A stretch of DNA of 64,000 bases, taken from positions 62,001 to 126,000 of the forward strand of contig JACRIM010000058.1 in NCBI GenBank assembly GCA_016235815.1, read 5' to 3'. A model generated the notes under the pieces. It was not told the DNA's origin. It worked only from the letters and a program-made list of their open reading frames with translations, and searched no databases. This DNA comes from Planctomycetota bacterium. GTDB taxonomy: Bacteria; Planctomycetota; Phycisphaerae; UBA1845; UTPLA1. Positions 1 through 64,000 of this stretch are shown here, in pieces; position 1 is the stretch's first letter; each line of letters opens with the position of its first letter. Made by a program: the position numbers and the translations under genes.

Positions 1-50
1 CCGCCCTCGGTCGTCGGGAAGAGCTTGGTGAGCGCGTGAACTTCAACCAT
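1..50 (-). CDS. Probable N-terminus of an ABC transporter ATP-binding protein (partial)
   Basis: An ATG on the minus strand at 48-50 opens a frame that runs off the left edge of the window. The 16 visible residues, MVEVHALTKLFPTTEG, have the look of the first beta strand of an ABC transporter ATPase (the common pattern is M-I-E-V-x-x-L-T-K-x-F). The Walker A that would prove it lies outside the window. It is divergent from priA with a 58-bp spacer. Assignment rests only on this short stretch, so other proteins remain possible. Confidence 0.3.
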   Translation of the reverse strand, partial: MVEVHALTKLFPTTEG

Positions 51-108
51 CAAAGGAACTGTACGGGCGGCCGCACCGATTGCAAACGTCGTTGGGGACG
101 ATGCTATC

Positions 109-2421
109 ATGGCACCCATGGCCCGAGCTCGCCGACTTGAAACGCCGTCGCTCCTCGACCCGCCGGAATTGCAAACCGGCCTGGTGGCGACGGTCGCGCT
201 GCTCAAACCCCTCGACAAGCCTTACAGCTATCGCGTTCCGTCTGAACTCGGGGATCAACTCCGCCCCGGAATGCGCGTGATCGTGCCGATCGGGCGGGAC
301 CAGCGCGGCGAGATCGGAATCTGCTTGAGCGTTTCAGAAGAAACGTGGACGTCCACCCTCAAACCGATCCTGTCGGTACTCGATGAATCGCCGGTGCTCA
401 GCGCAAGCATGATGGAATTGGGACTATGGATCGCACGGTATTACTGCTCCCATCTTGGTCGAACGCTGGATCTGATGGTCCCGTCCGCCGCAAAGAAGCA
501 GGCGGGATGGAAGACGGTTCGCTATGTTTCACTGAATCATGGTTGCGATGGCCCCGCGAAATCGCCGGGTGAGACGTCGCGCCGCGCCGGCCTGACAACT
601 CGCCAGGCGGCGGTAATTGCGACGCTAGAAGCGGCGGGAACTCGCGTGGAGGCGATTGAATTGTGTCGCCGCGCCAACTGCACGCCAGCGACACTGACCA
701 CCCTGGGCAAGAAAGGCCGAATTCGATTTGAATCGGTGCACGAACCGGTCCTGCCTGATTTGCCGGCAATCGAACGGCATGATCCGAACTATGAGTTGAA
801 CGCCGAACAGAAGACTGCAATCACAGAGATCGCCACAGCCATTGCGGCGCGGCGGTTTACCGTCGACGTTCTCTATGGTGTCACGGGCAGCGGAAAGACG
901 GAGGTCTACGTTGCGGCGATTCGCCAGGCCTTGGCCGAAGGGCGACAGGCGATCCTGCTGGTCCCCGAGATTGCCCTGACCACGCAGACGGTTCGACGGC
1001 TGCAGGCGAGATTCGATCGCGTCGCCGTGATTCATAGTGCCTTGTCCGGCGTGCAGCGATCGCGCACATGGGCCGCGGTAGCATCCGGTGCGATTCCCGT
1101 TGTGATCGGCACGCGCAGTGCGGTCTTTGCTCCTTGCCCAAACCTCGGCGTCATCATCGTCGATGAGGAGTCGGAGCCTAGTTATAAGAGTCAATCGGCC
1201 CCGCGATATCACACACGCGATGTGGCGATTCGACGGGCGCAGCTAGAGGGCATTCCAATCGTCCTCGGATCGGCGGCCCCGTCGCTGGAGACGTGGCGAA
1301 ATGTGCAAACGAAAAAGCACTTCCGGCTCATTCGCCTGAAGAATCGCGTGCGTGATCTGCCGTTGCCGACCGTGCACCTCGTGGATATGCACACCGAACA
1401 CAAGGCCCGACGCGGCGTGCACCTGCTCTCGCGACAAATGGAAGAATTCATCGGCCAGACCCTGCAACGAGGCGAGCAGGCGGTCTTGCTGCTTAATCGC
1501 CGTGGATACGCGAGCTTCCTGCATTGCCCCAAGTGCGACGCTGTCGTGCAGTGCCCGCATTGCTCGGTGCGAATGGTCTTCCACGCGACCACGGAACTCG
1601 CTCACTGTCACTATTGCCAAACACGAATGCCAATTCCGAACCGTTGCCAGACGTCCGGCTGCGGCGGCACCCTTGTACGCTTCGGCATCGGCACGCAACG
1701 CGTGGAGGAAGAATTGCACGCCAAGTTTCCATCCGCCCGTGTTCGGCGAATGGACTCGGACACAATGGAAAAGCCCGGCGACTATGCCGACATCCTCGGC
1801 GGCTTTGAGCGGCGCGAGTTTGATCTGCTGGTCGGCACGCAAATGATCGCCAAGGGGCTTGACTTCCCATTCGTCTCGTTTGTTGGCGTTGTCTCTGCGG
1901 ACACCGCGCTCGCCCTCGACGATTTTCGAAGTGAGGAGCGGACGTTTCAACTCGTTCTTCAGGTCGCCGGACGCAGCGGCCGTGGCGATATTCCCGGCCA
2001 CGTTGTCGTGCAGACGTTTGCAGCCGATACTGCCGCGATTCAACACGCCGTTTCGCAGCGATACGAGGCCTTCGCGGATCGCGAGTTGGCCAACCGGCGG
2101 CAACACAAGCTCCCCCCCTATTCGCGAATGATGCGAATCGTTCTTTCCGACCCGCGCATGACCAGACTGAAGGCGGCGTGCGATAACCTGGCGATGCGAA
2201 TCCGGGACCTGCTGGGCCGGCACGGTGTAAGGTTCGCGCTTTATGGCCCGCGCCCGTGCCCGATCGCCCGCATTCGCGATGCCTATCGATACGATATGCA
2301 GCTCGTCTTCTCCACGGCCGACCAGATGCTCAAAGCGATTGATCTGTTCAAATCCGAGGGAACGCTCAAGAGTCAGGCCCGATCGCTCGTGGTGGACGTA
2401 GACCCGATCTCGCTGCAATAG
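109..2421 (+). CDS. priA: Primosomal protein N' (PriA), replication restart helicase
   Basis: PriA is a superfamily 2 DNA helicase that recognises stalled forks and reloads the replisome. The 770-aa length fits the family. An N-terminal DNA-binding part (about 20-120) is followed by a helicase core with Walker A GVTGSGKTEVY near 257 and a motif II reading DEES at 352-355, where most PriA proteins have DEEH. GSAAPSLETW follows as motif III. Around 465-515 come paired cysteines (CPKC, CPHC, CHYC and a later C-x-C-like pair) of the zinc-binding insert. The C-terminal helicase motifs (LLVGTQMIAKGLDFP, QVAGRSGRG) are intact. Start ATG 109 has only a weak GGGGAC upstream; ATG 118 in the same frame is an alternative. 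Confidence 0.95.
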   Translation: MAPMARARRLETPSLLDPPELQTGLVATVALLKPLDKPYSYRVPSELGDQLRPGMRVIVPIGRDQRGEIGICLSVSEETWTSTLKPILSVLDESPVLSASMMELGLWIARYYCSHLGRTLDLMVPSAAKKQAGWKTVRYVSLNHGCDGPAKSPGETSRRAGLTTRQAAVIATLEAAGTRVEAIELCRRANCTPATLTTLGKKGRIRFESVHEPVLPDLPAIERHDPNYELNAEQKTAITEIATAIAARRFTVDVLYGVTGSGKTEVYVAAIRQALAEGRQAILLVPEIALTTQTVRRLQARFDRVAVIHSALSGVQRSRTWAAVASGAIPVVIGTRSAVFAPCPNLGVIIVDEESEPSYKSQSAPRYHTRDVAIRRAQLEGIPIVLGSAAPSLETWRNVQTKKHFRLIRLKNRVRDLPLPTVHLVDMHTEHKARRGVHLLSRQMEEFIGQTLQRGEQAVLLLNRRGYASFLHCPKCDAVVQCPHCSVRMVFHATTELAHCHYCQTRMPIPNRCQTSGCGGTLVRFGIGTQRVEEELHAKFPSARVRRMDSDTMEKPGDYADILGGFERREFDLLVGTQMIAKGLDFPFVSFVGVVSADTALALDDFRSEERTFQLVLQVAGRSGRGDIPGHVVVQTFAADTAAIQHAVSQRYEAFADRELANRRQHKLPPYSRMMRIVLSDPRMTRLKAACDNLAMRIRDLLGRHGVRFALYGPRPCPIARIRDAYRYDMQLVFSTADQMLKAIDLFKSEGTLKSQARSLVVDVDPISLQ

Positions 2422-2466
2422 GAAAGCTGACGGTATCATTCACACCTTGAGCCACGGGAGAAAGGT

Positions 2467-4224
2467 ATGCGACGCGTCAGTTATTTGTTCGCCGTCTCAA
2501 TTGGTATTGCCATAATGACCCCCACCGCCAAAGCCGATCCTCATGCAGATTTGCACAAGCTCTTCGACGACTACTGGCAAGCTCGCATGAAGCGCAGCCC
2601 AGAGCGGGCCACCTATCTCGGCGATCATCGCTTTGACGACCGGCTAACCGATTACAGCGAGGCGGCCTGTGATGACGACCGCGCTCTCTTCAAGCAGTTC
2701 GCGGATCGCCTACAGGCCGTCCCACGTGACACGCTCTCCGCCGAAGATCACCTCAATGCCGACCTCTTCCAGCACACCATCGACGACTTTTTCCTCGTCG
2801 ATCCCTACCCCGAACACCTCATGCCCATCAAGCAGCAAGAGAGCTTCCACATCGCCCTCGGGCTTCTTCAGCAGTACCACAAATTCGACACGACCGAGGA
2901 CTGCGCCAACTATGCAAAAAGGCTGCGCCTCGTCGAAAAGCAAGTCGATGACATGATCGCCTGCATGGACAAAGGCATCCGACTCGGCATCGTGCGTCCA
3001 AAGATCACGATCGGGCAAACGCTTCCGCAGATTGATGCCATGATTGCCCGCGAGGCGAGGAAGAGCGTTCTTTGGCCCACCGCTTTTTCAGACGCGACCA
3101 AGAAGACCGTGACTGATGAGAAGGCTCGCGCCGACGTGGAAGCCGGCGTCCGATCGGCCACGGCCGCATTGACCAATCTTCGCGACTATCTGCAACGCAC
3201 CTATCTGCCGAAGTGCCGAGACTCGGTTGGTTACGGCCAATTGCCCAACGGCAAGGCGTGGTACCAGGATGCCTCGCGCGTACACACCACGACCGACCTG
3301 GACCCCGCGACCATTCATCAGATCGGCTTGGATGAACTGAAACGCATTCACGCCGACATGCTTGAAATCGCCCGTGAGGTGAGCTTTGAGGGCGACCTTC
3401 GGGCGTTCATCGAGAAAATGCGCACCGATCCTGCGCAACACAATAAGACACCGGCGGAGATTATGCGTCGTCACGCCGAGATTCTTCGACGCAGCGATGC
3501 GAATCTGCCAAAGCTCTTTGGCGTGCTGCCGAAGATTCCGTACGAGTTGAAAGAGATGGAGCCTTTTCGCGCCGAGGCTGCACCGGAGGCTTACTACTAC
3601 AACGCCCCCGACGATGGCTCGCGGCCGGCCTATTTCTATGTCAACACCGTGCGACCCGAAACACGGCCGATCTACACCATGGAATCGCTCGCCTACCACG
3701 AGGCCCAGCCCGGCCACCATTTCCAACTTGCCATCGCACAGGAAAAAAAGAACTGGCCAATGTTCCGCCGGTTTGAGTCGATTAACGCATACATCGAAGG
3801 CTGGGCGCTTTATTCGGAACTGCTCGGTTATCAGCTTGGCGGCTACAACGACCCCTACTCCCGATTCGGCCAACTTACCTACGACACCTGGCGATCGAGC
3901 CGACTCGTCGTCGACACCGGCATGCACGCGATGGGCTGGACGCGCGAGAAGGCCATCCAGTTCATGAAGGACAACACCGCCCTTTCCGAACAAAACATCA
4001 TCTCGGAAGTGGACCGCTACATCGCCTGGCCGGGGCAGGCGCTGGGTTACAAGATCGGGCAACTGGAGATTCTCAAACTCCGTCGTGAGGCCGAAACGCG
4101 CCTCAGCCGGAAGTTCGACATCCGCGCGTTCCACGACGAATTGCTATGTCAGGGGTCACTGCCGCTGGACCTGCTGCGCGCACGAATGCTGAAATGGATT
4201 GACATGCAACTGGAAAAGAAGTGA
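2467..4224 (+). CDS. Secreted DUF885 family metallohydrolase
   Basis: A 585-aa protein with an N-terminal signal peptide (hydrophobic stretch from about residue 5, Ala-x-Ala-like end near residue 23). The family-defining motif HEAQPGHHFQLA begins at His411, matching the HExxPGHH signature of DUF885, whose fold is related to zinc peptidases; His411, Glu412 and the following His pair are the expected metal site. The precise substrate is unknown; some relatives are described as peptidase-like. GGAGAAAGG sits immediately upstream of ATG 2467, fixing the start. It follows priA by 45 bp on the same strand, perhaps co-transcribed. Confidence 0.88.
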   Translation: MRRVSYLFAVSIGIAIMTPTAKADPHADLHKLFDDYWQARMKRSPERATYLGDHRFDDRLTDYSEAACDDDRALFKQFADRLQAVPRDTLSAEDHLNADLFQHTIDDFFLVDPYPEHLMPIKQQESFHIALGLLQQYHKFDTTEDCANYAKRLRLVEKQVDDMIACMDKGIRLGIVRPKITIGQTLPQIDAMIAREARKSVLWPTAFSDATKKTVTDEKARADVEAGVRSATAALTNLRDYLQRTYLPKCRDSVGYGQLPNGKAWYQDASRVHTTTDLDPATIHQIGLDELKRIHADMLEIAREVSFEGDLRAFIEKMRTDPAQHNKTPAEIMRRHAEILRRSDANLPKLFGVLPKIPYELKEMEPFRAEAAPEAYYYNAPDDGSRPAYFYVNTVRPETRPIYTMESLAYHEAQPGHHFQLAIAQEKKNWPMFRRFESINAYIEGWALYSELLGYQLGGYNDPYSRFGQLTYDTWRSSRLVVDTGMHAMGWTREKAIQFMKDNTALSEQNIISEVDRYIAWPGQALGYKIGQLEILKLRREAETRLSRKFDIRAFHDELLCQGSLPLDLLRARMLKWIDMQLEKK

Positions 4225-4244
4225 TGCCCTGCGGCTCGCAGGCA

Positions 4245-4418
4245 CTATGAGATGCCGAGGATAAAGCTGCGAATAAAGATGTTGACCGGCAGGGTGAAGG
4301 CGCTGAACGCTGTGCGCAGGCCGAGCAAAGCCGTCTCTTCACGGCACGTCGATAGCTGCAACACCGTCCCCATCGACATTGCCGCCATCAGCATCCACTT
4401 GCGTCGGTACCAGCGCAT
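4245..4418 (-). CDS. Small hydrophobic protein, 57 aa, possible lipoprotein
   Basis: This short gene has GGAGGA ending seven bases before its ATG, one of the best ribosome binding sites in the window. The protein begins MRWYRRKWMLMAAMSMG, a basic start followed by a hydrophobic segment ending LQLSTC, then a charged CREE and a second hydrophobic half ending ILGIS. LSTC resembles a lipobox but lacks a small residue at -1, so lipidation is uncertain. It is convergent with the DUF885 gene (20-bp gap). No family is recognised. The strong site and compact signal-peptide pattern argue that it is real. Confidence 0.6.
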   Translation of the reverse strand: MRWYRRKWMLMAAMSMGTVLQLSTCREETALLGLRTAFSAFTLPVNIFIRSFILGIS

Positions 4419-4473
4419 ACCCGTTCCTCCGTGTCGCTCACCATCATATCATCGGCCGGACTGCCCGCCAGCC

Positions 4474-4564
4474 GCCAGTAACGGCCGCGATGCGGACCAT
4501 TTTGCACATACCCGCTAAGCCAGTAGGGTCCGCTATGCGGACCATTCTGCACCTTCCCGCTAAG
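4474..4564. repeat. Two tandem 45-bp repeat units with GC-rich hairpins
   Basis: Two units start at 4474 and 4519 and share GCCAGTA, then ATGCGGACCATT, then TGCAC and CCCGCTAAG with few substitutions. The second unit holds a perfect inverted repeat, GGTCCGC-TAT-GCGGACC (about 4528-4544); the first holds a shorter form (CCGC-GAT-GCGG). The array ends 29 bp before the threonine aldolase start, so it lies in that gene's promoter or leader. It looks like a member of an interspersed palindromic repeat family rather than coding DNA. Confidence 0.8.
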
Positions 4565-4593
4565 ATACTGGCTTTGCAGCGAAAGACGAGCCT

Positions 4594-5634
4594 ATGCCCC
4601 AATTCCTTTACGACTTTTCAAGCGACACTCAAACCCGGCCCTCGCCCGGAATGCGGCAGGCCATTGCCAATGCCGAGGTCGGCGACGAGCAGAAGCGCGA
4701 GGACCCCAGCGTCAATCGGCTGCAGGAGATGATTGCCGACTTGACCGGCAAGGAGGCCGCCCTGTTCCTCCCGACCGGCACCATGTGCAATCTAATCGCC
4801 CACGCCATCCATTGCCGTCCCGGTGACGAGATCATCATCGAATCCGCCAGCCATCCGGTCCACTTTGAAGGCGGCGGACCGGCGGTGCACAGCCGGGCAT
4901 CGATCCGCGCCATCGATACGGAGAATGGCGTCTTTACCGCCGCGCAGGTCGAAGGCCTGATCCGTCCGAATGACCCGCACTTCCCTCGCACGCGGCTCGT
5001 CTGCGTCGAGAACACGCACAACCTCCGTGGCGGTCGGGTGTGGCCACTAAAGGCGATTGAGGAGGTCGCCGCCGTCGCCCGCAAGCATGGCTTGCTCATG
5101 CACCTCGACGGTGCTCGGCTCTTCAATGCCGTCGTCGCCTCGGGCATCACCACACGCGACTATTGCAAGCACTTCGACTCGTGCTGGGTCGATCTTTCGA
5201 AGGGGCTTGGTTGCCCGGTCGGCGGCGTCCTCACGGGGAACAAGGATTTCATCGACCAGGCTTGGCGGTTCAAGCACCTATTTGGCGGCGCCATGCGACA
5301 GGCCGGCATCATCGCGGCCGCCGGCGTGTACGCGTTGGAGCACAACATCAACCGTCTCGCTGAGGACCATGCCAAGGCGAAGGCACTCGCCAAAGGTCTG
5401 GCAGAGATCAAGGGCATCGCGGTGGACGTGGCCGCGGTGGAGACGAACATCGTCATGTTCGACATTGCGGGCACGGGTCTGGCCCGCACGGAGTTCCTCG
5501 AACGCCTCGCCCCTCACGGCGTACGATTTAGCCCTCTTATGCAGCCGACGAGGCTGCGAGCCGTGACGCATTTAGATATCCCGGCGGATGGGGTCGAAAG
5601 AGCAATTGCCTCTGTTTGTTTGGCAATAAAGTAA
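4594..5634 (+). CDS. ltaE: Low-specificity L-threonine aldolase family, PLP-dependent
   Basis: Fold type I PLP enzyme cleaving L-threonine or allo-threonine to glycine and acetaldehyde; the 346-aa length is typical. Visible family features are FLPTGTMCNLIA (cofactor phosphate region) near residue 58, ENTHNLRGGRVW, MHLDGARLFNA (PLP-ring aspartate), and DLSKGLGCPVGG with Lys203 as the Schiff-base lysine. The start is the ATG at 4594; the ribosome site is weak. It lies directly downstream of the 45-bp hairpin repeats and 12 bp ahead of an unrelated-looking unknown gene. Confidence 0.92.
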   Translation: MPQFLYDFSSDTQTRPSPGMRQAIANAEVGDEQKREDPSVNRLQEMIADLTGKEAALFLPTGTMCNLIAHAIHCRPGDEIIIESASHPVHFEGGGPAVHSRASIRAIDTENGVFTAAQVEGLIRPNDPHFPRTRLVCVENTHNLRGGRVWPLKAIEEVAAVARKHGLLMHLDGARLFNAVVASGITTRDYCKHFDSCWVDLSKGLGCPVGGVLTGNKDFIDQAWRFKHLFGGAMRQAGIIAAAGVYALEHNINRLAEDHAKAKALAKGLAEIKGIAVDVAAVETNIVMFDIAGTGLARTEFLERLAPHGVRFSPLMQPTRLRAVTHLDIPADGVERAIASVCLAIK

Positions 5635-5646
5635 GAGCGACTGACT

Positions 5647-6342
5647 ATGGGCCAACTTCCCGATGAGATTCAATTCGATGACTGGGTTCGACATGTATTT
5701 GACCACAGTGTATCGGAGCCGGCATGGCATCGGAGTGGCGATGCGCCGTTCTGGAACTGCGATGCGTTTCCAGAAAAGACAGTTGAGTTTATTAATCGAC
5801 TGTTTCTGTATTCCGGAGACTTGCCAATTAGCTATTCGCCCGACCAAATCGGGCAAGGCCTTTGGTATCTAATCGGATCTTCGAACTACATGCACGCGCT
5901 ACTAGACGAACGAGCCAGCTTCCAGAGTCGGCTAAAGTGCATTGTGTCGATCAATACACTATTTGAAAAATGTTTCGCAACTGTTTGCAACGAGTGTATC
6001 AGCCACACGGAGATCCGGGGAGCAAAACCAAACCTCGCGAATCTCATCTGCTACATGTTCTGGGATGTTGCCCCGCTCTTCGCCCACTCGAAGCTCAGGC
6101 CTAAAAAAGCGACTCCGGATCATGTGAAGACTGAAGCAGCATGTTTGTCCGTGATGGAACGAACATTGCGAATACCCCATGACGCATGTCAGGAATCAGC
6201 ACTGCATGGCCTCGGTCATTGGCATGCCTATTACCCTGTCGAGGTGGAGAAGATCATTGACGCATACGTCTATCTCCCGGAATCAAAGCGACGGGGACTG
6301 CGACAATATGCACTTTGCGCAAAGGCCGGGCTTATTCAGTAG
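5647..6342 (+). CDS. Hypothetical protein, 231 aa
   Basis: I do not recognise this cytosolic-looking protein. There is no signal peptide or membrane segment. It is rich in Trp, His and Cys, with a C-terminal part (CQESALHGLGHWHAYYP) that could be helical-repeat-like. The DNA is visibly less GC-rich than its neighbours and codon use is more relaxed, for example TTT, ATT and AAA codons. Together with the adjacent toxin-antitoxin pair, with which it is convergent after a 1-bp gap, it suggests an acquired patch between ltaE and metH. Confidence 0.6.
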   Translation: MGQLPDEIQFDDWVRHVFDHSVSEPAWHRSGDAPFWNCDAFPEKTVEFINRLFLYSGDLPISYSPDQIGQGLWYLIGSSNYMHALLDERASFQSRLKCIVSINTLFEKCFATVCNECISHTEIRGAKPNLANLICYMFWDVAPLFAHSKLRPKKATPDHVKTEAACLSVMERTLRIPHDACQESALHGLGHWHAYYPVEVEKIIDAYVYLPESKRRGLRQYALCAKAGLIQ

Positions 6343-6343
6343 C

Positions 6344-6640
6344 CTATTTGCGATCTTGCCACTCTTGAGGATTTCGTTTGGCATGGAAGATAGCGATAAC
6401 CGTTATGCGCTCATCTGCAACTGAAAAGAAAACCCCGAATGGGAAACGATGCACAGCAGCCCGGCGTATGTCTTCATCGACCAATGGAAAGCTAAGTGGA
6501 AGTTCGACTATTCTCTCAAGCGTCTCCTCTACCGCCAAAACGAACTCTTCTCCTGCACCTCTACGTTGATTTTCGTACCACCGGAATGCAGCATTCGTCT
6601 CTGCGCGTGCTTCAGCATAAAATACGACCGGGAGTTTCAT
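6344..6640 (-). CDS. ParE/RelE-superfamily toxin
   Basis: A 98-aa protein of the plasmid-stabilisation ParE/RelE fold: AEARAETNAAFRWYENQR opens helix 1, then ERIVELPLSFP, then the beta-sheet part RRAAVHRFPFGVFFSV and a final IAIFHAKRNPQEW. RelE members cleave mRNA and ParE members poison gyrase; the sequence does not decide which. The ATG at 6640 overlaps the antitoxin stop by four bases (ATGA), so the start was placed there rather than at an upstream in-frame codon. The antitoxin gene precedes it, as is usual for type II modules. Confidence 0.85.
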   Translation of the reverse strand: MKLPVVFYAEARAETNAAFRWYENQRRGAGEEFVLAVEETLERIVELPLSFPLVDEDIRRAAVHRFPFGVFFSVADERITVIAIFHAKRNPQEWQDRK

Positions 6641-6861
6641 GATTGCGGAAGCAAAGCACTGCGAATCTCTGCCCATGGGATCGCTTCGTCGGGTGCCGCC
6701 CGATGCCTTGCCAATCGCCGCCTCAGTTCAGACCGCTGCTCGTCTGTTAAAGTAATTGCATTGGGCACTTCCGCGACGCTGTCCCAAAGATCGCCGGCCA
6801 GTGCGATTCGCTCATCCGCGCTCAGCCCAAGAGCCGCTTCAAGTAGCTGTTTGCGTGACAT
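6637..6861 (-). CDS. Addiction-module antitoxin (ParD-like small protein)
   Basis: A 74-aa protein beginning MSRKQLLEAALGLSADER, followed by ALAGDLWDSVAE and LTDEQRSELRRRLARH. This LxxxALxLxxxERxxLxxxLxxS pattern is typical of the short antitoxin family paired with ParE/RelE toxins (TIGR02574-type). The frame can be extended to 6957, but the family begins at the MSRKQ methionine, so 6861 is preferred. It is translationally coupled to the toxin and diverges from metH, with about 150 bp between the two starts. Confidence 0.82.
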   Translation of the reverse strand: MSRKQLLEAALGLSADERIALAGDLWDSVAEVPNAITLTDEQRSELRRRLARHRAAPDEAIPWAEIRSALLPQS

Positions 6862-7015
6862 AGCAGAGTATTTTACCTCATCGCGATGTGATTTCACGGA
6901 GAATCCATCCGATAAGTCCAATTCGTATATAAGTGGTTTTGCACGCACTACACGCAACCCCTTGTCGATGCTAAGATAACGACGTTTTCGGGACGATTCT
7001 CAGGCAGGACAAACA

Positions 7016-10000
7016 GTGAACCACCCTTTCCTCAAACTCATGCAGCAGCGGGTCATCGTGCAGGACGGCGCGATGGGTACCTCCATCTATTCCCACGATC
7101 TGACCATCGACAAGGACTATCGCGGCTGCGAGAACTGTACCGATATTGTCACCGATACCCGGCCCGAGATCATCGAGGAGATTCACGCGTCGTTCTATCG
7201 CGTCGGCTGCGATGCCGTCGAGACCAACACCTTCGGGGCGAACAAGATCGTCCTCGCCGAGTTCAACCTCGCCGACGAGACGTATGAGTTGAATCTCAAA
7301 TCGGCCCAAATCGCCTGCCGAGCGCGCGACAAATTCACCACGCCTGCCCAGCCCCGATTCGTCATCGGCTCCATGGGGCCGGGTACAAAATTGCCGACGC
7401 TGGGACATACGACCTTCGACGTGCTCGAAGACAGTTACGCCGAACAGGCTCGCGGCCTGCTCGATGGCGGCGTTGATGCACTCTCGATCGAGACCTGCCA
7501 GGATATCTTGCAGGCCAAGGCTGCGATCTGCGGCGCATCGTTGGCGATGCGCGAGAAGGGACGGCAAGTCCCGATCATCGCCCAAGTCACCATCGAAGTC
7601 ACCGGCTCCATGCTGGTCGGCTCAGACATCGCCGCCGCCCTCACAGTGCTGGAATCCTTCCCGCAGGTGCAAGTCATCGGGATGAACTGCGCCACCGGCC
7701 CGCAGGAAATGTCCGAACACATTCGCTACCTCGGCCGCACGAGCACGCGGCTGATTAGCTGCGTCCCGAACGCGGGCCTGCCTCAGCTCGTTGACGGAAA
7801 GCCGCATTACGCACTGACGCCCGACGAGCTTGCCAAGTGGCTGCGAGAATTCGTGGTCGAGGACGGCGTCAACATGGTCGGCGGTTGCTGCGGCACCACG
7901 CCCGCACATCTGGCGGCCGTCGTGGATGCGGTGAAGGGTGTGAAGGCGAAGGTGCGCGTGCCACAGCGGCAGGCATCCGTCGCCAGCATTTATCAAAGCA
8001 CTCCGCTCCGACAGGACAACAGCTTTCTCATCGTCGGCGAACGCACAAACACCAACGGCAGCAAGAAGTTCCGCGAATTGATGCTCGACGGCGATATCGA
8101 TGGTCTCGTGGAGATGGGCCGCGAACAGGTCCGCGAGGGGGCGCACGTCCTCGATGTCTGCGTCGATTACGTCGGCCGCGATGGTGTGCCGGATATGGAC
8201 GCCGTGGTCACGCGATTCGTGAAAGATGTCACGGTCCCGCTCATGCTCGACTCGACCGAGGCCCCGGTGATTGAGGCCGGCCTTAAGCGGGCGGGCGGTA
8301 AGTGCATCGTCAACTCGGTGAACCTCGAAGACGGCGAGCACAAGCTCGACGTCATTTGCCCAATGCTCCGCAAGTACGGCGCGGCAGTGGTCGCGCTGAC
8401 CATCGACGAAGACCCCATCGAGGCGATGGGCAAAACGGCGGCACGCAAACTTGAGATCGCAACGCGTCTGCACGATCTGTTAACGAAGAAACACGGCATC
8501 CTCGCCGAAGATATTCTCTTCGACTGCCTCACGTTTCCGATCAGCACCGGTACCGAGTCCGACCGGCGACTGGGCCTCGAAACGCTCGACGGCATCGAGC
8601 AAATCATGAAGGCGTTCCCGACCTGCGGGTCGATCCTTGGTGTGTCCAACGTCAGCTTCGGACTCGCCCCCGCGGCGCGGGCCGTGCTGAACAGCGTGTT
8701 CTTGCACGAGGCGACCCAACGCGGACTCACCGCGGCCATTGTCCACGCCAGCAAGATTCTTCCGCGCAACAAGATCAGCGATGAGCGATGGGATACCGCG
8801 CTCGACCTGATTTACGACCGCCGACGCGAAGGCTACGACCCGCTACAGGCGTTCATAAAACTTTTCTCTGACGGGGAAACCGTTGGCGAAAAGAAAGTGC
8901 GCACCGACATGCCCGTCGAGGAGCGGCTAAAGCAACGCATCATCGACGGCGACCGCACCGGCATCGACGTTGACCTCAAGGAAGCGATGGCCAGGCACCC
9001 GCCGCTGGACATCATCAACAATTTCCTGCTCGACGGCATGAAGGTTGTCGGCGAGTTGTTCGGCGCGGGCAAAATGCAGCTTCCGTTCGTCCTTTCATCG
9101 GCCGAGACGATGAAGGCGGCGGTGGCCTGGCTTGAGCCGTTTATGGAAAAGGTCGCCGGACCGGCAAAAGGCACGATTATTCTCGCTACGGTCAAGGGCG
9201 ACGTTCACGACATCGGCAAGAACCTCGTAGACATCATTCTCAGCAACAACGGCTTCAAGGTGCACAACCTCGGCATCAAGCAGCCGATCGCGAACGTCAT
9301 CGATGCCTTCGAGAAGCACGGCGCAAACGCCATTGGGTTATCCGGCCTGCTTGTCAAATCCACGCTGGTCATGCGCGACGACTTGGTCGTTCTCAATGAA
9401 CGGGAACTCGCCATGCCCGTCATCCTCGGAGGCGCCGCATTAACGCGAAGCTACGTCGAGAATGATCTGCGATCAATCTACAAAGGCCCGCTTGCCTATG
9501 CGACCGACGCATTCGAAGGCTTGGCCCTCATGAAACGCCTGTCCGAGGGCAAGCCGCTCGTCGACAGTTCGAAACCCAGGGCGCCCGCGCGAAAAGCAGC
9601 GCAAACGTCTGTGTCGCCCATGGGTGACATTCCGACTCGCAGCGACATCCGCACTGATAACCCGATCCCCACACCGCCCTTCTGGGGCTCGCGGGTCATC
9701 GAGCGGATCGACATGCAGACGATCCTGCCGTACATCAATGAGAAGATGCTCTTTGGCGTGCAGTGGGAGTACAAACGCGGCGATAAATCGAAGGAAGAGC
9801 ACGAGGCTTTCATCCGCGACGAAGTCCGACCGATCTTCCATGAATTGGCCAAGCGATGCGCCAAGGAGAAGATTCTCCTGCCGCAGGCGGTGTATGGCTA
9901 CTGGCCGTGCAACAGCGACGGTGACGATCTAGTCATTTACGACCCCGCCTGTGGCACCGGTTTCCAACCGGTGGCTTCGCGCAAGGAAATCGCCCGGTTC

Positions 10001-10537
10001 ACGTTTCCGCGGCAGCACGAGCAGCCCTACTGGTGCCTTTCCGATTTCTACCGGCCCGTGGAGTCCGGCGAACTCGACGTCGTCGCCTTCCACCTCGTCA
10101 CCGTCGGCCGCGCCGCCAGCGACGTGGCCCGACAGTGGTTCGAGCAGAACCTCTTCCGCGACTACCTGCACCTCCACGGCCTCGGCGTCGAATCGGCGGA
10201 AGCCCTCGCTGAATACATGCATAAGCAGATTCGGATGGAGTTGGGCATCTCCGGCAAAGACGCCCGCGACATCACGCGTCTCTTCCAACAGGGCTATCAG
10301 GGCAGCCGATTCAGCTTCGGATACCCAGCCTGCCCCAATCTGGAGGATCAGGAGAAACTCTGGCCACTCCTGAAGCCCGACCGCATCGGCGTCACGCTCA
10401 GCGAGGAATACCAACTCGACCCTGAGCAAAGCACCAGCGCGATCGTTACTCACCATCCCGATGCGCGGTACTTCAACGTGCGCGAAATGAAAACGGATCC
10501 GCAGCTTGCCGAGCGCCTGGGCGAAGCGTCGGCCTAA
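7016..10537 (+). CDS. metH: Cobalamin-dependent methionine synthase
   Basis: This 1173-aa modular enzyme transfers the methyl group of methyltetrahydrofolate through cobalamin to homocysteine. Domains in order: homocysteine-binding (about 1-300) with zinc ligands Cys225, Cys291 and Cys292; pterin-binding (about 330-590, starting LIVGERTNTNGSKKF); cobalamin cap and B12 domain, with DVHDIG giving Asp729 and the cobalt ligand His731; and the AdoMet reactivation domain (about 900-1173). In the last domain the peptide CGTGFQPV (979-986) is encoded by a palindromic repeat inserted in frame. The start is GTG 7016, preceded by AGGCAGGA. No cobalamin riboswitch was recognised in the short spacer upstream. 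Confidence 0.96.
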   Translation: MNHPFLKLMQQRVIVQDGAMGTSIYSHDLTIDKDYRGCENCTDIVTDTRPEIIEEIHASFYRVGCDAVETNTFGANKIVLAEFNLADETYELNLKSAQIACRARDKFTTPAQPRFVIGSMGPGTKLPTLGHTTFDVLEDSYAEQARGLLDGGVDALSIETCQDILQAKAAICGASLAMREKGRQVPIIAQVTIEVTGSMLVGSDIAAALTVLESFPQVQVIGMNCATGPQEMSEHIRYLGRTSTRLISCVPNAGLPQLVDGKPHYALTPDELAKWLREFVVEDGVNMVGGCCGTTPAHLAAVVDAVKGVKAKVRVPQRQASVASIYQSTPLRQDNSFLIVGERTNTNGSKKFRELMLDGDIDGLVEMGREQVREGAHVLDVCVDYVGRDGVPDMDAVVTRFVKDVTVPLMLDSTEAPVIEAGLKRAGGKCIVNSVNLEDGEHKLDVICPMLRKYGAAVVALTIDEDPIEAMGKTAARKLEIATRLHDLLTKKHGILAEDILFDCLTFPISTGTESDRRLGLETLDGIEQIMKAFPTCGSILGVSNVSFGLAPAARAVLNSVFLHEATQRGLTAAIVHASKILPRNKISDERWDTALDLIYDRRREGYDPLQAFIKLFSDGETVGEKKVRTDMPVEERLKQRIIDGDRTGIDVDLKEAMARHPPLDIINNFLLDGMKVVGELFGAGKMQLPFVLSSAETMKAAVAWLEPFMEKVAGPAKGTIILATVKGDVHDIGKNLVDIILSNNGFKVHNLGIKQPIANVIDAFEKHGANAIGLSGLLVKSTLVMRDDLVVLNERELAMPVILGGAALTRSYVENDLRSIYKGPLAYATDAFEGLALMKRLSEGKPLVDSSKPRAPARKAAQTSVSPMGDIPTRSDIRTDNPIPTPPFWGSRVIERIDMQTILPYINEKMLFGVQWEYKRGDKSKEEHEAFIRDEVRPIFHELAKRCAKEKILLPQAVYGYWPCNSDGDDLVIYDPACGTGFQPVASRKEIARFTFPRQHEQPYWCLSDFYRPVESGELDVVAFHLVTVGRAASDVARQWFEQNLFRDYLHLHGLGVESAEALAEYMHKQIRMELGISGKDARDITRLFQQGYQGSRFSFGYPACPNLEDQEKLWPLLKPDRIGVTLSEEYQLDPEQSTSAIVTHHPDARYFNVREMKTDPQLAERLGEASA
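9950..9974. repeat. Palindromic interspersed repeat inside metH
   Basis: The core CACCGGTTTCCAACCGGTG (9955-9973) is a perfect 8-bp inverted repeat around a 3-base loop. The same word, slightly diverged, occurs at 44224 and 44251 between genes. Here it is read in frame and adds about ten residues to the AdoMet domain, between VIYDP and RKEIARF, which are adjacent in most MetH proteins (family knowledge). Confidence 0.8.
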
Positions 10538-10549
10538 TTCAAAGCGCCG

Positions 10550-10822
10550 TCACGACGCCGCCTGATAAATCACAGGACGGTACCTCGGCGGCGGGATCGG
10601 TTTGCCTTCGGCCTTGGCGGACTCCAACCACGCGGATTTAGCCCGTTCGATCTCCGTGAGCGCCTCCGAGGGAGATGCACCAAACGCCGAGCAGGCCTCC
10701 AAATCCGGAATGTCGGCGATATATCCCCCGTCCCGCTCGCTATAGAAGATATTGATATGATAATCGCTAACGTTATTCACTAAATGCCGGATTAAGTCGC
10801 TCGACGTCTCAAATCCGAGCAC
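10550..10822 (-). CDS. HicB-like antitoxin-family protein, no partner seen
   Basis: The core YHINIFYSERDGGYIADIPD, then LEACSAFGASPSEALTEIERA, is the RNase H-like HicB fold that binds and neutralises HicA. The protein ends with a short PPPRYRPV tail. Two GTG starts are possible, at 10822 and 10771; the latter gives MNNVSDYHIN, closer to the family length. No HicA-like gene is visible on either side, so it may be a solitary regulator or a remnant. It lies between the converging metH and the FAS-like operon. Confidence 0.75.
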   Translation of the reverse strand: MLGFETSSDLIRHLVNNVSDYHINIFYSERDGGYIADIPDLEACSAFGASPSEALTEIERAKSAWLESAKAEGKPIPPPRYRPVIYQAAS

Positions 10823-10886
10823 CGTGGCGCCAGCCCGGTGGCAAGTCGAAACAGCTTGGAGAATCGAATAGGCCGTCGAAACGCCC

Positions 10887-12185
10887 CTACTTTTCCTCGA
10901 ACGCCGTCACCACCAGCGTGTCATTCTGCCCGCCGAACCCGAATGAATTCGAGAGGCACGTCTTGACCGTCGCTTTGCGCGGCGTGTTGGGGATGTAGTC
11001 CAGATCGCACAGCGGATCAGGCGTTTGGTAGTTGATCGTCGGCGGAAGAATCTGATCGCGAATCGCCAGCACACAAGTGATCAACTCGCATGCCCCGGCC
11101 GCCGCGATCAAATGCCCCAACATGCTTTTTACGCTGCTGACCGGCACCTTCTTGGCGTGCTCAGCAAAGAGTGTTCGAATGGCCAGCGTTTCGATCTTGT
11201 CATTCTCCGCCGTGCCCGTTCCGTGCGCCGAGATGTAGTGGATGTCGGCCGTGGTCAGGCCGGCGTCCTTTATTGCCCGGCTCATAGCAGCGATTCCGCC
11301 GCGGCCATCTTCGTGAATGTCTGTAATCCGAAACGCGTCGGCCGTCGATCCATAGCCGACGATCTCGCAGAGAATCTTCGCCCCTCGCGCTTTGGCGTGC
11401 GACAGCTCCTCAAGGATCAACATCCCCGCGCCCTCGCCGAGGACGAACCCATCGCGCGTCCGGTCGAACGGTCGCGACGCCGTGATGCACGCATCGTTGC
11501 GCGTGGAAAGCGCCGTAAGGCGATTAAACCCCGTCACGCCGAACGGGTGGATCATCGAGTGGCAGCCGCCGGAGATCATCACGTCGGCATCCCCGCGCCG
11601 AATGATCTTTGTTGCCTCGCCGATGGCCTGTGTGCTCGCCGCGCAGGCCGTGAGCGTGTTGAAGTTCGGACCTTCCACGCCGAAGAGCTGCGCAATGTGC
11701 GCCGCCGCCATGTTTGGGTCCTGCTCCGCCTCGACGACTTCGCGCAGCCGCTCGTAGGCCACTTCAGCCCAGCGTTGTGAGTTCAGATCGTTTTTCTCGT
11801 AATCCCATCCCTCGACCGCGGCCGCGGTGAAGTTGTCAAAATCCATCGGGCCTTCACCGCCACCGAGATAGACGCCGACGCGTGTCTTGTCGAGCTTGGC
11901 CGCGTTGGATAGCCCTGAATATTCCCATGCCAGCCGTGCCGCCGCGAGCGCAAAGCCCGCCTGCCGACTGACATCCTTGTGGTTCTCGTAATCGGCCCCG
12001 AGGAACTTCTTCAAGTCGAACCCTTTGACCTCGGAAGAGAATTGCGTTGGAAACGTTCCCGCGTCGAATATGGTCGTTTTGCTGATGCCACTATCGCCGC
12101 GCAGGATTGCCTGCCACGCCGTCTCTATGTCATGCCCCAGTGGAGTAATCCAGCCTATACCGGTGATGACGATTCGCCGACTCAT
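10887..12185 (-). CDS. Beta-ketoacyl-ACP synthase (FabF-like), catalytically intact
   Basis: Thiolase-fold condensing enzyme of 432 aa that extends an acyl chain with malonyl-ACP. The Cys-His-His triad is present: nucleophile in TLTACAAST (Cys181), ISAHGTGTAEND (His321) and KSMLGHLIAAAG (His358). C-terminal GFGGQND is typical. ATG 12185 overlaps the stop of the upstream ketosynthase-like gene by one base (TGATG), so the two are translationally coupled and probably form a heterodimer. It is the last gene of a five-gene operon with ACP and two dehydratases. I leave the symbol blank because this looks like a specialised rather than the housekeeping FabF. Confidence 0.92.
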   Translation of the reverse strand: MSRRIVITGIGWITPLGHDIETAWQAILRGDSGISKTTIFDAGTFPTQFSSEVKGFDLKKFLGADYENHKDVSRQAGFALAAARLAWEYSGLSNAAKLDKTRVGVYLGGGEGPMDFDNFTAAAVEGWDYEKNDLNSQRWAEVAYERLREVVEAEQDPNMAAAHIAQLFGVEGPNFNTLTACAASTQAIGEATKIIRRGDADVMISGGCHSMIHPFGVTGFNRLTALSTRNDACITASRPFDRTRDGFVLGEGAGMLILEELSHAKARGAKILCEIVGYGSTADAFRITDIHEDGRGGIAAMSRAIKDAGLTTADIHYISAHGTGTAENDKIETLAIRTLFAEHAKKVPVSSVKSMLGHLIAAAGACELITCVLAIRDQILPPTINYQTPDPLCDLDYIPNTPRKATVKTCLSNSFGFGGQNDTLVVTAFEEK

Positions 12186-13537
12186 CAGTGGACCCTCCGA
12201 AGAACCAATGCCGCTGTCTGGCCGCCCGACAACGCCGTTGCCAAACTCACCGCCACATCACCGCGCCAGTCAATCGGGTCGCCCTGAACAACTTTCAAAC
12301 CGCACGCCGGATCCATCTTGTCCGTATTGAGCGACGGCGGGATCACGCCCCGATGCATGGCCATCGCCAGCACCGCCACGTCGATCGCGCCGGAGCCGGC
12401 GCCGTTATTCCCAACCGAGCCTCGCGTGACCATCACCGGCGTACTCGCCGCACGATCACCAAGCACGGTGCGAATGGCGGCCGCCTCGGAAATGTCGTGA
12501 GCCACTGTGCCCGCGCCAAATGCATTGACCAGCCCGACCTGCGACGCTGTCGTCCCCGCGTCAGCCAGTGCCTTGCTCAATGCCAATGAAAGGCCGCGAC
12601 CGTCGGGCTGCGGCGTCAGCCAGTGCGACGCGTTAACCGCCGCACCAAACCCAACCAACTCGGCGTATATCTTTGCCCCGCGCTTTTTGGCGCGTTCGTA
12701 TTCTTCGAGAATGATCAACCCGCCGCCTTCACCAATGACAGTGCCGGATCGATCCGCATCAAACGGACGACAAGCCGTTTCGGGCGTGTCATTCGCATTC
12801 GTCACGAGTCGATTAAGCAGCGAAGGCCGCATCAGCCCCATCGGATTCAGTTTGCTTTCGGCCCCACCACAGATGCACAGATCGGCATCGCCGCGTTCAA
12901 TGGTGCGAAACGCCTCGCCAATGGCAAGGTGCGAACTCGCCTCGCCGCATGTAATGGTGTTCGAGGGTGCCTGACAGTCATGCACGATGGTGACGTGACA
13001 CGCCAGCATGTTCGGTAAGAATTTGAGCAGCCAAAGCGGCGTGAGGTTGCTCATGCCCTCGGTGCCCCACTTCTTCAGCGAAAAGCCCCGGCCCTTTGGC
13101 AACGAAGGATTCTCGGCCGCCGTGGCCAGCGCACCGGCCAATTCCGTCAAGTCCGCACAAATGAGACCCGCGCCGATGTTGGCGCCGAAACGAGTCGAAT
13201 CGATGTCGCTCGGTCCCGGGGCCTCGCCGCGTTCGACGATGCACTTGGTTTTCAGCCCGGCATCCTTCACCGCGTGATAGGCTGCCATGACCGCAAGTTC
13301 GATGTCGCGGGCCATGACTTTCGTGGCCTTGCGATAGCTCTTGGGCACGCACTCCGACACGCTCCCGCTGCGTACTTCACCCGCGATCTGCGACGTAAAG
13401 CGGCTGGCATCAAACGCCGTGATCCGGCCGATGCCGCACTTCTTTTCAACCAGCGCATCAAACGTCTCAGAAATGCCGACGCCAAGCGGCGTCGTCACGC
13501 CCAGCCCGGTGATGACGACTCGATTTTTCGTTTTCAT
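12185..13537 (-). CDS. Ketosynthase-like protein lacking the catalytic triad (chain-length-factor-like)
   Basis: A 450-aa thiolase-fold protein starting MKTKNRVVITGLGVTTPLG. Aligning it by eye with the neighbouring intact enzyme, the nucleophile position in TITCGEASSHLAIGEA falls on Glu199 instead of Cys. The first His is Phe (VNAFGAGT) and the second is Asn (SVGNNGAGSG). All three catalytic residues therefore appear replaced, as in the chain-length factors of type II polyketide synthases, where Cys becomes Gln. It likely acts as the non-catalytic partner of the downstream ketosynthase. The start at 13537 is chosen from the fold's first strand; an upstream in-frame codon at 13567 is less likely. 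Confidence 0.85.
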   Translation of the reverse strand: MKTKNRVVITGLGVTTPLGVGISETFDALVEKKCGIGRITAFDASRFTSQIAGEVRSGSVSECVPKSYRKATKVMARDIELAVMAAYHAVKDAGLKTKCIVERGEAPGPSDIDSTRFGANIGAGLICADLTELAGALATAAENPSLPKGRGFSLKKWGTEGMSNLTPLWLLKFLPNMLACHVTIVHDCQAPSNTITCGEASSHLAIGEAFRTIERGDADLCICGGAESKLNPMGLMRPSLLNRLVTNANDTPETACRPFDADRSGTVIGEGGGLIILEEYERAKKRGAKIYAELVGFGAAVNASHWLTPQPDGRGLSLALSKALADAGTTASQVGLVNAFGAGTVAHDISEAAAIRTVLGDRAASTPVMVTRGSVGNNGAGSGAIDVAVLAMAMHRGVIPPSLNTDKMDPACGLKVVQGDPIDWRGDVAVSLATALSGGQTAALVLRRVH

Positions 13538-13567
13538 ACGATGAACCCTGCCGGACCGCGGCCCCAA

Positions 13568-14047
13568 TCAGGTGCCGCGACCGGAGACATTGTAGGTGCG
13601 AAGCAGGGACTTGAACTCCTCGGTGAAGACAAAGTTCTCCTCCGGAAACTCCAGGCCGCTCAGGTTGTTGTCGATGTGCGAAAAGACGATGTCAATCTCC
13701 CCGATCGGCTTGCCCTCGCAAAAGACACGACCGACGGTGCTCGCCGCCTCGGCCGACACCTGTTCAATGGTCGCTTCATATCGAAGTTGTTCGCCGGGGC
13801 GCACTTCGCGCTCCAGTCGGGCGCGTTTCACCTTCGCAAGGATGACCTTCTCTTTGAATCCGCGCGCCTCCCCTACGAGGATGCCCGCCGTCTGGGCCAT
13901 GCCCTCGACGATCAGGCTGGCCGGCATAACCTGGTATGCCGGAAAATGGTCGTGAAGGTGCTCTTCGGCGAGGCTGACGTTCTTGATCGCCGCCGCCCGC
14001 ACGCCGGATTCGAACTCCACGAACTTGTCGATCCAAATCCAGCGCAA
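13568..14047 (-). CDS. FabZ-like 3-hydroxyacyl-ACP dehydratase, first copy
   Basis: Hot-dog fold protein of 159 aa. HDHFPAYQVMPASLIVEGM carries the catalytic pair His34 and Glu48 of the FabZ family. The start is a TTG five bases after the ACP stop; it is supported because the resulting MRWIWIDKFVEFESG lines up with MKFILIDRIKTIE of the second copy at 14466-14975. It carries a longer C-terminal tail than housekeeping FabZ. Position between ACP and the ketosynthase-like gene indicates a role in the same acyl pathway. Confidence 0.85.
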   Translation of the reverse strand: MRWIWIDKFVEFESGVRAAAIKNVSLAEEHLHDHFPAYQVMPASLIVEGMAQTAGILVGEARGFKEKVILAKVKRARLEREVRPGEQLRYEATIEQVSAEAASTVGRVFCEGKPIGEIDIVFSHIDNNLSGLEFPEENFVFTEEFKSLLRTYNVSGRGT

Positions 14048-14051
14048 AGTA

Positions 14052-14438
14052 TTAGGCCATCTTGGTGGTCACGTAATTCACGATGGTCTTCACCGTGAAG
14101 AGATTCGGCATCTTGGAAACGTCGGGGTCCTTCTCGAAATCCGAGAAGTCCGCGTGGGGCATTGCCGCCTTGAGCGTCGTAAGCCCCTTCGCCGTCATCT
14201 TGCCGCCTTCGACGTATTCCGCGTTGTTGAGAATATCATCGGGAAACAATTCGCCACGGGGAATCTTGATGGAAAACGTCTTCTCCAGCCGGAATACGAT
14301 GTCCAGAAAGTCGATGGATTCCGCGCCGAGATCCCCCGTTAACGTCGCCTCTTCCTTGATTTCGTCGTCGTCAACGCCCAGGGCGTCCACCAGCACTTCC
14401 TTGACCTTCTCAAACACTGCTTCACGACTCATCGCCAT
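14052..14438 (-). CDS. Acyl carrier protein with an extended third loop
   Basis: DLGAESIDFLDIVF contains the phosphopantetheine attachment serine, Ser41, in the ACP signature. At 128 aa it is much longer than a normal ACP of about 78 aa; roughly 45 extra residues lie between helix II/III and the last helix (LFTVKTIVNYVTTKMA). GGAGGA nine bases before the ATG fixes the start. Its place between the two dehydratases suggests it is the dedicated carrier of the operon. Confidence 0.88.
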   Translation of the reverse strand: MAMSREAVFEKVKEVLVDALGVDDDEIKEEATLTGDLGAESIDFLDIVFRLEKTFSIKIPRGELFPDDILNNAEYVEGGKMTAKGLTTLKAAMPHADFSDFEKDPDVSKMPNLFTVKTIVNYVTTKMA

Positions 14439-14465
14439 TTCGAAACTTCCTCCGTGCGCGTCACG

Positions 14466-14975
14466 TTATCGCACATGCGCCAAAACGCCGGCCGTCTTCA
14501 ATGCGGCCGGACCGCCCAGCAAGTCAAATCTCTTTCGGGCGTCGGAAATCAAACGATCATCCGTATCCGCCCACTGCGGATCTCGATCCGCAAGGTTGTA
14601 ATGGCGCAGCTTCAGCCGCGCCTTGACGATTTCTTCATCCCCACGTCGGCCCATCGCCTTAAAGTCGCTCGATGCATCGCCGATCTCGACGGCCTCGGCG
14701 ATCACTTCCATGGACCCGCCGGGGGCGACGAAACTCTTATACGTGATATTCTTCGCCTCTTCCAGCACGATCATGCTGTAGCGGAAATCCTGAGTCACGC
14801 GAACCAGCCAGCCCGCCGTTTGCAGCATGGCCTCCAACATCAAGACACCCGGCATTACCGGGAACGTTGGAAAATGGTCTGCGAGATACTCCTCAGCCAA
14901 CGAAAGCGTCTTTACGGCCGTAATCCGGTTCGGAAGCTCGATGGTCTTTATCCGGTCGATTAGGATGAACTTCAT
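14466..14975 (-). CDS. FabZ-like 3-hydroxyacyl-ACP dehydratase, second copy
   Basis: First gene of the operon, 169 aa, with the hot-dog signature ADHFPTFPVMPGVLMLEAM and catalytic His34 and Glu48, identical in position to the first copy. The tandem dehydratases could serve different chain lengths or form a heteromer. A GGAG lies about 11 bases upstream of the ATG. The roughly 230 bp upstream (14976-15206) contain no gene I can see and should hold the operon promoter. Confidence 0.87.
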   Translation of the reverse strand: MKFILIDRIKTIELPNRITAVKTLSLAEEYLADHFPTFPVMPGVLMLEAMLQTAGWLVRVTQDFRYSMIVLEEAKNITYKSFVAPGGSMEVIAEAVEIGDASSDFKAMGRRGDEEIVKARLKLRHYNLADRDPQWADTDDRLISDARKRFDLLGGPAALKTAGVLAHVR

Positions 14976-15206
14976 CGCTATCGTAGCTCCGCCAGACCGC
15001 GACTAAGTCCGCTTGGACGCGAGGGTTGTATGCCGGGGCTTCCAATCCATCCGGCCGATTCGGTGAGGGTTTTTAGCCGCAAACTAGAGGGATTGCAAGG
15101 TCGAAATAGGGAACCCACACAGGTTTCCACGCAATCATGCCACTAAACTAAGCATGGGCAAGAAGTTATGAACGCAAACTCCGCGTCAGTCGGTCCGACC
15201 CTTGTC

Positions 15207-16142
15207 CTACGCGACATGCCGCTTGCATTTCCGCACCAAGATCGTACCAATGAGCAGGAAACCGAGTGTTCCTGGCTCCGGAACGCGAAATGTGAGGTCC
15301 ACGATCTTGCCCCAGGGGCCGGGCGTGAGATAGGCCGAATTGATTTCGGTATAGCTCGTCGGGTCGAAAACGTGTACCTGGGAAGAGACCCCATCGACCA
15401 CATAGATGTTGCCGTCGTATGGGCTGACCTCAATTCCGTGGGTATTGCCCCAGCCGGTCCCCGCAAAGAAACCGAGCAGGTTGTACGAGGTGTCGTAGCG
15501 AAAGACCTTGTTTGTTCCCATGGCGGTCACCAATATCTCGCCGCTGGGAAGGAAATCAATGTCATTCGTTCGCGACAGCCCCCCCCCCGGCTGTGACCAT
15601 TGGTTGATCAGCGCACCAGTGATGGCGTCAACTTCCTTCACAAACCCGCCACCGTAAGAACCGATGAACAGATTTCCATTGGGGCCGATGCGCATGTCAG
15701 ACGGCGCAAGAATCGGCGTGACGACGCGAATGAATGCGCCTGTTACGGCATCGTATTCACGGACATCGTTGGTAACGAAACTGGAGATGTAGACGCCACC
15801 GGTGGGTGCGTACAACCCCGCCCACTGGGTACCGGGGGCCGGGTTGTAGGTTTTGATGAAGGCGCCGGTATTCGCATCGAACTCGTCCACACCGCCATTG
15901 AAGTGGCCAACGAGCATGCGCGTCCCCGCAGCGTTGAGTTTGACACCCAACTGACCCACCCCGTTGACCGAAGGGGTAAGCGGGCCGACATACGCGCCGG
16001 TGGTTGCGTTGTATTCACCTACAACATTGAAGACATCGCTCGAAACCAAAAGCCCTGCAGATGCGGGTGCAGCGCCCACAGTCAACACGGCGCCAAGTAC
16101 CAATACAGACAATCGAACGACAAGACTGTTGACGCGTGACAT
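15207..16142 (-). CDS. Secreted beta-propeller protein with PEP-CTERM sorting signal
   Basis: A 311-aa exported protein. A signal peptide ends around PASAG (residues 25-29). The body is repeats of the pattern xxEYDAxTGAFIxxx (NHL/WD-like blades). The C-terminus is VPEPGTLGFLLIGTILV followed by basic RKCKR, the classic PEP-CTERM signal processed by exosortase in exopolysaccharide-producing bacteria. AGGAG seven bases before ATG 16142 sets the start; an upstream in-frame codon is not supported. No exosortase is encoded in this window. Confidence 0.88.
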   Translation of the reverse strand: MSRVNSLVVRLSVLVLGAVLTVGAAPASAGLLVSSDVFNVVGEYNATTGAYVGPLTPSVNGVGQLGVKLNAAGTRMLVGHFNGGVDEFDANTGAFIKTYNPAPGTQWAGLYAPTGGVYISSFVTNDVREYDAVTGAFIRVVTPILAPSDMRIGPNGNLFIGSYGGGFVKEVDAITGALINQWSQPGGGLSRTNDIDFLPSGEILVTAMGTNKVFRYDTSYNLLGFFAGTGWGNTHGIEVSPYDGNIYVVDGVSSQVHVFDPTSYTEINSAYLTPGPWGKIVDLTFRVPEPGTLGFLLIGTILVRKCKRHVA

Positions 16143-16256
16143 TTCAAGCTCCTGAAAGTGGCGAAGTAACCAAAAAGAAGGGATTCCGTCTGCGTAACAG
16201 TGCTTCACACTCCCCACCCAGCGTGGTTCCCTTCCCATACGACTGGAGTATCACAT

Positions 16257-16285
16257 AGCATAAATGATTTGCGACGCAGATTCAA
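16257..16285 (-). promoter_or_regulatory. Sigma70-type promoter for the PEP-CTERM gene
   Basis: On the minus strand TTGAAT (16280-16285) and TATGCT (16257-16262) are separated by 17 bases, giving a leader of about 110 bases before ATG 16142. The match is good for this GC-rich DNA but rests on sequence alone. The remainder of 16143-16425 shows nothing else. Confidence 0.45.
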
Positions 16286-16425
16286 GGCGTTGCATGACAT
16301 GTTCGCCTCCAAGGGCGACTGACGTATGTAAGAAAAAGTGAAGCGGACAGTGTCAGAGTGGTGTTAGTAAGAGGCGATGTAGCAACAGCGATCAGATGGC
16401 GTGGCTGGATTGCCACGACAACGCG

Positions 16426-19400
16426 TCAGTGCGGGTTCGCAAACAACTTCAACTGGATATTGATGAACTCGAAATCATCCAAGTCCCCACGGCATGACAC
16501 CGCGCGAATCTCCAGCGTGTTCTCGCCGGCCCGTAGCAAGTCGGTCGTCAGCGGTGTCGTGAATACGCCAAAACTCCCATCCGGCGGGGATTGATCCAGT
16601 CGCGAATCAAGCAATCGCCCGTTGATCCGAATCTTGTGCGGACACTGAACCCCCTTGGCCATTAACTCAAGCTCCGCGGATTGGACCATCCCGGCCAATT
16701 GGTCCGCCGACAAGTCAAACGTCGTCACGAATGCAACGCCTTCGCTCTCGCGCTGAAACTGGCTGTTAATGGCCCCCTCAAATGCGTCGTTGCCAAGGTG
16801 ATGCACTTCCGGCGAATCTTCCAACGCCAACACTTTCTCCGTTTCGCGTTGCAACCGGAAATTGACCTTGCGCGTCCGGCCGCGAACGCTGCTTGCTTCG
16901 ACATTTCGCGAACGAGGCAGATAGCCTGATTTCGAGGCTGATACGGCGAAGTTATCCGGCAGCGCGGGCAGTTCGACTTTGAAGCGCCCGGACCAGTCGC
17001 TCACCACTTCCAAGGCGGCCTGTCCGGATACGTCGATTCGAATCATCGCATCCGCGAGCGACCGCCCCGTCTCGCCATCGATGACGCGCCCTTCCAGCCA
17101 GCCAAACACGCTCGGCGGCGACGGGACGTCTGCCGCCTCAACCGGAGCCTCAATTTCAACCGGCAGCGCAACCGCGGCGTCCGGTGTTGCCGAGAGCATG
17201 ACTGACGACGACGGAATTCCAACAGGCAAACTCGGCGACACACTCAGTCCGCCTATCTGCGTCATCGAAACAACCGACGAACCCGGTGCGCCCCCTCCCG
17301 CCGGCGCGATCATCACCGGTGAATGTGAGGTCAACGCATCGATAGCACCTTGGGTTCCTGCTGAGTTAACGTGTGCGACGGACGCGGCACTACCGATCGG
17401 CACGCCGTCCGTCACTCCACGTTCGTCTGTTGCGTCACGTACACGCGGGCCTTCGACTGGTAAACGCAACATCGTCGCGGCCTCAGCCGATTCAGAACGC
17501 ATTGCTAACGCTGGCGCGACAGTCGCCACAAGGCCCTTCGACTCAGCGATGATGCCGTCGACACCAACTACGACGCTGCCGAATCCTCTGCCGTGTCCGT
17601 CCGATTTCTCCGGTGCAACGACATCACTCCGCACATGATCGATGAGTCCGGCAATCGACGTCTCGCCCCGATGGGGCCTGGTCGCTTCACCACTTGGAGC
17701 AGACGTCGTAATGCCCACCTCATCTCCGAATGCTCGCGAAACTTCCCTATCGCTCGGCAGGCCTATGCCGCTCGAAACGTCAGTGGGCGCAAAGGCGATC
17801 TGCCCGATGCCGTGCGCCGAGGTCCGTCCAACTGGCGCATTTGAATCCGTCGGCGATTGACGCTCGATCACACTGACTTGCGCGAATTCATTCCCACCGA
17901 CTCGTGCGTCTGGTGTGAACATCGCCAGCGAGCCATTCGCGATCTCACGCGGAGGTGTCGCCGCCGCGCGAACCGGTAGGCCATGAGACGGATCTCTATC
18001 AGCGACGAAGGCATTCTCCGACTCGCTTTGCCGCTGCACCTCTCCCGGCAATTGAATCGAAATCGTCGGCCGACCAGTTTCCAGAATTCCGGTTGGAGCA
18101 GCAAGTGTGCTTCGCGCTGTTGACTCGAAAGCAGACGCGCTCACGACCACCGGGACCATCGCCTGTTTGGCGGCCGGCTCCATCGCCAGCTTCACCGGCG
18201 CCGCTTCCGCCACGACTGGAACGCGCGACTCTGCCTTGCGAACGCTCATCGTCGGAATCGTCAGCGTTGGCGCTTCCGTGATCTGGCCGCGTATCTGACC
18301 CGCCAGCGAAACTCCCTTTCCTCCCGCCAGTGTCGAAACCCGCACCGGCCCGCCTCGTCCCCGAACATACGACGCAACGGCCGTGCTCACTTCTACAACA
18401 TTGAAGACCATCATCATCACGGCGTGCGCCAGGAGTGATACGATCAAACATCGTGCTATCAGGCTCAACTTTCGCCGCTGGGCATCCCGAAACAGTGCGA
18501 GGAGAAGCAGGAAAAGCAGCAGACCCAGCACAATCCATCCAACCCGCGGCCCGATTTGCATCCACAGCGCCCGCCAGTCAATCGTCGACTGCCGCCATTC
18601 CACGTCCCGAAATACTTCGCGCGAACTGGTGCGATAGATTCGATAAACGCCGCGCGCCGCCTGCCCTTCGATCGCACGATCCGACGAGAAATGAAGCGCA
18701 AACCCACCGAGGTCCGCCGAAGGGTCCAGTTCATTCGCGGAGGTGTTGACGGCATTTCCAAGGTTCGTCGGCGCCTCGAACCTCCCGGGCAAGATGCGCG
18801 AGCGGTACAAATCAAAGCCGCCATGCCCACCCACGCGATCGGATGAAAAATAAAGAAAGTCCCCCGCTGGGCTGAACGTCGGCGATCCATCATTTCCGGG
18901 CGAGCAAAGTGAATCCAGCCGCACGGCCTTCGAGTTTGCACCGGTGCCAAGATTTACGACATACAAGTCGTAATCATGGCGGTAGATGTCCTCTCGCACC
19001 GTTGCCCGCCATGCGTCGTCCGATGGAGTGGTCTCATCCCCCCTCGGCCGATTAGAGGAAAAGCAAAGTTGCACTCCATCGCGCGACAATGCCGGGCCGT
19101 ATTCATTGAACGGCGAATTGACGGCCGTCCCCAGGTTCTCCGGCATTTGCCAGTCGCCGTCCGACCGTTTTGAAACCCAGATGTCGTATCCGCCGGCGCC
19201 GCCGGGTCGATCACTGTAGAAGTATAGCCGTGTGCCGTCCGCCGAAATCTCCGGACCCAGCTCGTCGAACTGCGAATTGACCGCGTCGACTGGTGCTGGT
19301 TCGCTCCACTTGCCTTCGACGAGCGAACTTGAATACACGTCCGCGCGCCCGCCCGGCCGGCCGCGGACGAAGTACATTGTTTGCCCATCAGCGCTCATCC

Positions 19401-19611
19401 GCGGTTCGAATGTATCGCCCTCCCCATTGATGCCCTCCGTCACCAACGTGGGCGGCTGCCACAACACCTCGCGAACGACGGCCGTGGTCGCTGCCTCGCG
19501 AATGGTGGCCGCATCCGTGAGATACGCCGTCCCTGAAGGGCGCAAAAACCACCAGCCAGCCGCCGTCCCAAGCGCGACGATGAGTAATGAGATTGCGAAA
19601 AATCGCTTCAC
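16426..19611 (-). CDS. TolB-like propeller fused to a TonB/TolA-like anchor and long linker
   Basis: A 1061-aa envelope protein. Residues 5-22 form a membrane anchor. About 55-330 holds PD40 (TolB-type) blades with repeated FxSDRxGG words. Segment 357-374 is a second membrane helix, followed by a positive loop RDAQRRK and a third helix (384-406) containing S392-LLA-H396, the SxxxH motif that TonB and TolA use to contact ExbB/ExbD or TolQ/TolR. A low-complexity Pro/Ala/Val/Ser-rich linker runs to about 880. A Cna-B/carboxypeptidase-regulatory-like domain (GRVIDGETGRSLADAMI) and a final beta domain end the protein. The predicted topology puts propeller and linker outside. It follows exbD by 12 bp, so it is likely powered by that pair. 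No classical TonB C-terminal domain is seen. Confidence 0.8.
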   Translation of the reverse strand: MKRFFAISLLIVALGTAAGWWFLRPSGTAYLTDAATIREAATTAVVREVLWQPPTLVTEGINGEGDTFEPRMSADGQTMYFVRGRPGGRADVYSSSLVEGKWSEPAPVDAVNSQFDELGPEISADGTRLYFYSDRPGGAGGYDIWVSKRSDGDWQMPENLGTAVNSPFNEYGPALSRDGVQLCFSSNRPRGDETTPSDDAWRATVREDIYRHDYDLYVVNLGTGANSKAVRLDSLCSPGNDGSPTFSPAGDFLYFSSDRVGGHGGFDLYRSRILPGRFEAPTNLGNAVNTSANELDPSADLGGFALHFSSDRAIEGQAARGVYRIYRTSSREVFRDVEWRQSTIDWRALWMQIGPRVGWIVLGLLLFLLLLALFRDAQRRKLSLIARCLIVSLLAHAVMMMVFNVVEVSTAVASYVRGRGGPVRVSTLAGGKGVSLAGQIRGQITEAPTLTIPTMSVRKAESRVPVVAEAAPVKLAMEPAAKQAMVPVVVSASAFESTARSTLAAPTGILETGRPTISIQLPGEVQRQSESENAFVADRDPSHGLPVRAAATPPREIANGSLAMFTPDARVGGNEFAQVSVIERQSPTDSNAPVGRTSAHGIGQIAFAPTDVSSGIGLPSDREVSRAFGDEVGITTSAPSGEATRPHRGETSIAGLIDHVRSDVVAPEKSDGHGRGFGSVVVGVDGIIAESKGLVATVAPALAMRSESAEAATMLRLPVEGPRVRDATDERGVTDGVPIGSAASVAHVNSAGTQGAIDALTSHSPVMIAPAGGGAPGSSVVSMTQIGGLSVSPSLPVGIPSSSVMLSATPDAAVALPVEIEAPVEAADVPSPPSVFGWLEGRVIDGETGRSLADAMIRIDVSGQAALEVVSDWSGRFKVELPALPDNFAVSASKSGYLPRSRNVEASSVRGRTRKVNFRLQRETEKVLALEDSPEVHHLGNDAFEGAINSQFQRESEGVAFVTTFDLSADQLAGMVQSAELELMAKGVQCPHKIRINGRLLDSRLDQSPPDGSFGVFTTPLTTDLLRAGENTLEIRAVSCRGDLDDFEFINIQLKLFANPH

Positions 19612-19623
19612 GACGAGTCCGCT

Positions 19624-20034
19624 CTATTCGACGACGGTGTCGAGATACGGCTCCGATACACCGCTTGCTTTACACACGTCGAGCACCCGAACGACGTTTT
19701 CATAGGCCGTGCTGCGATCGCCGCGAACCGTGACCTTCTGTTCGCCGTTCCGCTCGACGGCCTCTTTCACAATCTCGCCGACCTCCTTCAGATCGACCTT
19801 GCGCCCGCCAAGATGGCATTGCCCCGCTTGATCGACATTCAGCGTGATCTCGCGCACCGCCGCGCTGATCGGCTCCGACGACGAAGCAGCCGGAAGCGCG
19901 ATGTGCATTTCGCGCTCGACCTGGGCAATGGTCGTGGCCATGAGAAAGAAGATGAGCAGATTGAACAGCACGTCCGCCATGGGCACGAAATCGAGATGAA
20001 TCTCAGTTTCAACGCCGGAGTCTTTAAGAAGCAT
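19624..20034 (-). CDS. ExbD/TolR family proton-channel subunit
   Basis: A 136-aa protein with a short cytoplasmic start, one membrane helix containing the essential aspartate (FVPMADVLFNLLIFFLM) and a periplasmic ExbD domain (KVTVRGDRSTAYENVVRVLD). ExbD/TolR pairs with ExbB/TolQ to turn proton flow into movement of a TonB or TolA partner. It lies 11 bp after the exbB-like gene and 12 bp before the SxxxH-bearing protein, an arrangement that implies one complex. Confidence 0.92.
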   Translation of the reverse strand: MLLKDSGVETEIHLDFVPMADVLFNLLIFFLMATTIAQVEREMHIALPAASSSEPISAAVREITLNVDQAGQCHLGGRKVDLKEVGEIVKEAVERNGEQKVTVRGDRSTAYENVVRVLDVCKASGVSEPYLDTVVE

Positions 20035-20045
20035 GGGCGCGTCCT

Positions 20046-20807
20046 TTATGCAAGAGCCGGCTGGCCAACGGAAATCGGCGGGAGGTCTGGTGTCGCTTCG
20101 CGCCGCTGTGATTTGGACCGTCCATGCTCTTCATCCACAAAGTCAACGGCAACGCGATCCAACTCCACGACGAGCATGTCGATGCGCCCAAGCAGCGCGT
20201 GATAGGCAATCAACACCGGGATGGCCACGAGCAAACCCGCCGCCGTACACGTCCATGCCTCGAAGATTCCCTTCGCAAGCATTTCCGTCTTACCCAGTGC
20301 CTGCCCGGAGACGGCGATGGCCTGAAACGTCTTGATCATGCCGAAGATCGTTCCAAGCAGGCCCAGCATGGTCGAGACCTGTGGCAACGCCCCGAGGACT
20401 CGGATCCGATGTCGCAGCCGCACCGTTTCGCGCCGGCCTGCCTCTTCAACCGACCGCTCAATCATGTCGTGGCTTTCCCCGCGCTTGCGAATCGCCGCCG
20501 CAAGCACCGTCGCCGCCGGGCTTCCATCGAGGCGGCAAAACTCCAGCGCCTTTTCCCGATCACCCGCAACGGCGCTCAACCCCGCAAGCAATCCCGGGGA
20601 GATGACGCTCCGCTTTCGAAGCACGATCAGCCGTTCGACGATCACCGTCAGCGCTATCAGGGAACACACGACGATCGCAAACATCGTCGGCCCGCCCTTG
20701 GTCACGAAATCCAGGACCGAGTGCACCCTCAGGCTTGCATCCCCGACTGGCGTCGCGGCCGCCTGTCCGAGCATCAGGGCCGTCGTTTGTAGCAACATCA
20801 ACTGCAT
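20046..20807 (-). CDS. ExbB/TolQ/MotA family proton-channel subunit
   Basis: A 253-aa membrane protein. The first segment looks like a signal or anchor (MQLMLLQTTALMLGQ), followed by a helix at about 35-60 (GPTMFAIVVCSLIALTVIVE) and the conserved C-terminal pair of helices LGALPQVSTMLGLLGTIFGM and WTCTAAGLLVAIPVLIAYHA, where the TolQ-type threonines lie. AAGGAGATATGCG directly precedes the ATG at 20807, so that start is used rather than the in-frame codon at 20834. It is 27 bp downstream of the large TPR gene. Confidence 0.92.
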   Translation of the reverse strand: MQLMLLQTTALMLGQAAATPVGDASLRVHSVLDFVTKGGPTMFAIVVCSLIALTVIVERLIVLRKRSVISPGLLAGLSAVAGDREKALEFCRLDGSPAATVLAAAIRKRGESHDMIERSVEEAGRRETVRLRHRIRVLGALPQVSTMLGLLGTIFGMIKTFQAIAVSGQALGKTEMLAKGIFEAWTCTAAGLLVAIPVLIAYHALLGRIDMLVVELDRVAVDFVDEEHGRSKSQRREATPDLPPISVGQPALA

Positions 20808-20834
20808 CGCATATCTCCTTACGCGTCGCGCCAA

Positions 20835-23800
20835 CTAACCCTGCGGATGACCCGGCATCGCCACCTGCGACAATTCGCCGAGTCGTTTCACCGCCAACGC
20901 CGCCCAATTGGTTCCTTTGTACTTCTCCGCAACCGTTTCAAATTGCTTTCGCGCTTCGCCGGACTTCGACAGTTTCTCAAGGCATCGGCCGGCTTCATAC
21001 AAAGCCGCCGCGCTCCACTCGGGGTAGTCGTAGAGAATGTCAACCTTCATTAATTCTCGCACCGCCTCCTCGTACTTCTTCATGGCAAACAAACACTCGC
21101 CGGTTTGGAACTGGGCCCGCGCCGCCGTCGGCCCCTTGTGCCGTTCGACGACCGATCGATACGATGCGATCGCTTCCTCATGCCGACCAAGGTTTTCGCG
21201 CGCCCAACCGATGCCGAACGCCGCCTGATACCACGTCTCGGAGTCTGCGTTCTCCTTTAGATAATGGGCCAGCACTTCCTCGCTACGGCCCCACTGCTCG
21301 AGCCTTCCGAGGCAATCTCCCCAGCGCAGCATCGCCGACGGGCCCCACGACTGTTTGGCCCCCTCTCCGTCCAACGCCTTTTCGAAGTGCTTCGCCGCAT
21401 CTCCGAATTTGCTCACGCGGAAAAACGCCTCGGCCGCATAGAAACATGCCGACGCCGCCAACTCACTGCCGGGGAACGCAGCGGTGAATTGCGCCAGGGT
21501 CGCCGCCGCATCCGCAAAGCGATTCAATTCAAACTGCGCCAATCCAATCCGATAGGCCGCCTCCTCCGCAAGGCCCTTCGGTGCGCGATCCACTTTTTCC
21601 TTGAGCGCACGCTGCAACCTCTCGAGTTGTGCGAGCGCGGCATCAGGCCTCTTGGCCGATGATTCCAGCGCCGCCGATTCCAACATTGCGTGAAACTGCA
21701 ATTCACCGGCCGCGTCATCGTCGGACAGCAATCGATAGGCCTTTGCCGCATCTTCTGTCTTACCCGTTTCCTTCCAACACCACGCCTGTTCATACGCCAA
21801 CGTTGCCTTTGCCGACGCCGGCAGCGTCGCGACATCGACGTTTCCGGCCTCCTTCAACGCCTTGTCGTGCTGCCCCTGCCTTGCGAGTGTTACAACCAAT
21901 TGAACGCGCGCCGCGTCCGCCGATGGACGGCCATTGCTGCGCTCGATGAACGTGCGCAATACCTTTTCCGCAGCGGAGTAATCCGCCGCCGCCAGCAGTG
22001 CGAGGCCCCGCTGATACATCGCCTCCAAGCCGGCCTCGCCATCATCCGAAACTTCCGCAAGCAACAGCTCCGCCTGTTTGAAGTCGCCGCGTTGCAACGA
22101 CAACGTACCAAGGTGCTTCTTGGCAAACGGCACAAATCGCGATGTCGGCGCAATCGCCAATACCTGTTCAAATGCCTTCGCGGCCTCTTCGTTGCGCTTG
22201 AGCGACAACAAAACCTGTCCGCGCTCAAAAACTGCCTGCACGGCGTGAGGGCTTTTCTCAAACCGTCGGGCACAATCGTCGAAAACCCGAAGTGCTTCCT
22301 CAGATTTTCCTTGTCTCGCCAGGGCCAGCCCTAACTTGAGCATCGCCTCGTCCAGACTCACGTCGCCTTTTGCGAGGCGCACATGGCGTTGCAACAGTTC
22401 CTCCGCGGCCTTCCACTCGCCGCGATCGAAATAAAGATTCCCCAGCGCGATGACGGCCGGCAGCATTCTCTCGTCCGACTCGGCTCGACTCGCCGCCTCA
22501 TTCAGAAATGCCGTTGCTTCGTCTGGCTTGCCCCCGAACGCCAACGCCAGTCCCAGTCTGCACTTCGCCAACTCTGCGCGATCATCCTTTGCGTGCGTCG
22601 CTAAAAAGCTGCGAAACGCCTCCGCCGCCACGCCATACTGCTGCTGCATGAATGCGTTCTCTGCCGCCACGAACGCCACCGACGACGCTCGCGCGTGTGC
22701 TGCGTATCGCCCCGCAAACGCCTTGCACGCTTTCGTGCTTTCGTCATAGCGCCCCGACTCATGCAGCGTCACCGCCAGCAACTCCAGCGCCGTCGCGGCG
22801 AGCGGATGCTTTTCATAATGCTTTGTGAACGCCTCCAACTCGTCGAGCGCATGGTCGCGGTCCCCCGCTTTCAGAAGCGCCACAACGCGGTCATACGCCA
22901 TCTCCGCCGCAAGCCGCCCGCTCGGTACCGCCTGCATTGCCTTCCGCAAACGTTTCGCCGCCTCTTTGTAGCGCCCCTGTCGCACGTCACACTTGGCCGA
23001 CCAATACGCGATATCCTCGACCAAGTCCGCCGACCGCTCTCCCGCCTTTGCGAAGGATTCCAAAGCCTGCGCGGCATCTCCATTGGCCAACAAGACGCGT
23101 CCACGAATCACCATCCCCGACGCTGCCAACGCCCCGCCGTCGTACTTCGCCAGCATCTCGTCAATCGCTTTCGCCGCGCCGTCCAAATCCCCCTTTTCAA
23201 GGAGGGAATCGCCCATACCGAGCAATGCTTCTGCCCGTTGGGCCTCGCCATGTGCACTGAGAACCTGCTGATACAGCCTGATGGCCTCGTCAATCTTTCC
23301 CTCGCTTCGACGGCACCGCGCCAGCCCCACCATCGCCTGAGAAGCGCATGATCCCTTGCCAAAGTCCTCGATGACCTTTGCAAAATGGCCCGCCGCTGCG
23401 GCCGTGTTCCCTTGAGCCGACTCGGCCAGGCCTGCAATCAGCAGCCAACGATCCCGCTGGTTCGCCGACGGCCACCGCCGCAGACTTTCCCTACATGCCG
23501 TGCTGGCCTCAACATATTTGCCCAGTTCAAAGAGTATCTCCGCCTCTCGTACTGCCGCCTCCACGGCGAGCGCATGATCCGGATGTCGCATCACGACGGT
23601 TTGAAATCTGCCGAGCGCGTCCTCTTTTTTCCCCGCGTCCAGTCGGCACTGCCCCAGCAAATACGTGGACTCCGCCGCGAATTCAAACGACGGCAACACT
23701 GCAAGCGCCTCCAACTCTGGCACCGCCTCGGCCCCACGCTTCAATCGAACCAGACTGACCGCAAGCCCATACCGCGCCACCGCGGCCTTTTCATGCGTTG

Positions 23801-23993
23801 CGTGATCCCGCAGAAACGCCCGATACTCCTCAATGGCGGCCTCGTACATCCCGCGCTGAAGCAACCCGTTCCCGGCGTAATAGCTCTGCGCCGCCGCTGC
23901 CCCCTTCAACGCGCCGTCTCCGCCGCGCGCCGTTCCCGTTGAAGCAAGACTGAAGGTAACGCACATCAGCCCGATCAGAATCTTTCGACGCAT
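20835..23993 (-). CDS. Giant secreted tetratricopeptide repeat protein
   Basis: This 1052-aa protein starts with MRRKILIGLMCVTFSLAST, a signal peptide, and is otherwise about 25-30 TPR-like helical pairs (typical unit: Y-x-x-A-x-x-x-Y-R-x-x-x, with G-x-x-A and A-x-Y). Such a solenoid acts as a periplasmic scaffold; by context it could play the part CpoB/YbgF plays with Tol proteins. The methionine at 23993 gives the signal peptide; the upstream in-frame codon at 24035 would bury it. It is first in the operon TPR-ExbB-ExbD-SxxxH protein. Individual repeat borders were not mapped. Confidence 0.85.
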   Translation of the reverse strand: MRRKILIGLMCVTFSLASTGTARGGDGALKGAAAAQSYYAGNGLLQRGMYEAAIEEYRAFLRDHATHEKAAVARYGLAVSLVRLKRGAEAVPELEALAVLPSFEFAAESTYLLGQCRLDAGKKEDALGRFQTVVMRHPDHALAVEAAVREAEILFELGKYVEASTACRESLRRWPSANQRDRWLLIAGLAESAQGNTAAAAGHFAKVIEDFGKGSCASQAMVGLARCRRSEGKIDEAIRLYQQVLSAHGEAQRAEALLGMGDSLLEKGDLDGAAKAIDEMLAKYDGGALAASGMVIRGRVLLANGDAAQALESFAKAGERSADLVEDIAYWSAKCDVRQGRYKEAAKRLRKAMQAVPSGRLAAEMAYDRVVALLKAGDRDHALDELEAFTKHYEKHPLAATALELLAVTLHESGRYDESTKACKAFAGRYAAHARASSVAFVAAENAFMQQQYGVAAEAFRSFLATHAKDDRAELAKCRLGLALAFGGKPDEATAFLNEAASRAESDERMLPAVIALGNLYFDRGEWKAAEELLQRHVRLAKGDVSLDEAMLKLGLALARQGKSEEALRVFDDCARRFEKSPHAVQAVFERGQVLLSLKRNEEAAKAFEQVLAIAPTSRFVPFAKKHLGTLSLQRGDFKQAELLLAEVSDDGEAGLEAMYQRGLALLAAADYSAAEKVLRTFIERSNGRPSADAARVQLVVTLARQGQHDKALKEAGNVDVATLPASAKATLAYEQAWCWKETGKTEDAAKAYRLLSDDDAAGELQFHAMLESAALESSAKRPDAALAQLERLQRALKEKVDRAPKGLAEEAAYRIGLAQFELNRFADAAATLAQFTAAFPGSELAASACFYAAEAFFRVSKFGDAAKHFEKALDGEGAKQSWGPSAMLRWGDCLGRLEQWGRSEEVLAHYLKENADSETWYQAAFGIGWARENLGRHEEAIASYRSVVERHKGPTAARAQFQTGECLFAMKKYEEAVRELMKVDILYDYPEWSAAALYEAGRCLEKLSKSGEARKQFETVAEKYKGTNWAALAVKRLGELSQVAMPGHPQG

Positions 23994-24186
23994 GGACGCG
24001 CTCCCGAACCTTCCATTGCCACGGCCCGTTATCACGTCTGCCTCCTACGCACAAATCCGCAAGACGGATCGCTTAATTCTGGAAAAAGAATTTCCTCATC
24101 ACAACGCCCTCCGACTCCCAGGGTTGCCCACCACCACATGCGGCGCGCAGCCCGACCGGTGAGGCCGCCCCCCCCCCTCGCCTGCC

Positions 24187-24223
24187 TACTACAACTGTCG
24201 TACTATCCTACTACAATCGTAGG
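24187..24223 (-). promoter_or_regulatory. Pair of TACTACA-type dyads, possible operator
   Basis: TACTACAACTGTCGTA (24187-24202) and CCTACTACAATCGTAGG (24207-24223) are imperfect dyads sharing CTACTACAA, about 20 bp apart. They resemble BlaI/MecI-type operators (TACTACA...TGTAGTA), a repressor family known in many bacteria. They lie roughly 195-230 bp before the TPR gene start and after the bat operon, so they could control the TPR-ExbB-ExbD operon. No BlaI gene is in this window. The rest of 23994-24288 is pyrimidine-rich with a T/A-rich patch (24255-24280) and no gene. Confidence 0.35.
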
Positions 24224-24288
24224 ACACCGGCGCGGTTCACGCGCCGCGAGGCGATTTGTAAAAACTTTTTGGAAAAACCCCCAACTGC

Positions 24289-25095
24289 TCAGATCACGTC
24301 GCATTGATCCGCGCGAAGCCACCCGCTCTTGCCGTCCGCCAGCTCAATGTGGAACCATTGCCCACCTTTGACGTCGGCCCGCGACTCCAAAACTCGAAAT
24401 TCCACTCCGGCAGGAAGCGGCCGGTCGAACTGAGGATCGTAATAATCGCCGTTGCCCTTCCGGAGGACGACCTTATCCGTCACCGTCACGCCCTCCAGCC
24501 GATTCGCCGCCGCAACGCGCTCCCAGCCGATGCTCGCCCCACAGCAAAGGGCCACGGTGCCGAGCGTGAGCGCCACCCACCTCAAGGCCGGTGATCGCCC
24601 CCGCACAAATAGCCTCCCCAAGAGGGCTAGCCAGGCAAGCCCATAGGCCGTCAGCCCCATGGTCATTCGGGTCCTGGGAGACGAATTGAAATGCCAGAAC
24701 AAGATTGTCTCCAGGAGGGCGCTCGTCGCCGGCTTTTCGATCGTCACGTCGCACATCCGCCGGGCGACCTCAAGATTCTTGCGGATTCGATCGTCGGTCG
24801 GGTCGAGCCGCTGGGCACGACGGTACGCCACAATGGCCCGGCCCACGTTGCCAAGCCGGACGCAGGTATTCCCGAGGTTGTAATAAAGCCCCCCGCTTCG
24901 ATAGCCATCACGAATCAGCGCGTCAAACTGTTCCAACGCCTGGCGAAATAGGCGCTGCGCCTCCGGACCATTGCTCGCCCGAATCGCCACGGCAGAGTCG
25001 CTCTTGGCGAGGGCGTCGGACAGTCGTTCCGCCGGCGATGGCGTGGCGTTTTGCCCGAAGACAAGCAACCCGATTGAAAACAATAGATGCGTCAT
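24289..25095 (-). CDS. BatE-like TPR protein with C-terminal SH3-like domain
   Basis: Last gene of the bat operon, 268 aa: signal peptide, TPR pair (GGLYYNLGNTCVRLGNVGRA, then IVAYRRAQRLDPTDDRIRKN), two membrane helices around 145-195, and a C-terminal bacterial SH3-like part ending WFHIELADGKSGWLRADQ. This is the BatE layout of the Bacteroides aerotolerance operon. Its ATG overlaps the upstream BatD stop by four bases (25092-25095), indicating coupling. Confidence 0.85.
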   Translation of the reverse strand: MTHLLFSIGLLVFGQNATPSPAERLSDALAKSDSAVAIRASNGPEAQRLFRQALEQFDALIRDGYRSGGLYYNLGNTCVRLGNVGRAIVAYRRAQRLDPTDDRIRKNLEVARRMCDVTIEKPATSALLETILFWHFNSSPRTRMTMGLTAYGLAWLALLGRLFVRGRSPALRWVALTLGTVALCCGASIGWERVAAANRLEGVTVTDKVVLRKGNGDYYDPQFDRPLPAGVEFRVLESRADVKGGQWFHIELADGKSGWLRADQCDVI

Positions 25096-26903
25096 GAAAG
25101 CCGTTCCTTCTCCAACGCATCGATGAGCCGCTGCCCTTCCGCCGCGACGTCTGTTCCCGCGGATCCGCCGCCATATTGGGCTTGCTCGACCAAATCCAAC
25201 AATGTGTCCACCTGTTCAACAAGTGCCCGCGCGATCTGCCGAGACTCCAGTAGCCGTCGGGCATCGGCTCGCGTCATCCCCCCGGCCGGCACACCACATC
25301 GATCCGCGACATACCCCACGACCGCGGCCCGAATCCCACCCGGAGTTGGGTTCGCCAAGGCGGCTTTCGCCCTGCGATAGGCATGGGTCCGTCGTCGATA
25401 GGTGTCGTCCGAGCGAAATCGCTCAGTACGCTGCCTCACAAACCAGACGCCCGCATAGACCAACGGAAACCCCGCGAGCATCCCCCACGTCGCCGCGCCG
25501 ATGCTTGCCGCCTGCGACGCCAGCAGGCGCGACACATTCGTCTCATTCGCGATGAGTCCTTCGCTCGATTCCGTCAATGGAGCGAGCACGTTCTGCGCCT
25601 GAATCGGCGTCCCGGCCGGGTTCGCCAACGCGAGCTTCTGCCCCGCCCGTACACGAATAGGAATCGGCTCGCTCAGGGACTGCTCATACTTCTCCGTCTT
25701 CGGGTTGAAAAAGCTGATTGGCACCGGCGGGATTTTCGTCACGTCATCCCGCAGCGGCCGGATCGTCTGCGAGAAAACCTTGGTCCCGCCCTCAAGACTT
25801 CCGGCAGGCGAGTCCCCCGAAATCTCGAAATCTTTCGTCAGCGCCTCCACCTGTTCCAGCTTTGGCGCGCTAAGTCGTTCCAGCGGTCCTGACCCGCGAA
25901 TGAAAAGCGTCAACGTCACGGGGTCGCCGACGCCCACATCCATCGGTTTCGCCGCGGCCGAAATCGAATACGTGCCCACGGCACCATTAAAATCCGGCGG
26001 GCGACCATTCAGGGGAAGCGGCAGGACCTGCAATTCCGGCAGTGCGGGCCGCTGAAGCACTTTCCGTTCCTGCTCAAGGTACATCTGCCCGAACACATTC
26101 GACGACAACTGAATCGGATAGCGATAAGCAATCACGACGGAGCCAAGATCCAGCGGCCCGGGCTTCGGGGGAAACACAGTGGCGTCAAGGCTGTACACCC
26201 AATAGTCGCTTCCTCTTCCCTGCTCGCCTTTACGAGTCGTCTCTCCCCAGCGTGGATTACGATCTTCGGAAAAGACGCCCATGCTCGAACGATTCCGATC
26301 GAGAAGCGACCACGCGCTGTTCACATCCATTTCGTAATTGCCCTGGCGGAACTTGCGCACCATGATTTCCAGCGTCAACTCAATCTTCTGTCCCACATAA
26401 ACCTTCGGTGTCTCCTCATCCCGTCGAAAGACACGGCAGATCAGGTCCGGCGTATCGGAAGGTCGCTTACCGTTCACAACGATGGGCTGACTCGACATCA
26501 CCTGTTCGCCGTCATTGACTTTGAATCGAGGAATCGTGAGCCGCCCGGTACGAAGCGCTTTGGCCTCAAACGTGTAACTGTAGGTGACGGTGGTACTTTC
26601 GCGCCCGTTGATGTTCTGGTACATCTGATTGGTCGCGGGATTCGCCACGGTCTGATCGAGCGAAATCTCAAAGTCCGCCGACTTCTCCGGCACCGGCATC
26701 GACGCCGTCCTGGGATTCGCGACCTCGACAACCACCGAAATTGTGTCCCCCACCTCCACCGATGTTGCATTGGCCCGTGCCGTGACCGACTGTGCGGACG
26801 CTGACGCCGCAATACAAAGCGTCATGATGCACGCGCGCAACACGGTCGTGCCGGCCCAGGCCCGGCGAGCAACCACGTGCGACTGTCCTGCAACGATTCG
26901 CAT
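25092..26903 (-). CDS. BatD-like oxygen-tolerance family membrane protein
   Basis: A 603-aa protein with signal peptide (ALA-rich ending ASASAQS), several beta-sandwich domains containing VEVGDTISVVVEV and VGVGDPVTLTLFIRGSG (the BatD repeat), a membrane helix around 450-470 (ATWGMLAGFPLVYAGVW) and a cytoplasmic helical tail. ATG 26903 overlaps the BatC stop by one base (TGATG), which is why it is preferred over in-frame TTG/GTG codons two residues earlier. BatD is thought to hold the other Bat proteins at the inner membrane. Confidence 0.87.
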   Translation of the reverse strand: MRIVAGQSHVVARRAWAGTTVLRACIMTLCIAASASAQSVTARANATSVEVGDTISVVVEVANPRTASMPVPEKSADFEISLDQTVANPATNQMYQNINGRESTTVTYSYTFEAKALRTGRLTIPRFKVNDGEQVMSSQPIVVNGKRPSDTPDLICRVFRRDEETPKVYVGQKIELTLEIMVRKFRQGNYEMDVNSAWSLLDRNRSSMGVFSEDRNPRWGETTRKGEQGRGSDYWVYSLDATVFPPKPGPLDLGSVVIAYRYPIQLSSNVFGQMYLEQERKVLQRPALPELQVLPLPLNGRPPDFNGAVGTYSISAAAKPMDVGVGDPVTLTLFIRGSGPLERLSAPKLEQVEALTKDFEISGDSPAGSLEGGTKVFSQTIRPLRDDVTKIPPVPISFFNPKTEKYEQSLSEPIPIRVRAGQKLALANPAGTPIQAQNVLAPLTESSEGLIANETNVSRLLASQAASIGAATWGMLAGFPLVYAGVWFVRQRTERFRSDDTYRRRTHAYRRAKAALANPTPGGIRAAVVGYVADRCGVPAGGMTRADARRLLESRQIARALVEQVDTLLDLVEQAQYGGGSAGTDVAAEGQRLIDALEKERLS

Positions 26904-27976
26904 CACCAATCCTTCGACACCGGAATCTTCCCACGTAGCCGCATCATCTTCGCCCGCTTCGCCTCGCGTCGCGCCTTTTCTGCATCGCGGGCCTCCTGAA
27001 GCATCGGCTCAACTTCCTCTTGCTTCGACTGCTCGGCATTTTGTTCGTCCGGCTTTGGTTCTTCGCCTTCCTTCTGTTCGCCCTCCTGCGAATCCGACTG
27101 GCCCTGCTGATCCCCCTTTTTCTGCTTATCCCCCTTCTGATCTTTTTTCTGATCGCCTTTTTGATCTTGCTGTTGCTCCTCGTCGCCCTTGTCCCCTTCG
27201 TCGCCCTTTTCTTGGTCCGGTTGTGAGCTTGGTTGCGATGACGGCTGCTGCTTTTCATCGGGTTGCGATGACGGCTCGTCCTTCGGCTGCGATGTGGGTT
27301 GCGAACTGGGGTTCTTCTTCTCTTCCTGCTTCTCCTTCAGTTTCTTTTCAAAGTAGGCCCGCAAGCGTTCGGCTTGTTCCAGATTCTTGCGAGGATCATC
27401 ATCCTTCGCGTTCAGCGTCTGTGCTTCCTTATAGAAGTTGATCGCTTTCCCGATCGAATTGATCGCCTCTTCCGGCTTGTCGCGCCCGGCAATCGCCGCC
27501 TCATGCGCGCTGCGGCCCAGGTTGTACTTGACCTTCGCCTCCATGTCCGGCCGATCCGGCTTCAACGCATCTTGCAGTGCCTTCTGAGCATCGTCGTACT
27601 TCCCAAGTCGATACAGCGCGATTCCCCGGTTGTATGCCACCTCCGGCGATTCCGGGCGAACCCTCTTTGCTTCGTCATACGCCGCAAGCGCATCCTGATA
27701 CTTTCCCGCCGCAAGTGCCTCGTTTCCGCGCTGCATGAACTCCGCCACTTGGCGCGACGTCACGTCATCAGCTCGTGTGGTTGCCGTCACGCCAAGAGTA
27801 ATTGCAAACGTAATGCAGAAGATTCCGCACCATGTAGTCCTCTCAGCCCCGACCGGGCGACGGACCGTAGCCACGGGCCCAAGCCAGTGGATGTCTGAGA
27901 GAATCACGCGCAGCCGCGATGGGGCGACGGAGCAATCAACAAGCAAATGAGGATTGCAATCCAAATGACCCTTCAA
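26903..27976 (-). CDS. BatC-like TPR protein with highly charged Gln/Lys/Pro-rich tail
   Basis: TPR units (ALAAGKYQDALAAYDEAKRV; EVAYNRGIALYRLGKYDDAQ) are followed from about residue 220 by a low-complexity run of SSQP, QKGD and KEGEE repeats, then a basic coiled-coil-like end. BatC proteins share this layout. The start is TTG 27976, overlapping the BatB stop and preceded by GGGAGGTGG; it leaves about 50 residues before a hydrophobic segment (GIFCITFAITLGVTATTRA) that looks like a signal peptide, so an internal start is possible. Confidence 0.8.
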   Translation of the reverse strand: MKGHLDCNPHLLVDCSVAPSRLRVILSDIHWLGPVATVRRPVGAERTTWCGIFCITFAITLGVTATTRADDVTSRQVAEFMQRGNEALAAGKYQDALAAYDEAKRVRPESPEVAYNRGIALYRLGKYDDAQKALQDALKPDRPDMEAKVKYNLGRSAHEAAIAGRDKPEEAINSIGKAINFYKEAQTLNAKDDDPRKNLEQAERLRAYFEKKLKEKQEEKKNPSSQPTSQPKDEPSSQPDEKQQPSSQPSSQPDQEKGDEGDKGDEEQQQDQKGDQKKDQKGDKQKKGDQQGQSDSQEGEQKEGEEPKPDEQNAEQSKQEEVEPMLQEARDAEKARREAKRAKMMRLRGKIPVSKDW

Positions 27977-28998
27977 GATGCCACCTCCCGCCGCTCTCGC
28001 ACCAAACTCTCAATCACCAACAACACCAACGCCGCCGACGCCGGCCATGCAAACTGCGCATACTGTCGCGCGATGCGTTTCTCCTTCGTGGTACGCTCCT
28101 CGCGCTGCGCCAGTTTATCCGTGTAAAGCCAATCCAACGTCCGCTGGTTCGCCCCGACCTGCCCGCTCGGGTGATACTCGCCGCCTCCCGCCATCGCGAT
28201 CGCCAAAAGCTGATCCGGATTCATCTTCGACCACACCTGTTGATCGTCGAACACCACATAAGACTTGCCGCCGTCCTTGCTCACCGGGATCAGCGAACCA
28301 CGCTGCGAATCACCAATCCCGATCGTATAGACCTGCATCCCGAGGTCCCGAGCCTTTTTCGCATCCTCTTCCGGCTTGCCACCCAGTGTGTCCTCGCCGT
28401 CCGTCATCACGATGATCGCGCGCTGCTTGTTCGCAGAACCGCTGAATCCCTTCACCGCCGCCTTGATCGCCTCCGCGAGATTTGTGCCGCCCATCGCCGC
28501 GCTGTGTACGCCGACATCGTCCAGCGTCATTCGATAGAATTCGTAATCATCCGTCAGCGGGCAGACCAAGTCGGCCTTGCCGGCGAAGGCGATCAATCCG
28601 ATGGACCCGCCGCCCAATCGATCCAGCAGCCGCTTGATGTCATCCTTCGCCCGATCGAGCCGCGACATCCCCGCGTCCTCGGCCAACATGCTTCGCGACA
28701 CGTCGAGACAGATCATCAAGTCCAGCCGCTTCTGGATCGCATCCTCATAATACGTCCCCCATCGTGGACCAATCATGGCCAGCACAATGGCCGTCATCGC
28801 CAGCAGCCGCAATACCGCTTTTGCATATTGCCTCGGGAAGCTAATCGCCGGGGCGATCGCCCCCAATACCGCTGCCGACGCAAACGCCGCCAACGCCTGC
28901 CGCTTCCGCGCGAACCCGTAGACGAACAGCAACCCGCACGCCACAACGGCGAGCAGCCACTTGAGTTGATTCACGTTGTCAATCTTTAGTTCGTCCAC
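27973..28998 (-). CDS. BatB-like von Willebrand factor A domain membrane protein
   Basis: A 341-aa protein with membrane helices near 15-30, 40-52 and 62-76, a periplasm-side VWA domain with complete MIDAS (D99-x-S101-x-S103 in LDVSRSM, GGTNL, MTDGED), and a C-terminal helix (FAWPASAALVLLVIESLV). BatA/BatB pairs interact with BatD and are linked to MoxR ATPases. Start GTG 28998 lies 15 bp after the BatA gene. Metal-binding residues are all in place. Confidence 0.9.
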   Translation of the reverse strand: MDELKIDNVNQLKWLLAVVACGLLFVYGFARKRQALAAFASAAVLGAIAPAISFPRQYAKAVLRLLAMTAIVLAMIGPRWGTYYEDAIQKRLDLMICLDVSRSMLAEDAGMSRLDRAKDDIKRLLDRLGGGSIGLIAFAGKADLVCPLTDDYEFYRMTLDDVGVHSAAMGGTNLAEAIKAAVKGFSGSANKQRAIIVMTDGEDTLGGKPEEDAKKARDLGMQVYTIGIGDSQRGSLIPVSKDGGKSYVVFDDQQVWSKMNPDQLLAIAMAGGGEYHPSGQVGANQRTLDWLYTDKLAQREERTTKEKRIARQYAQFAWPASAALVLLVIESLVRERREVAS

Positions 28999-29013
28999 AA
29001 CAGTTTCCGTCCG

Positions 29014-30132
29014 TTACGGAATCCTCCGCAACCGCGTATTCGCCAACACAACTTCAAGCACTAGCAATCCCAGCGCCACCAACAGCGGCGGCGGCGTCCG
29101 AATCGGGCCGATCTCTCGCCCGGCCCCCGTCTGCCACGGCCCCCACGTCGCCCAGTTGTAGGCCAATTCGTCATATAGATAGAACCGCGTCTCATCGATC
29201 GCGCTTCGCTCCAAGCGGTCAATCTCGCCGTATATCTCGCGCAGCGATGCCTTGTCCTTCGCCCGGAAGAACTTGCCGCCGGTCATCTCCGCAACCTTGG
29301 TGAGCGTCGTTTCGTCAATCGACACCGGAACCTTGATTGTCTGCGACTGCCGAAAAAACCCGCCCACTTCGCGCTCTTGAAAGTCCGGCGCAGCGCCGAT
29401 CGTGTAGACCTTTAAGCCTAACGCCGCGGCCGCCTCCGCCGCCTTCACCGGCGTGTACTTCCCCGCGTTCTGCTCGCCATCCGTGAGCAGAATCACCACG
29501 CGGCTCTTGATCTTAAAGTCGTCCTTTTTCTGCATTTTGCGCTCGATGTTTCGCAGTCGCTCGACCGCAAGCAGCAAGGCGTCGCCAATCGCCGTGCCGT
29601 CCTCATCGCGCGTGCGCGGCAGCTCCACCTTATCCAGCGCCCGAACGACCTGTTCATGGTCCAATGTCATCGGGCACTCGGTATCCGCGAACCGCGCGAA
29701 CACGATCAGCCCGACAAGGTCATCGGCCCGCCCCTGAAGCTCGCGACCATCCCCGCGCACAAACCCGCGCACCACTTCCTTCACGGCCTCAAAACGGGAT
29801 ACCGAATTCCCATCCTCCGTTTTGAAATCTTCCTGCGCCATGCTGCCCGATCGATCCACCACCAATTGAATGGCTACGCCCTCGGTCTTGATCCGCGTCT
29901 GCTCGTCGGCCTTTTGAGGCCGTGCAATGGACAGCACCACCAACGCCACCGCGAGGCATCGCAGAACCGGCAACACCATCGTCATCCTTGACGCGCGTGG
30001 GTTCGCCGCCGCCAGGCGCGACACCCCTGAAAATCGAATCGCCGCTCGCCACCGCCGATTACCCCATGCCCACCACACCAGTGGCACACATGTCAGCAAG
30101 AGCAGCAGCCATGGATGCTTAAGCAGGATCAT
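29014..30132 (-). CDS. BatA-like von Willebrand factor A domain membrane protein
   Basis: A 372-aa protein starting MILLKHPWLLLLLTCVPLVW, with helices at about 5-23 and 53-70, a VWA domain with MIDAS D93-R-S95-G-S97 and LLTDGEQ, and a C-terminal membrane helix (LLVALGLLVLEVVLA). ATG 30132 overlaps the preceding stop by four bases (ATGA), so this start is chosen over an upstream in-frame codon at 30207. It is a homologue of the next gene, forming the BatA/BatB pair. Confidence 0.9.
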   Translation of the reverse strand: MILLKHPWLLLLLTCVPLVWWAWGNRRWRAAIRFSGVSRLAAANPRASRMTMVLPVLRCLAVALVVLSIARPQKADEQTRIKTEGVAIQLVVDRSGSMAQEDFKTEDGNSVSRFEAVKEVVRGFVRGDGRELQGRADDLVGLIVFARFADTECPMTLDHEQVVRALDKVELPRTRDEDGTAIGDALLLAVERLRNIERKMQKKDDFKIKSRVVILLTDGEQNAGKYTPVKAAEAAAALGLKVYTIGAAPDFQEREVGGFFRQSQTIKVPVSIDETTLTKVAEMTGGKFFRAKDKASLREIYGEIDRLERSAIDETRFYLYDELAYNWATWGPWQTGAGREIGPIRTPPPLLVALGLLVLEVVLANTRLRRIP

Positions 30133-31124
30133 GCGGCCTTCGCCTCCGTCTGCTCTGGCCGCGCCGCCGTCTCCACCACGAACTGTCGTGCCGTCGAACC
30201 GACCCATCCGATCTCATCACCGCTCGGCTGTTGGCGCGCATACTTCACCGGATCGCACGCATCGGTAAAGCGTCGCAACACCTGCTTGTGTCCATCGTCG
30301 AGGAACAGCGACCGCTGCAAGTCTCGGACAAATTCTTCGCTCGTCTGCTCGCCCGCCATTAGCCCCCAGCGCCGCTCGATGTAGCCGCGCACGATCGCAT
30401 TCACTCGATAATAGAATTCCTGCACGCGGCCGCGCTCGATGAGACCTTCTGACGTGAGGATGTCCAGTTCCGCGAGCGCCCACTCGTGCGCCGGTATCAC
30501 CCGGGCTGCAATGGTCGCCAATCGCGCCGCCAGTCGTCGTCGATACCAACGGGCCATCGCCCAGAGCGCGAGCACAACCGCGAGCGACGCAATCGTCCAC
30601 GCCAAGATTCGATACGACCGCGGCCACGGCAAACTCGCCGGGCCCTTCATGTCCGCCAGATTCGCCGTCACCTGAATCGTTACCGGCTGCAGCGTCACCT
30701 CGTCCTTGTATTCCTCGCGCGACCCGTCCGCCTTCTCGCGCGCATCCGTGAAACTCACGCGGATCTCGGGAATGTCGCACGCCCCCGGCAGCACCGATTC
30801 CAGCACATACTCCCGGCCAATACGCTCCGTCGTATCATCTCCGGTGCGCGGCAACTCGCGCGTTTCTTTAACAGCGAAATCTCCAAGGGTCTCGCCCATC
30901 TCGGGGATCGATATCTCAACGCCCTTCTCGGCTTCAACCCGCAGCGTCGCTGTCACCGTGTCCCCGGTAACGGCGGTATCCCGATCCACCGTAAGCATTG
31001 CCTTAACCGGCCCACGATTCGCCTCGCGCGAGATCGACCTTGCCGGCTGCGTAGCTGTCTGCGCGGAGAGGTCCGCGACAAGGAGCGCGACCAACATCAT
31101 TCCTGGTAATGCCAATCGCCTCAC
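30129..31124 (-). CDS. BatD-like/DUF4381-like membrane protein between DUF58 and BatA
   Basis: The 331-aa protein begins MRRLALPGMMLVALLVADL, a signal peptide. It has a beta-sandwich of BatD type (AVTGDTVTATLRVEAEKGVE), a membrane helix (ILAWTIASLAVVLALWAMA, about 180-200) and a cytoplasmic helical domain with EFYYRVNAIVRGYIERRWGL, a pattern seen in DUF4381-like proteins of bat clusters. GTG 31124 overlaps the DUF58 stop (GTGA). The longer in-frame extension into the DUF58 gene is not supported. Confidence 0.8.
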   Translation of the reverse strand: MRRLALPGMMLVALLVADLSAQTATQPARSISREANRGPVKAMLTVDRDTAVTGDTVTATLRVEAEKGVEISIPEMGETLGDFAVKETRELPRTGDDTTERIGREYVLESVLPGACDIPEIRVSFTDAREKADGSREEYKDEVTLQPVTIQVTANLADMKGPASLPWPRSYRILAWTIASLAVVLALWAMARWYRRRLAARLATIAARVIPAHEWALAELDILTSEGLIERGRVQEFYYRVNAIVRGYIERRWGLMAGEQTSEEFVRDLQRSLFLDDGHKQVLRRFTDACDPVKYARQQPSGDEIGWVGSTARQFVVETAARPEQTEAKAA

Positions 31125-31996
31125 TGCCGCGCCTCCCGCGCTCGGAAGAACCGCGTCAGCGGCTCCACGATCGACTGCCCGGTCATCAACTCCACGCAAT
31201 CAATCTTCAGCTTCCGAAAATTCGTCTTACGTCGTTCAACAGCCGCCAATGCCCGCCGACGATATTCCTCGCGAAATGCCCGACTGCTCGTATCCACCGT
31301 CATCCATTCGCCGGTCTCGTTATCCACGACATCAATGAATCGAACCTTCGGCAATTCCATTTCGCGCGGGTCGCTAACAGCAATGGGTATCACATCGTGT
31401 CGTCGCCTTGCAATTCGCAGCGACCGATCGAACTCCTTCGACAGAAAGTCGCTCACCACGAACACCACGGCCCGCCGTCGAACCACGCGATTCAAATAGT
31501 CGAGCGCCCCGGCGATATCCGTCCCTCGCCCCTTCGCTTTCATCGTCAGCAAATCGCGAATCACCCGCAGCACATGGCGCGGCCCCTTCTCCGGCTTCAC
31601 ATACCGCTCGATCCGATCCGAAAACCCGATCAACCCCACTTTGTCATTATTCTTGATCGCGCTGAACGCCAGCGTCGCCCCGATCTCGGCTGCCAGATCA
31701 CGCTTCAACTGACTCGTCGAACCGAACTCCTGCGACCCGCTGACGTCCACCAGCAGCATCACCGTCAGTTCGCGCTCCTCACGAAACCGCTTCACGAACG
31801 GCTTCCCCTGCCGCGCCGTTACATTCCAGTCGATCCGACGAATCTCATCCCCCGGCTGGTATTCGCGCACCTCTTCAAACTCCATGCCCTGCCCCTTGAA
31901 GGCGGAGTGATAGTGCCCCGCGAACAAATCATTCGCGACATGGCTCGTGCGAATCTGAATTCGCCGGATCTTTTTTAGTAGCTCGTTCGGCAACAT
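31121..31996 (-). CDS. DUF58 domain protein of the MoxR/bat cluster
   Basis: This 291-aa cytosolic protein has the DUF58 signature GQGMEFEEVREYQPGDEIRR, then IDWNVTARQGKPFVKRFREE, which leads into a VWA-like domain (MLLVDVSGSQEFGS, MIDAS-like DxSxS). DUF58 proteins are almost always encoded next to MoxR and VWA genes and are thought to work with the ATPase as a chaperone-like module. It lies 3 bp after moxR and overlaps the following gene by four bases. Confidence 0.92.
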   Translation of the reverse strand: MLPNELLKKIRRIQIRTSHVANDLFAGHYHSAFKGQGMEFEEVREYQPGDEIRRIDWNVTARQGKPFVKRFREERELTVMLLVDVSGSQEFGSTSQLKRDLAAEIGATLAFSAIKNNDKVGLIGFSDRIERYVKPEKGPRHVLRVIRDLLTMKAKGRGTDIAGALDYLNRVVRRRAVVFVVSDFLSKEFDRSLRIARRRHDVIPIAVSDPREMELPKVRFIDVVDNETGEWMTVDTSSRAFREEYRRRALAAVERRKTNFRKLKIDCVELMTGQSIVEPLTRFFRAREARQ

Positions 31997-31999
31997 GGC

Positions 32000-32992
32000 T
32001 TAGGGCACTGGGACGTGATCGAGGATTGTCTTCACAATATCGTCACTGGTTTTCTCTTCCGCCTCGGCCTCATAAGTAACGATGACGCGATGCCGCAACA
32101 CCGACGGCGCAACGTCCTTCACGTCTTGCGGCGTAACGAACCCTCGCCCCGCCAGGAACGCGCATGCCTTCGCCCCTAGCGTCAACATAATCGTCGCACG
32201 CGGCGACGCGCCATACTGAATCAAGTCCTTCACATCCAGCTTGAATCGGCCCGGATCGCGCGTCGCCACGACCAGACTCACGATGTAATCCTTGATCTTG
32301 TCGTCGATGTAAATCTCATCGAGCACCTTCCGTGCCTCGACAATGTCCTCCGGCCGCATCACCGGCGACACGCTCGCCTCCGGGCTGGTGAAACCCATGC
32401 GGTCCAGAATCAGCCGTTCCTCGACCGGTGTCGGATAGGTCACCCGCACCTTCAGCATGAACCGATCCACCTGCGCCTCGGGCAGTGGATACGTCCCTTC
32501 CTGCTCAATCGGATTCTGCGTCGCCAGCACCAGGAAAGGCTGCGGCAGCGGGTGCGTCTGATCGCCGATCGTGACATGCCGCTCCTGCATTGCTTCGAGC
32601 AGCGCGCTCTGCACTTTCGCCGGCGCACGATTGATTTCATCCGCGAGAATAATGTTCGAAAAGATCGGCCCCTTCTTCACTGTGAACTGCCCGTTCTGCG
32701 GCTGATAAATCAGCGTGCCGATCACATCCGCCGGCAGCAGGTCCGGCGTGAATTGAATCCGCGAGAATCCCGTACTGATCCCCCGCGCCAGGCATGACAC
32801 CGCCAGCGTCTTCGCCAACCCCGGCACGCCTTCAAGAAGAATGTGCCCATTGGCCAGCAGCCCGATGAACATATGCCGAAGCATGTCGTCCTGCCCGACG
32901 ATCACCCGCCGCATTTCGTCGTGCAGCCGGTTAAACGGCTCACTGGCCTTCTTGATCATCGGCCCCATCTGTTTCACATCCATCAGTGTCAC
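32000..32992 (-). CDS. MoxR-family AAA+ ATPase
   Basis: A 330-aa AAA+ ATPase with Walker A GVPGLAKT (55-62), Walker B and DEINR (ILADEINRAPAKVQSALLEA), sensor 1 LATQNPIEQEGTYPLPEAQ and arginine-bearing DRFMLK. MoxR proteins remodel or mature complexes containing VWA proteins. It is the first gene of the eight-gene bat operon. GTG 32992 is preferred because AAGGGAGCAAGG sits at a good distance; an ATG three codons later is the alternative. The 171 bp upstream separate it from the antiporter gene and should hold the operon promoter. Confidence 0.93.
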   Translation of the reverse strand: MTLMDVKQMGPMIKKASEPFNRLHDEMRRVIVGQDDMLRHMFIGLLANGHILLEGVPGLAKTLAVSCLARGISTGFSRIQFTPDLLPADVIGTLIYQPQNGQFTVKKGPIFSNIILADEINRAPAKVQSALLEAMQERHVTIGDQTHPLPQPFLVLATQNPIEQEGTYPLPEAQVDRFMLKVRVTYPTPVEERLILDRMGFTSPEASVSPVMRPEDIVEARKVLDEIYIDDKIKDYIVSLVVATRDPGRFKLDVKDLIQYGASPRATIMLTLGAKACAFLAGRGFVTPQDVKDVAPSVLRHRVIVTYEAEAEEKTSDDIVKTILDHVPVP

Positions 32993-33163
32993 GCCTTGCT
33001 CCCTTCGAGTTCATTCTCCGCGCGCAGCGAATCCATACTCGTCATCACGATTCCTTCGTCCTACAGACGACCCACCCCCCGCGACCCTGTCAAACGCCCC
33101 CGCGCCGAAAGCCGCTTACTCATCTGGATTAGCAAAGAGAATAGGACGTGATAGGCCGGTAGT

Positions 33164-34966
33164 CTACGACCCCGCCTCAATCGCCGGCTCAAACACGACC
33201 CCCTTCGGCCGTCGCCCCACAATCAGAGTCCAAAGCACAAGCAACACCACCCCCGCCCCCAACCCATACCACACGCTCCACCCCGCCTGCGGCATCCATC
33301 GCGCCAGCCCCCATCGCAAGCCATCGGTCGACAGTACGCTCACCACCGCCACCAACACCGCATACGGCGTCACTGTCCGCACGTGACTCCCCAAATCGCA
33401 TCCGCTGAACATCGCCGAAAGCACCGTCACATCGGCCAATGGCGAACACGTATTCCCAAACACCGCCCCCGCCATCGTCGAACCGACACACGCCATGAAC
33501 ATCCCATGCGCCGTCTCCGCGGGCATATCGCGCAACAACCCGCCCGAAATCGCCACGGCCGGCGGCAGGAGCAACGCCATCGTCGTCCAACTCGATCCCG
33601 TCGAGAATGAAATGAAACATGCCGTCAAGAAAAGCGACAGGGGAAGCCATTCCACTGAAAACCGCTTGAGTTCGATCTGCGATTTCAGAAACGCCTCGGC
33701 CACCTGCCCGAGTTGCAAGTCCTTGCTCGCTTGAGACAGCCCCCACGCAAGCACCAGAATGATCGACGCCGCGAACATCGCCGACATCCCCGAAACCGCG
33801 CCCTCCATTGTCTTTGCCAGCGTGCAGGCCCGCGCCACCACGGTCAGCACGATCCCGACCACGGCCGCGCAAAGCGACGCATAAAGCATCGCCGCGTGGG
33901 AATCCGCCTTACCCAGCACTTCCTCGATGGATTTCCAAATTGAGCCCGCGCTGTCAAAGTTCAATGGCGTACCCTCTGCGTGACACTTCATGTATCCCGT
34001 GTAGACCATCAACCCCACGGTCAGAACAACAAGCACGGCCGCCGGAATCAAACCCAGTGACCAGTGCCCAGCCTGTTTTTGATCGTCCTCGCGTGCGTCG
34101 CCTGCACCTGTTGCCCCCTCGACCGCCCGCGACTCCGCCTTGCGAAGCGCACCCCAGTCGCGCCCCAACATGGCAAGGATAAACACCGCGACAATCACCA
34201 GCACCGAATAGGAACGATATGGAATACTGGCCCAAAACGTATGCGCCGCCTGCTCCCTTGTCAGGAAGGCAGGCACATCATCCCCGAGCATCTTGAAACC
34301 GGCGTCGATCCACCCGATCTGCACCGCCAGCCACGTCCCCAGAAACATGGACGACACCGGTGCCGCCGTCCAGTTCACGATCTGCGCCAGCTTCTCCCGG
34401 CTGATCCGCAATCGATCGAAGATCGGCCGAAGCCCAGGCCCCACGATCATTGCACTGGCATAGTCATCAAAGAAAACCGCCAGCCCGCTGGCCCCCGCCG
34501 CGAGCTGCGCCCCGCGCCGCGACTTCACCCGTCGTGTCACCAATTCCACCACCGCCCGCGTCCCGCCATTGACATTCAGCACGCCGATCATCGCCCCGAT
34601 GAAGAACGTGTAGATCAGGATCGTGAGGTGTTCCAAATCGGCGCGGCCATCCTTGACCGGCGCAAGGACGCCCAGCACATACCGGTCGATCATCGTTGTC
34701 ACAAAATGAATCGGGTTGTAATCCCCCTGCAAAACGCACACCATCGCGGACGCCGTCAGCGTTCCGAGGGAAAGCGCCATCACCACCTGCCGCGTGATGA
34801 TTGCCAGCACAATCGCCACCATCGCCGGCGCAATCACCCACAGCCCATAGGTCGACGCCGCACTGGCCGCGGGCGAACTCGTCGGTCCCGACGTTGGTGC
34901 CTGGCCGAAAGCTGAATCACACAGGAAAAGAGAAACAACCCCCGCGCCGGCCACCGCGGTCCGCAT
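33164..34966 (-). CDS. NhaC-type Na+/H+ antiporter family transporter
   Basis: A 600-aa polytopic inner-membrane protein with an N-terminal signal-like segment (MRTAVAGAGVVSLFLCDSAF) and about 12 further helices. FFDDYASAMIVGPGLRPI and SMFLGTWLAVQIGW, and near the end STGSSWTTMALLLPPAVAI and GNTCSPLADVTVLSAMFSG, match the duplicated signature of the NhaC family, which exchanges Na+ or carries amino/organic acids; the substrate cannot be told. ATG 34966 is chosen for the signal segment; no ribosome site is obvious. Confidence 0.88.
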   Translation of the reverse strand: MRTAVAGAGVVSLFLCDSAFGQAPTSGPTSSPAASAASTYGLWVIAPAMVAIVLAIITRQVVMALSLGTLTASAMVCVLQGDYNPIHFVTTMIDRYVLGVLAPVKDGRADLEHLTILIYTFFIGAMIGVLNVNGGTRAVVELVTRRVKSRRGAQLAAGASGLAVFFDDYASAMIVGPGLRPIFDRLRISREKLAQIVNWTAAPVSSMFLGTWLAVQIGWIDAGFKMLGDDVPAFLTREQAAHTFWASIPYRSYSVLVIVAVFILAMLGRDWGALRKAESRAVEGATGAGDAREDDQKQAGHWSLGLIPAAVLVVLTVGLMVYTGYMKCHAEGTPLNFDSAGSIWKSIEEVLGKADSHAAMLYASLCAAVVGIVLTVVARACTLAKTMEGAVSGMSAMFAASIILVLAWGLSQASKDLQLGQVAEAFLKSQIELKRFSVEWLPLSLFLTACFISFSTGSSWTTMALLLPPAVAISGGLLRDMPAETAHGMFMACVGSTMAGAVFGNTCSPLADVTVLSAMFSGCDLGSHVRTVTPYAVLVAVVSVLSTDGLRWGLARWMPQAGWSVWYGLGAGVVLLVLWTLIVGRRPKGVVFEPAIEAGS

Positions 34967-35085
34967 CACGACGTGCAACGTGTGTGAGGCTCCGTCCTTC
35001 ACAAGGGCGAACTCTACCACGCGACCGTGCAGGGTCAATCAGATTCCAAACCCGCACGCCCGCGACTAGAATCGGCCAAACGCCC

Positions 35086-35158
35086 GGGCCTGTAGCTCAA
35101 TGGTCAGAGCGAGGGACTCATAATCCCCAGGTTCTCGGTTCGAGTCCGAGCAGGCCCA
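35086..35158 (+). tRNA. tRNA with CAT anticodon (elongator Met or Ile2)
   Basis: A full cloverleaf is visible. The acceptor stem is GGGCCTG/CAGGCCC, the D-arm GCTC-AATGGTCA-GAGC, the anticodon loop CTCATAA with anticodon CAT, and the T-arm CTCGG-TTCGAGT-CCGAG, with discriminator A. The anticodon stem has one A:C mismatch at its top. G1:C72 pairs, so it is not the initiator. CAT with this loop fits either elongator tRNA-Met or the lysidine-modified tRNA-Ile2; the sequence alone does not decide. No CCA is encoded. Confidence 0.93.
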
Positions 35159-35182
35159 GTTTCCCTGATTCTGTTCAGTGAA

Positions 35183-36823
35183 TTACGACCCCAGCAGCGC
35201 CGCGATCCACGGCCCGATGTCGTCCCCATCCACCCCTCCGTCATGATTCTTATCAACCATGCACGAAAGCACCGGGTCAAGGTTCTGCGCCAGCAGAACT
35301 GAGACAAACAGCGACACATCTGACGAATCCGGGGCACACTCATCCGGCACGCTGTTCAGATTGCAGTCCGTGCTGGTCATGAGCAACAGATCACGGGCAT
35401 CGTTCACGCTGTTTCCGTTGCAATCAGCCTGCGATCCGGAATACACCGTGAGCATCATATTGAAATCGTCGTCGTCCACGTCTCCATCCTGATCGATGTC
35501 ATGCACGGCACACGGCGAATCCGCGTTGTAGGGGCCGCCGCCATAACATCCGGCAAAATCCGCAAGATCGTGCGCGTCGATGACGTTGTCGCCATTTGCG
35601 TCAAACTCCGCACGGCCGAGAGAGTCCAGAAACGCAATCACCTGATTCTTCTGCGCCGGCAGTAACGCCGCATACGCAGCCGCCGATGATGCCGCCTCGC
35701 TGCCGAACACACCATGCTCCGTCACTGCCTGGGTAATTCGGCTTGCCAGCGTTCCACCCGCGACACGACCGTCATGCAACAACGGATCGCGAACTCGAAC
35801 ACCCCACAGCGGCGGCGTCCGAATCTCGCGCACATCGGCCTGCCCCTGCGCAATGCCGTCGCCCAGCAGACCCATGTCGTGCACAAGAAAATCTGAATAC
35901 GGCCGAATCGTCTTAGTGCGAATCGAATCCTCCAACGCCGGGTTGTTCGACGTCGTATAGCTGGCGACATGGCACGCCGCGCAGCCGACCGATACAAACA
36001 GCGCCTCGCCCGTCATTCCGCTCTTGGGAGTCTGCGGCGGTGACGCGAGAAATCGTTGGAAATCCGTCACCCGATCAATAAAGTGAAAGCCCTCCACATC
36101 CGGCCCATCCTCCGGGTCGGGCACGGTATCACACGTCCCCAACGACGGCGGATTCACACCGTTCGGGTCATTCTCCTGTGTGAGAAATCGATTCGTGATG
36201 CCCATTTCATTGAGTGCGGCGTCTGCCGAGAATGTCAGAACCGTCGCCACTTGCGCCTTCCACCCGAATCGCCCCACGCGCGCCGGACTCATCGGTGGGT
36301 CTTCAAACGCCGTCACCATGTGAGCATGACCACTAACCCCCGGCCCCGGGCTCTCATTCGCGAGGATCGCCGCATCCGGGATCGCCTCCAGCAGCCCCAA
36401 CCCAAGCGACGACGTCGTAATGCGAGTCGCGATGACCGTCGCCTCCGGCGGAATGCTCTCCGCGCATTCGGTGCTGATCGACTCGCTCTGCAACAGCGAC
36501 CCGCCCAGATTGTTTAGCGGATCAAATCCTCCGCCCTTCTCGTCGAAAAAACCAAATCGGGTGACCGAAATGGACCCCGACCCACCCACCGGGTTGTTAT
36601 GACAGCTTGCGCAACTTTGCTGATTGAGAATCGGCCCAAGCCCCTCCGCCGCGCTGAAAATTCGCTGAAACGCGGTCTTGCCGGCGTTAAACCGAGCCAC
36701 TTGGGCCGCGGTTAATCCACGAAGCGGTTCGCCCATGCGCGGTTGTGGATCAACAGCAAGCACCGAACTGGCCGCAACGGATACACAGGCCGCCATCACA
36801 AGACGGATAATCGCATGGGTCAT
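35183..36823 (-). CDS. Di-haem peroxidase-like (DHOR) secreted protein with EF-hand/dockerin-like tail
   Basis: A 546-aa exported protein starting MTHAIIRLVMAACVSVAASS. Two CxxCH haem sites are present (QSCASCHNN near residue 85 and GCAACHVAS near 300), in the arrangement of the di-haem oxidoreductase/thiol-peroxidase family (KTAFQRIFSAAEGLGPILN precedes the first; LHDGRV lies near the C-terminal end). From about 405 the protein carries calcium-binding-like repeats DANGDNVIDAHDL, DIDQDGDVDDDD and DKNHDGGVDGDD, resembling the dockerin-like tails of planctomycete secreted proteins. ATG 36823 is chosen for its signal peptide. Confidence 0.85.
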   Translation of the reverse strand: MTHAIIRLVMAACVSVAASSVLAVDPQPRMGEPLRGLTAAQVARFNAGKTAFQRIFSAAEGLGPILNQQSCASCHNNPVGGSGSISVTRFGFFDEKGGGFDPLNNLGGSLLQSESISTECAESIPPEATVIATRITTSSLGLGLLEAIPDAAILANESPGPGVSGHAHMVTAFEDPPMSPARVGRFGWKAQVATVLTFSADAALNEMGITNRFLTQENDPNGVNPPSLGTCDTVPDPEDGPDVEGFHFIDRVTDFQRFLASPPQTPKSGMTGEALFVSVGCAACHVASYTTSNNPALEDSIRTKTIRPYSDFLVHDMGLLGDGIAQGQADVREIRTPPLWGVRVRDPLLHDGRVAGGTLASRITQAVTEHGVFGSEAASSAAAYAALLPAQKNQVIAFLDSLGRAEFDANGDNVIDAHDLADFAGCYGGGPYNADSPCAVHDIDQDGDVDDDDFNMMLTVYSGSQADCNGNSVNDARDLLLMTSTDCNLNSVPDECAPDSSDVSLFVSVLLAQNLDPVLSCMVDKNHDGGVDGDDIGPWIAALLGS

Positions 36824-36875
36824 GATGAACTCGCTTCTTGCCCAATTCCCGGCGAAAACCAAAGCATCGGACTGT

Positions 36876-39371
36876 TCACGGCGGACAATTGTTACCTTCG
36901 AGAATTGAATCAACGAACGCCGTCACATCAATGAAGTCGATTGATCCGGTCGAATCCAGGTCGCCGCACTGGCAATTCGTGCCTCCACCAACCATGCAGG
37001 CCACAAATCCCGCGATGTCCGCCCCGTCGCGTTTCGTATCCGTATTGAGGTCCGCGGCACACGCACACGGCAACAGGCACAGGATCTTGGACACCTGGAA
37101 AACATCGATGCCCGCCTCCGTAATTGAGTTGTTCGGATTGTCCGACGCGCTAAACCGCACGCGAACGGCGGAAGTAAGCGGCTGTCCGGGGAAAAACTCG
37201 CCCACTCGGAAGCTAAACGACTGCCATGAGGAGGCCGTCGATAAGATCGTCTCCACTTGTGTCCAATTCGCACCGTTGTCATTCGATACGGCGACCGTCA
37301 ACACGTCCGTTGCCGAACTGTAAGCCCATGCCGAAAACGAAATCGTCGCGTCAGTGCCGGCCAAATCAATCGGCGGCGAGATCAAATGCGTGGGACCACC
37401 GTCCACGTCAGCCGCCCCGCTTCCGCCGCCGACGACGCCGTTGCCGGTCACAAAGCAGAACACCTTGTCCGTTCCGGCCTGGGCATCGTCCTCCGGCGCG
37501 GATTGCGCGGTCCCGTTGAGTGCCCCTACCGGGTCGACTCGCACCCATGCCCCGGCCGTGACCGAAGGATCATTGACGACGGTCCAGCCGCCGTCACCCG
37601 CCTCAAAATCTTGAATCGTGTCATCCGTCCCGACCGATGCAATCGCGGAATTGAAGGACGCCGGCGCCCCCGGTGGACCGGTCGATGTGGCGCCACCCAC
37701 GGCGCTCGCCGCTACGTAAAAATCAACCGTCGACGCGCATGCCATCGCCGGCAGCGTCGCTTCATAAAGCCCGGGTGAACCAAGCAATACCATCGGCGCG
37801 CTTGACCATGCACCACCATTCACGCGCGTCCAGATGATGCCGGTCGGTTCATCCAGAACCGCCGCGCCAATCTCCGTCACCTGAACCCGGATGGTCGTTG
37901 TCGCATTCGGCGACACCAGAGACGGCAAACCCAATGGATATGTGAATGCCAACCCGGTCGGCGGCACGTTAATCCACACTTGCGTCGTGCTGCATCGCCC
38001 CACGACGAGGTCCAGCCAGCCGTCGCCGTTAATGTCAAAGACCGCGAAATTGTGAACGCCCGCGAGGAACGTGCTCGCTGCGATATTCCCCGTATCAGAA
38101 GTGAACGTCACATTCGGCGCATTGCCGTTGTTTCGAAGGATGTCCGCCACCCGACCACCGCAGGGGCCGATGTCGACGTCCACGTCAGAAATCAGAACAT
38201 CCTTCCAACCATCGTTGTTCAAATCCGCAATGACGGATTGTCCGCCGAAACCATTGGTCGCCGTCGGAAACAGAATCGTGGAGAACGACGCCAGCCCCTG
38301 GGCGTTGTTCCCCGTGTTGAGCAAATAACGGTCCGTGCCGTCATCGCTGACCACCATGTCCAACCGATTGTCATTGTTCAGATCGCCGACCGACACAAAA
38401 TACGGGGCCGTCGTGTAGACACTTCGGTAGGTGTCGAAATATCCCGGGTTCGATGCTTTGTTGTAGCCGATCCCGATGTACTGTGGCGGATTGAGTGCCG
38501 TCTGCTTGACGATATCCTTCAAACCGTCGCCATTCATATCCTCAATGGCCGCCGCTGCACCGAACGCCGACTTCTGAAACGGATACGTGCTCGCCCCCAC
38601 GGTAATCGTTCCGGCAAAATGCGTCCCCGCGCCGTTCGTCACATCGGTGAAAAACCCGTTGCCGTCATTCATGAGCAATCGATCGTCGAAATCGGCGCCC
38701 GCCGGCTCGGAGACGCCGCCCGATCCGCTGCTGTCATAATCGCCAAACCAAAGCTCGGGGGCGCCGTCGCCGTTCAAATCGCCCGCCGCGACCGAGCAAA
38801 ATCGTGGATTGAAGCTGCCCCCGGTCAGGCTCAGCATCGTCGGGATTCGATTCACCTCATACTTGAAGCCCTGCCAGACTCCGGCGATCGACCCTTTATT
38901 GCGGTAGATGCGCGGGTGGCCCACGGCCTTCGTGTCGCCGTCGCTGATCGTCACCGCCGTCACAATGTCCAACCAGCCGTCCTGATTCAAATCGACAAGC
39001 AGGACATCGCGATCATTCGTCGGCGTGTTAAACCCCTGATCCCCCGGCACATCGGTATCCGTCGCATACAGCGTCGTCCGATCCGTCAGCACGCCGCCCT
39101 CATTCAGATACAGGACATTCGTTCGCTTCCCTGCCGACGTGAACGGTTGCTTGCGAACACTGACCAAATCGATGTCCCCGTCTTGATCAACGTCGCCCCA
39201 TGCATAATCCTTTTCTTCGACGTCCGATGCTCCATTGGCCGCCGACGCGTTCAATCGCGTGGCCGTTTCATTGTTGAACTGGACCCATTGCCCCAGCGCA
39301 GGATTGCCAGGTGCGCAGATCAACAACACCGCCGCCGCAAGCGGCAGTAATCCGTGTAGATGCTTGTTCAT
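36876..39371 (-). CDS. FG-GAP/VCBS repeat secreted protein with EF-hand/dockerin-like tail
   Basis: This 831-aa exported protein starts MNKHLHGLLPLAAAVLLICA. Calcium-binding FG-GAP/VCBS blades recur about every 50 residues (DLNGDGAPELWFGDYD, DMNGDGLKDIVK, DLNNDGWKDVLISD, DINGDGWLDLVVGR), giving an integrin-like propeller. An Ig-like/MAM-like region follows with ISPPIDLAGTDATISFSAW, and a dockerin-like end with CACAADLNTDTKRDGADIA and GDLDSTGSIDFIDV. It is 52 bp upstream of the di-haem gene on the same strand. The role is probably surface or extracellular binding; partner unknown. Confidence 0.83.
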   Translation of the reverse strand: MNKHLHGLLPLAAAVLLICAPGNPALGQWVQFNNETATRLNASAANGASDVEEKDYAWGDVDQDGDIDLVSVRKQPFTSAGKRTNVLYLNEGGVLTDRTTLYATDTDVPGDQGFNTPTNDRDVLLVDLNQDGWLDIVTAVTISDGDTKAVGHPRIYRNKGSIAGVWQGFKYEVNRIPTMLSLTGGSFNPRFCSVAAGDLNGDGAPELWFGDYDSSGSGGVSEPAGADFDDRLLMNDGNGFFTDVTNGAGTHFAGTITVGASTYPFQKSAFGAAAAIEDMNGDGLKDIVKQTALNPPQYIGIGYNKASNPGYFDTYRSVYTTAPYFVSVGDLNNDNRLDMVVSDDGTDRYLLNTGNNAQGLASFSTILFPTATNGFGGQSVIADLNNDGWKDVLISDVDVDIGPCGGRVADILRNNGNAPNVTFTSDTGNIAASTFLAGVHNFAVFDINGDGWLDLVVGRCSTTQVWINVPPTGLAFTYPLGLPSLVSPNATTTIRVQVTEIGAAVLDEPTGIIWTRVNGGAWSSAPMVLLGSPGLYEATLPAMACASTVDFYVAASAVGGATSTGPPGAPASFNSAIASVGTDDTIQDFEAGDGGWTVVNDPSVTAGAWVRVDPVGALNGTAQSAPEDDAQAGTDKVFCFVTGNGVVGGGSGAADVDGGPTHLISPPIDLAGTDATISFSAWAYSSATDVLTVAVSNDNGANWTQVETILSTASSWQSFSFRVGEFFPGQPLTSAVRVRFSASDNPNNSITEAGIDVFQVSKILCLLPCACAADLNTDTKRDGADIAGFVACMVGGGTNCQCGDLDSTGSIDFIDVTAFVDSILEGNNCPP

Positions 39372-39479
39372 GTAATGACGACTCCCAACCCCGCGGGTTC
39401 CCTCAATGGCGGAGTCCTCCGGACGCCGCACGAATCCCAATTCTATCAAAAGCGGCGGCCTACTACAATTGCGCGCCAC

Positions 39480-41384
39480 ATGCCCCAATCCCCCTCACAT
39501 CCATTTGGCCTCAGACCAATCCCCTTCATCCTGATCCTTCTTTTCTCGGGATTCACCCTCGTTGCTCCAGTTCACGAAAATCCGGCACTCAAAACCTCGT
39601 TCGTCACCATTTCCACCGTTCTGGCCGCCTGGATCGCCTCGCTATGGTTTGTCCGAAGGCAAACAGGCATCCCGCTTTCCGTTGAATTCGTCCCTGTTCC
39701 TTCCCATTACGTGCAAGCCTGCGTCCAATTCTGCATTCTCGCCTACTGGGGCTGGTTCGCTCGCGAGGTTGGATGGCAGGCCCCGCTGATCCTCGCGCAG
39801 GTTGTCTATCTCTACATTCTCGAAGCCCTGCTTTCATGGTCGCGCGGCCGGACATGGCGACTCGGCTTCGGCCCCCTCCCCATCGTCTTTAGCACAAACC
39901 TGCTCCTCTGGTTCAAGGCGGATGTCTTCTATTACCAATTTGCCATGCTCACACTTGGTGCGCTCGGCAAGCAGTTCATCACCTGGGAGCGCGAAGGCAA
40001 ACGCACCCATATCTTTAATCCCTCCGCGTTCGGACAGTTCATCGTGGCCATCGCCCTCATCGTCACGGGCACGACCAACGAACTCACCTGGGGCAAACAA
40101 ATCGCCGCCTCCTTCGAAACACCCCACATGCTCGTCGTGATCTTTCTTGGCGGCCTCGTTGTGCAATCCCTCTTTCGCGTCACGCTCATGACGGTCGCCG
40201 CCGCCATCACGCTTTGCCTCGTCAACATCATCTACACACGCACCTACGGCACGTACTTCTTTGTCAACGTCAACGTTGCCGCGCCTATTTTTCTTGGAAT
40301 CCATCTGCTCATCACCGATCCCGCCACGTCGCCGCGCACCAACGTCGGACAGGTGGTTTTCGGCACGTTCTACGCGCTCGCCTATTGCGCCCTGTTCAGA
40401 ATGTTGGACATCTACGAAGTGCCGACGTTCTGGGACAAGCTGCTTCCTGTACCCATCCTCAATCTTGCCGTCCCCGCCCTCGACCGACTCGCCCGCGCCA
40501 ACGTGATCGGCAAACTCAATAACGCCTGGCAATCAGCCCTGAGCCTGCCCCGACTCAACGCCGTGCACATGGCCTGCTGGATCGCACTTTTCGCGTTCAT
40601 TTGGGGAATCGGTTTCGTTGACGCCGAACACCCCGGCAACTCCATACCTTTCTGGCAGAAAGCACTCGCCGACGGCAAACCGCACGCCTCCCATAGCCTC
40701 GTGATGGCCATCGGCACTCAGGCCGAAGCGTTGAATTCCGGTCCCGCCTACAACGAACTCGGCCTGTTATGCATGGAAGGAAAACTCGTCAAGCAGAACC
40801 GGCCGGCCGCCGCGAAATACTTCGCCAAAGCCTGCGAACTCGGCGACCTCAACGGTTGTGCGAATGTCGCGGGCCAGTTTCTTTTCCTGCACGAACGGCG
40901 TTCCGACGACGACGTGAATCTCGCGATGACGCAACTGGAAAAAAACTGCGGGGTAGGCTCGGATTGGAAGAGCTGTCTGCTATCCGCCATTGCCTATGAA
41001 AGTGGCCGCGGACGACCAAAGAATGCTGAGCGAGCCATGGAGTTCTTCATTCGGTGCGGAAATGAAAACCTCTACGCCGCAAAAGGGCTTGCGCGACTGT
41101 CGCTCACAACCGCGGTGCGGCCCAAAGAACTGCTCCCTGCAGCCGCTCGTTTGCGAACCGCCGCCGAAACAGGAGATGCCGAAGCAGCATGGTATCTCGC
41201 CTTTCTCCATTACGGGGGCATCGGGGTCACTCGAGATGAAGCACTGGCTCGCTCGTTTCTTGAAACCGCCTGTATTCGCGGCCTTGCCGAGGCGTGCAAT
41301 GCGAGTAAATCGGCCTCGCCTCCTGCTTTTTCCAAGCCCCCCATGATCGTCCCCGACTGGTCCACGGCGTTTCCCAAGAATTGA
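39480..41384 (+). CDS. NqrB/RnfD-like membrane protein fused to Sel1-like repeats
   Basis: 634 aa. The first about 400 residues hold nine or ten helices and the NqrB/RnfD motif LLITDPATSPRTNVGQVVFG, plus HIFNPSAFGQF. After a further helix (AVHMACWIALFAFIWGIGFV) comes a soluble C-terminal part of Sel1/TPR-like repeats (PAAAKYFAKACELGDLNGCA; WYLAFLHYGGIGVTRDEALA). NqrB and RnfD normally carry covalent FMN in redox-driven ion pumps; I did not find a clear FMN threonine motif, and no other rnf/nqr gene is nearby. ATG 39480 follows TACTACAAT closely with no Shine-Dalgarno, so translation may be near leaderless. It is divergent from the FG-GAP gene. Confidence 0.78.
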   Translation: MPQSPSHPFGLRPIPFILILLFSGFTLVAPVHENPALKTSFVTISTVLAAWIASLWFVRRQTGIPLSVEFVPVPSHYVQACVQFCILAYWGWFAREVGWQAPLILAQVVYLYILEALLSWSRGRTWRLGFGPLPIVFSTNLLLWFKADVFYYQFAMLTLGALGKQFITWEREGKRTHIFNPSAFGQFIVAIALIVTGTTNELTWGKQIAASFETPHMLVVIFLGGLVVQSLFRVTLMTVAAAITLCLVNIIYTRTYGTYFFVNVNVAAPIFLGIHLLITDPATSPRTNVGQVVFGTFYALAYCALFRMLDIYEVPTFWDKLLPVPILNLAVPALDRLARANVIGKLNNAWQSALSLPRLNAVHMACWIALFAFIWGIGFVDAEHPGNSIPFWQKALADGKPHASHSLVMAIGTQAEALNSGPAYNELGLLCMEGKLVKQNRPAAAKYFAKACELGDLNGCANVAGQFLFLHERRSDDDVNLAMTQLEKNCGVGSDWKSCLLSAIAYESGRGRPKNAERAMEFFIRCGNENLYAAKGLARLSLTTAVRPKELLPAAARLRTAAETGDAEAAWYLAFLHYGGIGVTRDEALARSFLETACIRGLAEACNASKSASPPAFSKPPMIVPDWSTAFPKN

Positions 41385-41406
41385 CATCACATTCCGTTGA
41401 TTCTCG

Positions 41407-42570
41407 CTACACCACTCCCCGGCGCAGGTCCGCCAGTGGATAAAACGTTCCCCGCCATCGAATGCCGCCTCGAACCAGTGTCAACACCACTGACCGCCCC
41501 ACTGCATAGGCCAACGTCAATGCCGCAATCGGGAACGCAAAACCGACCGCCCGCGAAAACCCCTGTTGCCGCGCCACTCGCGCCAGCAGCGAGACCTCGC
41601 TCAACAGCAATAATCCATATGGCAGGCGGCTCCAACCCGGTGCGAATGCCAATCCAATCAACGGCGCGACGCCCAGCAGTACCACGCCCGCGATTCCCGC
41701 CAGCGATTTTCCAAGCAAATAATCAGATCCGGCAAACCCGTTTTTCTCCAGGCCCGTCACCACTCCCCACCAACCCTTCTGCCATCGCACACGAACGTCC
41801 GGACGCCCCTCCAACACATCCGTCACAAACCCATTCATCTTCATGAGCTTCCCGAGTTTCGCGTCATCCGCGACCTCCATTCGTAACGGCTCATGCCCGC
41901 CGAATGCCCGGTAGGCGCGCGTTCGCACCAGATTGAACGCTCCAATCCCGCAGAATGCTCGCGGCTCCAGCGGATTTCGCACTTGTCTCAATCGCAGCGC
42001 GACATAGAACAAGATGCCGAAGAAACACACCGCGGCCCTCTCGAAATAACCGTCCGTGATCATCCCCGGGAAAACACAGAGATGATCCAACCCCTCCACC
42101 CGCATATGCCGAATTGCCCTACGCAGCGCATCGGGCGCGAACAACACATCACCATCCGTAAACAAGATGTAATCACCGGTTGCCTGTTCCGCGCCTGCCT
42201 CGTTCGCATGGTTCTTGCCCAACCATCCGTTTGGCAATTCCGAGACGTGAATCACCCGCACGCGTTTATCGCGCCCTGCAAACTCGTCCATCACTCGCCC
42301 CGTCTCATCCGTGGAGCGATCATTCACCGCGATGATTTCAATATTCTCGTAGGACTGTGTGAGTAGCGAGTCCAGGCAGGCACGAATCGATTCCCCCTCA
42401 TCCCGCGCAGGAACAATCACCGACACCCGCGGCGCAGTGCCATCCGCCGGCACCCGCACCGCGCTCAAGAACCGTGGATGCCGAAGCGCAAGTGCCATCG
42501 GCCATATCTTGATCCCCCAAAAAACGAGCCCGGCGACGCCGACCAACCACCATGCCGTCTCGCTTTCCAT
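41407..42570 (-). CDS. Family 2 glycosyltransferase, membrane-anchored
   Basis: A 387-aa inner-membrane enzyme. An N-terminal helix (8-25) precedes the GT-A domain: SVIVPARDEGESIRACLDSL, AVNDRSTDET and the metal-binding FTDGDVLF (Asp139, Asp141). Three or four helices form the C-terminal third. Similar enzymes add sugars to lipid carriers or hopanoid/carotenoid acceptors; the acceptor here is unknown. GGGAGCGGTGG just before ATG 42570 fixes the start. It is divergent from fbaB. Confidence 0.87.
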   Translation of the reverse strand: MESETAWWLVGVAGLVFWGIKIWPMALALRHPRFLSAVRVPADGTAPRVSVIVPARDEGESIRACLDSLLTQSYENIEIIAVNDRSTDETGRVMDEFAGRDKRVRVIHVSELPNGWLGKNHANEAGAEQATGDYILFTDGDVLFAPDALRRAIRHMRVEGLDHLCVFPGMITDGYFERAAVCFFGILFYVALRLRQVRNPLEPRAFCGIGAFNLVRTRAYRAFGGHEPLRMEVADDAKLGKLMKMNGFVTDVLEGRPDVRVRWQKGWWGVVTGLEKNGFAGSDYLLGKSLAGIAGVVLLGVAPLIGLAFAPGWSRLPYGLLLLSEVSLLARVARQQGFSRAVGFAFPIAALTLAYAVGRSVVLTLVRGGIRWRGTFYPLADLRRGVV

Positions 42571-42585
42571 CCACCGCTCCCTGCC

Positions 42586-42649
42586 TTGATGCAATCGCAC
42601 GATACGCTACCATATTTCAGGTGCGAACGAGGGGACCCCGCGTCGCACC
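42586..42649 (+). promoter_or_regulatory. Promoter and leader hairpin of fbaB
   Basis: TTGATG (42586-42591) and TACCAT (42608-42613) are 16 bases apart. Just after the expected transcription start, GGTGCGA (42620-42626) pairs with TCGCACC (42643-42649) around a loop that itself holds GGGG/CCCC. The stem lies in the mRNA leader about 30 bases before the aldolase start; a role in mRNA stability or regulation is a guess. Confidence 0.4.
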
Positions 42650-42680
42650 AGAAAATCTCAACACAATCGGAGAACCGGCC

Positions 42681-43598
42681 ATGACCGAACGCGTGCGTGA
42701 AATCCTCAGTTGGTATCGAAGCGACAACCCCGGCACCCTCACCAATCTCGCCCGCATGTTGAACCACGGTCGCCTCGCCGGCACTGGGCGCATGGTCATC
42801 CTCCCCGTGGACCAAGGCTGGGAGCACGGTCCTGTGCGGAGCTTCGGCCCCAATGACGCCGGTTATGACCCGCACTATCACTTTAAGATGGCGATCGAGG
42901 CCGGTTTGAATGCATACGCCGCCCCGCTCGGCTTCCTTGAAGCCGGTGCCGCTGACTTCGCCGGTGAAGTGCCCCTCATCCTTAAGGCCAACAACCACGA
43001 CCTGCTCGCCGACGAGAAAGACTCATGGCAGGCCCTGACCGCCTCGGTGAAAGAAGCCGTCCGTCTCGGCTGCGCCGGCGTCGGCCTGACCATTTACCCA
43101 GGCTCCGCTCTCCGCAAGGAGATGTATGAAAACCTTCGCGAGTACGCCGAGGAAGCCAAGTCCTGCGGCCTCGCCGTCGTCGTCTGGAGCTACCCGCGCG
43201 GCAGCAGTATCAGCAAGGAGGGCGAAACCGCCATCGATGTCGCCGGTTACGCAGCGCAGATCGCTTGTCAACTCGGCGCCCACATCGTGAAAGTAAAATT
43301 GCCCACCGACCACATCGAGCAGGACGCCGCGAAGAAGGTCTACGAGAAAGAGAAAATCGCCATCGGCACCCTCGCCGACCGCGTCAAGCATGTCGTCCAG
43401 TGCGCCTTCAACGGCCGTCGCATCGTCATCTTCAGCGGCGGCGCGAAGAAGGAAAACGATCAGGACGTCTTCGAGGAATGCAAGGCCATCCGCGCCGGCG
43501 GCGGTTTTGGCTCCATCATTGGTCGCAACACGTTCCAGCGCAAGAGGAACGACGCTCTCAAGTTCCTCGACGAAATCATCAAGATCTACAGTAAGTAA
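42681..43598 (+). CDS. fbaB: Class I fructose-bisphosphate aldolase (FbaB/DhnA type)
   Basis: A 305-aa TIM-barrel aldolase that splits fructose-1,6-bisphosphate through a Schiff base. NHGRLAGTGRMVILPVDQGW matches the E. coli FbaB N-terminus, and GAHIVKVKLPTDHIEQ contains the expected lysine. GFGSIIGRNTFQRKRNDA is the phosphate-binding end. GGAGAA lies seven bases upstream of ATG 42681; in-frame extension upstream is not supported. Members acting in other pathways (DeoC/LacD or ADH synthase) share the fold, but the motifs favour FbaB. It is followed after 21 bp by the TPR gene. Confidence 0.9.
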   Translation: MTERVREILSWYRSDNPGTLTNLARMLNHGRLAGTGRMVILPVDQGWEHGPVRSFGPNDAGYDPHYHFKMAIEAGLNAYAAPLGFLEAGAADFAGEVPLILKANNHDLLADEKDSWQALTASVKEAVRLGCAGVGLTIYPGSALRKEMYENLREYAEEAKSCGLAVVVWSYPRGSSISKEGETAIDVAGYAAQIACQLGAHIVKVKLPTDHIEQDAAKKVYEKEKIAIGTLADRVKHVVQCAFNGRRIVIFSGGAKKENDQDVFEECKAIRAGGGFGSIIGRNTFQRKRNDALKFLDEIIKIYSK

Positions 43599-43619
43599 TC
43601 GTACAAAGAAAGCTCCTTA

Positions 43620-44222
43620 ATGCCCGATCTCGACCGCATCGCCAAACTCCGTTCTCTCGCCGAGGCTGACCCCTCCGACGAGATGGCCCATTTTTCCCTC
43701 GGCCAGGCCCTCATGGACGCCGGCCAGCACAAGGACGCCGGGCCTTCGCTGCAGCGCGTCATCGCCCTCAACAGCCAGAACTCCAAGGCCTATCAACTCC
43801 TCGGCGAAGTTCAGAAGGCCACCGGCCATGCCGACCTCGCCATTCAGACGCTGACCAACGGCTACCGCATCGCCCACCGAAAGGGCGACCTCATGCCGAT
43901 GAAAGCCATGGGAGAGCTGTTGCAATCACTCAACGCTCCCATCCCCGAGATTGCTGAAAAGAAGGAAGCCCCCGCAGGCGGTGTCCCCGGCGAAGCGGGT
44001 TTCTCCTGCCGACGCTGCAGCGGCCCCGGGCCGAAGTTGGCGGAACGGCCCTTCAAAGGCCCCCTCGGCGAGAAGATCCTCGCCACCGTCTGCGCCCAAT
44101 GCTGGAAGGAATGGGTCGGCATGGGTACCAAGGTCATCAATGAACTCCGCCTCCCCATGTTCGACCCCGCCGCGCAGGAGCAGTATGACAAGCACATGAA
44201 AGACTTCCTCCTGCTCGACTAA
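43620..44222 (+). CDS. TPR protein with C-terminal Fe(II)-trafficking (YggX-like) domain
   Basis: A 200-aa cytosolic protein. Residues 1-90 are two or three TPR units (FSLGQALMDAGQHKDAGPSL; AYQLLGEVQKATGHADLAIQ). The C-terminal about 75 residues resemble the Iron_traffic/YggX family: LGEKILATVCAQCWKEWVGM, TKVINELRL and HMKDFL, where YggX has similar LGxxI, WxxW and INExxL words. Two CxxC pairs (CRRC, CAQC) are present, as if a metal were bound; YggX itself has only a single Cys. The family protects Fe-S clusters from oxidative damage in E. coli; that role here is inferred. It follows fbaB in an apparent operon. Confidence 0.75.
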   Translation: MPDLDRIAKLRSLAEADPSDEMAHFSLGQALMDAGQHKDAGPSLQRVIALNSQNSKAYQLLGEVQKATGHADLAIQTLTNGYRIAHRKGDLMPMKAMGELLQSLNAPIPEIAEKKEAPAGGVPGEAGFSCRRCSGPGPKLAERPFKGPLGEKILATVCAQCWKEWVGMGTKVINELRLPMFDPAAQEQYDKHMKDFLLLD

Positions 44223-44223
44223 G

Positions 44224-44275
44224 TGTGGCACCGGTTTCCAAACGGTGAGCTGTGGCACAGGTTTCCAACTTGTGA
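44224..44275. repeat. Two tandem copies of the palindromic TGTGGCAC repeat
   Basis: Copies begin at 44224 and 44251, each reading TGTGGCAC(C/A)GGTTTCCAA then (A/C)(C/T)GGTGA or TTGTGA. The hairpin arms are CACCGGTTT/AAACGGTG and CACAGGTT/AACTTGTG. They are relatives of the copy inside metH at 9950. They occupy most of the spacer between the iron-trafficking-like gene and pepF and have a downstream reading frame that can falsely extend pepF. Confidence 0.82.
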
Positions 44276-44334
44276 GTCACGACGATCCAACCACGCGACT
44301 CTTCGCGTGTCATCCATTGGAAAAGGAATCTCCC

Positions 44335-46197
44335 TTGATCCGATCCTTGCGCACGGACGCCGCCACCCTTGAGAAGCCCACACGCTCCGTCACCTTTGCG
44401 CGCCGCGAGGAAGTCCCCGAGCCGCTTCGCTGGGATCTCAACGAGCTGTTCCGAAGTGACGCCGAGTTCGAACGTGCATTCGCGGATGCCGACCGACGAA
44501 TGGCCGACCTCGCCGCGAAGAAAGGCACGCTCGGACAATCCGCCGATGCCCTCCTCGCCGCGCTCACCCTTCGCGATGAGTCCTTTGCACAACTCGACAA
44601 GGTCATCCTCTATGCCGGCCTCACCTACCACGAGGATATGAGCATCGCAGCCAAGCAGGGCCGGTGGGATCGCGTCCAAAGCCTGAGCACCAAAGCCTCG
44701 GAAGCCGCAAGCTGGATGATCCCCGAAATCCTCGCTATCGAGCCGCCCACGATCCGCGTCTGGCTCGATGAAAACCCTAAGCTCGCCGTCTACCGCCACC
44801 ATTTGCACGACATCGAACGCGAGCGCTATCACACGCTCTCCCCTCGCGAAGAACAGCTCCTGGCCATGGCGGGCGAGGTTTGCTCTGCTCCTGAGAATAT
44901 CTACAGCCGCTTCACCAACACGAATCTCGACTTCCCCACCGTCACCGACGAGCACGGCGAATCCGTCACACTTTCCGCTGCGAAGTACGGCCGCTTCATC
45001 TACAGCGCCGACCGTCGCGTGCGCCGCGAAGCCTTCGAGGGAATGCACCGCACCTATCGCGCCAAGGCCGGCACCATTTCCGCGATGCTCTCGGCCCATG
45101 TGAAGCAGCACATCTTTCACGCCCGTGCCCGCGGCTATCACTCCTGCCTTGAGGCCGCCCTTTCCGGACCGAATATCCCCGTCGCCGTCTATGACAATCT
45201 CGTCAAGACGATCCGCGCCCACACGCCCAAGCTACACAAGTATGTCGCCATGCGCAAGCGTCTCATGCGCCTCGATGAGATTCACGCCTACGATCTCTAT
45301 GTCCCCATGGTCCAGGCCGGCGATGATCGCATCGACTACGCCGCGGCAAAGCAGACCATCGTCGACGCCCTCGCTCCGCTCGGCACGGATTACGTCAACA
45401 CCCTCCGAACCGCGTTCGATTCGCGATGGATCGACGTCTATGAAACGCCGAACAAACGCAGCGGCGCGTATTGCTGGGGCAGCTACCTGTCCCACCCCTA
45501 TCTCCTGCTTAACTACAACGGCACCCTCAACGACCAATCCACCATCGCCCACGAACTCGGCCATGCCATGCACTCGTGGTACACCGTCAAGCACCAGCCC
45601 ATGGTCTACGGCCACTACGCCACCTTCTGCGCAGAGGTCGCCTCGACGGTCAACGAAGTCCTGCTCGCCGACTATCTTTACAAGCACGCCCCGTCCGATG
45701 CCGTCCGCCTCGTCATCCTGCAGCAGCAGATTGACGAGATTCGTACCACTGTCTTCCGCCAGACGCTCTTCGCCGAATACGAACGCCTGATCCACGAGCG
45801 CGCCGAGGCAGGCGAGGCCCTCACCAGTGATGTGCTCTGCAATTGGTACGCCGACCTGGTCCGCGCCTACTACGGGCCTGAACTCGCCATGGACGAAAAC
45901 GCATCGGTCGAGGGCCTGCGCATCCCCCATTTCTATCGCAACTTCTACGTCTATACCTATGCCACCAGCCACTGCGCCTCCACCAACATCGGCCACCGCA
46001 TCCTCGCGGGCGAGCGCGGCGCGGTCGACGGCCTGATGAAGTTTCTCTCGGCCGGCAGCAGCCTCTACCCCATCGACATCCTCAAGCTCGCCGGTGTGGA
46101 CATGACCACGCCGAAACCCATCGAAGACACCATGCGCCTCTTCGATGAACTACTCGATCAGTTCGAATCGCTGTATCGCAAGACGATCGGCGAATAA
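44335..46197 (+). CDS. pepF: Oligoendopeptidase F, M3B zinc peptidase
   Basis: Cytosolic metallopeptidase (620 aa) that degrades oligopeptides. HELGHAMHSW with zinc ligands His406 and His410 and catalytic Glu407 is followed by the distal glutamate region EVASTVNEVL. NTNLDFPTV and AKYGRFIYS are also typical of the family. The start is TTG 44335, with AAAAGGA about eight bases upstream. Reading further upstream would translate the palindromic repeat (CGTGFQLV) and is rejected. Confidence 0.93.
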   Translation: MIRSLRTDAATLEKPTRSVTFARREEVPEPLRWDLNELFRSDAEFERAFADADRRMADLAAKKGTLGQSADALLAALTLRDESFAQLDKVILYAGLTYHEDMSIAAKQGRWDRVQSLSTKASEAASWMIPEILAIEPPTIRVWLDENPKLAVYRHHLHDIERERYHTLSPREEQLLAMAGEVCSAPENIYSRFTNTNLDFPTVTDEHGESVTLSAAKYGRFIYSADRRVRREAFEGMHRTYRAKAGTISAMLSAHVKQHIFHARARGYHSCLEAALSGPNIPVAVYDNLVKTIRAHTPKLHKYVAMRKRLMRLDEIHAYDLYVPMVQAGDDRIDYAAAKQTIVDALAPLGTDYVNTLRTAFDSRWIDVYETPNKRSGAYCWGSYLSHPYLLLNYNGTLNDQSTIAHELGHAMHSWYTVKHQPMVYGHYATFCAEVASTVNEVLLADYLYKHAPSDAVRLVILQQQIDEIRTTVFRQTLFAEYERLIHERAEAGEALTSDVLCNWYADLVRAYYGPELAMDENASVEGLRIPHFYRNFYVYTYATSHCASTNIGHRILAGERGAVDGLMKFLSAGSSLYPIDILKLAGVDMTTPKPIEDTMRLFDELLDQFESLYRKTIGE

Positions 46198-46371
46198 TCC
46201 CCTCCCGTTGCGACAGTATGGGGTTTTCTATCGGGCAATCCTCCATGCTTGCCCGGAGCACGGACGGTTTGTTTGTGCGAAAAAAACACCCCCCACAAAA
46301 AAGCGCAAAAAACCGTTTTAGCACGCACAAAAACACACAAACGGTTTGCGTGAGTTTTGGATGGACTCGGA
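46198..46371. other. Gene-free structured stretch with inverted A/T-rich words
   Basis: Downstream of pepF the DNA holds three related words, ACGGTTTGTTTGTGCG near 46262, AAACCGTTTT near 46312 and ACACAAACGGTTTGCG near 46336. The last two form an inverted repeat, and homopolymeric A and C runs lie between them. Read on the minus strand it has T-rich runs after GC words, so it could terminate the minus-strand reading frame upstream of it. No coding sequence is evident. Confidence 0.4.
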
Positions 46372-46710
46372 TCAAACCTCGAAGGCTCGGACACAAGAAA
46401 CGGGAGGCACCCGCAAATAGCCGCAAATCGCGGTTTTTAGGCCCAAGAAAGTGCAACTTGTTGCGGGTGGGCGGCGTGTGGGGCCGCAAATCGTTGCAGG
46501 AAGTTGAGGCTGCAAACCTGAAACCGCGGATTGCGCGGATGGACCCCGGTTGGGTCTGAAAAGAAGAAAAAGCCGGCCTCCACCACGGCGGACCTTCGTT
46601 TTTTTGGCGTCGGCTGGCGTAGACGAATCGGGAACGGCAAAGGGGCCGATGGCCCTCGTGAGGACATGCGTTTCTTTGCAACCGTTGGCGCATTCTTGGG
46701 TGCGGACCAT
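46372..46710 (-). CDS. Possible small protein, 112 aa, unknown
   Basis: The frame starts MVRTQECANGCKETHVLTRA and is preceded by AAAGGAGGCCCCAG, a near-perfect ribosome binding site, and by a good promoter (46760-46787). After about 45 residues the sequence becomes basic, Pro-rich and compositionally odd, and I see no recognised domain. A frameshift or a shorter real product is possible. The case for expression rests on signals, not on homology. CANGC hints at metal-binding cysteines. Confidence 0.35.
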   Translation of the reverse strand: MVRTQECANGCKETHVLTRAIGPFAVPDSSTPADAKKTKVRRGGGRLFLLFRPNRGPSAQSAVSGLQPQLPATICGPTRRPPATSCTFLGLKTAICGYLRVPPVSCVRAFEV

Positions 46711-46759
46711 CTGGGGCCTCCTTTCAGCAGGCTTATCGACAACTAACAGATACCTAACA

Positions 46760-46787
46760 AATATAGCACGCGGGCCGGCAAGGGCAA
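46760..46787 (-). promoter_or_regulatory. Sigma70-type promoter upstream of the 112-aa frame
   Basis: On the minus strand TTGCCC (46782-46787) and TATATT (46760-46765) are 16 bases apart, with a leader of about 45 bases before the strong ribosome site at 46712-46723. The surrounding DNA is GC-rich, so the AT-rich -10 stands out. Confidence 0.45.
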
Positions 46788-46890
46788 GGGATTTTGTGAA
46801 TATTTTTCCAACGACCGTAAGTCGCGGCCCGGGCGCGGTTTGGAGTGGAGCATGTGACAGGCCACGATGAATGCTCACGGCTGTGCCAAT

Positions 46891-47111
46891 AGCAGGCCGG
46901 TTCACCGGGCTTTCCCGAAGGGTTCATAGGCAAGTTCCTTAGGGCTGGTTGGCGAGGCGATTCGTCTTTTCCTCCCTCCCACCACCGCCCGCCTTCTGTG
47001 GGCGGTGGTGGGAGGAGGGGGGAGCGGGTTGTCGTGTTGACCAATTCCCCGGCCATCAAATGGCCGGGCTAATAGCCCTTCGGGAAAGCCCCGTGAACGG
47101 GGCTGAATGGA
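46891..47111. repeat. MITE-like element, copy 1 (about 221 bp)
   Basis: The ends are imperfect inverted repeats. The left reads AGCAGGCCGGTTCACCGGGC then TTTCCCGAAGGG; the right, reverse-complemented, reads GCCCCGTTCACGGGG then CTTTCCCGAAGGG. The middle holds a long GC-rich hairpin, CCACCACCGCCCGCC/GGGCGGTGGTGG, and near the right end CCCGGCCAT...ATGGCCGGG. A second copy lies at 47750-47964 in the same orientation. No transposase is present; mobilisation in trans is inferred. Confidence 0.8.
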
Positions 47112-47193
47112 TGCAGTTCAAAGTCTTAAGGACAGTGCGACGCTAATTCGCAGGCATGCCGTCATCGGACTAAGAATCCTAACGACTCTTACT

Positions 47194-47221
47194 TTGCTGT
47201 CCTTTGCGGAAATGCTACAAT
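47194..47221 (+). promoter_or_regulatory. Extended -10 promoter for the aspartyl protease gene
   Basis: TTGCTG (47194-47199) and TACAAT (47216-47221) are 16 bases apart, with TGC directly before the -10 (extended -10 form). A start point near 47228 would leave a very short leader containing GGGAG before ATG 47241. Confidence 0.45.
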
Positions 47222-47240
47222 CACAAGGGAGATTCCAATC

Positions 47241-47696
47241 ATGGCCGCCACCATCATCGAACCCAAGCCTGGAGTTGACATGGGCCGCGTCGTGGTCTCC
47301 ATCACCGTCGAAAACGTTGACGATCGAGAGCGAGCCGATCGCGGCGAATTGCCCCCGGAACAGGTTCGCAAGATCACGACGGATGCGCTGGTCGATTCCG
47401 GCGCAACGATGCTCTGTATGCCGGAATCAATGATCAAGAATCTGGGACTGGTCTTCCACCGACGTCGCGACTCCCGCACCGTGACCGGAACCGTCACCCT
47501 CAACGTGTACCGTGGCGCCCAAATCGAAGTCCAGGGCCGAGCCGTGACCGACGAGGTGCTCGGCCTTCCCGAAGGCGCTCAAGTCCTCCTCGGCCAAATC
47601 CCCCTTCAACGCCTCGACTTCTGGATCGACATCGTCAACCACCGCCTCGTCGGCAACCCCGAACACGGCGGCCAGTGGATGGCGGAAGTGTATTGA
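47241..47696 (+). CDS. Retropepsin-like (clan AA) aspartyl protease family protein
   Basis: A 151-aa protein with TTDALVDSGATMLCMPE, the D52-S-G-A catalytic motif of single-domain aspartyl proteases, followed by VLLGQIPLQRLDF, the second hydrophobic-hydrophobic-Gly feature. Such proteins work as dimers; some bacterial members are of unknown role. AAGGGAG eight bases upstream of the ATG fixes the start. It has its own promoter and lies exactly between two direct copies of the MITE-like element. Confidence 0.8.
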   Translation: MAATIIEPKPGVDMGRVVVSITVENVDDRERADRGELPPEQVRKITTDALVDSGATMLCMPESMIKNLGLVFHRRRDSRTVTGTVTLNVYRGAQIEVQGRAVTDEVLGLPEGAQVLLGQIPLQRLDFWIDIVNHRLVGNPEHGGQWMAEVY

Positions 47697-47749
47697 TGGC
47701 CGCGGAATACGAGCCGCGCGTCCGCGTTGAAAACCAAAGGATGTATCGC

Positions 47750-47964
47750 AGCAGGCCGGTTCACCGGCCTTTCCCGAAAGGTTCATAGGCCAGTCCTTTA
47801 GGCTGGTCGGCGAGGCATTCTGTTTCATTCCCTCCTCCCACCACCGCCCGCCGTTGGCGGGCGGTGGTGGGAGGAGGGAGCGGGTGGCGTTGACCAAAGC
47901 CCCGGCCATCAAATGGCCGGGCTAATAGCCCTTCGGGAAAGCCCCGTGAACGGGGCTGAGTGGA
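47750..47964. repeat. MITE-like element, copy 2 (about 215 bp)
   Basis: Same design and orientation as the copy at 46891-47111, with small indels: inverted terminal words around TTTCCCGAA(A/G)GG, the central CCACCACCGCCCGCC...GGCGGGCGGTGGTGG hairpin, and the ATGGCCGGG stem. It separates the aspartyl protease gene from the next 183 bp, in which I see no gene. A frame starting MAGLIALRESPVNGAEW arises from the repeat itself in both copies and should not be called a gene. Confidence 0.8.
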
Positions 47965-48147
47965 AGCTAATCATCAACGAATGGCGTGATGTTGAGGCGG
48001 CTCAATCTGCACGTAATTTCGGCTGGCGAATTCGGATCTATCTACCTTGCTCACCTTGCGGAGAAAATCAACCTGACACTCTAACTCAAGTGGTTAAAGC
48101 GCATAAGACCTCAAAACAACTCAAAGCCCGACAATCGCATTCTAAAC

Positions 48148-48486
48148 TCATTTCCGCGGAGGGCTTTCACCGGACTTCGTAACTTGCCAAAACATTGCCA
48201 CTCCAATTGGAATTCCCAGAACGCCAGACAGCAGAATAGGCATTGACCCAATGCCTGCAAGCCGGTCGCCGATGCCCGGGACGAGCGATCTCAACGTGCT
48301 GGAACTCGCGAAAATGAACCAAGCCATCATCAGCATGTAAAAGGTCGAGGCCAGCGTCCACTTCGCAGGTATTGCTTTGATCCCCAGTTCCATGCAAAGC
48401 GCAACAAAAACAAATAGAGGAAACAAAACTCCAACTAGCGCGGCAAAGCCGATTGCGCCGTGTGCGAGCATGAATGCACTTGCCAT
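48148..48486 (-). CDS. Small membrane protein, four helices, unknown
   Basis: 112 aa with four predicted helices (5-30, 45-62, 65-85 approximately, and 86-103: ILLSGVLGIPIGVAMFW) and a short charged tail. I do not recognise the family. The start ATG 48486 has no clear Shine-Dalgarno. Gene density and the coherent hydrophobic pattern favour a real gene; it lies between repeat-rich DNA and the P-loop fusion gene. Confidence 0.55.
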   Translation of the reverse strand: MASAFMLAHGAIGFAALVGVLFPLFVFVALCMELGIKAIPAKWTLASTFYMLMMAWFIFASSSTLRSLVPGIGDRLAGIGSMPILLSGVLGIPIGVAMFWQVTKSGESPPRK

Positions 48487-48548
48487 ATTGCTAGGCCCGA
48501 GTGATTGGGCTTAGACGCCCCACACTGTCTTTGGAATAAACCTCACGA

Positions 48549-49736
48549 CTACCCAAACCGCCCGCGTTCCTTCGCGCCGCCTGCGCGGATCAGGTTCAAC
48601 TGGTAGTCGCCCATGTAGCCCTTGGCCTGGAAATGCTTGAACAGGTCGTCCACGCTGGTGAACACCTTCGTGGCCGTCTCGGTGACGAACGGGCTGGGGT
48701 CTTTCTTCGGCCGCCAGATGAGGTAGACCTCTTTGGTGCCCTCGAATGCGTGCTGCAGCTCGCGCTCGACGCCGCTGGAGAGGCCGGGGAAGCCGCCGGT
48801 CACTTCGGGGATGTAGCTGACAATCATGTCGGACTGGTCGATCAGTTTGAAGTCGCGGGCATAGATCTGGCTGTCGATGTCGGCCTCGACGCTTTTTACG
48901 TCGGCGACGTTGAAGGACAGATCCTTGCCGTTGACGTGGATGCTGACCTTCTGCTCGCCGCGCTTGGCGGCCTTGTCTGCCTCGAAGAGCAGGCGCTTCT
49001 CGTCGAGGTCGCCGGGGTCGAAGCAGATGAAATGCTCGGCCAGCGCTTCTCGAAAGGCGTCGATCTCGGCCAGCACGTCGGGCATGTCCATGACATGCGA
49101 CATCGGGAAGCTGGGATAGATCCGCTTCTTCTGCGGCTCGAACATCAGCCGCACCAGCGACTCGGCCGTGCGCCCTTCGACACCGCGGGCCAGCACGTAG
49201 TACTTCCCATAGCCGCCGATGGCGTGGGCCAGAATCTCGGTCGCAAGGATTTCCTCCTCGCGCCAGACCATAATGTCCTTGAGCGTGTGGACGATGTCGT
49301 GGTCGCGCAGCAGCCGCTCATGCACGGCATCGACGTTGTCGACGAGCGTGACATACAGATCGGCGTCGATGGCCGTCATGTGGTCGAAGTCGAAGGCCTC
49401 GAACAGGCCATGCTTCCAGCGGAAGGTGGCGTGGGTATTGATGATGACGTTTTGCTGTTTCTCGCAGACCGCGATGGCATCCTTGAAGACGGCCCGGCGG
49501 AGCGTGTTGAGTCGTGTGCGCGGCAGATCGAGGATGCGACCCGGCACCACATCGGGCGCCTCGCGGTACATCATGTCGCCGATGTTGCACAGCGTCAGGT
49601 CATGGCCGCGCGATCGGGCGATGCGGGCCACTTCTTCGAGAAAGGCCTTCTTGTCCACGCCGACTTGGCCGGTCACGAGGACGCGCACCCCCTTGTGCGG
49701 CTGTCGTCCGAAGAGGGTCGAGGGAATGCTGCTCAC
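48549..49736 (-). CDS. P-loop kinase-like protein fused to a deoxyribosyltransferase-like domain
   Basis: A 395-aa cytosolic protein. The N-terminal half (about 15-190) looks like an adenylate-kinase-type NTPase: VRVLVTGQVGVDKKAFLEEV sits where a P-loop is expected, but the motif reads GQVGVDKK, with Asp for the last Gly and Lys for Ser/Thr. VIINTHATFRW and a HDIVHTLKD follow. The C-terminal about 120 residues (FKLIDQSDMIVSYIPEVTGG; SSGVERELQHAFEGTKEVYL) resemble the nucleoside 2-deoxyribosyltransferase fold. Combined role is unknown; a nucleotide-handling or sensing protein is an inference. The start ATG is in line with a good upstream promoter. Confidence 0.7.
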   Translation of the reverse strand: MSSIPSTLFGRQPHKGVRVLVTGQVGVDKKAFLEEVARIARSRGHDLTLCNIGDMMYREAPDVVPGRILDLPRTRLNTLRRAVFKDAIAVCEKQQNVIINTHATFRWKHGLFEAFDFDHMTAIDADLYVTLVDNVDAVHERLLRDHDIVHTLKDIMVWREEEILATEILAHAIGGYGKYYVLARGVEGRTAESLVRLMFEPQKKRIYPSFPMSHVMDMPDVLAEIDAFREALAEHFICFDPGDLDEKRLLFEADKAAKRGEQKVSIHVNGKDLSFNVADVKSVEADIDSQIYARDFKLIDQSDMIVSYIPEVTGGFPGLSSGVERELQHAFEGTKEVYLIWRPKKDPSPFVTETATKVFTSVDDLFKHFQAKGYMGDYQLNLIRAGGAKERGRFG

Positions 49737-49757
49737 GATGAAATCTCCAAAACGTTC

Positions 49758-49786
49758 AGTATATCGTCGGCATGGGGTCGGGTAAA
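49758..49786 (-). promoter_or_regulatory. Promoter of the P-loop fusion gene
   Basis: Minus-strand TTTACC (49781-49786) and TATACT (49758-49763) are separated by 17 bases, 21 bases ahead of the ATG at 49736. The opposite strand must also hold the promoter of the divergent DJ-1/PfpI gene. Confidence 0.45.
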
Positions 49787-49815
49787 ATCACGCGCACACA
49801 TCCAAGGAGCCTGTC

Positions 49816-50346
49816 ATGAGCACGTTGACCAACTGCCGCATCCTCATCTTCGTGGGCGATGATTATGAGGACCTCGAACTCTGGTACCCGAAGCTGCGGC
49901 TGGAGGAGGCCGGCGCAAAGGTCGTGGTCGCGGGGCAGAAGTCGGGCGTCAGCTATCGCGGAAAGCACGGCTATCCCTGCGAATCGGACACCGCCATTGC
50001 CGATGTGCTCAGCGCCGACTTCGACGGCGTGGTCGTGGTCGGCGGCTGGATGCCGGACAAACTACGCCGCGACGCGAAGGTGCTGGAGTTGGTGCGCGAA
50101 TTCAACGCCGCCAAAAAGATGATCGCGTCCATATGCCACGGCCCGTGGATCAACATCTCGGCGGGCATTGTCCGTGGCGTCCGCATGACCAGCACGCCGG
50201 GCATCAAGGATGATCTGACCAACGCCGGCGCCGTGTGGGTGGATGAACCCGTTGTCGTTGACGGCCACCATATCTCCAGCCGGCGGCCGCCGGATCTACC
50301 GGCTTTCGGCGCGGCGATGGTCCGATTCCTCGCGCAAGCGAAGTAA
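49816..50346 (+). CDS. DJ-1/PfpI superfamily protein
   Basis: 176 aa of the flavodoxin-like PfpI fold: ILIFVGDDYEDLELWYPK with catalytic Glu18, and SICHGPWINISAG with the nucleophile Cys107 and His108 of the nucleophile elbow. Members act as proteases, deglycases or chaperones under stress; the sequence does not decide which. CAAGGAG lies eight bases upstream of the ATG. It is divergent from the P-loop fusion gene and may share stress-related regulation. Confidence 0.9.
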   Translation: MSTLTNCRILIFVGDDYEDLELWYPKLRLEEAGAKVVVAGQKSGVSYRGKHGYPCESDTAIADVLSADFDGVVVVGGWMPDKLRRDAKVLELVREFNAAKKMIASICHGPWINISAGIVRGVRMTSTPGIKDDLTNAGAVWVDEPVVVDGHHISSRRPPDLPAFGAAMVRFLAQAK

Positions 50347-50498
50347 GCCCGAGAACCGCCAACGCAGACGCCGGTCCGGAGTCCATTTATCGGCGACCTC
50401 GATTCGCATTGCCGACTGGCGTAGTGAATCGTACCTTTCGACGGGAAAGAATGCCGCTGCGCGCGTGGTGCGCCGGCGAAGCGATTGGGGGAAACATC

Positions 50499-51020
50499 AT
50501 GCCTCGCACACCGTGGACCGCGCTCGCTTTCACACTACTGACAACACCCTGCTTTGGCGGGCTTATCGCTGTCGCGCCCGCCGTCCGCTCCGCGAGCACG
50601 CTCGACCAGTCGTTTCGTGTCGATTCGCCAACTGCCTCCCTCCAAGCCGCCGCCATTGTTCGCACTTTTGGAAACATGCACGACGCATGGCACGCCGCCC
50701 CCGTCATCCCCGGCGCCCCCACCGCGAGCATCACCAACCCCGCCGTTCCGACCCAGCGCCGAATTGAATCGCCGAGCACCGAAACAACGTCGCCCGTCCT
50801 TCACGTGCTCCCGACCGTCGCGCCAACCACACCTTCGCCGTCAATACCGCTTAGTCGTGCAAGTTCAAAAGCGAAGGTTGGCGTTCCCCGGAAACAAACA
50901 CCTATCAAATTAGCCTCTCAACGAACCATCCCCGAGCCGATCATGTTTGCGTTTGTCGCCTTTATGGCACCCATCCTTCGCCCGCGACGCGCCACCCGCC
51001 TCGCGCCGCTGCACGCCTGA
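50499..51020 (+). CDS. Short Pro/Ala/Ser-rich secreted protein with PEP-CTERM-like tail
   Basis: A 173-aa protein with signal peptide (MPRTPWTALAFTLLTTPCFG), a low-complexity body rich in Pro, Ala, Ser and Thr, and a C-terminus RTIPEPIMFAFVAFMAPILR followed by more basic residues: PEP motif, hydrophobic helix, basic end, the exosortase sorting layout. GGGGGAAAC before ATG 50499 supports the start. A mature protein without folded domain suggests a matrix or glycosylated surface component, which is inference. Confidence 0.6.
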   Translation: MPRTPWTALAFTLLTTPCFGGLIAVAPAVRSASTLDQSFRVDSPTASLQAAAIVRTFGNMHDAWHAAPVIPGAPTASITNPAVPTQRRIESPSTETTSPVLHVLPTVAPTTPSPSIPLSRASSKAKVGVPRKQTPIKLASQRTIPEPIMFAFVAFMAPILRPRRATRLAPLHA

Positions 51021-51081
51021 CCGGTAGCCGCTTCCACGCCGACACCCTATCATCCGCATCGGAAAAAACTCCGACGCGCGA

Positions 51082-52815
51082 ATGATACACCAACCCGATT
51101 CAATCAAGTCCACGCGTCGCAACCAGCTTACGTTTTTCATTCTGCTCGCCGTCGCCGTCGTGTACGGCATCGTCTCAGCGTTTCAGAAACGCTGGGTCTG
51201 CGATGATGCGTTCATCTCCTATCGATACGCACTGAATCTCGTTGAGGGACATGGCCTGGTCTACAACGCGGGTGAGCGCGTCGAGGGCTACAGCAACTTT
51301 CTCTGGACGCTCTGGTGCGCTGTGCCGATCGTGCTCGGCATTCGGTGCGAAACGTGGTCGATGATGTGGGGCATCGTTTGTTACGCCGGCACACTCACCC
51401 TGCTGGGAGACATCTCGCGACGACTCGCAATCAGGATTGGCGCAACGCCCGCCATTCCTATCGCGGCAATCCTCTGCGCCGCCCACGCCGACATGGCCGT
51501 CTTCGCCACCAGCGGCCTTGAGACATCCCTGTTCACAATGCTGGCGACCGCGGGCTACTGGGTATTCGTGTGTGGAGAGACAACAGGTCGCCACCGGCCG
51601 ATCGCGGCGGGAATCGTCATGACGCTCGCCGCGTTGACGCGTCCCGACGGTGTCATTTTCGGTGCCGTTCTGGGGGCCGCGTACTTGGCAGTGGCGAAAC
51701 CCCGCTGGCGAATCAGCTTTTTGTATGTCGCGGCTTTCGTGATCCCCCACGCCGCGTTTATCGCATGGCGGCTTTGGTACTACGGCGACTTCTTCCCCAA
51801 CACCTACTACGCCAAGAGCGGAAACCTCGCATGGTGGAGCCAGGGCTGGGCGTATCTAATGCTCTACTTGCAGAAGTACTGGGCCGTTGGTGCGTGCCTG
51901 CTCGGGCTTACTGCGTGTGTGATTCCTCGTCGCATTGAAACAAACGAGCGTGAAGACGATCGCGTCATTCGTCGACTCGCGGTCGTGGCAGCGGTAATGG
52001 CAGGAGCCTATACGCTGTTCATCGTGCGGGTGGGTGGCGACTTTATGTTCGGGCGGATGCTCGTGCCTGCGACACCTTTTTATATGGTCTTGGTCGAGTT
52101 GGGGATCGTCCGAGTCGCGCGACATCGATTCGCATTACCCATCGGAGCAACGGCCGTGTTGGCCTGTTGCATGGTGCTTCCCAGGTATCCAATGACCGGC
52201 CGCGAGATGATTTCCGGCATCGTCAATGAACATAGTTTCTACGGCACTTACCTACTTGACGAATCTCAGGACAAACGATCCGCCATCTATCGCAAGTACT
52301 TTGAGGGACTTCCGGTGACGCTGGCATTTCTTGGAGCCGAGGCGCACGCGATGTATCGCGGGCGCATTGCGACGGCGATTGAATGTGAAGCCGGCCTTAC
52401 GGATCGAACCATTGCAAGGCAGGCGCTGGTCAAACGAGGACGAATCGGGCACGAGAAAAACGCTTCGATTGACTATGTCATCCGCGAGCGCAAGGCGCAT
52501 TTCACCTTTCATGATTCCGCGATCGAGGTCTTGCATCTGACGGACCATGTGCTGCCGGTACGGGTATCACTCGACGGCCTTCCGGGTTTCGTGCTTTCGT
52601 GGGAACCGGCCATGGTGGAGGACGTTCGTCGACGAGGCGGACAGATTGAGGACCTGCCCGCCATGATTGATCGTTTCATCGCCGACCTGTCAAAGGCCGG
52701 CGACGCCGAGGTCGCGGACTTGTATCGTCGGCTGACGCTCATGTATTTTTCAACGGTGTCGGATCCGGTGCGAGAATCGCCGTTCCGCCAGCGGTTGAAA
52801 CTGCCGTCGACGTAG
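51082..52815 (+). CDS. GT-C family membrane glycosyltransferase (arabinosyltransferase AftB-like)
   Basis: 577 aa with about ten helices in the first 360 residues and a soluble C-terminal part. The first loop WVCDDAFISYRYALNLVEGH, then GLVYNAGERVEGYSNFLWTL, is the Asp-Asp and EGYSNFLW signature of lipid-phosphosugar-dependent GT-C enzymes related to AftB. These transfer sugars from polyprenyl phosphate on the outer face of the membrane. Acceptor and sugar are unknown here. It follows the PEP-CTERM gene by about 60 bp on the same strand, which could link it to surface glycosylation. Confidence 0.85.
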   Translation: MIHQPDSIKSTRRNQLTFFILLAVAVVYGIVSAFQKRWVCDDAFISYRYALNLVEGHGLVYNAGERVEGYSNFLWTLWCAVPIVLGIRCETWSMMWGIVCYAGTLTLLGDISRRLAIRIGATPAIPIAAILCAAHADMAVFATSGLETSLFTMLATAGYWVFVCGETTGRHRPIAAGIVMTLAALTRPDGVIFGAVLGAAYLAVAKPRWRISFLYVAAFVIPHAAFIAWRLWYYGDFFPNTYYAKSGNLAWWSQGWAYLMLYLQKYWAVGACLLGLTACVIPRRIETNEREDDRVIRRLAVVAAVMAGAYTLFIVRVGGDFMFGRMLVPATPFYMVLVELGIVRVARHRFALPIGATAVLACCMVLPRYPMTGREMISGIVNEHSFYGTYLLDESQDKRSAIYRKYFEGLPVTLAFLGAEAHAMYRGRIATAIECEAGLTDRTIARQALVKRGRIGHEKNASIDYVIRERKAHFTFHDSAIEVLHLTDHVLPVRVSLDGLPGFVLSWEPAMVEDVRRRGGQIEDLPAMIDRFIADLSKAGDAEVADLYRRLTLMYFSTVSDPVRESPFRQRLKLPST

Positions 52816-52899
52816 CCTGATGCGACTTGGTGATGCGGGCCTGAAGGCTTACAATACGAGTCTGCGATCGACGTTCTTTCCGCAAGTGGGAGTCTCCTG

Positions 52900-53943
52900 A
52901 TGACATGCAATCGGTTTTTCACGCGCGCCGCCATCGTCGCGACGGCTGGCCTTGTCCTCTGTTCAACTGCCCAGGCCTGGGACGAAGACGGTCACATCGC
53001 GGTTACACGCATCGCCCATCGCATCCTCCCCGAGCGAATGCCAGCATGGGTGAAGTCGCCGGAAATCCGGATGCGGCTTGAGTACCTGTCGGCCGAGCCG
53101 GATCGGTGGCGAGGGCAGAATGCGCCCGATCTCGAACACACCAACAACCCCGACCACTATTTCGACGTCGAGCAGATCGCGGACTATGGCCTGACGATGA
53201 AAACACTACCGGCGTTTCGGCGGCAGTTCACCGATGTGCTGGCTGCCGCGCGAGCGAAGGACTCCGCGCTGCTCAAAGACTACGATCCGGCCAAGGACAG
53301 AGACTACGTCAGACTCGTGCCGGGGCTGCTGCCATATCAGATCGCAGAACTTCAGTGGAAGGTGGCCTCGAGTTGGACCACGCTCAAGACGTATGAGCAA
53401 TACCGGGAGTACGTCACCGACGACATGATCGAGTACGCCCGCGCCAATGTCGTCTTCCATATGGGCATCCTGAGCCACTATGTCGGCGATGCCAGTCAAC
53501 CGCTGCACACCACGCATCATCACAACGGATGGGTCGGCGAGAACCCCAAGGGCTATACGACCGACAAGAAGTTCCACTCCTTTCTCGATGGCGGCCTGAT
53601 GGACATTCACCACGTCACGTCGGACACAGTGGTTTCGTTGAAAGCGTCCCCGCGAACCGTGACACCGAAGGGATATTTCGGAGACATCTGTGCATTCATC
53701 GATGAGACCCATCAGCAGGTGATCCCGCTTTATGAGATGGAAAAAAGCGGCGAACTGCGAAAGGCCCCGGGCAAGCCGTTCGTCGAAGCGAGGCTCGTGG
53801 CGGGCGGCGAGATGCTGGCGGGCGTCTGGGCCGCTGCGTATGACGGGTCGAAAATCGACGACTTTCGCGTGAAACGCCTGCTCGCAAAGGGAAAAGTGAA
53901 GGACCGCAACAAGGGCACAGGGACCCTGCGCTCACCGGATTAG
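52900..53943 (+). CDS. S1/P1-type zinc nuclease, secreted
   Basis: The signal peptide ends in QA just before W27, and the mature N-terminus WDEDGH supplies the first zinc ligands, as in S1/P1 nucleases. HFMGILSHYVGDASQPLHTT (near 185-210) carries the central His/Asp ligand cluster, with DGGLMDIHH further on. The family cleaves single-stranded nucleic acids and 3'-nucleotides at three zinc ions. GGGAG before ATG 52900 fits. Its stop overlaps the convergent neighbour by four bases. Confidence 0.88.
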   Translation: MTCNRFFTRAAIVATAGLVLCSTAQAWDEDGHIAVTRIAHRILPERMPAWVKSPEIRMRLEYLSAEPDRWRGQNAPDLEHTNNPDHYFDVEQIADYGLTMKTLPAFRRQFTDVLAAARAKDSALLKDYDPAKDRDYVRLVPGLLPYQIAELQWKVASSWTTLKTYEQYREYVTDDMIEYARANVVFHMGILSHYVGDASQPLHTTHHHNGWVGENPKGYTTDKKFHSFLDGGLMDIHHVTSDTVVSLKASPRTVTPKGYFGDICAFIDETHQQVIPLYEMEKSGELRKAPGKPFVEARLVAGGEMLAGVWAAAYDGSKIDDFRVKRLLAKGKVKDRNKGTGTLRSPD

Positions 53944-55217
53944 CCCGGAATCCCCACCCAGGCGAGATTGTTAAACGTAATAAACCGAAAATACCACACG
54001 CTCCACAGCACGCAGACCGCCACCAGCGCCATCGACCGGCGGGTCCAAAGGTACGGGGCGATCACGGCCATCCAGATCGGAATGAAGTCAAGCGCGAATC
54101 GGTAATACCCCGGCTGACGCCAACCGGTGTTGTGGTACATCAACAACATTCCCACGACGACAAACGAACACACCATCAGAGCGCGACGCGCCGCGTCGCG
54201 CCACCACTGCCGCGCGGTGGTGATGACCGCAATAAGAAGCGGACAGGTCCAGAAGATCCCCGCGCCGAAATCATTCATCGCACGCTCGACACCGGCCGAC
54301 GAAACACGCAAACCCGGTGGCTCCAGCATCATGAACTGAAAATTCTCTGCCGCGTACTCCGGTCGAAACAGCCCCGCGCGGGCGCGCTGGGCAATGGGGT
54401 CATCGCGGCCGTCGTAGATTCGAACGTAGCCGGTATTGAAGGGCGAGCCGAACTTGGCCGCGTTGAGCGCCATGTATCCGCCGATGGCGATCACGGCTCC
54501 GTACGCCACCATGCCGATTCGACGCCTCCGCTCGCCGGCATTCGATTTCCATGCGAACCACACCATCGCGGGCAAATAGAGCAGCGTGAGTTGCCGGCTC
54601 CAAAACGCCAACACCAGTCCAATGATGCTCGGCCATCCGCGGCGGCATCCGAGCAAATCCGACGTCATAAGAAACAACCCGCAACAGGCCAGTACGTGAT
54701 TTACTTCGAAAAAGCCGCCGATCCGGCAAAGAGACAGCATGACCAACATCGGTGTCCCAAGCAGAAACGCGAGGGTGAGAACGGCCGCCTGCCACGGCTT
54801 GGCGGTGGCCCGTGCAAATGCTCCATACGGAATTATCAATGCGAATCCGCCCACAAGGACTCGAAACATCCACGAGGGAAAAGGTGATTGCGCGCCGACG
54901 AGTTTCGAAACCTTTAGGGCGACAAAGCTGACGAAAGTGAACGCCGGCGGAAAGGCATTGAGCAGGCGCCCATCCACGCGGGCGGCCTCGCGCTGCGGCG
55001 GCTCAAGTTCAAACGTGCCCCGATCCCATGCGACGGCCTCCGCAAGGTTAATGTTGTGCGAGGGTGTTACTTCCCATTCCGTCAATCGGATACGGGCGCC
55101 GTCGATGACCAAGACGGCGACAAGGGAAAGCGCCAACCAAAGCACATGATCGCGCCACGGGGAACCGGTCTGACATGCACCGGCGTCGCCGCCGGGTCCT
55201 GGTCGTGTGTCGGTCAA
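53940..55217 (-). CDS. Polytopic membrane protein, possible GT-C glycosyltransferase
   Basis: 425 aa with about ten helices. After the first helix lies a loop with SHNINLAEAVAWDRGTFELE, then LLNAFPPAFTFVSF, which resembles the first periplasmic loop of PMT-like GT-C enzymes, but the diagnostic Asp pair is not obvious. FNTGYVRIYDGRDD lies in a later loop. Function is uncertain; by analogy with the GT-C gene at 51082 it may act in envelope glycan assembly. It is convergent with the nuclease (4-bp overlap) and follows the TPR-like gene by 10 bp. Confidence 0.7.
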   Translation of the reverse strand: MTDTRPGPGGDAGACQTGSPWRDHVLWLALSLVAVLVIDGARIRLTEWEVTPSHNINLAEAVAWDRGTFELEPPQREAARVDGRLLNAFPPAFTFVSFVALKVSKLVGAQSPFPSWMFRVLVGGFALIIPYGAFARATAKPWQAAVLTLAFLLGTPMLVMLSLCRIGGFFEVNHVLACCGLFLMTSDLLGCRRGWPSIIGLVLAFWSRQLTLLYLPAMVWFAWKSNAGERRRRIGMVAYGAVIAIGGYMALNAAKFGSPFNTGYVRIYDGRDDPIAQRARAGLFRPEYAAENFQFMMLEPPGLRVSSAGVERAMNDFGAGIFWTCPLLIAVITTARQWWRDAARRALMVCSFVVVGMLLMYHNTGWRQPGYYRFALDFIPIWMAVIAPYLWTRRSMALVAVCVLWSVWYFRFITFNNLAWVGIPG

Positions 55218-55227
55218 TCGGCACCGG

Positions 55228-56451
55228 TCATGGTTCGTCGGATTCTTCCTCGTCGTTTTCGGCCGGCTTGGACGAAGCGTCGGTCAGCTCCGGGATACCG
55301 GTGATCGACTCATCCAAGACGAGGGTGGTCATACTGCGGCCCTGAGGTTCCAGTTTCCGAGATTCTTCCGCCGCCGCTGCTGCCAGCTCCGCTTTTCCTT
55401 CATCGCGAAGACGATCGGACCACTCACGATACAAGTCGGCCTGTAGAGTTTTCACCCTGTCCAAGACGGCAATGCGTTTCGATTCATCCTCGCCTTCAAA
55501 CCACGACTCCGCGCGGACCGCGATTCGTGCAGCGAGCGAGATCGCCGCGACATAATCGCCCTTCTCTGCCAGTGCGCGGCATCGCTCGAAACGGATGAAG
55601 AGACCGATCATCGGCGATGCCGGCGGAGAAAGTACCGGCCGTGCCACTTGCAGCGCACGATCCGGTTTTCCGGCCCGGCGATATGCCACAACCTGCCAAA
55701 GCTTGGCGGACTCGGAAATCTGCTTGTTGTCGTCGTCGACATAGGGAGCCAATTCGCCGCAGACGTCGATCAGGCTCTGGCGCGACTCGTCTGAGTCCGT
55801 CGATTCATTCAGCGCGATAAATGCCCGACCGAACACCCTCAGCAGCTCGGAGCGGCGGCGCAGTTCACTGGTGTCAGCGTCTTTATTCTTCGATTCGACG
55901 TCGGCAAGCAGGCGGTCCGCTGCATCAAGATGGAAAAAGGCCTTTTGAACGATCGTGTGCAGTTCGGAACTGCGTTCAGGAGGCGAGGTTGCGGATGCAG
56001 CATCCCCGCGTTTCGGCGGTTCCGATTTGCCGGAATCACGTTCTGCAACGTGATCGGCGTCGTCCTTGGTCGGGATGTGAACAGGTTTGTTAAGCCACGC
56101 CATGAGTCGAATCGTCGAGTCTCTCACAATCCGACAGCGCGCCACGGACAGATACCCGCGCACGCGGCTCAGTGCCTCCGACTCCGTTGTCGCGTCGTCG
56201 GTCCACGATGCGATCAGCGATTCCGCATCTCCACACACGCTGTCTGAATTCTCTGTGCCTTTTGCTGGTTGACTTGTTGCAAGAAGAGCCGATTCTTTTG
56301 ACGGCCCCTCCGGGACAGCCCCCCCGGCGCCGACCAGCATGAAAACCCACGCCATCAGCCGGGCGCAGGTGCGCGACCGGAACCAACGTGTATCTTCACA
56401 CGGGGTTCGCCCGCTAGCCCCGACGATTCGTAAGTCGCGCAAGAATGGCAT
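55228..56451 (-). CDS. Helical secreted protein of unknown function
   Basis: Up to 407 aa. The hydrophobic stretch LMAWVFMLVGAGGAVPEGP lies 32 residues in, so the true start may be ATG 56355 rather than 56451. The remainder is Ala/Glu-rich helical, with TPR-like units (WQVVAYRRAGKPDRALQVAR; FERCRALAEKGDYVAAISLA) and an acidic tail. A near-consensus promoter ends nine bases before ATG 56451: if that start is used the mRNA is almost leaderless; otherwise it has a leader of about 100 bases. No family is recognised. Confidence 0.6.
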   Translation of the reverse strand: MPFLRDLRIVGASGRTPCEDTRWFRSRTCARLMAWVFMLVGAGGAVPEGPSKESALLATSQPAKGTENSDSVCGDAESLIASWTDDATTESEALSRVRGYLSVARCRIVRDSTIRLMAWLNKPVHIPTKDDADHVAERDSGKSEPPKRGDAASATSPPERSSELHTIVQKAFFHLDAADRLLADVESKNKDADTSELRRRSELLRVFGRAFIALNESTDSDESRQSLIDVCGELAPYVDDDNKQISESAKLWQVVAYRRAGKPDRALQVARPVLSPPASPMIGLFIRFERCRALAEKGDYVAAISLAARIAVRAESWFEGEDESKRIAVLDRVKTLQADLYREWSDRLRDEGKAELAAAAAEESRKLEPQGRSMTTLVLDESITGIPELTDASSKPAENDEEESDEP

Positions 56452-56460
56452 GTTGCCTCG

Positions 56461-56488
56461 ATTATAGGTCGCTCCGCATTCCGGTCAA
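56461..56488 (-). promoter_or_regulatory. Near-consensus sigma70 promoter
   Basis: Minus-strand TTGACC (56483-56488) and TATAAT (56461-56466) are 16 bases apart. The -10 is perfect and the -35 differs by one base, rare in this GC-rich DNA. The expected start point falls within a few bases of ATG 56451. Confidence 0.6.
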
Positions 56489-56534
56489 AAGACCCGTAGA
56501 GGCGACACCGGCGAAGAATATGCACTGGGCAAAC

Positions 56535-56564
56535 TTGGAATGCGGACCATGCCGATGATAGAAT
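56535..56564 (+). promoter_or_regulatory. Promoter of the first small lipoprotein gene
   Basis: TTGGAA (56535-56540) and TAGAAT (56559-56564) are 18 bases apart and would give a leader of about 35 bases before ATG 56606. It is back to back with the promoter at 56461-56488. Confidence 0.4.
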
Positions 56565-56605
56565 ACGGAAGCCTCGCTACCCTAAGTGCTTCCCTCGGAT
56601 TAACC

Positions 56606-56872
56606 ATGGCATCACGGATGATTTTGAGTCGACTTACCGCCATCGTTGTTGGCTTATCGGCCATCTTCGGTGGCTGCACCCCCACCGTCTTCGATCCACC
56701 TCTCACGTCGACGATCGCAGGCCTCGATCTCGCCGGCCTTAAAGAGATCCAGGAAGATGAACGACTCACGACGGATGAGAAACGCGAACAGATTCGGACC
56801 GCCATCGGCGCGCCGAACACCCCCGAAGGCGACCGACTGGTGAATTTCCTGCTCGATTTGAACATCCCGTAA
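56606..56872 (+). CDS. Small lipoprotein, 88 aa, unknown
   Basis: The N-terminus MASRMILSRLTAIVVGLSAI runs into FGGC, a plausible lipobox with cysteine near residue 24. The mature part is short and acidic (LKEIQEDERLTTDEKREQIR). No family is recognised. ATG 56606 lies downstream of a good promoter; the next methionine, 56618, would also fit. It precedes another small lipoprotein gene by about 90 bp, suggesting a pair. Confidence 0.6.
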   Translation: MASRMILSRLTAIVVGLSAIFGGCTPTVFDPPLTSTIAGLDLAGLKEIQEDERLTTDEKREQIRTAIGAPNTPEGDRLVNFLLDLNIP

Positions 56873-56961
56873 CGGATGAAGCGATAACGTGTCGCATCGT
56901 ATGATTGCAGACAGGCCCACGGAGGCCGGATTGACCTCGCGAACAATTGGAGATGAGAATC

Positions 56962-57381
56962 ATGAGCATGAAGAAGATTGCAATGGGCCTCGTGTGTGTC
57001 GTGACGGCGGCAGCCTCAACCGGCTGTGGCGACCTGGTCTCCGGCGTTAACAAAATCGCCAGCGGTCAGATCTGTTCGCTCACCGCGAACGAAATAATCG
57101 CGCTCAATGGCGCTGCGGTTCAGGTCGGCGCTTCGCAAACCCCGCCACTCACAATCCCGGCGATTACGACCGCCCAGGCGCAGGCGCTGGCGGATTTCTT
57201 CGCTCTGAACGCTATTTGCACCGCCCAGGATATCGAAGGCCTGCCGGCCCGCATTGAAGCGGGCGAAGAGCTTCAGGGCCTGGATGCACTGGCCGCCGCA
57301 TTCGGCGAAGACACCATCGATCCATCGAATCTCGACCCGACTGTCCTGCTTAATCTGCTGAACCAGATTCTGGGGACGTAG
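56962..57381 (+). CDS. Small lipoprotein, 139 aa, unknown
   Basis: The start MSMKKIAMGLVCVVTAAAST followed by GCGD gives a typical lipoprotein signal with Cys near residue 22. The mature protein is Ala/Leu-rich with ITTAQAQALADFFAL and a Leu-rich end (VLLNLLNQILGT). GGAG nine bases before ATG 56962 marks this start over in-frame methionines further upstream. It is a neighbour of, but not clearly similar to, the lipoprotein at 56606. Confidence 0.65.
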   Translation: MSMKKIAMGLVCVVTAAASTGCGDLVSGVNKIASGQICSLTANEIIALNGAAVQVGASQTPPLTIPAITTAQAQALADFFALNAICTAQDIEGLPARIEAGEELQGLDALAAAFGEDTIDPSNLDPTVLLNLLNQILGT

Positions 57382-57521
57382 ACGTCCGATCACCTACTCC
57401 ATCACATTTTCCGACGACCCGCTTGGCGAACGGTCAAGCGGGTCGTCGTCGTTTTGGCAGCCGCGGAAATGGTCGTTTGTACACAGCGGGCGTACAATAC
57501 CGTAGCGCCGAAAGGAATTCG

Positions 57522-58145
57522 ATGTTCAGCGGCATCATTGATGCAACAGGCCAGGTGCGATCGTGCGAGCCGAGTGCGGCCGGGCGACGACTCGTGATCC
57601 GCGCGCCGGGGTATTGGGCCGATGCAGCGCATGGCGCCAGCATCGCGATTGACGGCGTCTGCCTGACCGTGACAAACCAGGATGAGGCCGATGCGTCGTT
57701 CGACGTCGTTGCCGAGACCCTTCGATGCACAACGCTCGGCGGCTTGAAACCGGGCCATCGCGTCAATTTGCAAAAGTCCCTCCGTGCCGGCGATCGAATC
57801 GACGGCCATTTCGTCCAGGGACACGTCGACGCATTGGGGACCATCGCCCGCATCGACCGGGACCGCGGCGAATCGATGTGGTGGTTTGACGTTGACGAGT
57901 CCACCATTCGATACCTCATCCCCAAGGGATCGGTGGCCATTGATGGTATTTCGCTTACGGTCGCCGCAATTGACGGGCTGCAGTTGGGCGTCGCCATCAT
58001 CCCCACGACACTTGAACTTACCACCTTGGGAACCAAACAGGTCGGCGACGCCGTCAACATCGAGACCGACATCCTTTCGCGAACAATTGTTGAGACCCTG
58101 GAGCGCGTTTCCGCTCCGCGAGTTCCACTGGCGAGCGGGGTGTAG
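57522..58145 (+). CDS. ribE: Riboflavin synthase, alpha subunit
   Basis: A 207-aa enzyme that dismutates two 6,7-dimethyl-8-ribityllumazine molecules into riboflavin. It starts MFSGIIDATGQVRS, the family's MFTGIIE start, and contains two lumazine-binding barrels, each with a GxxLTV motif (IDGVCLTV, IDGISLTV), plus GHFVQGHVD. GAAAGGA lies eight bases before ATG 57522, so upstream in-frame codons are not used. The symbol is ribE in E. coli convention (ribC in other schemes). Other riboflavin genes are not in the window. Confidence 0.95.
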   Translation: MFSGIIDATGQVRSCEPSAAGRRLVIRAPGYWADAAHGASIAIDGVCLTVTNQDEADASFDVVAETLRCTTLGGLKPGHRVNLQKSLRAGDRIDGHFVQGHVDALGTIARIDRDRGESMWWFDVDESTIRYLIPKGSVAIDGISLTVAAIDGLQLGVAIIPTTLELTTLGTKQVGDAVNIETDILSRTIVETLERVSAPRVPLASGV

Positions 58146-58146
58146 C

Positions 58147-59214
58147 ATGGCAACATCCCTCCCCTATCGACCGACCATCGGCATCACCATGGGCGACCCC
58201 GGCGGCATCGGGGCCGAAGTCATCGTCAAGGCCTTGGCGGATGAATCACTTCGCGGCAAAGCACGCTACATCATCTACGGACTCGATGAGCAACTTGAAT
58301 ACGCAGCCGATCAGGCCGAATTGCGGCAATACTGGACGCGCCGTCCCCATGAAGACGCGCTGCCGGCCGAGGGCGAGGTCGTCGTCGCGGATTACGACGA
58401 CCTTTCGCTTGAGGGACGCCTGTTACGAAAGCCGTCGGCGGAGCAAGGCCGCGCGTCCATGCGGTTCCTCGATGACGGCATCACCGATGCACGGGCCAAT
58501 CGGATCGATGCACTCGTTACGGCACCCATCAATAAATCGGCGTGGCACATGGCCGGCTTTGAGTGGCCGGGCCATACGGAACTGCTAGCAGCGCGTTTCA
58601 AGACGCGTCGGGTCACGATGATGTTCACCGGCGGGCCGCTCAAAGTGGCGCTGGCCAGCGTGCACGAACCGCTCTTCGAATTGCGCAATCACTTCACCAT
58701 CGGACTGGTCTTTCAACCAATCGACTTGATGCACCAAGCCCTTCAGCGCTGGTTCGGAGTCGAACGACCGAAGATCGGCGTGGCCGGGCTGAATCCCCAT
58801 GCAGGCGAAGGCGGGCAGTTTGGCGACGAGGAACAACGCGTGATTGAGCCGGCCGTCGACATGGCCCGAAACGCGGGTATCGCCGCAAGCGGACCCCATC
58901 CGGCGGATACGCTTTTCTGGCGCGCGGCCCAAGGCGAATTTGATGGTGTCGTCGCGATGTATCACGATCAGGCTCTGATACCCGTGAAACTTCTGGCATT
59001 CGACCGAGCGGTAAATCTCACGCTTGGACTTCCGATCATCCGCACCAGCCCGGACCACGGCACGGCGTATGACATTGCCGGAAAGAACCTGGCCGACGCG
59101 GGATCAATGAAGTCAGCGATTCGTTTGGCGGTGGATCTCGCCATGAAGAACCACGCTACGCCGGCTGAAAGGGCAAACCCCGTTTCGGAACCGCTCGAGG
59201 ACGTCCGCGAGTAG
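58147..59214 (+). CDS. pdxA: 4-hydroxythreonine-4-phosphate dehydrogenase
   Basis: A 355-aa NAD-dependent enzyme of pyridoxal-phosphate biosynthesis. Motifs: IGITMGDPGGIGAEVIVKAL at the N-terminus, FEWPGHTELL with a metal-ligand His, VAMYHDQALIPVK with the second His, and TSPDHGTAYDIAGK with the third. ATG 58147 follows the ribE stop by one base, so the two vitamin genes are likely co-transcribed. The 3' end overlaps the convergent methyltransferase gene by 59 bases. Confidence 0.95.
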   Translation: MATSLPYRPTIGITMGDPGGIGAEVIVKALADESLRGKARYIIYGLDEQLEYAADQAELRQYWTRRPHEDALPAEGEVVVADYDDLSLEGRLLRKPSAEQGRASMRFLDDGITDARANRIDALVTAPINKSAWHMAGFEWPGHTELLAARFKTRRVTMMFTGGPLKVALASVHEPLFELRNHFTIGLVFQPIDLMHQALQRWFGVERPKIGVAGLNPHAGEGGQFGDEEQRVIEPAVDMARNAGIAASGPHPADTLFWRAAQGEFDGVVAMYHDQALIPVKLLAFDRAVNLTLGLPIIRTSPDHGTAYDIAGKNLADAGSMKSAIRLAVDLAMKNHATPAERANPVSEPLEDVRE

Positions 59215-60688
59215 GAATCAGATTGTCCGGGATTGTCACCGCCTCCACATCTTTCGGCTCAACCTTTAATAATCCATCGGCATAAAGACGAACATGGGCT
59301 TGCAGCGCGCCGTGCCCCGCCGAACTGCTGAGCCATTCGAATAACTTCCTAGCAGTCGCGCGCTGTCCGTCGCGTGGGTAGATTCCGTGGTAGGCCGTGA
59401 GATTCAGAACGTTCGCCTCATTCCAAACGATGCGAAACCGCCCCCGCGCGAACACGGAGATAAGAATCGGCGCAGGCATTCGGTGCTCGGGGAGATACCA
59501 CGTCGGCCGATGGGATGGCAGATAACGTGAATGAACGCCGCGTTTTTTTCCGTGTTCAAGATAGCTGCGAACCGCGGGATTCAGCGGCGTGCCGGGTTGC
59601 AAAAGAAAAACACGCTCGTCCTCCGTTATCAGCCGGCGCAGGTCGTCCGCGGTTATTCGGTCCCGGCGTATCTGACGAGCTTTCGTGATGCAGGGCCGCA
59701 CATCTCGACGCGCGATCTTCCATTTCTTGAGGTCCGATGGGCGAAGCGTGAAATAATCGTTTGCGCCGGTGGCGATTCCGCGTGAGCATGTGGCGAAGTC
59801 GGAGAGCTTCCGAGTCGACCTGTCGGAGGTCGACCGCTTGTCCAGCGCATTCCACTTTTCATTCGCTTGTAATTCCGCCGGAAGCCAGGATGTTGCGGCA
59901 TCGAAATCCAAGGCGGCAAGGCCTCGCTCGTCGGATACCGTCGCACACCGAATCGGATCGGCAGGTCGCCGCCCCTTGCGGAGCAGTGTGATACAGGCAG
60001 TCGTCAGCACACCGTCAAAAACGCTTGCGCCATGATCGAACTGAATAATGGCATCGAGAAGATTCTCGCGCAGCAGGTATGACTTCAACGCGACACCAAA
60101 GTCCGCGCGGAGCCATTCGGATGGTGTAATAATCGCAGCGCGGCCCCTGGCAGAAAGCAACGAACCAATCTTCAGGACGAAAAGGCCGTAAAGATTGGTG
60201 GTCCGCGGAATCGGCGCGCCCGTGACACGCTCCAGATCGCGCCACGCCCGCGGGCCATAGTCGAAATCGTGATGCCGAACATAAGGCGGGTTCGCAATAA
60301 CGGCGTCGAAAGGCCCGACATGCCGTTTCGTGATGAAGTCCGCCGCCGCAACGCGGCAGGCGATGGACGTGGGCGTCCTCAATTTCGCAATCATGACGGG
60401 ATCGATGTCGAGCAAGTGCAGTTCACGCGGCCTAGCGTGTCGTGGAAGCGCGGCAATCGCGTCAACAAAAACCCCCGGGCCGACGGCCGGGTCCAGTGCG
60501 ATGCGCGGCGACTCGCGACACACCCATTCCGCCATCCAGTCGGCGATGGGGCGAGGCGTAAAAAATTGACCGAGCCGGCGCGGGGCCGGCGCGGATGAAG
60601 GCAGTCGATTTTGCGATTGAGACCGATCAGGGGAACGGGGTGTCGATCCAAGTTCGAATGTCGTTGCCGTCGAAGAGCGTGTCATCAT
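59156..60688 (-). CDS. N6-adenine DNA methyltransferase, no restriction partner seen
   Basis: A 510-aa class I methyltransferase. GQFFTPRPIADWM, then DPAVGPGVFVD (SAM-binding motif I) and IANPPYVRHH (motif IV, N133-P-P-Y136) define a gamma-type N6-adenine enzyme of the PaeR7I/Eco57I kind; the C-terminal part should be the target recognition domain. No nuclease gene is adjacent, so it is orphan in this window. Its start (ATG ATG at 60685-60688) lies 62 bases inside the preceding gene and no Shine-Dalgarno is visible. The end overlaps pdxA on the other strand. Confidence 0.85.
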   Translation of the reverse strand: MMTRSSTATTFELGSTPRSPDRSQSQNRLPSSAPAPRRLGQFFTPRPIADWMAEWVCRESPRIALDPAVGPGVFVDAIAALPRHARPRELHLLDIDPVMIAKLRTPTSIACRVAAADFITKRHVGPFDAVIANPPYVRHHDFDYGPRAWRDLERVTGAPIPRTTNLYGLFVLKIGSLLSARGRAAIITPSEWLRADFGVALKSYLLRENLLDAIIQFDHGASVFDGVLTTACITLLRKGRRPADPIRCATVSDERGLAALDFDAATSWLPAELQANEKWNALDKRSTSDRSTRKLSDFATCSRGIATGANDYFTLRPSDLKKWKIARRDVRPCITKARQIRRDRITADDLRRLITEDERVFLLQPGTPLNPAVRSYLEHGKKRGVHSRYLPSHRPTWYLPEHRMPAPILISVFARGRFRIVWNEANVLNLTAYHGIYPRDGQRATARKLFEWLSSSAGHGALQAHVRLYADGLLKVEPKDVEAVTIPDNLIPTRGRPRAVPKRGLPFQPA

Positions 60689-62006
60689 TTACGTCGGTTC
60701 GGTTGACCAGCGCCGGGTCGGCCGGCGGCGAACCCAATAGTACGTTGACGAGGATGTCGATGTCGAGTTGATCCTTCGCACAATCCGAATTGATGTCGGC
60801 CTTGTTGTTGCAGGACGGCACGATTCGTCGGATGGTTCCGTTGGTCGTGCCCGTGCCGTTGACGAGGTAGATCTCGCCCTTGGCGTCCTCACCGAACGAT
60901 GTCAGTGTCGAAAAGGTTAATCGCTGCGTATTATTCACGGGCAAACCCTGGTCGATCTGGAAAGTCCAAATTCGACCGGACGAATAGTCGCCGTAGAAAT
61001 AGTTCCCTTGCTCGCCCGGGATCTCAAGGCCGCGATAGACGTAGCCGCCCGTAATCGACAAGCCCAGGCTGTGGTCATAGGTTTGCACCGGGCAGGTCAG
61101 CGCTGGATACGGTGCCGGCGGCGCAGCGCCATCGCAGTTGATATCACAGGTGCAACCTGTCCCGCTCGGGGATGTAAAGCAGGCGTTTCCTTCCATGCAT
61201 CGCCATCCGTAATTTCGCCCACCGCCAGTCCCTGCGGGCACGTAATTCACTTCCTCCCACGTCCCCTGCCCGACATCCGCAATATACAAGTCACCATTGG
61301 CGCGATCGAAGCTGAATCGCCATGGATTTCGAAGGCCGAACGCCCATTTGAGGTCGACCGCGCTGCCCGCCACGCTTGGCTGATCTCCGGGGATGTACGG
61401 CGCGGGAATATCGACATCGATCCGTAAGAGTTTGCCCAAATAGGTATTCAACGCCTGCCCATTTCCAATGGCGCCATGCGCATCCCCTGCGCCACCGCCG
61501 TCGCCCGAACCGACATAAAGCTTTCCATCGGGGCCGAACTGAAGGCAGCCGCCATTGTGGTTGGATTCGACGTTGGGAATCGTGACCAAGGTTACCCCGG
61601 TCGTGTTGTCGGCGGTAATTAAATCGAAGTTCGCCGTATAACGCACACACACATTGCTTGCGTTGTTGAGCGTTGTGTAATACACGTAGAGATAGCGATT
61701 GACGGCGTAATTGGGGTGGAAGGCCAGGCCCAGAAGGCCTTGTTCGTCACTGCCGCCGGTGGGAAGATGAACAACGGCGGTCAGGTTCATAACATCCGTC
61801 ACCGCATTGGAATTGGCCATGTCGATGACCTTGATAACCCCGCGCTTCTCGATGACAAACAGATGGTTCGGCAGTGCTGGCGTCGATGCGGCGCCGACCG
61901 GTCGGTTCAGGTTGGAAACGAGCGTCACCGTGCTCAACGTGACGGCCTTCGTGGTCGATACGGCCAACACAAGAACCGCCGCCGCCAATGCAAGTTGCTT
62001 CTTCAT
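60627..62006 (-). CDS. Secreted PQQ-type sugar dehydrogenase-like propeller with EF-hand/dockerin-like tail
   Basis: A 459-aa exported protein starting MKKQLALAAAVLVLAVSTTK. The body is a soluble aldose/sorbosone dehydrogenase-like propeller: LGLAFHPNYAVNRYLYVYY, HNGGCLQFGPDGKLYVGSGD, then WAFGLRNPWRFSFDRANGDL and YIADVGQGTWEEVNYV, and ITGGYVYRG. From about 400 it carries ADINSDCAKDQLDIDI and DVNDDTLFDGNDI, calcium-loop-like repeats. PQQ or heme as cofactor cannot be confirmed. ATG 62006 is chosen from the signal peptide. Confidence 0.87.
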   Translation of the reverse strand: MKKQLALAAAVLVLAVSTTKAVTLSTVTLVSNLNRPVGAASTPALPNHLFVIEKRGVIKVIDMANSNAVTDVMNLTAVVHLPTGGSDEQGLLGLAFHPNYAVNRYLYVYYTTLNNASNVCVRYTANFDLITADNTTGVTLVTIPNVESNHNGGCLQFGPDGKLYVGSGDGGGAGDAHGAIGNGQALNTYLGKLLRIDVDIPAPYIPGDQPSVAGSAVDLKWAFGLRNPWRFSFDRANGDLYIADVGQGTWEEVNYVPAGTGGGRNYGWRCMEGNACFTSPSGTGCTCDINCDGAAPPAPYPALTCPVQTYDHSLGLSITGGYVYRGLEIPGEQGNYFYGDYSSGRIWTFQIDQGLPVNNTQRLTFSTLTSFGEDAKGEIYLVNGTGTTNGTIRRIVPSCNNKADINSDCAKDQLDIDILVNVLLGSPPADPALVNRTDVNDDTLFDGNDIRTWIDTPFP

Positions 62007-62247
62007 GAATGAATCTCGCTGAAAGTTGCTTCCTGGAAACGCGACGCTTCGCCGCCCAGGGTTTCCTGCGGGAGACGCTGAAACCACGCCGCCAATGCAT
62101 CGATCAAACCAAGGAAGTGGCTCCCCACCCCTCCCCGTGACGTGTTTGAATTATACCATCTCAGCAATCCGACGCCAAATTGTAGGCGCGGACCACCAGG
62201 GCAGCCCATTTTCACCTTTATGCCGGCCTAATGCGTTGTCATTTCGA

Positions 62248-63690
62248 CTACTGTCGCAGCAGCGCCAATACCGTCTGCGGGGTCGCATTGGCCGTGGCCA
62301 GCACACTGGTCCCGGCCTGAACGAGGATTTGAGTTCGCGTCAGATTGCTGGTCTCCTGGGCGAAATCGAGATCGCGAATCGTGGACTCCGCCGACGTCAG
62401 GTTCTCCAGCGTGATACGAAGTTGATTGACGTTTGTGTCAACGGTGTTCTTCTCAAACGCGCCGAGCCGACCGCGAAGCACCGACACCTGTCGAATCGCT
62501 TCCTCGATGATCGCTCCGGCCTGCTTGGCTTCGCCGTTGATCAGCGAATAAGCACCACCGCTCGTGATATCCGAGAGGTACCCCACGGTGCCGTTTCCGA
62601 GCCGCGATGCCGCCGTCGACTGCACGCCGATGTTGACCTGCTGATTCGAGTCCACGCCCGGGCCAAGTTGGAAGGACGCCCCACCGCCGGTAATTGCAAA
62701 CGACGAGGTACCGAGCGTATTAAACGCCTCTTTGAGCCGCAACTCCACGGAAAGCCCGGTCGTGTTCAACGACAGATTAAGCCCCTTGCCGAGCGACTGG
62801 GCGCCGTTGATCGTCGCCGACACGTCGCGTCCTTCGTCGCGCTTCACCGACGCGCCGCCGACATCGGTGGTCGCGAAACCTCCAAAGGTTGGGCCGAGTT
62901 CCGAGACTTGCACGAACGCTGAGCTGCCGAAATCCTGCGACACGAGGCGAATGCCGCTTGCCGCGCTCAGCGGGTTTATCAACGATGCGCTTACGCCGGT
63001 TGCGTCACTGACCAGGTTGACGGCCGCCATGATGGCACTGGCCGTCGTGCCCGAAAGGAGCGAAAGCGTGTTGACGCCGCGCGGGCCGGCAATTTCGATG
63101 GTGACATTCTGACTGACCGAGCTGGTGGCAAATCGCAATTCGCCATGCTGGGCCGACTGTGTGACGTTGATTGTGACGGGAATGTAGGCCGCCGTGCCGA
63201 AGGAAACGCCGTGAATGGCGACGTCTGAGATCTGGCTGTTGTTCACGCCACTGGTAATGTAGCCCAGCGAGCCGTTCAACAGCTTCCGGCCGCCGAAGGT
63301 GGTCGTATTGGCGATGCGCGTAATCGAGGCGACGGCCGAATCGATCTGCAACTGATTCGCCTTTATTTCGTCTTCGGATACGGCGCCGACGTTTGCGGCC
63401 TCCACGATCTTCGACTGAATGTCGTTGAGCAGGTTGGCAACTTCGCTCAGCGCGCCTTCCGTCGTGGCAATCACGTTGGATGCCCGCTGCGAGTTGTTAA
63501 TCGCCTGCCGCACTCCCTCGACCTCGCTTCGCAGATTCTGCGAAATGATGAGGCCCGCCGGGTCGTCTGCGCCGCGGTTGATTCGCAATCCGCTGGACAA
63601 CCGTTCCAACGATTGTTGGAGCAGGTTCTGGGAGTTCGCCAGTTGGCGACTCGCCAGGATCGAAGACGTGTTCGTGTTTATGCGTGACAT
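62248..63690 (-). CDS. fliC: Flagellin
   Basis: Filament subunit, 480 aa, larger than the minimum because of a variable central domain (about 145-400). N-terminal D0/D1 is classic: MSRINTNTSSILASRQLANS, ERLSSGLRINRGADDPAGL, NNSQRASNVIATTEGALSEV. The C-terminal D0 ends AQETSNLTRTQILVQAGTSV then LANATPQTVLALLRQ. GGAGGA (minus strand, 63698-63703) lies seven bases before ATG. Together with csrA upstream it forms a flagellin-csrA pair; the other flagellar genes are outside the window. Confidence 0.96.
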   Translation of the reverse strand: MSRINTNTSSILASRQLANSQNLLQQSLERLSSGLRINRGADDPAGLIISQNLRSEVEGVRQAINNSQRASNVIATTEGALSEVANLLNDIQSKIVEAANVGAVSEDEIKANQLQIDSAVASITRIANTTTFGGRKLLNGSLGYITSGVNNSQISDVAIHGVSFGTAAYIPVTINVTQSAQHGELRFATSSVSQNVTIEIAGPRGVNTLSLLSGTTASAIMAAVNLVSDATGVSASLINPLSAASGIRLVSQDFGSSAFVQVSELGPTFGGFATTDVGGASVKRDEGRDVSATINGAQSLGKGLNLSLNTTGLSVELRLKEAFNTLGTSSFAITGGGASFQLGPGVDSNQQVNIGVQSTAASRLGNGTVGYLSDITSGGAYSLINGEAKQAGAIIEEAIRQVSVLRGRLGAFEKNTVDTNVNQLRITLENLTSAESTIRDLDFAQETSNLTRTQILVQAGTSVLATANATPQTVLALLRQ

Positions 63691-63697
63691 ATCACAT

Positions 63698-63774
63698 TCC
63701 TCCGTGATCGTCGTCCGCGCCGCGCGGCGCTGTCAGTCCATTCGTGTCAAAAAACTTCACGCCTCGATCCCTGT
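63698..63774 (-). promoter_or_regulatory. Flagellin leader with two CsrA-like GGA sites and a hairpin
   Basis: On the minus strand ACAGGGATC (63766-63774) matches the CsrA SELEX core ACARGGAU, and CACGGAGGAAT places a second GGA on the ribosome site. Between them GCGCCGCGCGGCGC (63717-63730) is a perfect palindrome that can form a stem, and TTGACA-like words occur. The layout parallels CsrA control of hag in Bacillus; the regulatory role here is an inference. Confidence 0.5.
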
Positions 63775-63776
63775 CC

Positions 63777-64000
63777 CTAACTCCGCTTGGGCGGGCCACC
63801 CGGTCCTCGGGGGCGCCGATCATTCGGATCCACCGGCGGCGCGCCGCCGGGCGGCAAGTCCTCCGGCTTAATGTTCGCGGCCGCGCGGTTTTCCCGCTGG
63901 ATCGCGTCGTACACTTCCTTACGATGCACGGGCACATGCGATGGCGCGGTGATTCCCAGTCGCACCTTGTCGCCTCGAATATCGACGACGGTGATCTCAA
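63777..64000 (-). CDS. csrA: Translational regulator CsrA (N-terminus cut by window edge)
   Basis: The visible 74 residues, [20 protein letters not shown] onward, then [20 protein letters not shown], match the CsrA fold from its second strand; the first about 15 residues lie beyond 64000. CsrA binds GGA-containing mRNA leaders as a dimer. A Pro/Arg-rich tail of about 30 residues (ending GPGGPPKRS) extends it past the usual length. It ends 86 bases before the flagellin start, so the two are probably co-transcribed. Confidence 0.95.

Follow-up and report, generated by a model that had tools for sequence, protein, structure and literature searches.

A short palindrome read in frame within a full-length metH gene raises two questions, namely what kind of element it is and what could have put it there. 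In the window, i.e., the whole stretch of DNA analyzed here (64,000 nt), the cobalamin-dependent methionine synthase MetH is encoded at positions 7016–10537 on the forward strand. Its open reading frame scored 1310.7 bits against TIGR02082 (cut-off 1010.85) and carries the Pfam domains S-methyl_trans, Pterin_bind, B12-binding_2, B12-binding and Met_synt_B12. The palindromic unit, TGTGGCACCGGTTTCCAACCGGTG, occupies positions 9950–9973 (+); the 5' tag TGTGG begins the full unit at 9950, and the core CACCGGTTTCCAACCGGTG is an exact match at 9955–9973, with a stem of 8 bp and a loop of 3 nt. The frame reads the unit as C-G-T-G-F-Q-P-V at approximately residue 979, where the activation domain (Met_synt_B12, residues 900–1161) has a loop of variable length, confirming the in-frame peptide described by the first-pass annotation. 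The intergenic site named there was recovered as well: a dimer at 44224–44274, directly after the TAA of the ORF 43620–44222, with its first unit at 44224–44247 (+), just 3' of the stop codon, and its second at 44251–44274 (+; CACAGG..., second arm degenerate).

metH was present in all 17 genomes of the family, and the loop was read in each of them. CGTGFQPV was found in the loop of the studied genome only (1/17), which rules it out as a conserved MetH peptide. Between fixed anchors, the loop spans 14 to 35 residues in 13 measured rows (22 in the studied genome), and it is longer than this range in G012. Judging from this comparison, the palindrome sits in a tolerant loop, because loop length differs among the relatives anyway. 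Of the insertion of about ten residues that had been suggested for metH, the confinement of the peptide to this genome within the family holds; a clean insertion is not provable, since loop length is variable, and addition to the loop cannot be told apart from replacement of part of it.

The repeat is far more frequent than expected. Four matches with ≤3 mismatches were found in the window against 0.05 expected, one of the four being the same palindrome counted on the other strand, and none of 100 shuffled windows contained as many. In the genome to which the window belongs, that of a Phycisphaerae-like bacterium (G000, 4.58 Mb, 60 contigs), 138 places matched at ≤3 mismatches and a reversed control pattern matched none, in agreement with the interspersed palindrome postulated earlier. 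The shuffles and the genome-wide count rule out a chance repeat. Two weak single matches to the 24-mer (≤4 substitutions), at ~5973 and ~13432 of the window, are either degenerate copies or chance.

At least 126 copies, with ≤4 substitutions relative to the 24-mer and the tag end placed 5', were gathered from loci fetched around the places in the studied genome. Positions 1–4 (TGTG) are near-invariant among 126 copies, and the loop is variable at position 15. Each stem pair is paired in 110–125 of the 126 copies; pair 9–21 is C-G in 74, A-T in 29, T-A in 9 and G-C in 4 (116/126 paired), and this compensating change indicates that the hairpin itself is conserved. Some units are single, whereas others form dimers, in which the second unit often starts with TGTA, or arrays with a period of ~27–31 bp. 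The metH palindrome thus belongs to a family of short, high-copy imperfect palindromes with a conserved end tag, i.e., REPs, and the anatomy of the family is that of REP/BIME. REPs are understood as short non-autonomous elements copied by a RAYT (REP-associated tyrosine transposase; HUH, Y1). The likeness to Rickettsia palindromic elements (RPEs) drawn by the first-pass annotation is retained in part: the repeat behaves as an RPE-type in-gene repeat, lying in frame in protein genes and causing no stop, but its 24-bp unit, TGTGG tag and dimers are nearer to REP/BIME. RPEs are longer than the 24-bp REP; unlike them, the unit seen here doubles as the terminus of a transposase element, and we know of no whole-element embedding among RPEs. 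GTAG REPs are described in the available text of PMC3733652; since the tag TGTGG is neither GTAG nor CGTC, the family was not placed in the super-families of that paper.

A coding-frame preference is seen among the coding copies, in which the frames CGTGFQPV and HRLETGAT prevail, yet most copies lie outside genes: 10 of the 54 REP clusters of the genome passed the coding test, a heuristic that uses a codon model and may count one palindrome on both strands. None of the six frames of the unit or of the dimer contains a stop codon, which holds for 1.4% of base-shuffled dimers.

A candidate source of the REPs was found within another gene of the same genome. Among its ten Y1_Tnp matches, this REP bounds one only, as inverted dimers (locus L049, 2234–2283 on the plus and 2809–2859 on the minus strand), and it is absent from the retrieved surroundings of the remaining nine. 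The enclosed gene is a RAYT between inverted cognate REPs, as in a REPtron, and it lies inside purH: a single frame of 793 aa contains the two PurH halves on either side of the RAYT (PRK00881, 589.5 bits). The RAYT matches REP_Tyr_transpos (NF047646) with an E value of 4.8e-21 and 75.2 bits, just below the cut-off of 80, and shows the characteristic motifs, HUH (PDHVHLLM) and the Tyr helix EKWEYMEANPVTA. It had no match among 50,697 phage records, and the RAYT alone had none in a PDB sequence search.

A second such fusion was found in alaS, a frame of 1236 aa with a RAYT in frame (Pfam tRNA-synt_2c, tRNA_SAD, DHHA1 and Y1_Tnp). This RAYT is only distantly related to that of purH and has a different REP, GAGCCGCGACCGTNAGGGAGCGG, at its ends (L046, G000:C34:7000–13000; C34:9785–10357); the repeat occurs at 63 places in the genome, with none for the control. 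A search of the genome for purH and for alaS returned a single match each, so that no copy other than the fused genes was seen. In G037, two different RAYTs are carried in frame by alaS (L140, G037:C11, 277–5337), whose frame spans 1686 aa.

Across the order (114 genomes), 64 embedded RAYTs were found in 63 genes, several of them cut on one side by contig ends. Their host genes are generally regarded as essential. Type A comprises 38 RAYTs (purH 18, ileS 10, gcvP 3, leuS 2, MmeI-like methylase 2, N6/N4 methylase 2, rarA 1) and type B 26 (alaS 13, purH 7, valS 4, leuS 1, MmeI-like 1), hosts being assigned by family models for a subset and by phmmer to PurH/AlaS or sequence reading for the others; the host of L281 was assigned solely by likeness to L277, and L254, L255 and L288–L290 have no host assignment. 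L246, in which a RAYT lies upstream of MutS in one frame, was counted as neither embedded nor free. By a reading of its motif table, type B resembles class 3 of the TnpA_Y1 classes given in the available text of PMC6006769. When matches within the order are ranked by similarity to the purH RAYT, the first 37 (E ≤ 1.1e-25) are all situated in open frames of 481–1647 aa; a frame as short as that of a free-standing RAYT first appears below them. Five more frames were recognized by eye outside the order (valS in two, leuS, alaS and methylase), where free-standing close relatives also occur; embedding is therefore not universal.

purH carries an in-frame RAYT in 25 of the 114 genomes (PurH C part found in 102), and two unrelated types, A and B, occupy the same linker. 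Among the 31 named loci with both anchors, of 80 fetched, the linker measures 14–60 aa in 22 and 243–547 aa in nine, and all nine carry a RAYT. In one of the 26 purH RAYTs, that of G029 (L285/L188, G029:C141), the RAYT is out of frame relative to the PurH N part, through either a true mutation or an assembly error. Frames without a RAYT were those of purH at L134 and L137 (long) and at L138 and L139 (normal), and of alaS at L145–L159.

Next, RAYT trees were compared with the host genes. On the maximum-likelihood tree of type A (43 rows), the host-gene label changes 10 times (minimum 10, shuffled mean 23.1), and on that of type B (34 rows) 8 times (minimum 7, shuffled mean 18.9); with so few changes, the RAYT lineages are gene-specific. 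RAYT and host distances did not correlate significantly for type-A purH (Spearman 0.15, n = 14), ileS (−0.10, n = 9) and alaS (0.26, n = 11); for type-B purH the coefficient was 0.47 (n = 7), with 30 of 2000 permutations as high. Presence of the RAYT on the PurH tree (61 named loci, 14 occupied, including the frame-broken G029) requires 12 changes against a shuffled mean of 12.8, although the resolution of this tree is poor (4 of 58 branches starred). The distances may be saturated. Gene-specific lineages, patchy presence and mostly weak host congruence are, by analogy, an intein-like lifestyle, with type-B purH as the correlating case. Such a pattern resembles gene-specific horizontal spread accompanied by loss; as an alternative, the lineages may have descended vertically from deep ancestors, being lost many times and having distances that are saturated.

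Between G010 and G011, two members of the same genus, dN/dS was 0.154 for the type-B purH RAYT, 0.113 for the PurH C part and 0.324 for the N part, so in the one pair tested, of type B, the embedded purH RAYT is under purifying selection; the 3' REP linker gave 1.9 (small sample). Of the 60 embedded RAYTs that were scored (12 rows unscored), 4 have an ATG in the 30 aa that precede the RAYT core, compared with ~44% expected from the average Met frequency; this count covers ATG only, with GTG and TTG starts possible, and repeat-derived linkers are Met-poor anyway. AlphaFold modeling of the L168 fusion from MAG OFTM174 (771 aa, 35 rows) yielded a mean pLDDT of 81.6 and a pTM of 0.66, with the PurH halves and the RAYT ordered and the linkers 278–303 and 437–499 disordered. 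The model matched the folds of PurH (4a1o, E 4e-47) and of a RAYT–REP hairpin complex (4er8, E 9.6e-6), and it shows the RAYT as a tethered domain in the PurH linker.

The REP and the purH RAYT also tend to occur together. In a census of 114 genomes (≤2 mismatches, both strands), at least 20 REP copies were present in 11 of the 18 genomes whose purH carries a type-A RAYT, versus 8 of the other 96 (Fisher p 2e-6, the cut-off of ≥20 having been picked after the counts were seen). In G046, which belongs to another family, the identical REP sequence lies at both ends of the purH RAYT. The association has exceptions on both sides. Seven of the 18 carriers (G020, G094, G025, G037, G038, G034 and G044) have 0–4 REP copies, several of them showing visibly different flanking repeats. 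Conversely, G002, G004, G033, G065, G090, G099, G100 and G101 have at least 20 copies without a type-A purH RAYT (in G090 purH itself was not found), with either orphan REPs or a lost RAYT in G002, G004, G099, G100 and G101. REPs can therefore outlive or lack a close RAYT.

Considering these data, we propose, with a probability of about 0.72, that the metH palindrome is a REP copied by the RAYT embedded in purH, which is translated within PurH and spreads in a gene-specific, intein-like but splicing-free manner. PurH would be produced with a transposase domain tethered in its linker, and this domain may copy or move REPs in trans via the hairpins TGTGGCACCGG, the metH REP being one of its putative satellites. 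Since the REP is open in all six frames, the ends alone (metH) or the whole element (purH) would be translatable. The tolerant loop of an indispensable enzyme may shield the RAYT from loss, because only a precise in-frame loss would be survivable, and its lineages may spread by re-insertion or allelic transfer, as we read from lineages that are confined to one gene, patchy and mostly host-incongruent. This proposal draws its direct support from the sequences, the frames, the cognate REP ends, the gene-specificity, the purifying selection in one pair and the predicted fold; from these we infer the activity in trans, the order of events, the mode of spread and enzymes that work with the domain in place.

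Other explanations account for parts of the data. Embedded RAYTs could be domesticated enzyme parts that serve the host in regulation, interaction or DNA processing, rather than selfish elements: the RAYT domain is under purifying selection like PurH, the HUH and Tyr motifs are kept in most rows, and TnpA_REP is termed domesticated in the available text of PMC8266576. We nevertheless consider domestication unlikely, given a distribution on the PurH tree as scattered as that of random labels, one linker held by two unrelated RAYT types, many unrelated host genes and RAYTs that have REP satellites of their own. Similarly doubtful is that the metH REP was moved by another RAYT, free or lost, with the purH RAYT as a dead passenger. 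The eight REP-rich genomes without a type-A purH RAYT speak for this, and the metH REP could be old; against it, the purH match alone among the ten Y1_Tnp matches of the genome has these REP ends, the RAYT motifs are kept, and purifying selection acts on the RAYT codons of the single tested pair (type B).

The length of the inserts, up to ~550 aa in the purH linker, and their position in essential enzymes might also suggest that they are removed before the enzyme works, by a self-splicing intron, an intein or ribosomal bypassing. Pfam scans of the fused frames detected host and Y1_Tnp domains only, without the Hint domain of inteins, and no Rfam family was found at five loci with fused genes, which rules out a known intron or other RNA family as the insert there. 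The inserts preserve length and frame as ordinary translation would require, RAYT codon change is mostly synonymous, and both PurH halves are intact in the modeled fold, so that removal appears very improbable. Least probable, to the point of being nearly negligible, is an artifact of assembly or binning, or chance open frames in GC-rich DNA. Most of the genomes are probably MAGs, the sources being largely metagenome assemblies and the named relatives MAGs of Phycisphaerae/Planctomycetota, and some long frames (L088, L089 and L090) were dropped as they looked like spurious or antisense extensions beside ordinary RAYTs. Against an artifact, host domains flank the RAYT within a single frame across many genomes and families, among them G010 and G011, which are one contig each and whose orthologous insert evolves as coding sequence.

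Copying of the metH REP by the purH-embedded RAYT remains our preferred reading. At slightly better than even odds, we further suggest that it represents a splicing-free, intein-like class of transposons, in which whole RAYTs reside as domains in indispensable enzymes, use the start codon of the host gene, spread between species in a gene-specific manner and leave REP satellites, that of metH included. As in REP/REPtron systems with a RAYT, the palindromes are short and tagged, form dimers and arrays, lie inverted at the ends of an HUH/Tyr transposase gene and are in some cases in frame in genes; unlike in those systems, the tag is TGTGG, and the RAYT is in frame inside essential enzymes and rarely has a nearby ATG of its own. 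With inteins and homing elements they share in-frame insertion at favored sites of conserved housekeeping enzymes, gene-specificity, patchy distribution and weak host congruence. In contrast to inteins, the RAYT has no splicing domain and would persist as a transposase domain tethered within the enzyme, leaving non-autonomous REP satellites elsewhere.

RAYTs, REPs and in-frame REPs are known; the available text of PMC3733652 already reports REPs in frame in genes, tRNA synthetase genes included. Apparently new, in the literature searched, are whole RAYTs inside essential enzymes: none of the reports found there describes a host gene with a complete RAYT in its frame, supplements and subscription papers being outside the scope of the search. 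In its available text, the survey of PMC6006769 states that excessively long proteins were discarded as fusions or errors of annotation, and the available text of PMC10632474, a paper on essential genes, does not name the host genes of embedded RAYTs. If the proposal is correct, a transposase can escape deletion by being translated as part of an enzyme that the cell cannot lose, and a source is given for REPs in genes such as metH. For aminoacyl-tRNA synthetases and PurH, the fusions would also serve as natural experiments in domain insertion, and the question of how RAYTs persist, as selfish or as domesticated elements, becomes testable.

REP-coded peptides were also observed outside metH, and the first two examples below belong to the clusters that passed the coding test. 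At ~C21:127812 (L302, G000:C21:125600–128900), a REP of this family lies in frame between flanks, NIAQVYDAG-THRSETGAT-VHYFAMEYVP, that resemble a Ser/Thr protein kinase, as read from the sequence by eye. A tandem array of 13 units with a 30-bp period is found at C23:89927–90310 (L008, G000:C23), where a coding-like frame contains RLETGATRGD repeats. Finally, the PurH linkers of L128 (G038), L132 (G044) and L084 (G016) contain long REP-coded tandem peptides, e.g., DHRRDACATSGEEG or SEGRGS.

Follow-up and report, generated by a model that had tools for sequence, protein, structure and literature searches.

Two questions are raised by a gene cluster of an uncultured Phycisphaerae bacterium, namely what its ExbB/ExbD-type motor may drive and whether the protein encoded next to the motor genes belongs to a known transducer family. 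The window, i.e., the whole stretch of DNA analysed (64,000 nucleotides), carries four genes for a TPR protein, ExbB, ExbD, and a 1061-aa protein, labelled PROP hereafter, at 16426-24035 on the minus strand with gaps of 0-12 bp. A sequence-only reading of the window had proposed an undescribed energised envelope machine with TolB- and TonB-like functions in one chain. Here, we evaluate this proposal.

Gene cluster and conserved neighbourhood

All four genes were recovered from the ORF listing where they had first been read.

16426..19611, minus strand: PROP, propeller/SxxxH/CRD/jelly-roll protein, proposed force transducer (ORF, Pfam, homologues)
19624..20034, minus strand: ExbD/TolR subunit (Pfam, residue alignment)
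20046..20834, minus strand: ExbB/TolQ subunit (Pfam, residue alignment)
20835..24035, minus strand: TPR protein, 1066 aa, probable signal peptide, presumed periplasmic (Pfam; partner in 28/28 loci)

Pfam matched ExbD (2e-25), MotA_ExbB (1e-25), and many TPRs in the TPR protein. The latter is 1066 aa long from its first start codon; the 1052 aa read earlier apply to a later one. It had been likened to CpoB. The TPRs agree with this, but the resemblance rests on these shared repeats only, and the CpoB/YbgF-specific coiled-coil family was not among the 25 of 32 Pfam matches listed.

The order TPR-ExbB-ExbD-PROP was kept in 28 of 28 relatives with contigs long enough to show it, and a second genome collection has it in most of its full-length loci. 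Upstream of the four genes, a BlaI/BlaR1(M56) pair lies on the same strand in 25 of 27 relatives, which makes a six-gene operon. In the window's genome, the pair is unlinked to the four genes and kept on another contig; it is likewise unlinked in one relative (G008). M56 genes are few per genome. Because a BlaI repressor and a BlaR1-like M56 protease head the operon in most relatives, stress at the envelope or wall is its probable inducer.

The Bat operon (MoxR...BatE) adjoins the cluster only in the window and was not found beside the four genes in the 28 relatives; it was rejected as a conserved partner. Several seeming conserved neighbours in the neighbourhood comparison proved to be antisense shadow ORFs and were left out. 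A consensus scan for promoters and terminators gave nothing exceeding shuffled controls.

Domain architecture of PROP

The features of PROP are listed from the N- to the C-terminus.

19546..19611, minus strand: N-terminal anchor helix, residues 1-22 (AlphaFold2 model, hydrophobicity)
18592..19536, minus strand: PD40 beta-propeller, residues 26-340, periplasmic, probably five-bladed (Pfam, model, fold searches)
18475..18576, minus strand: second transmembrane helix, residues 346-379, periplasm to cytoplasm (AlphaFold2 model, hydrophobicity)
18361..18462, minus strand: third transmembrane helix with SxxxH, residues 384-417, cytoplasm to periplasm (alignments, AlphaFold2 model, hydrophobicity)
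18424..18438, minus strand: S392-xxx-H396, predicted motor-docking motif (invariant in 66/66; register as in E. coli TonB and TolA)
18325..18345, minus strand: D-box-like strand VRVSTLA, residues 423-429, 27 residues after H396 (D-box pattern, homologues)
17128..18324, minus strand: variable linker, residues 430-828 (low conservation)
16840..17094, minus strand: carboxypeptidase-regulatory (transthyretin-like) domain, CRD, residues 840-924 (Pfam, VIA)
16429..16839, minus strand: C-terminal jelly-roll domain, CBM35/36/BcsB-CBD-like, residues 925-1061 (model, VIA, motifs)

PROP was modelled with AlphaFold2 as two separate pieces. Three hydrophobic stretches (residues 1-19, 356-374, and 388-406) match the modelled helices 2-22, 346-379, and 384-417, and the loop RDAQRRKLS is basic, which fits the cytoplasmic side. 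Helices and hydrophobicity are consistent with the topology read earlier, that is, an anchor, a returning helix, a basic loop inside, and the SxxxH helix.

Four PD40 stretches (1e-30) were found in PROP by Pfam, and the top Foldseek match of the propeller was TolB. In VIA-align, five-bladed GH43/GH62-type propellers scored equal to or better than TolB (Z 18-20 vs 18). Five three-stranded repeats are present in the AlphaFold2 propeller, and TolB lies within about 2 Z units of the best five-bladed glycosidase folds. The modelled propeller is probably five-bladed; that of TolB is six-bladed. The TolB_N domain (PF04052) was found neither in PROP by Pfam nor in the genome by search. A TolB function of PROP is the weaker part of the earlier reading: it has the PD40 propeller and the best Foldseek match in its favour, but the missing TolB_N and the equal or better scores of five-bladed folds stand against it. 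'TolB plus TonB in one chain' holds only in part, with PD40 and SxxxH present but a propeller that is probably five-bladed and no TolB N-domain.

The linker varies from 317 to 1067 residues across homologues. The C-terminal end had been called Cna-B-like; it comprises two domains, the CRD and the jelly roll, not just a Cna-B. The CRD gave a weak CarbopepD_reg_2 (PF13715) match, below the cut-off (9e-4), and a VIA Z of 13.0 with carboxypeptidase D. The jelly roll was modelled at a pLDDT of 88.7, matched at VIA Z 9-10.8, and carries the invariant motifs HHLG, NSxFQ, and DDFEF. A PDB sequence search with PROP returned no match.

Propeller-less forms from Schlesneria and other Planctomycetota records retain the hairpin, SxxxH, and the C-terminal module; no ExbB/ExbD lies close to these short forms. 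PROP has few relatives on plasmids, mostly Bacteroidota proteins that match the propeller, some annotated as OmpA family.

Conservation of the predicted motor interface

S392, H396, and C388 are shared by all 66 distinct homologues; the positions around them mostly vary. None of the homologues found lacks SxxxH or the third helix. Among background hydrophobic segments, drawn from the fetched loci only, SxxxH occurs in 4 of 668. Chance was ruled out as the origin of the motif since it is invariant amid variable neighbours and rare in this background. Its register equals that of TonB S16/H20 and TolA S18/H22 in the MG1655 sequences. The full SHLS motif (Leu at +7 and Ser at +11 after His) is absent, with F403 and E407 in the window's PROP; this Leu and Ser are less conserved in Ton (PMC12215075).

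The D-box is the ExbD-docking strand of TonB, and its pattern was taken from PMC10907165. The first, strict pattern matched 48 of 66 homologues at a control rate of 15%. A core pattern, picked after the homologue sequences had been viewed and hence descriptive rather than a blind test, lies 25-28 residues after His in 65 of 66 homologues, vs 4.7% of linker control windows. The fifth residue of the window's D-box (VRVST) breaks the pattern. The distance from His to the D-box is 25 in E. coli TonB (ISVTMVT after H20), 28 in TolA, and 26-27 in the PROP family (MG1655 sequences for the former two).

ExbB S58, T162, T197, and P206 correspond to E. coli ExbB S34, T148, T181, and P190; ExbD D21 and L131 correspond to E. 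coli ExbD D25 and L132. The four ExbB residues and D21 are invariant in 29 of 29 sequences, so that the proton-pathway residues (E. coli ExbB T148/T181 and ExbD D25) are all kept. S34 and P190 fall within the TonB contact network of a cryo-EM structure (PMC12215075). The TonB-contact residue Trp38 of E. coli ExbB is replaced by L62 in the window, and by Leu in 28 and Met in 1 of the 29.

Proposed mechanism, alternatives, and known systems

The SxxxH helix, the D-box strand, the motor residues, and the gene order are conserved together. On this comparison of sequences, PROP is likely the force transducer of a PMF-driven ExbB/ExbD motor, similar to TonB/TolA in its working and built of other parts. 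The SxxxH helix would dock at the rim of the ExbB pentamer, with S392/H396 against ExbB S58. Proton flow via D21/T162/T197 would move ExbD; directly outside the membrane, ExbD may capture the D-box strand and pull or rotate the 400-residue linker. The CRD/jelly-roll tip would grip a target in the cell wall, in the outer membrane, or on the surface, probably a glycan. With two helices holding it to the membrane, the propeller may form a periplasmic docking hub together with the TPR protein.

What the force is used for is the weakest step. Profile searches of the 95%-complete genome found no TolB_N, TonB_C, TonB_2, or Plug. The lack of matches to TolB_N, TonB_C, and the plug of TonB-dependent receptors makes a Tol-Pal-like role in envelope maintenance our likeliest guess, a tentative one. 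TolB_N is missing from 60 of 61 relatives, with or without PROP; therefore, a missing Tol is no proof of replacement, and it was not used as such.

Two other uses are each rather unlikely. The motor might power secretion or surface movement through a propeller, CRD, and TPR hub, as PorLM-PorE of type IX secretion or a gliding machine would. PorE, part of a system powered by the PMF motor PorLM, contains a TPR, a five-bladed propeller, and a CRD in order (PMC7192894), five-bladed folds score best against the PROP propeller, and the plasmid-borne Bacteroidota relatives point the same way. However, PorE is an outer-membrane lipoprotein with TPR and OmpA_C in one chain, whereas PROP is anchored in the inner membrane, has SxxxH, a jelly-roll end, and no OmpA_C, and its TPR protein is a separate gene; translocon genes were not seen in the conserved neighbourhood. 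Alternatively, a motor-tensioned PROP might probe the wall and BlaR1/BlaI read the result, with force serving sensing rather than work. The same-strand pair at the operon head and the small number of M56 genes agree with such a sensor, but the pair may only regulate the operon and is unlinked in two genomes, the window's included.

It is improbable that SxxxH has only a structural role in a membrane hairpin and that PROP is an ordinary anchored propeller protein co-transcribed with ExbBD: the motif is short, lies in a hydrophobic helix, and persists in propeller-less forms away from ExbBD, but its invariance, the matching D-box spacing, and the fixed gene order argue otherwise. Least probable of all, PROP would be the TonB of this lineage with a replaced tip, energising outer-membrane uptake; it has SxxxH, the D-box, and ExbB/ExbD, but neither a receptor plug nor a TonB C-terminal domain was found in the genome, and no receptor gene was seen among the conserved neighbours.

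Judged from its sequence, the predicted transducer PROP would act like TonB/TolA but belongs to neither family. As in TonB-ExbB-ExbD, the SxxxH register, D-box distance, and proton-pathway residues are present; in contrast, no TonB_C or TonB_2 occurs in PROP, as the earlier reading had noted of the classical domain, a propeller and two extra helices precede the motor helix, and ExbB has Leu for Trp38. Tol-Pal (TolQRA-TolB-Pal) shares the motor type, the SxxxH of TolA, the PD40 propeller of TolB, and a nearby TPR protein (CpoB), whereas the PROP cluster has no TolA or Pal gene and carries its propeller inside the transducer chain.

Among known systems, the vWA force transducers come closest; they were predicted in 2025 in PVC and other bacteria (PMC12204202) and have an SxxxH helix, a linker, a non-TonB tip, and adjoining TPR and tolQ/tolR-like motor genes. 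Their gene order, TPR - tolQ - tolR(s) - SxxxH transducer, is also that of the PROP cluster, except that a single ExbD takes the place of two tolR-like genes. They differ in having a vWA tip, whereas in PROP a propeller precedes the motor helix and the C-terminus models as CRD and jelly roll; a Pfam scan found no VWA domain in PROP. A vWA force transducer locus (L064) is present elsewhere in the same genome. The claim of an undescribed machine is accordingly narrowed: for the PVC group, transducers with SxxxH and a non-TonB tip, driven by a motor and encoded behind a TPR gene, had been predicted before (PMC12204202). The architecture of PROP was not found in the literature searched.

The operon suggests that force crosses the cell envelope in a manner that has not been described. 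The chances are about even that it represents a separate class among PMF-driven trans-envelope machines, present in Phycisphaerae: six genes under BlaI/BlaR1 control, with a transducer that would unite in one chain a propeller hub, a motor helix and D-box of the TonB type, and a tip that binds glycans, for a Tol-Pal-equivalent job or a new wall-remodelling task. If true, the TonB/TolA motor interface (SxxxH and D-box) would be a portable module to which various tips have been fused, in PROP a propeller and a CBM-like end. Through BlaI/BlaR1, such a motor would be connected with the sensing of wall stress. PROP is a concrete candidate for envelope force transfer in bacteria without a recognisable TonB or TolB.

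Gene cluster and its surroundings

The protein under study, a 1061-aa putative force transducer termed PROP, is encoded in a genome of 4.58 Mb (60 contigs) as the last of four genes, which are all on the - strand and spaced by 0-12 bp:

20835-24035, - strand, TPR protein (TPRs by Pfam)
20046-20834, - strand, ExbB (MotA_ExbB by Pfam)
19624-20034, - strand, ExbD (ExbD by Pfam)
16426-19611, - strand, PROP (PD40 repeats by Pfam)

In an order-level sample of 61 genomes, 31 encode a PROP homologue in which the whole conserved region is present. The TPR-ExbB-ExbD-PROP order, noticed in the window by the sequence-only reading, was also found in relatives, being kept in all 28 loci whose contigs extend far enough. 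A scan of GTDB genomes yielded 57 full-length copies, partly the same as the order-level set, and MAGs of Phycisphaerae or Planctomycetota accounted for nearly all of them.

Of the 27 other relatives with sequence upstream of the TPR gene, 25 have a Peptidase_M56 (BlaR1-type) gene there, on the same strand and no more than 333 bp away, and a BlaI-type repressor gene is usually ahead of it; in one further relative, the M56 gene is 3.9 kb distant. The upstream M56 gene is missing from the cluster in the window's genome and in relative G008. The single strong M56 gene of the window's genome is on a different contig (G000:C21), next to a BlaI gene. Its product aligns along much of its length with the M56 proteins of the operons, at 33-36% identity, as though the operon had come apart.

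A Bat operon (MoxR, DUF58, BatA/B-like VWA, and BatC/D/E-like genes; 24289-32992) is upstream of the cluster. It was rejected as a conserved partner, being beside the cluster in the window's genome only and not in the 28 relatives. The adjoining genes at 10887-14975 (ketosynthase-like, acyl-carrier-protein-like, and dehydratase-like, judged by eye from translations) have the appearance of a synthesis block of fatty-acid or aryl-polyene type.

Predicted contacts with the ExbB/ExbD motor

S392, H396, and C388 are identical in 66 of 66 distinct PROP proteins, with most neighbouring helix positions variable; SxxxH occurred in 4 of 668 background hydrophobic segments. Neither the motif nor the third helix is missing from these homologues, and the TonB-type anchor first proposed from the window is not refuted by this check. 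C388 (18448-18450) is four residues ahead of the serine; a divergent copy (L184) has Tyr at this position.

The D-box of TonB is a short ExbD-binding beta-strand just past the membrane helix, with the pattern hydrophobic-polar-hydrophobic-polar-hydrophobic-hydrophobic-polar (PMC10907165). It begins 25 residues past H20 in E. coli TonB (ISVTMVT), and the TolA strand IDAVMVD begins 28 residues past H22. In PROP homologues, the core of an IQVALxS-like strand begins 25-28 residues past the His in 65/66, compared with 4.7% of linker control windows; this core pattern was picked after a stricter one, which matched 48/66 at a 15% control rate. The window's own strand, VRVSTLA, matches four of the first five positions. 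As judged from sequence, this strand is a second TonB hallmark beside SxxxH.

Motor subunits (n=29) were aligned to ExbB/TolQ and ExbD/TolR of E. coli MG1655. ExbB T162 and T197 (E. coli T148 and T181) and ExbD D21 (E. coli D25) are kept in 29/29. The cryo-EM contact network linking TonB Ser16/His20 to ExbB includes Ser34, Pro190, and Trp38 (PMC12215075); Ser34 and Pro190 are also kept in the family, and Trp38 is replaced by Leu (28 sequences) or Met (one). The position of ExbD L132, required for D-box binding, is Leu in 28/29. From sequence comparison, we strongly infer that PROP is coupled to the ExbB/ExbD motor.

Domain architecture and variant forms

PROP has hydrophobic segments at residues 1-19, 356-374, and 388-406. 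In the AlphaFold2 model of residues 1-440 (28 homologues as input; mean pLDDT 80.9), the anchor helix is followed by a propeller with about five repeats of three strands each. Helices 346-379 and 384-417 come next, and the loop joining them is basic, consistent with a cytoplasmic location. The C-terminal 233 residues were modelled separately (pLDDT 88.7). They comprise a carboxypeptidase-regulatory, transthyretin-like domain (CRD), which aligns to carboxypeptidase D over 80 residues with an rmsd of 1.4 (VIA-align Z 13.0), and, after it, a jelly roll. The jelly roll resembles the carbohydrate-binding domain of BcsB and CBM35/36 modules (Z 9-10.8), a fold likeness that hints at sugar binding.

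Long homologues (L086 6125-8665, L096, L082, and others) carry a squalene-hopene-cyclase-like alpha/alpha-toroid with a CxxCGG-type motif between linker and CRD. In propeller-less forms of about 500-560 aa from Schlesneria and other Planctomycetota records (L091, L094, L098, L100, L180-L182), the hairpin and SxxxH are retained along with the C-terminal module, and no ExbB/ExbD was found within the fetched flanks. A D-box-like strand (IQLTL/VQLTL) is present 29 residues past the His in two of these forms. Some secreted proteins, either large or lipoprotein-like, also carry the CRD/jelly-roll module but have no SxxxH; they come from Desulfonema magnum, Desulfobacterales, and other sources (L134, L144, L145, L130, L137).

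Relation to known transducers and proposed working

Searches of the window's genome for TonB_C, TonB_2, TolB_N, and the TonB-dependent receptor plug found none, in agreement with the earlier view that PROP has no classical TonB C-terminal domain; three OmpA-type domains are encoded elsewhere. The top Foldseek match of the propeller was TolB. Because five-bladed glycosidase propellers score equal to or above TolB in VIA-align, and because PorE shares the propeller and CRD pairing (PMC7192894), the initial description "TolB-like" refers to the fold family rather than to an established function.

SHLS-bearing vWA proteins beside TPR-tolQ-tolR-tolR were predicted in 2025 as force transducers of PVC bacteria (PMC12204202). 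A locus of this published type is present in the same genome (L064 3684-9059, G000:C11), with TPR, two ExbD-like genes, ExbB, and a 348-aa SxxxH and vWA protein. PROP is therefore best filed with this predicted kind, from which it differs in its tip and additional propeller. The machine had been suggested to be undescribed: its architecture was not found in the open-licence PMC papers searched, but the related vWA transducers had already been predicted.

In the proposed working, the proton gradient would power ExbB/ExbD, on which PROP would dock by its SxxxH helix (ExbB) and D-box (ExbD). The propeller and TPR protein would form a periplasmic hub, and the linker would transmit force to the CRD/jelly-roll tip, which would grip a target, probably a glycan.
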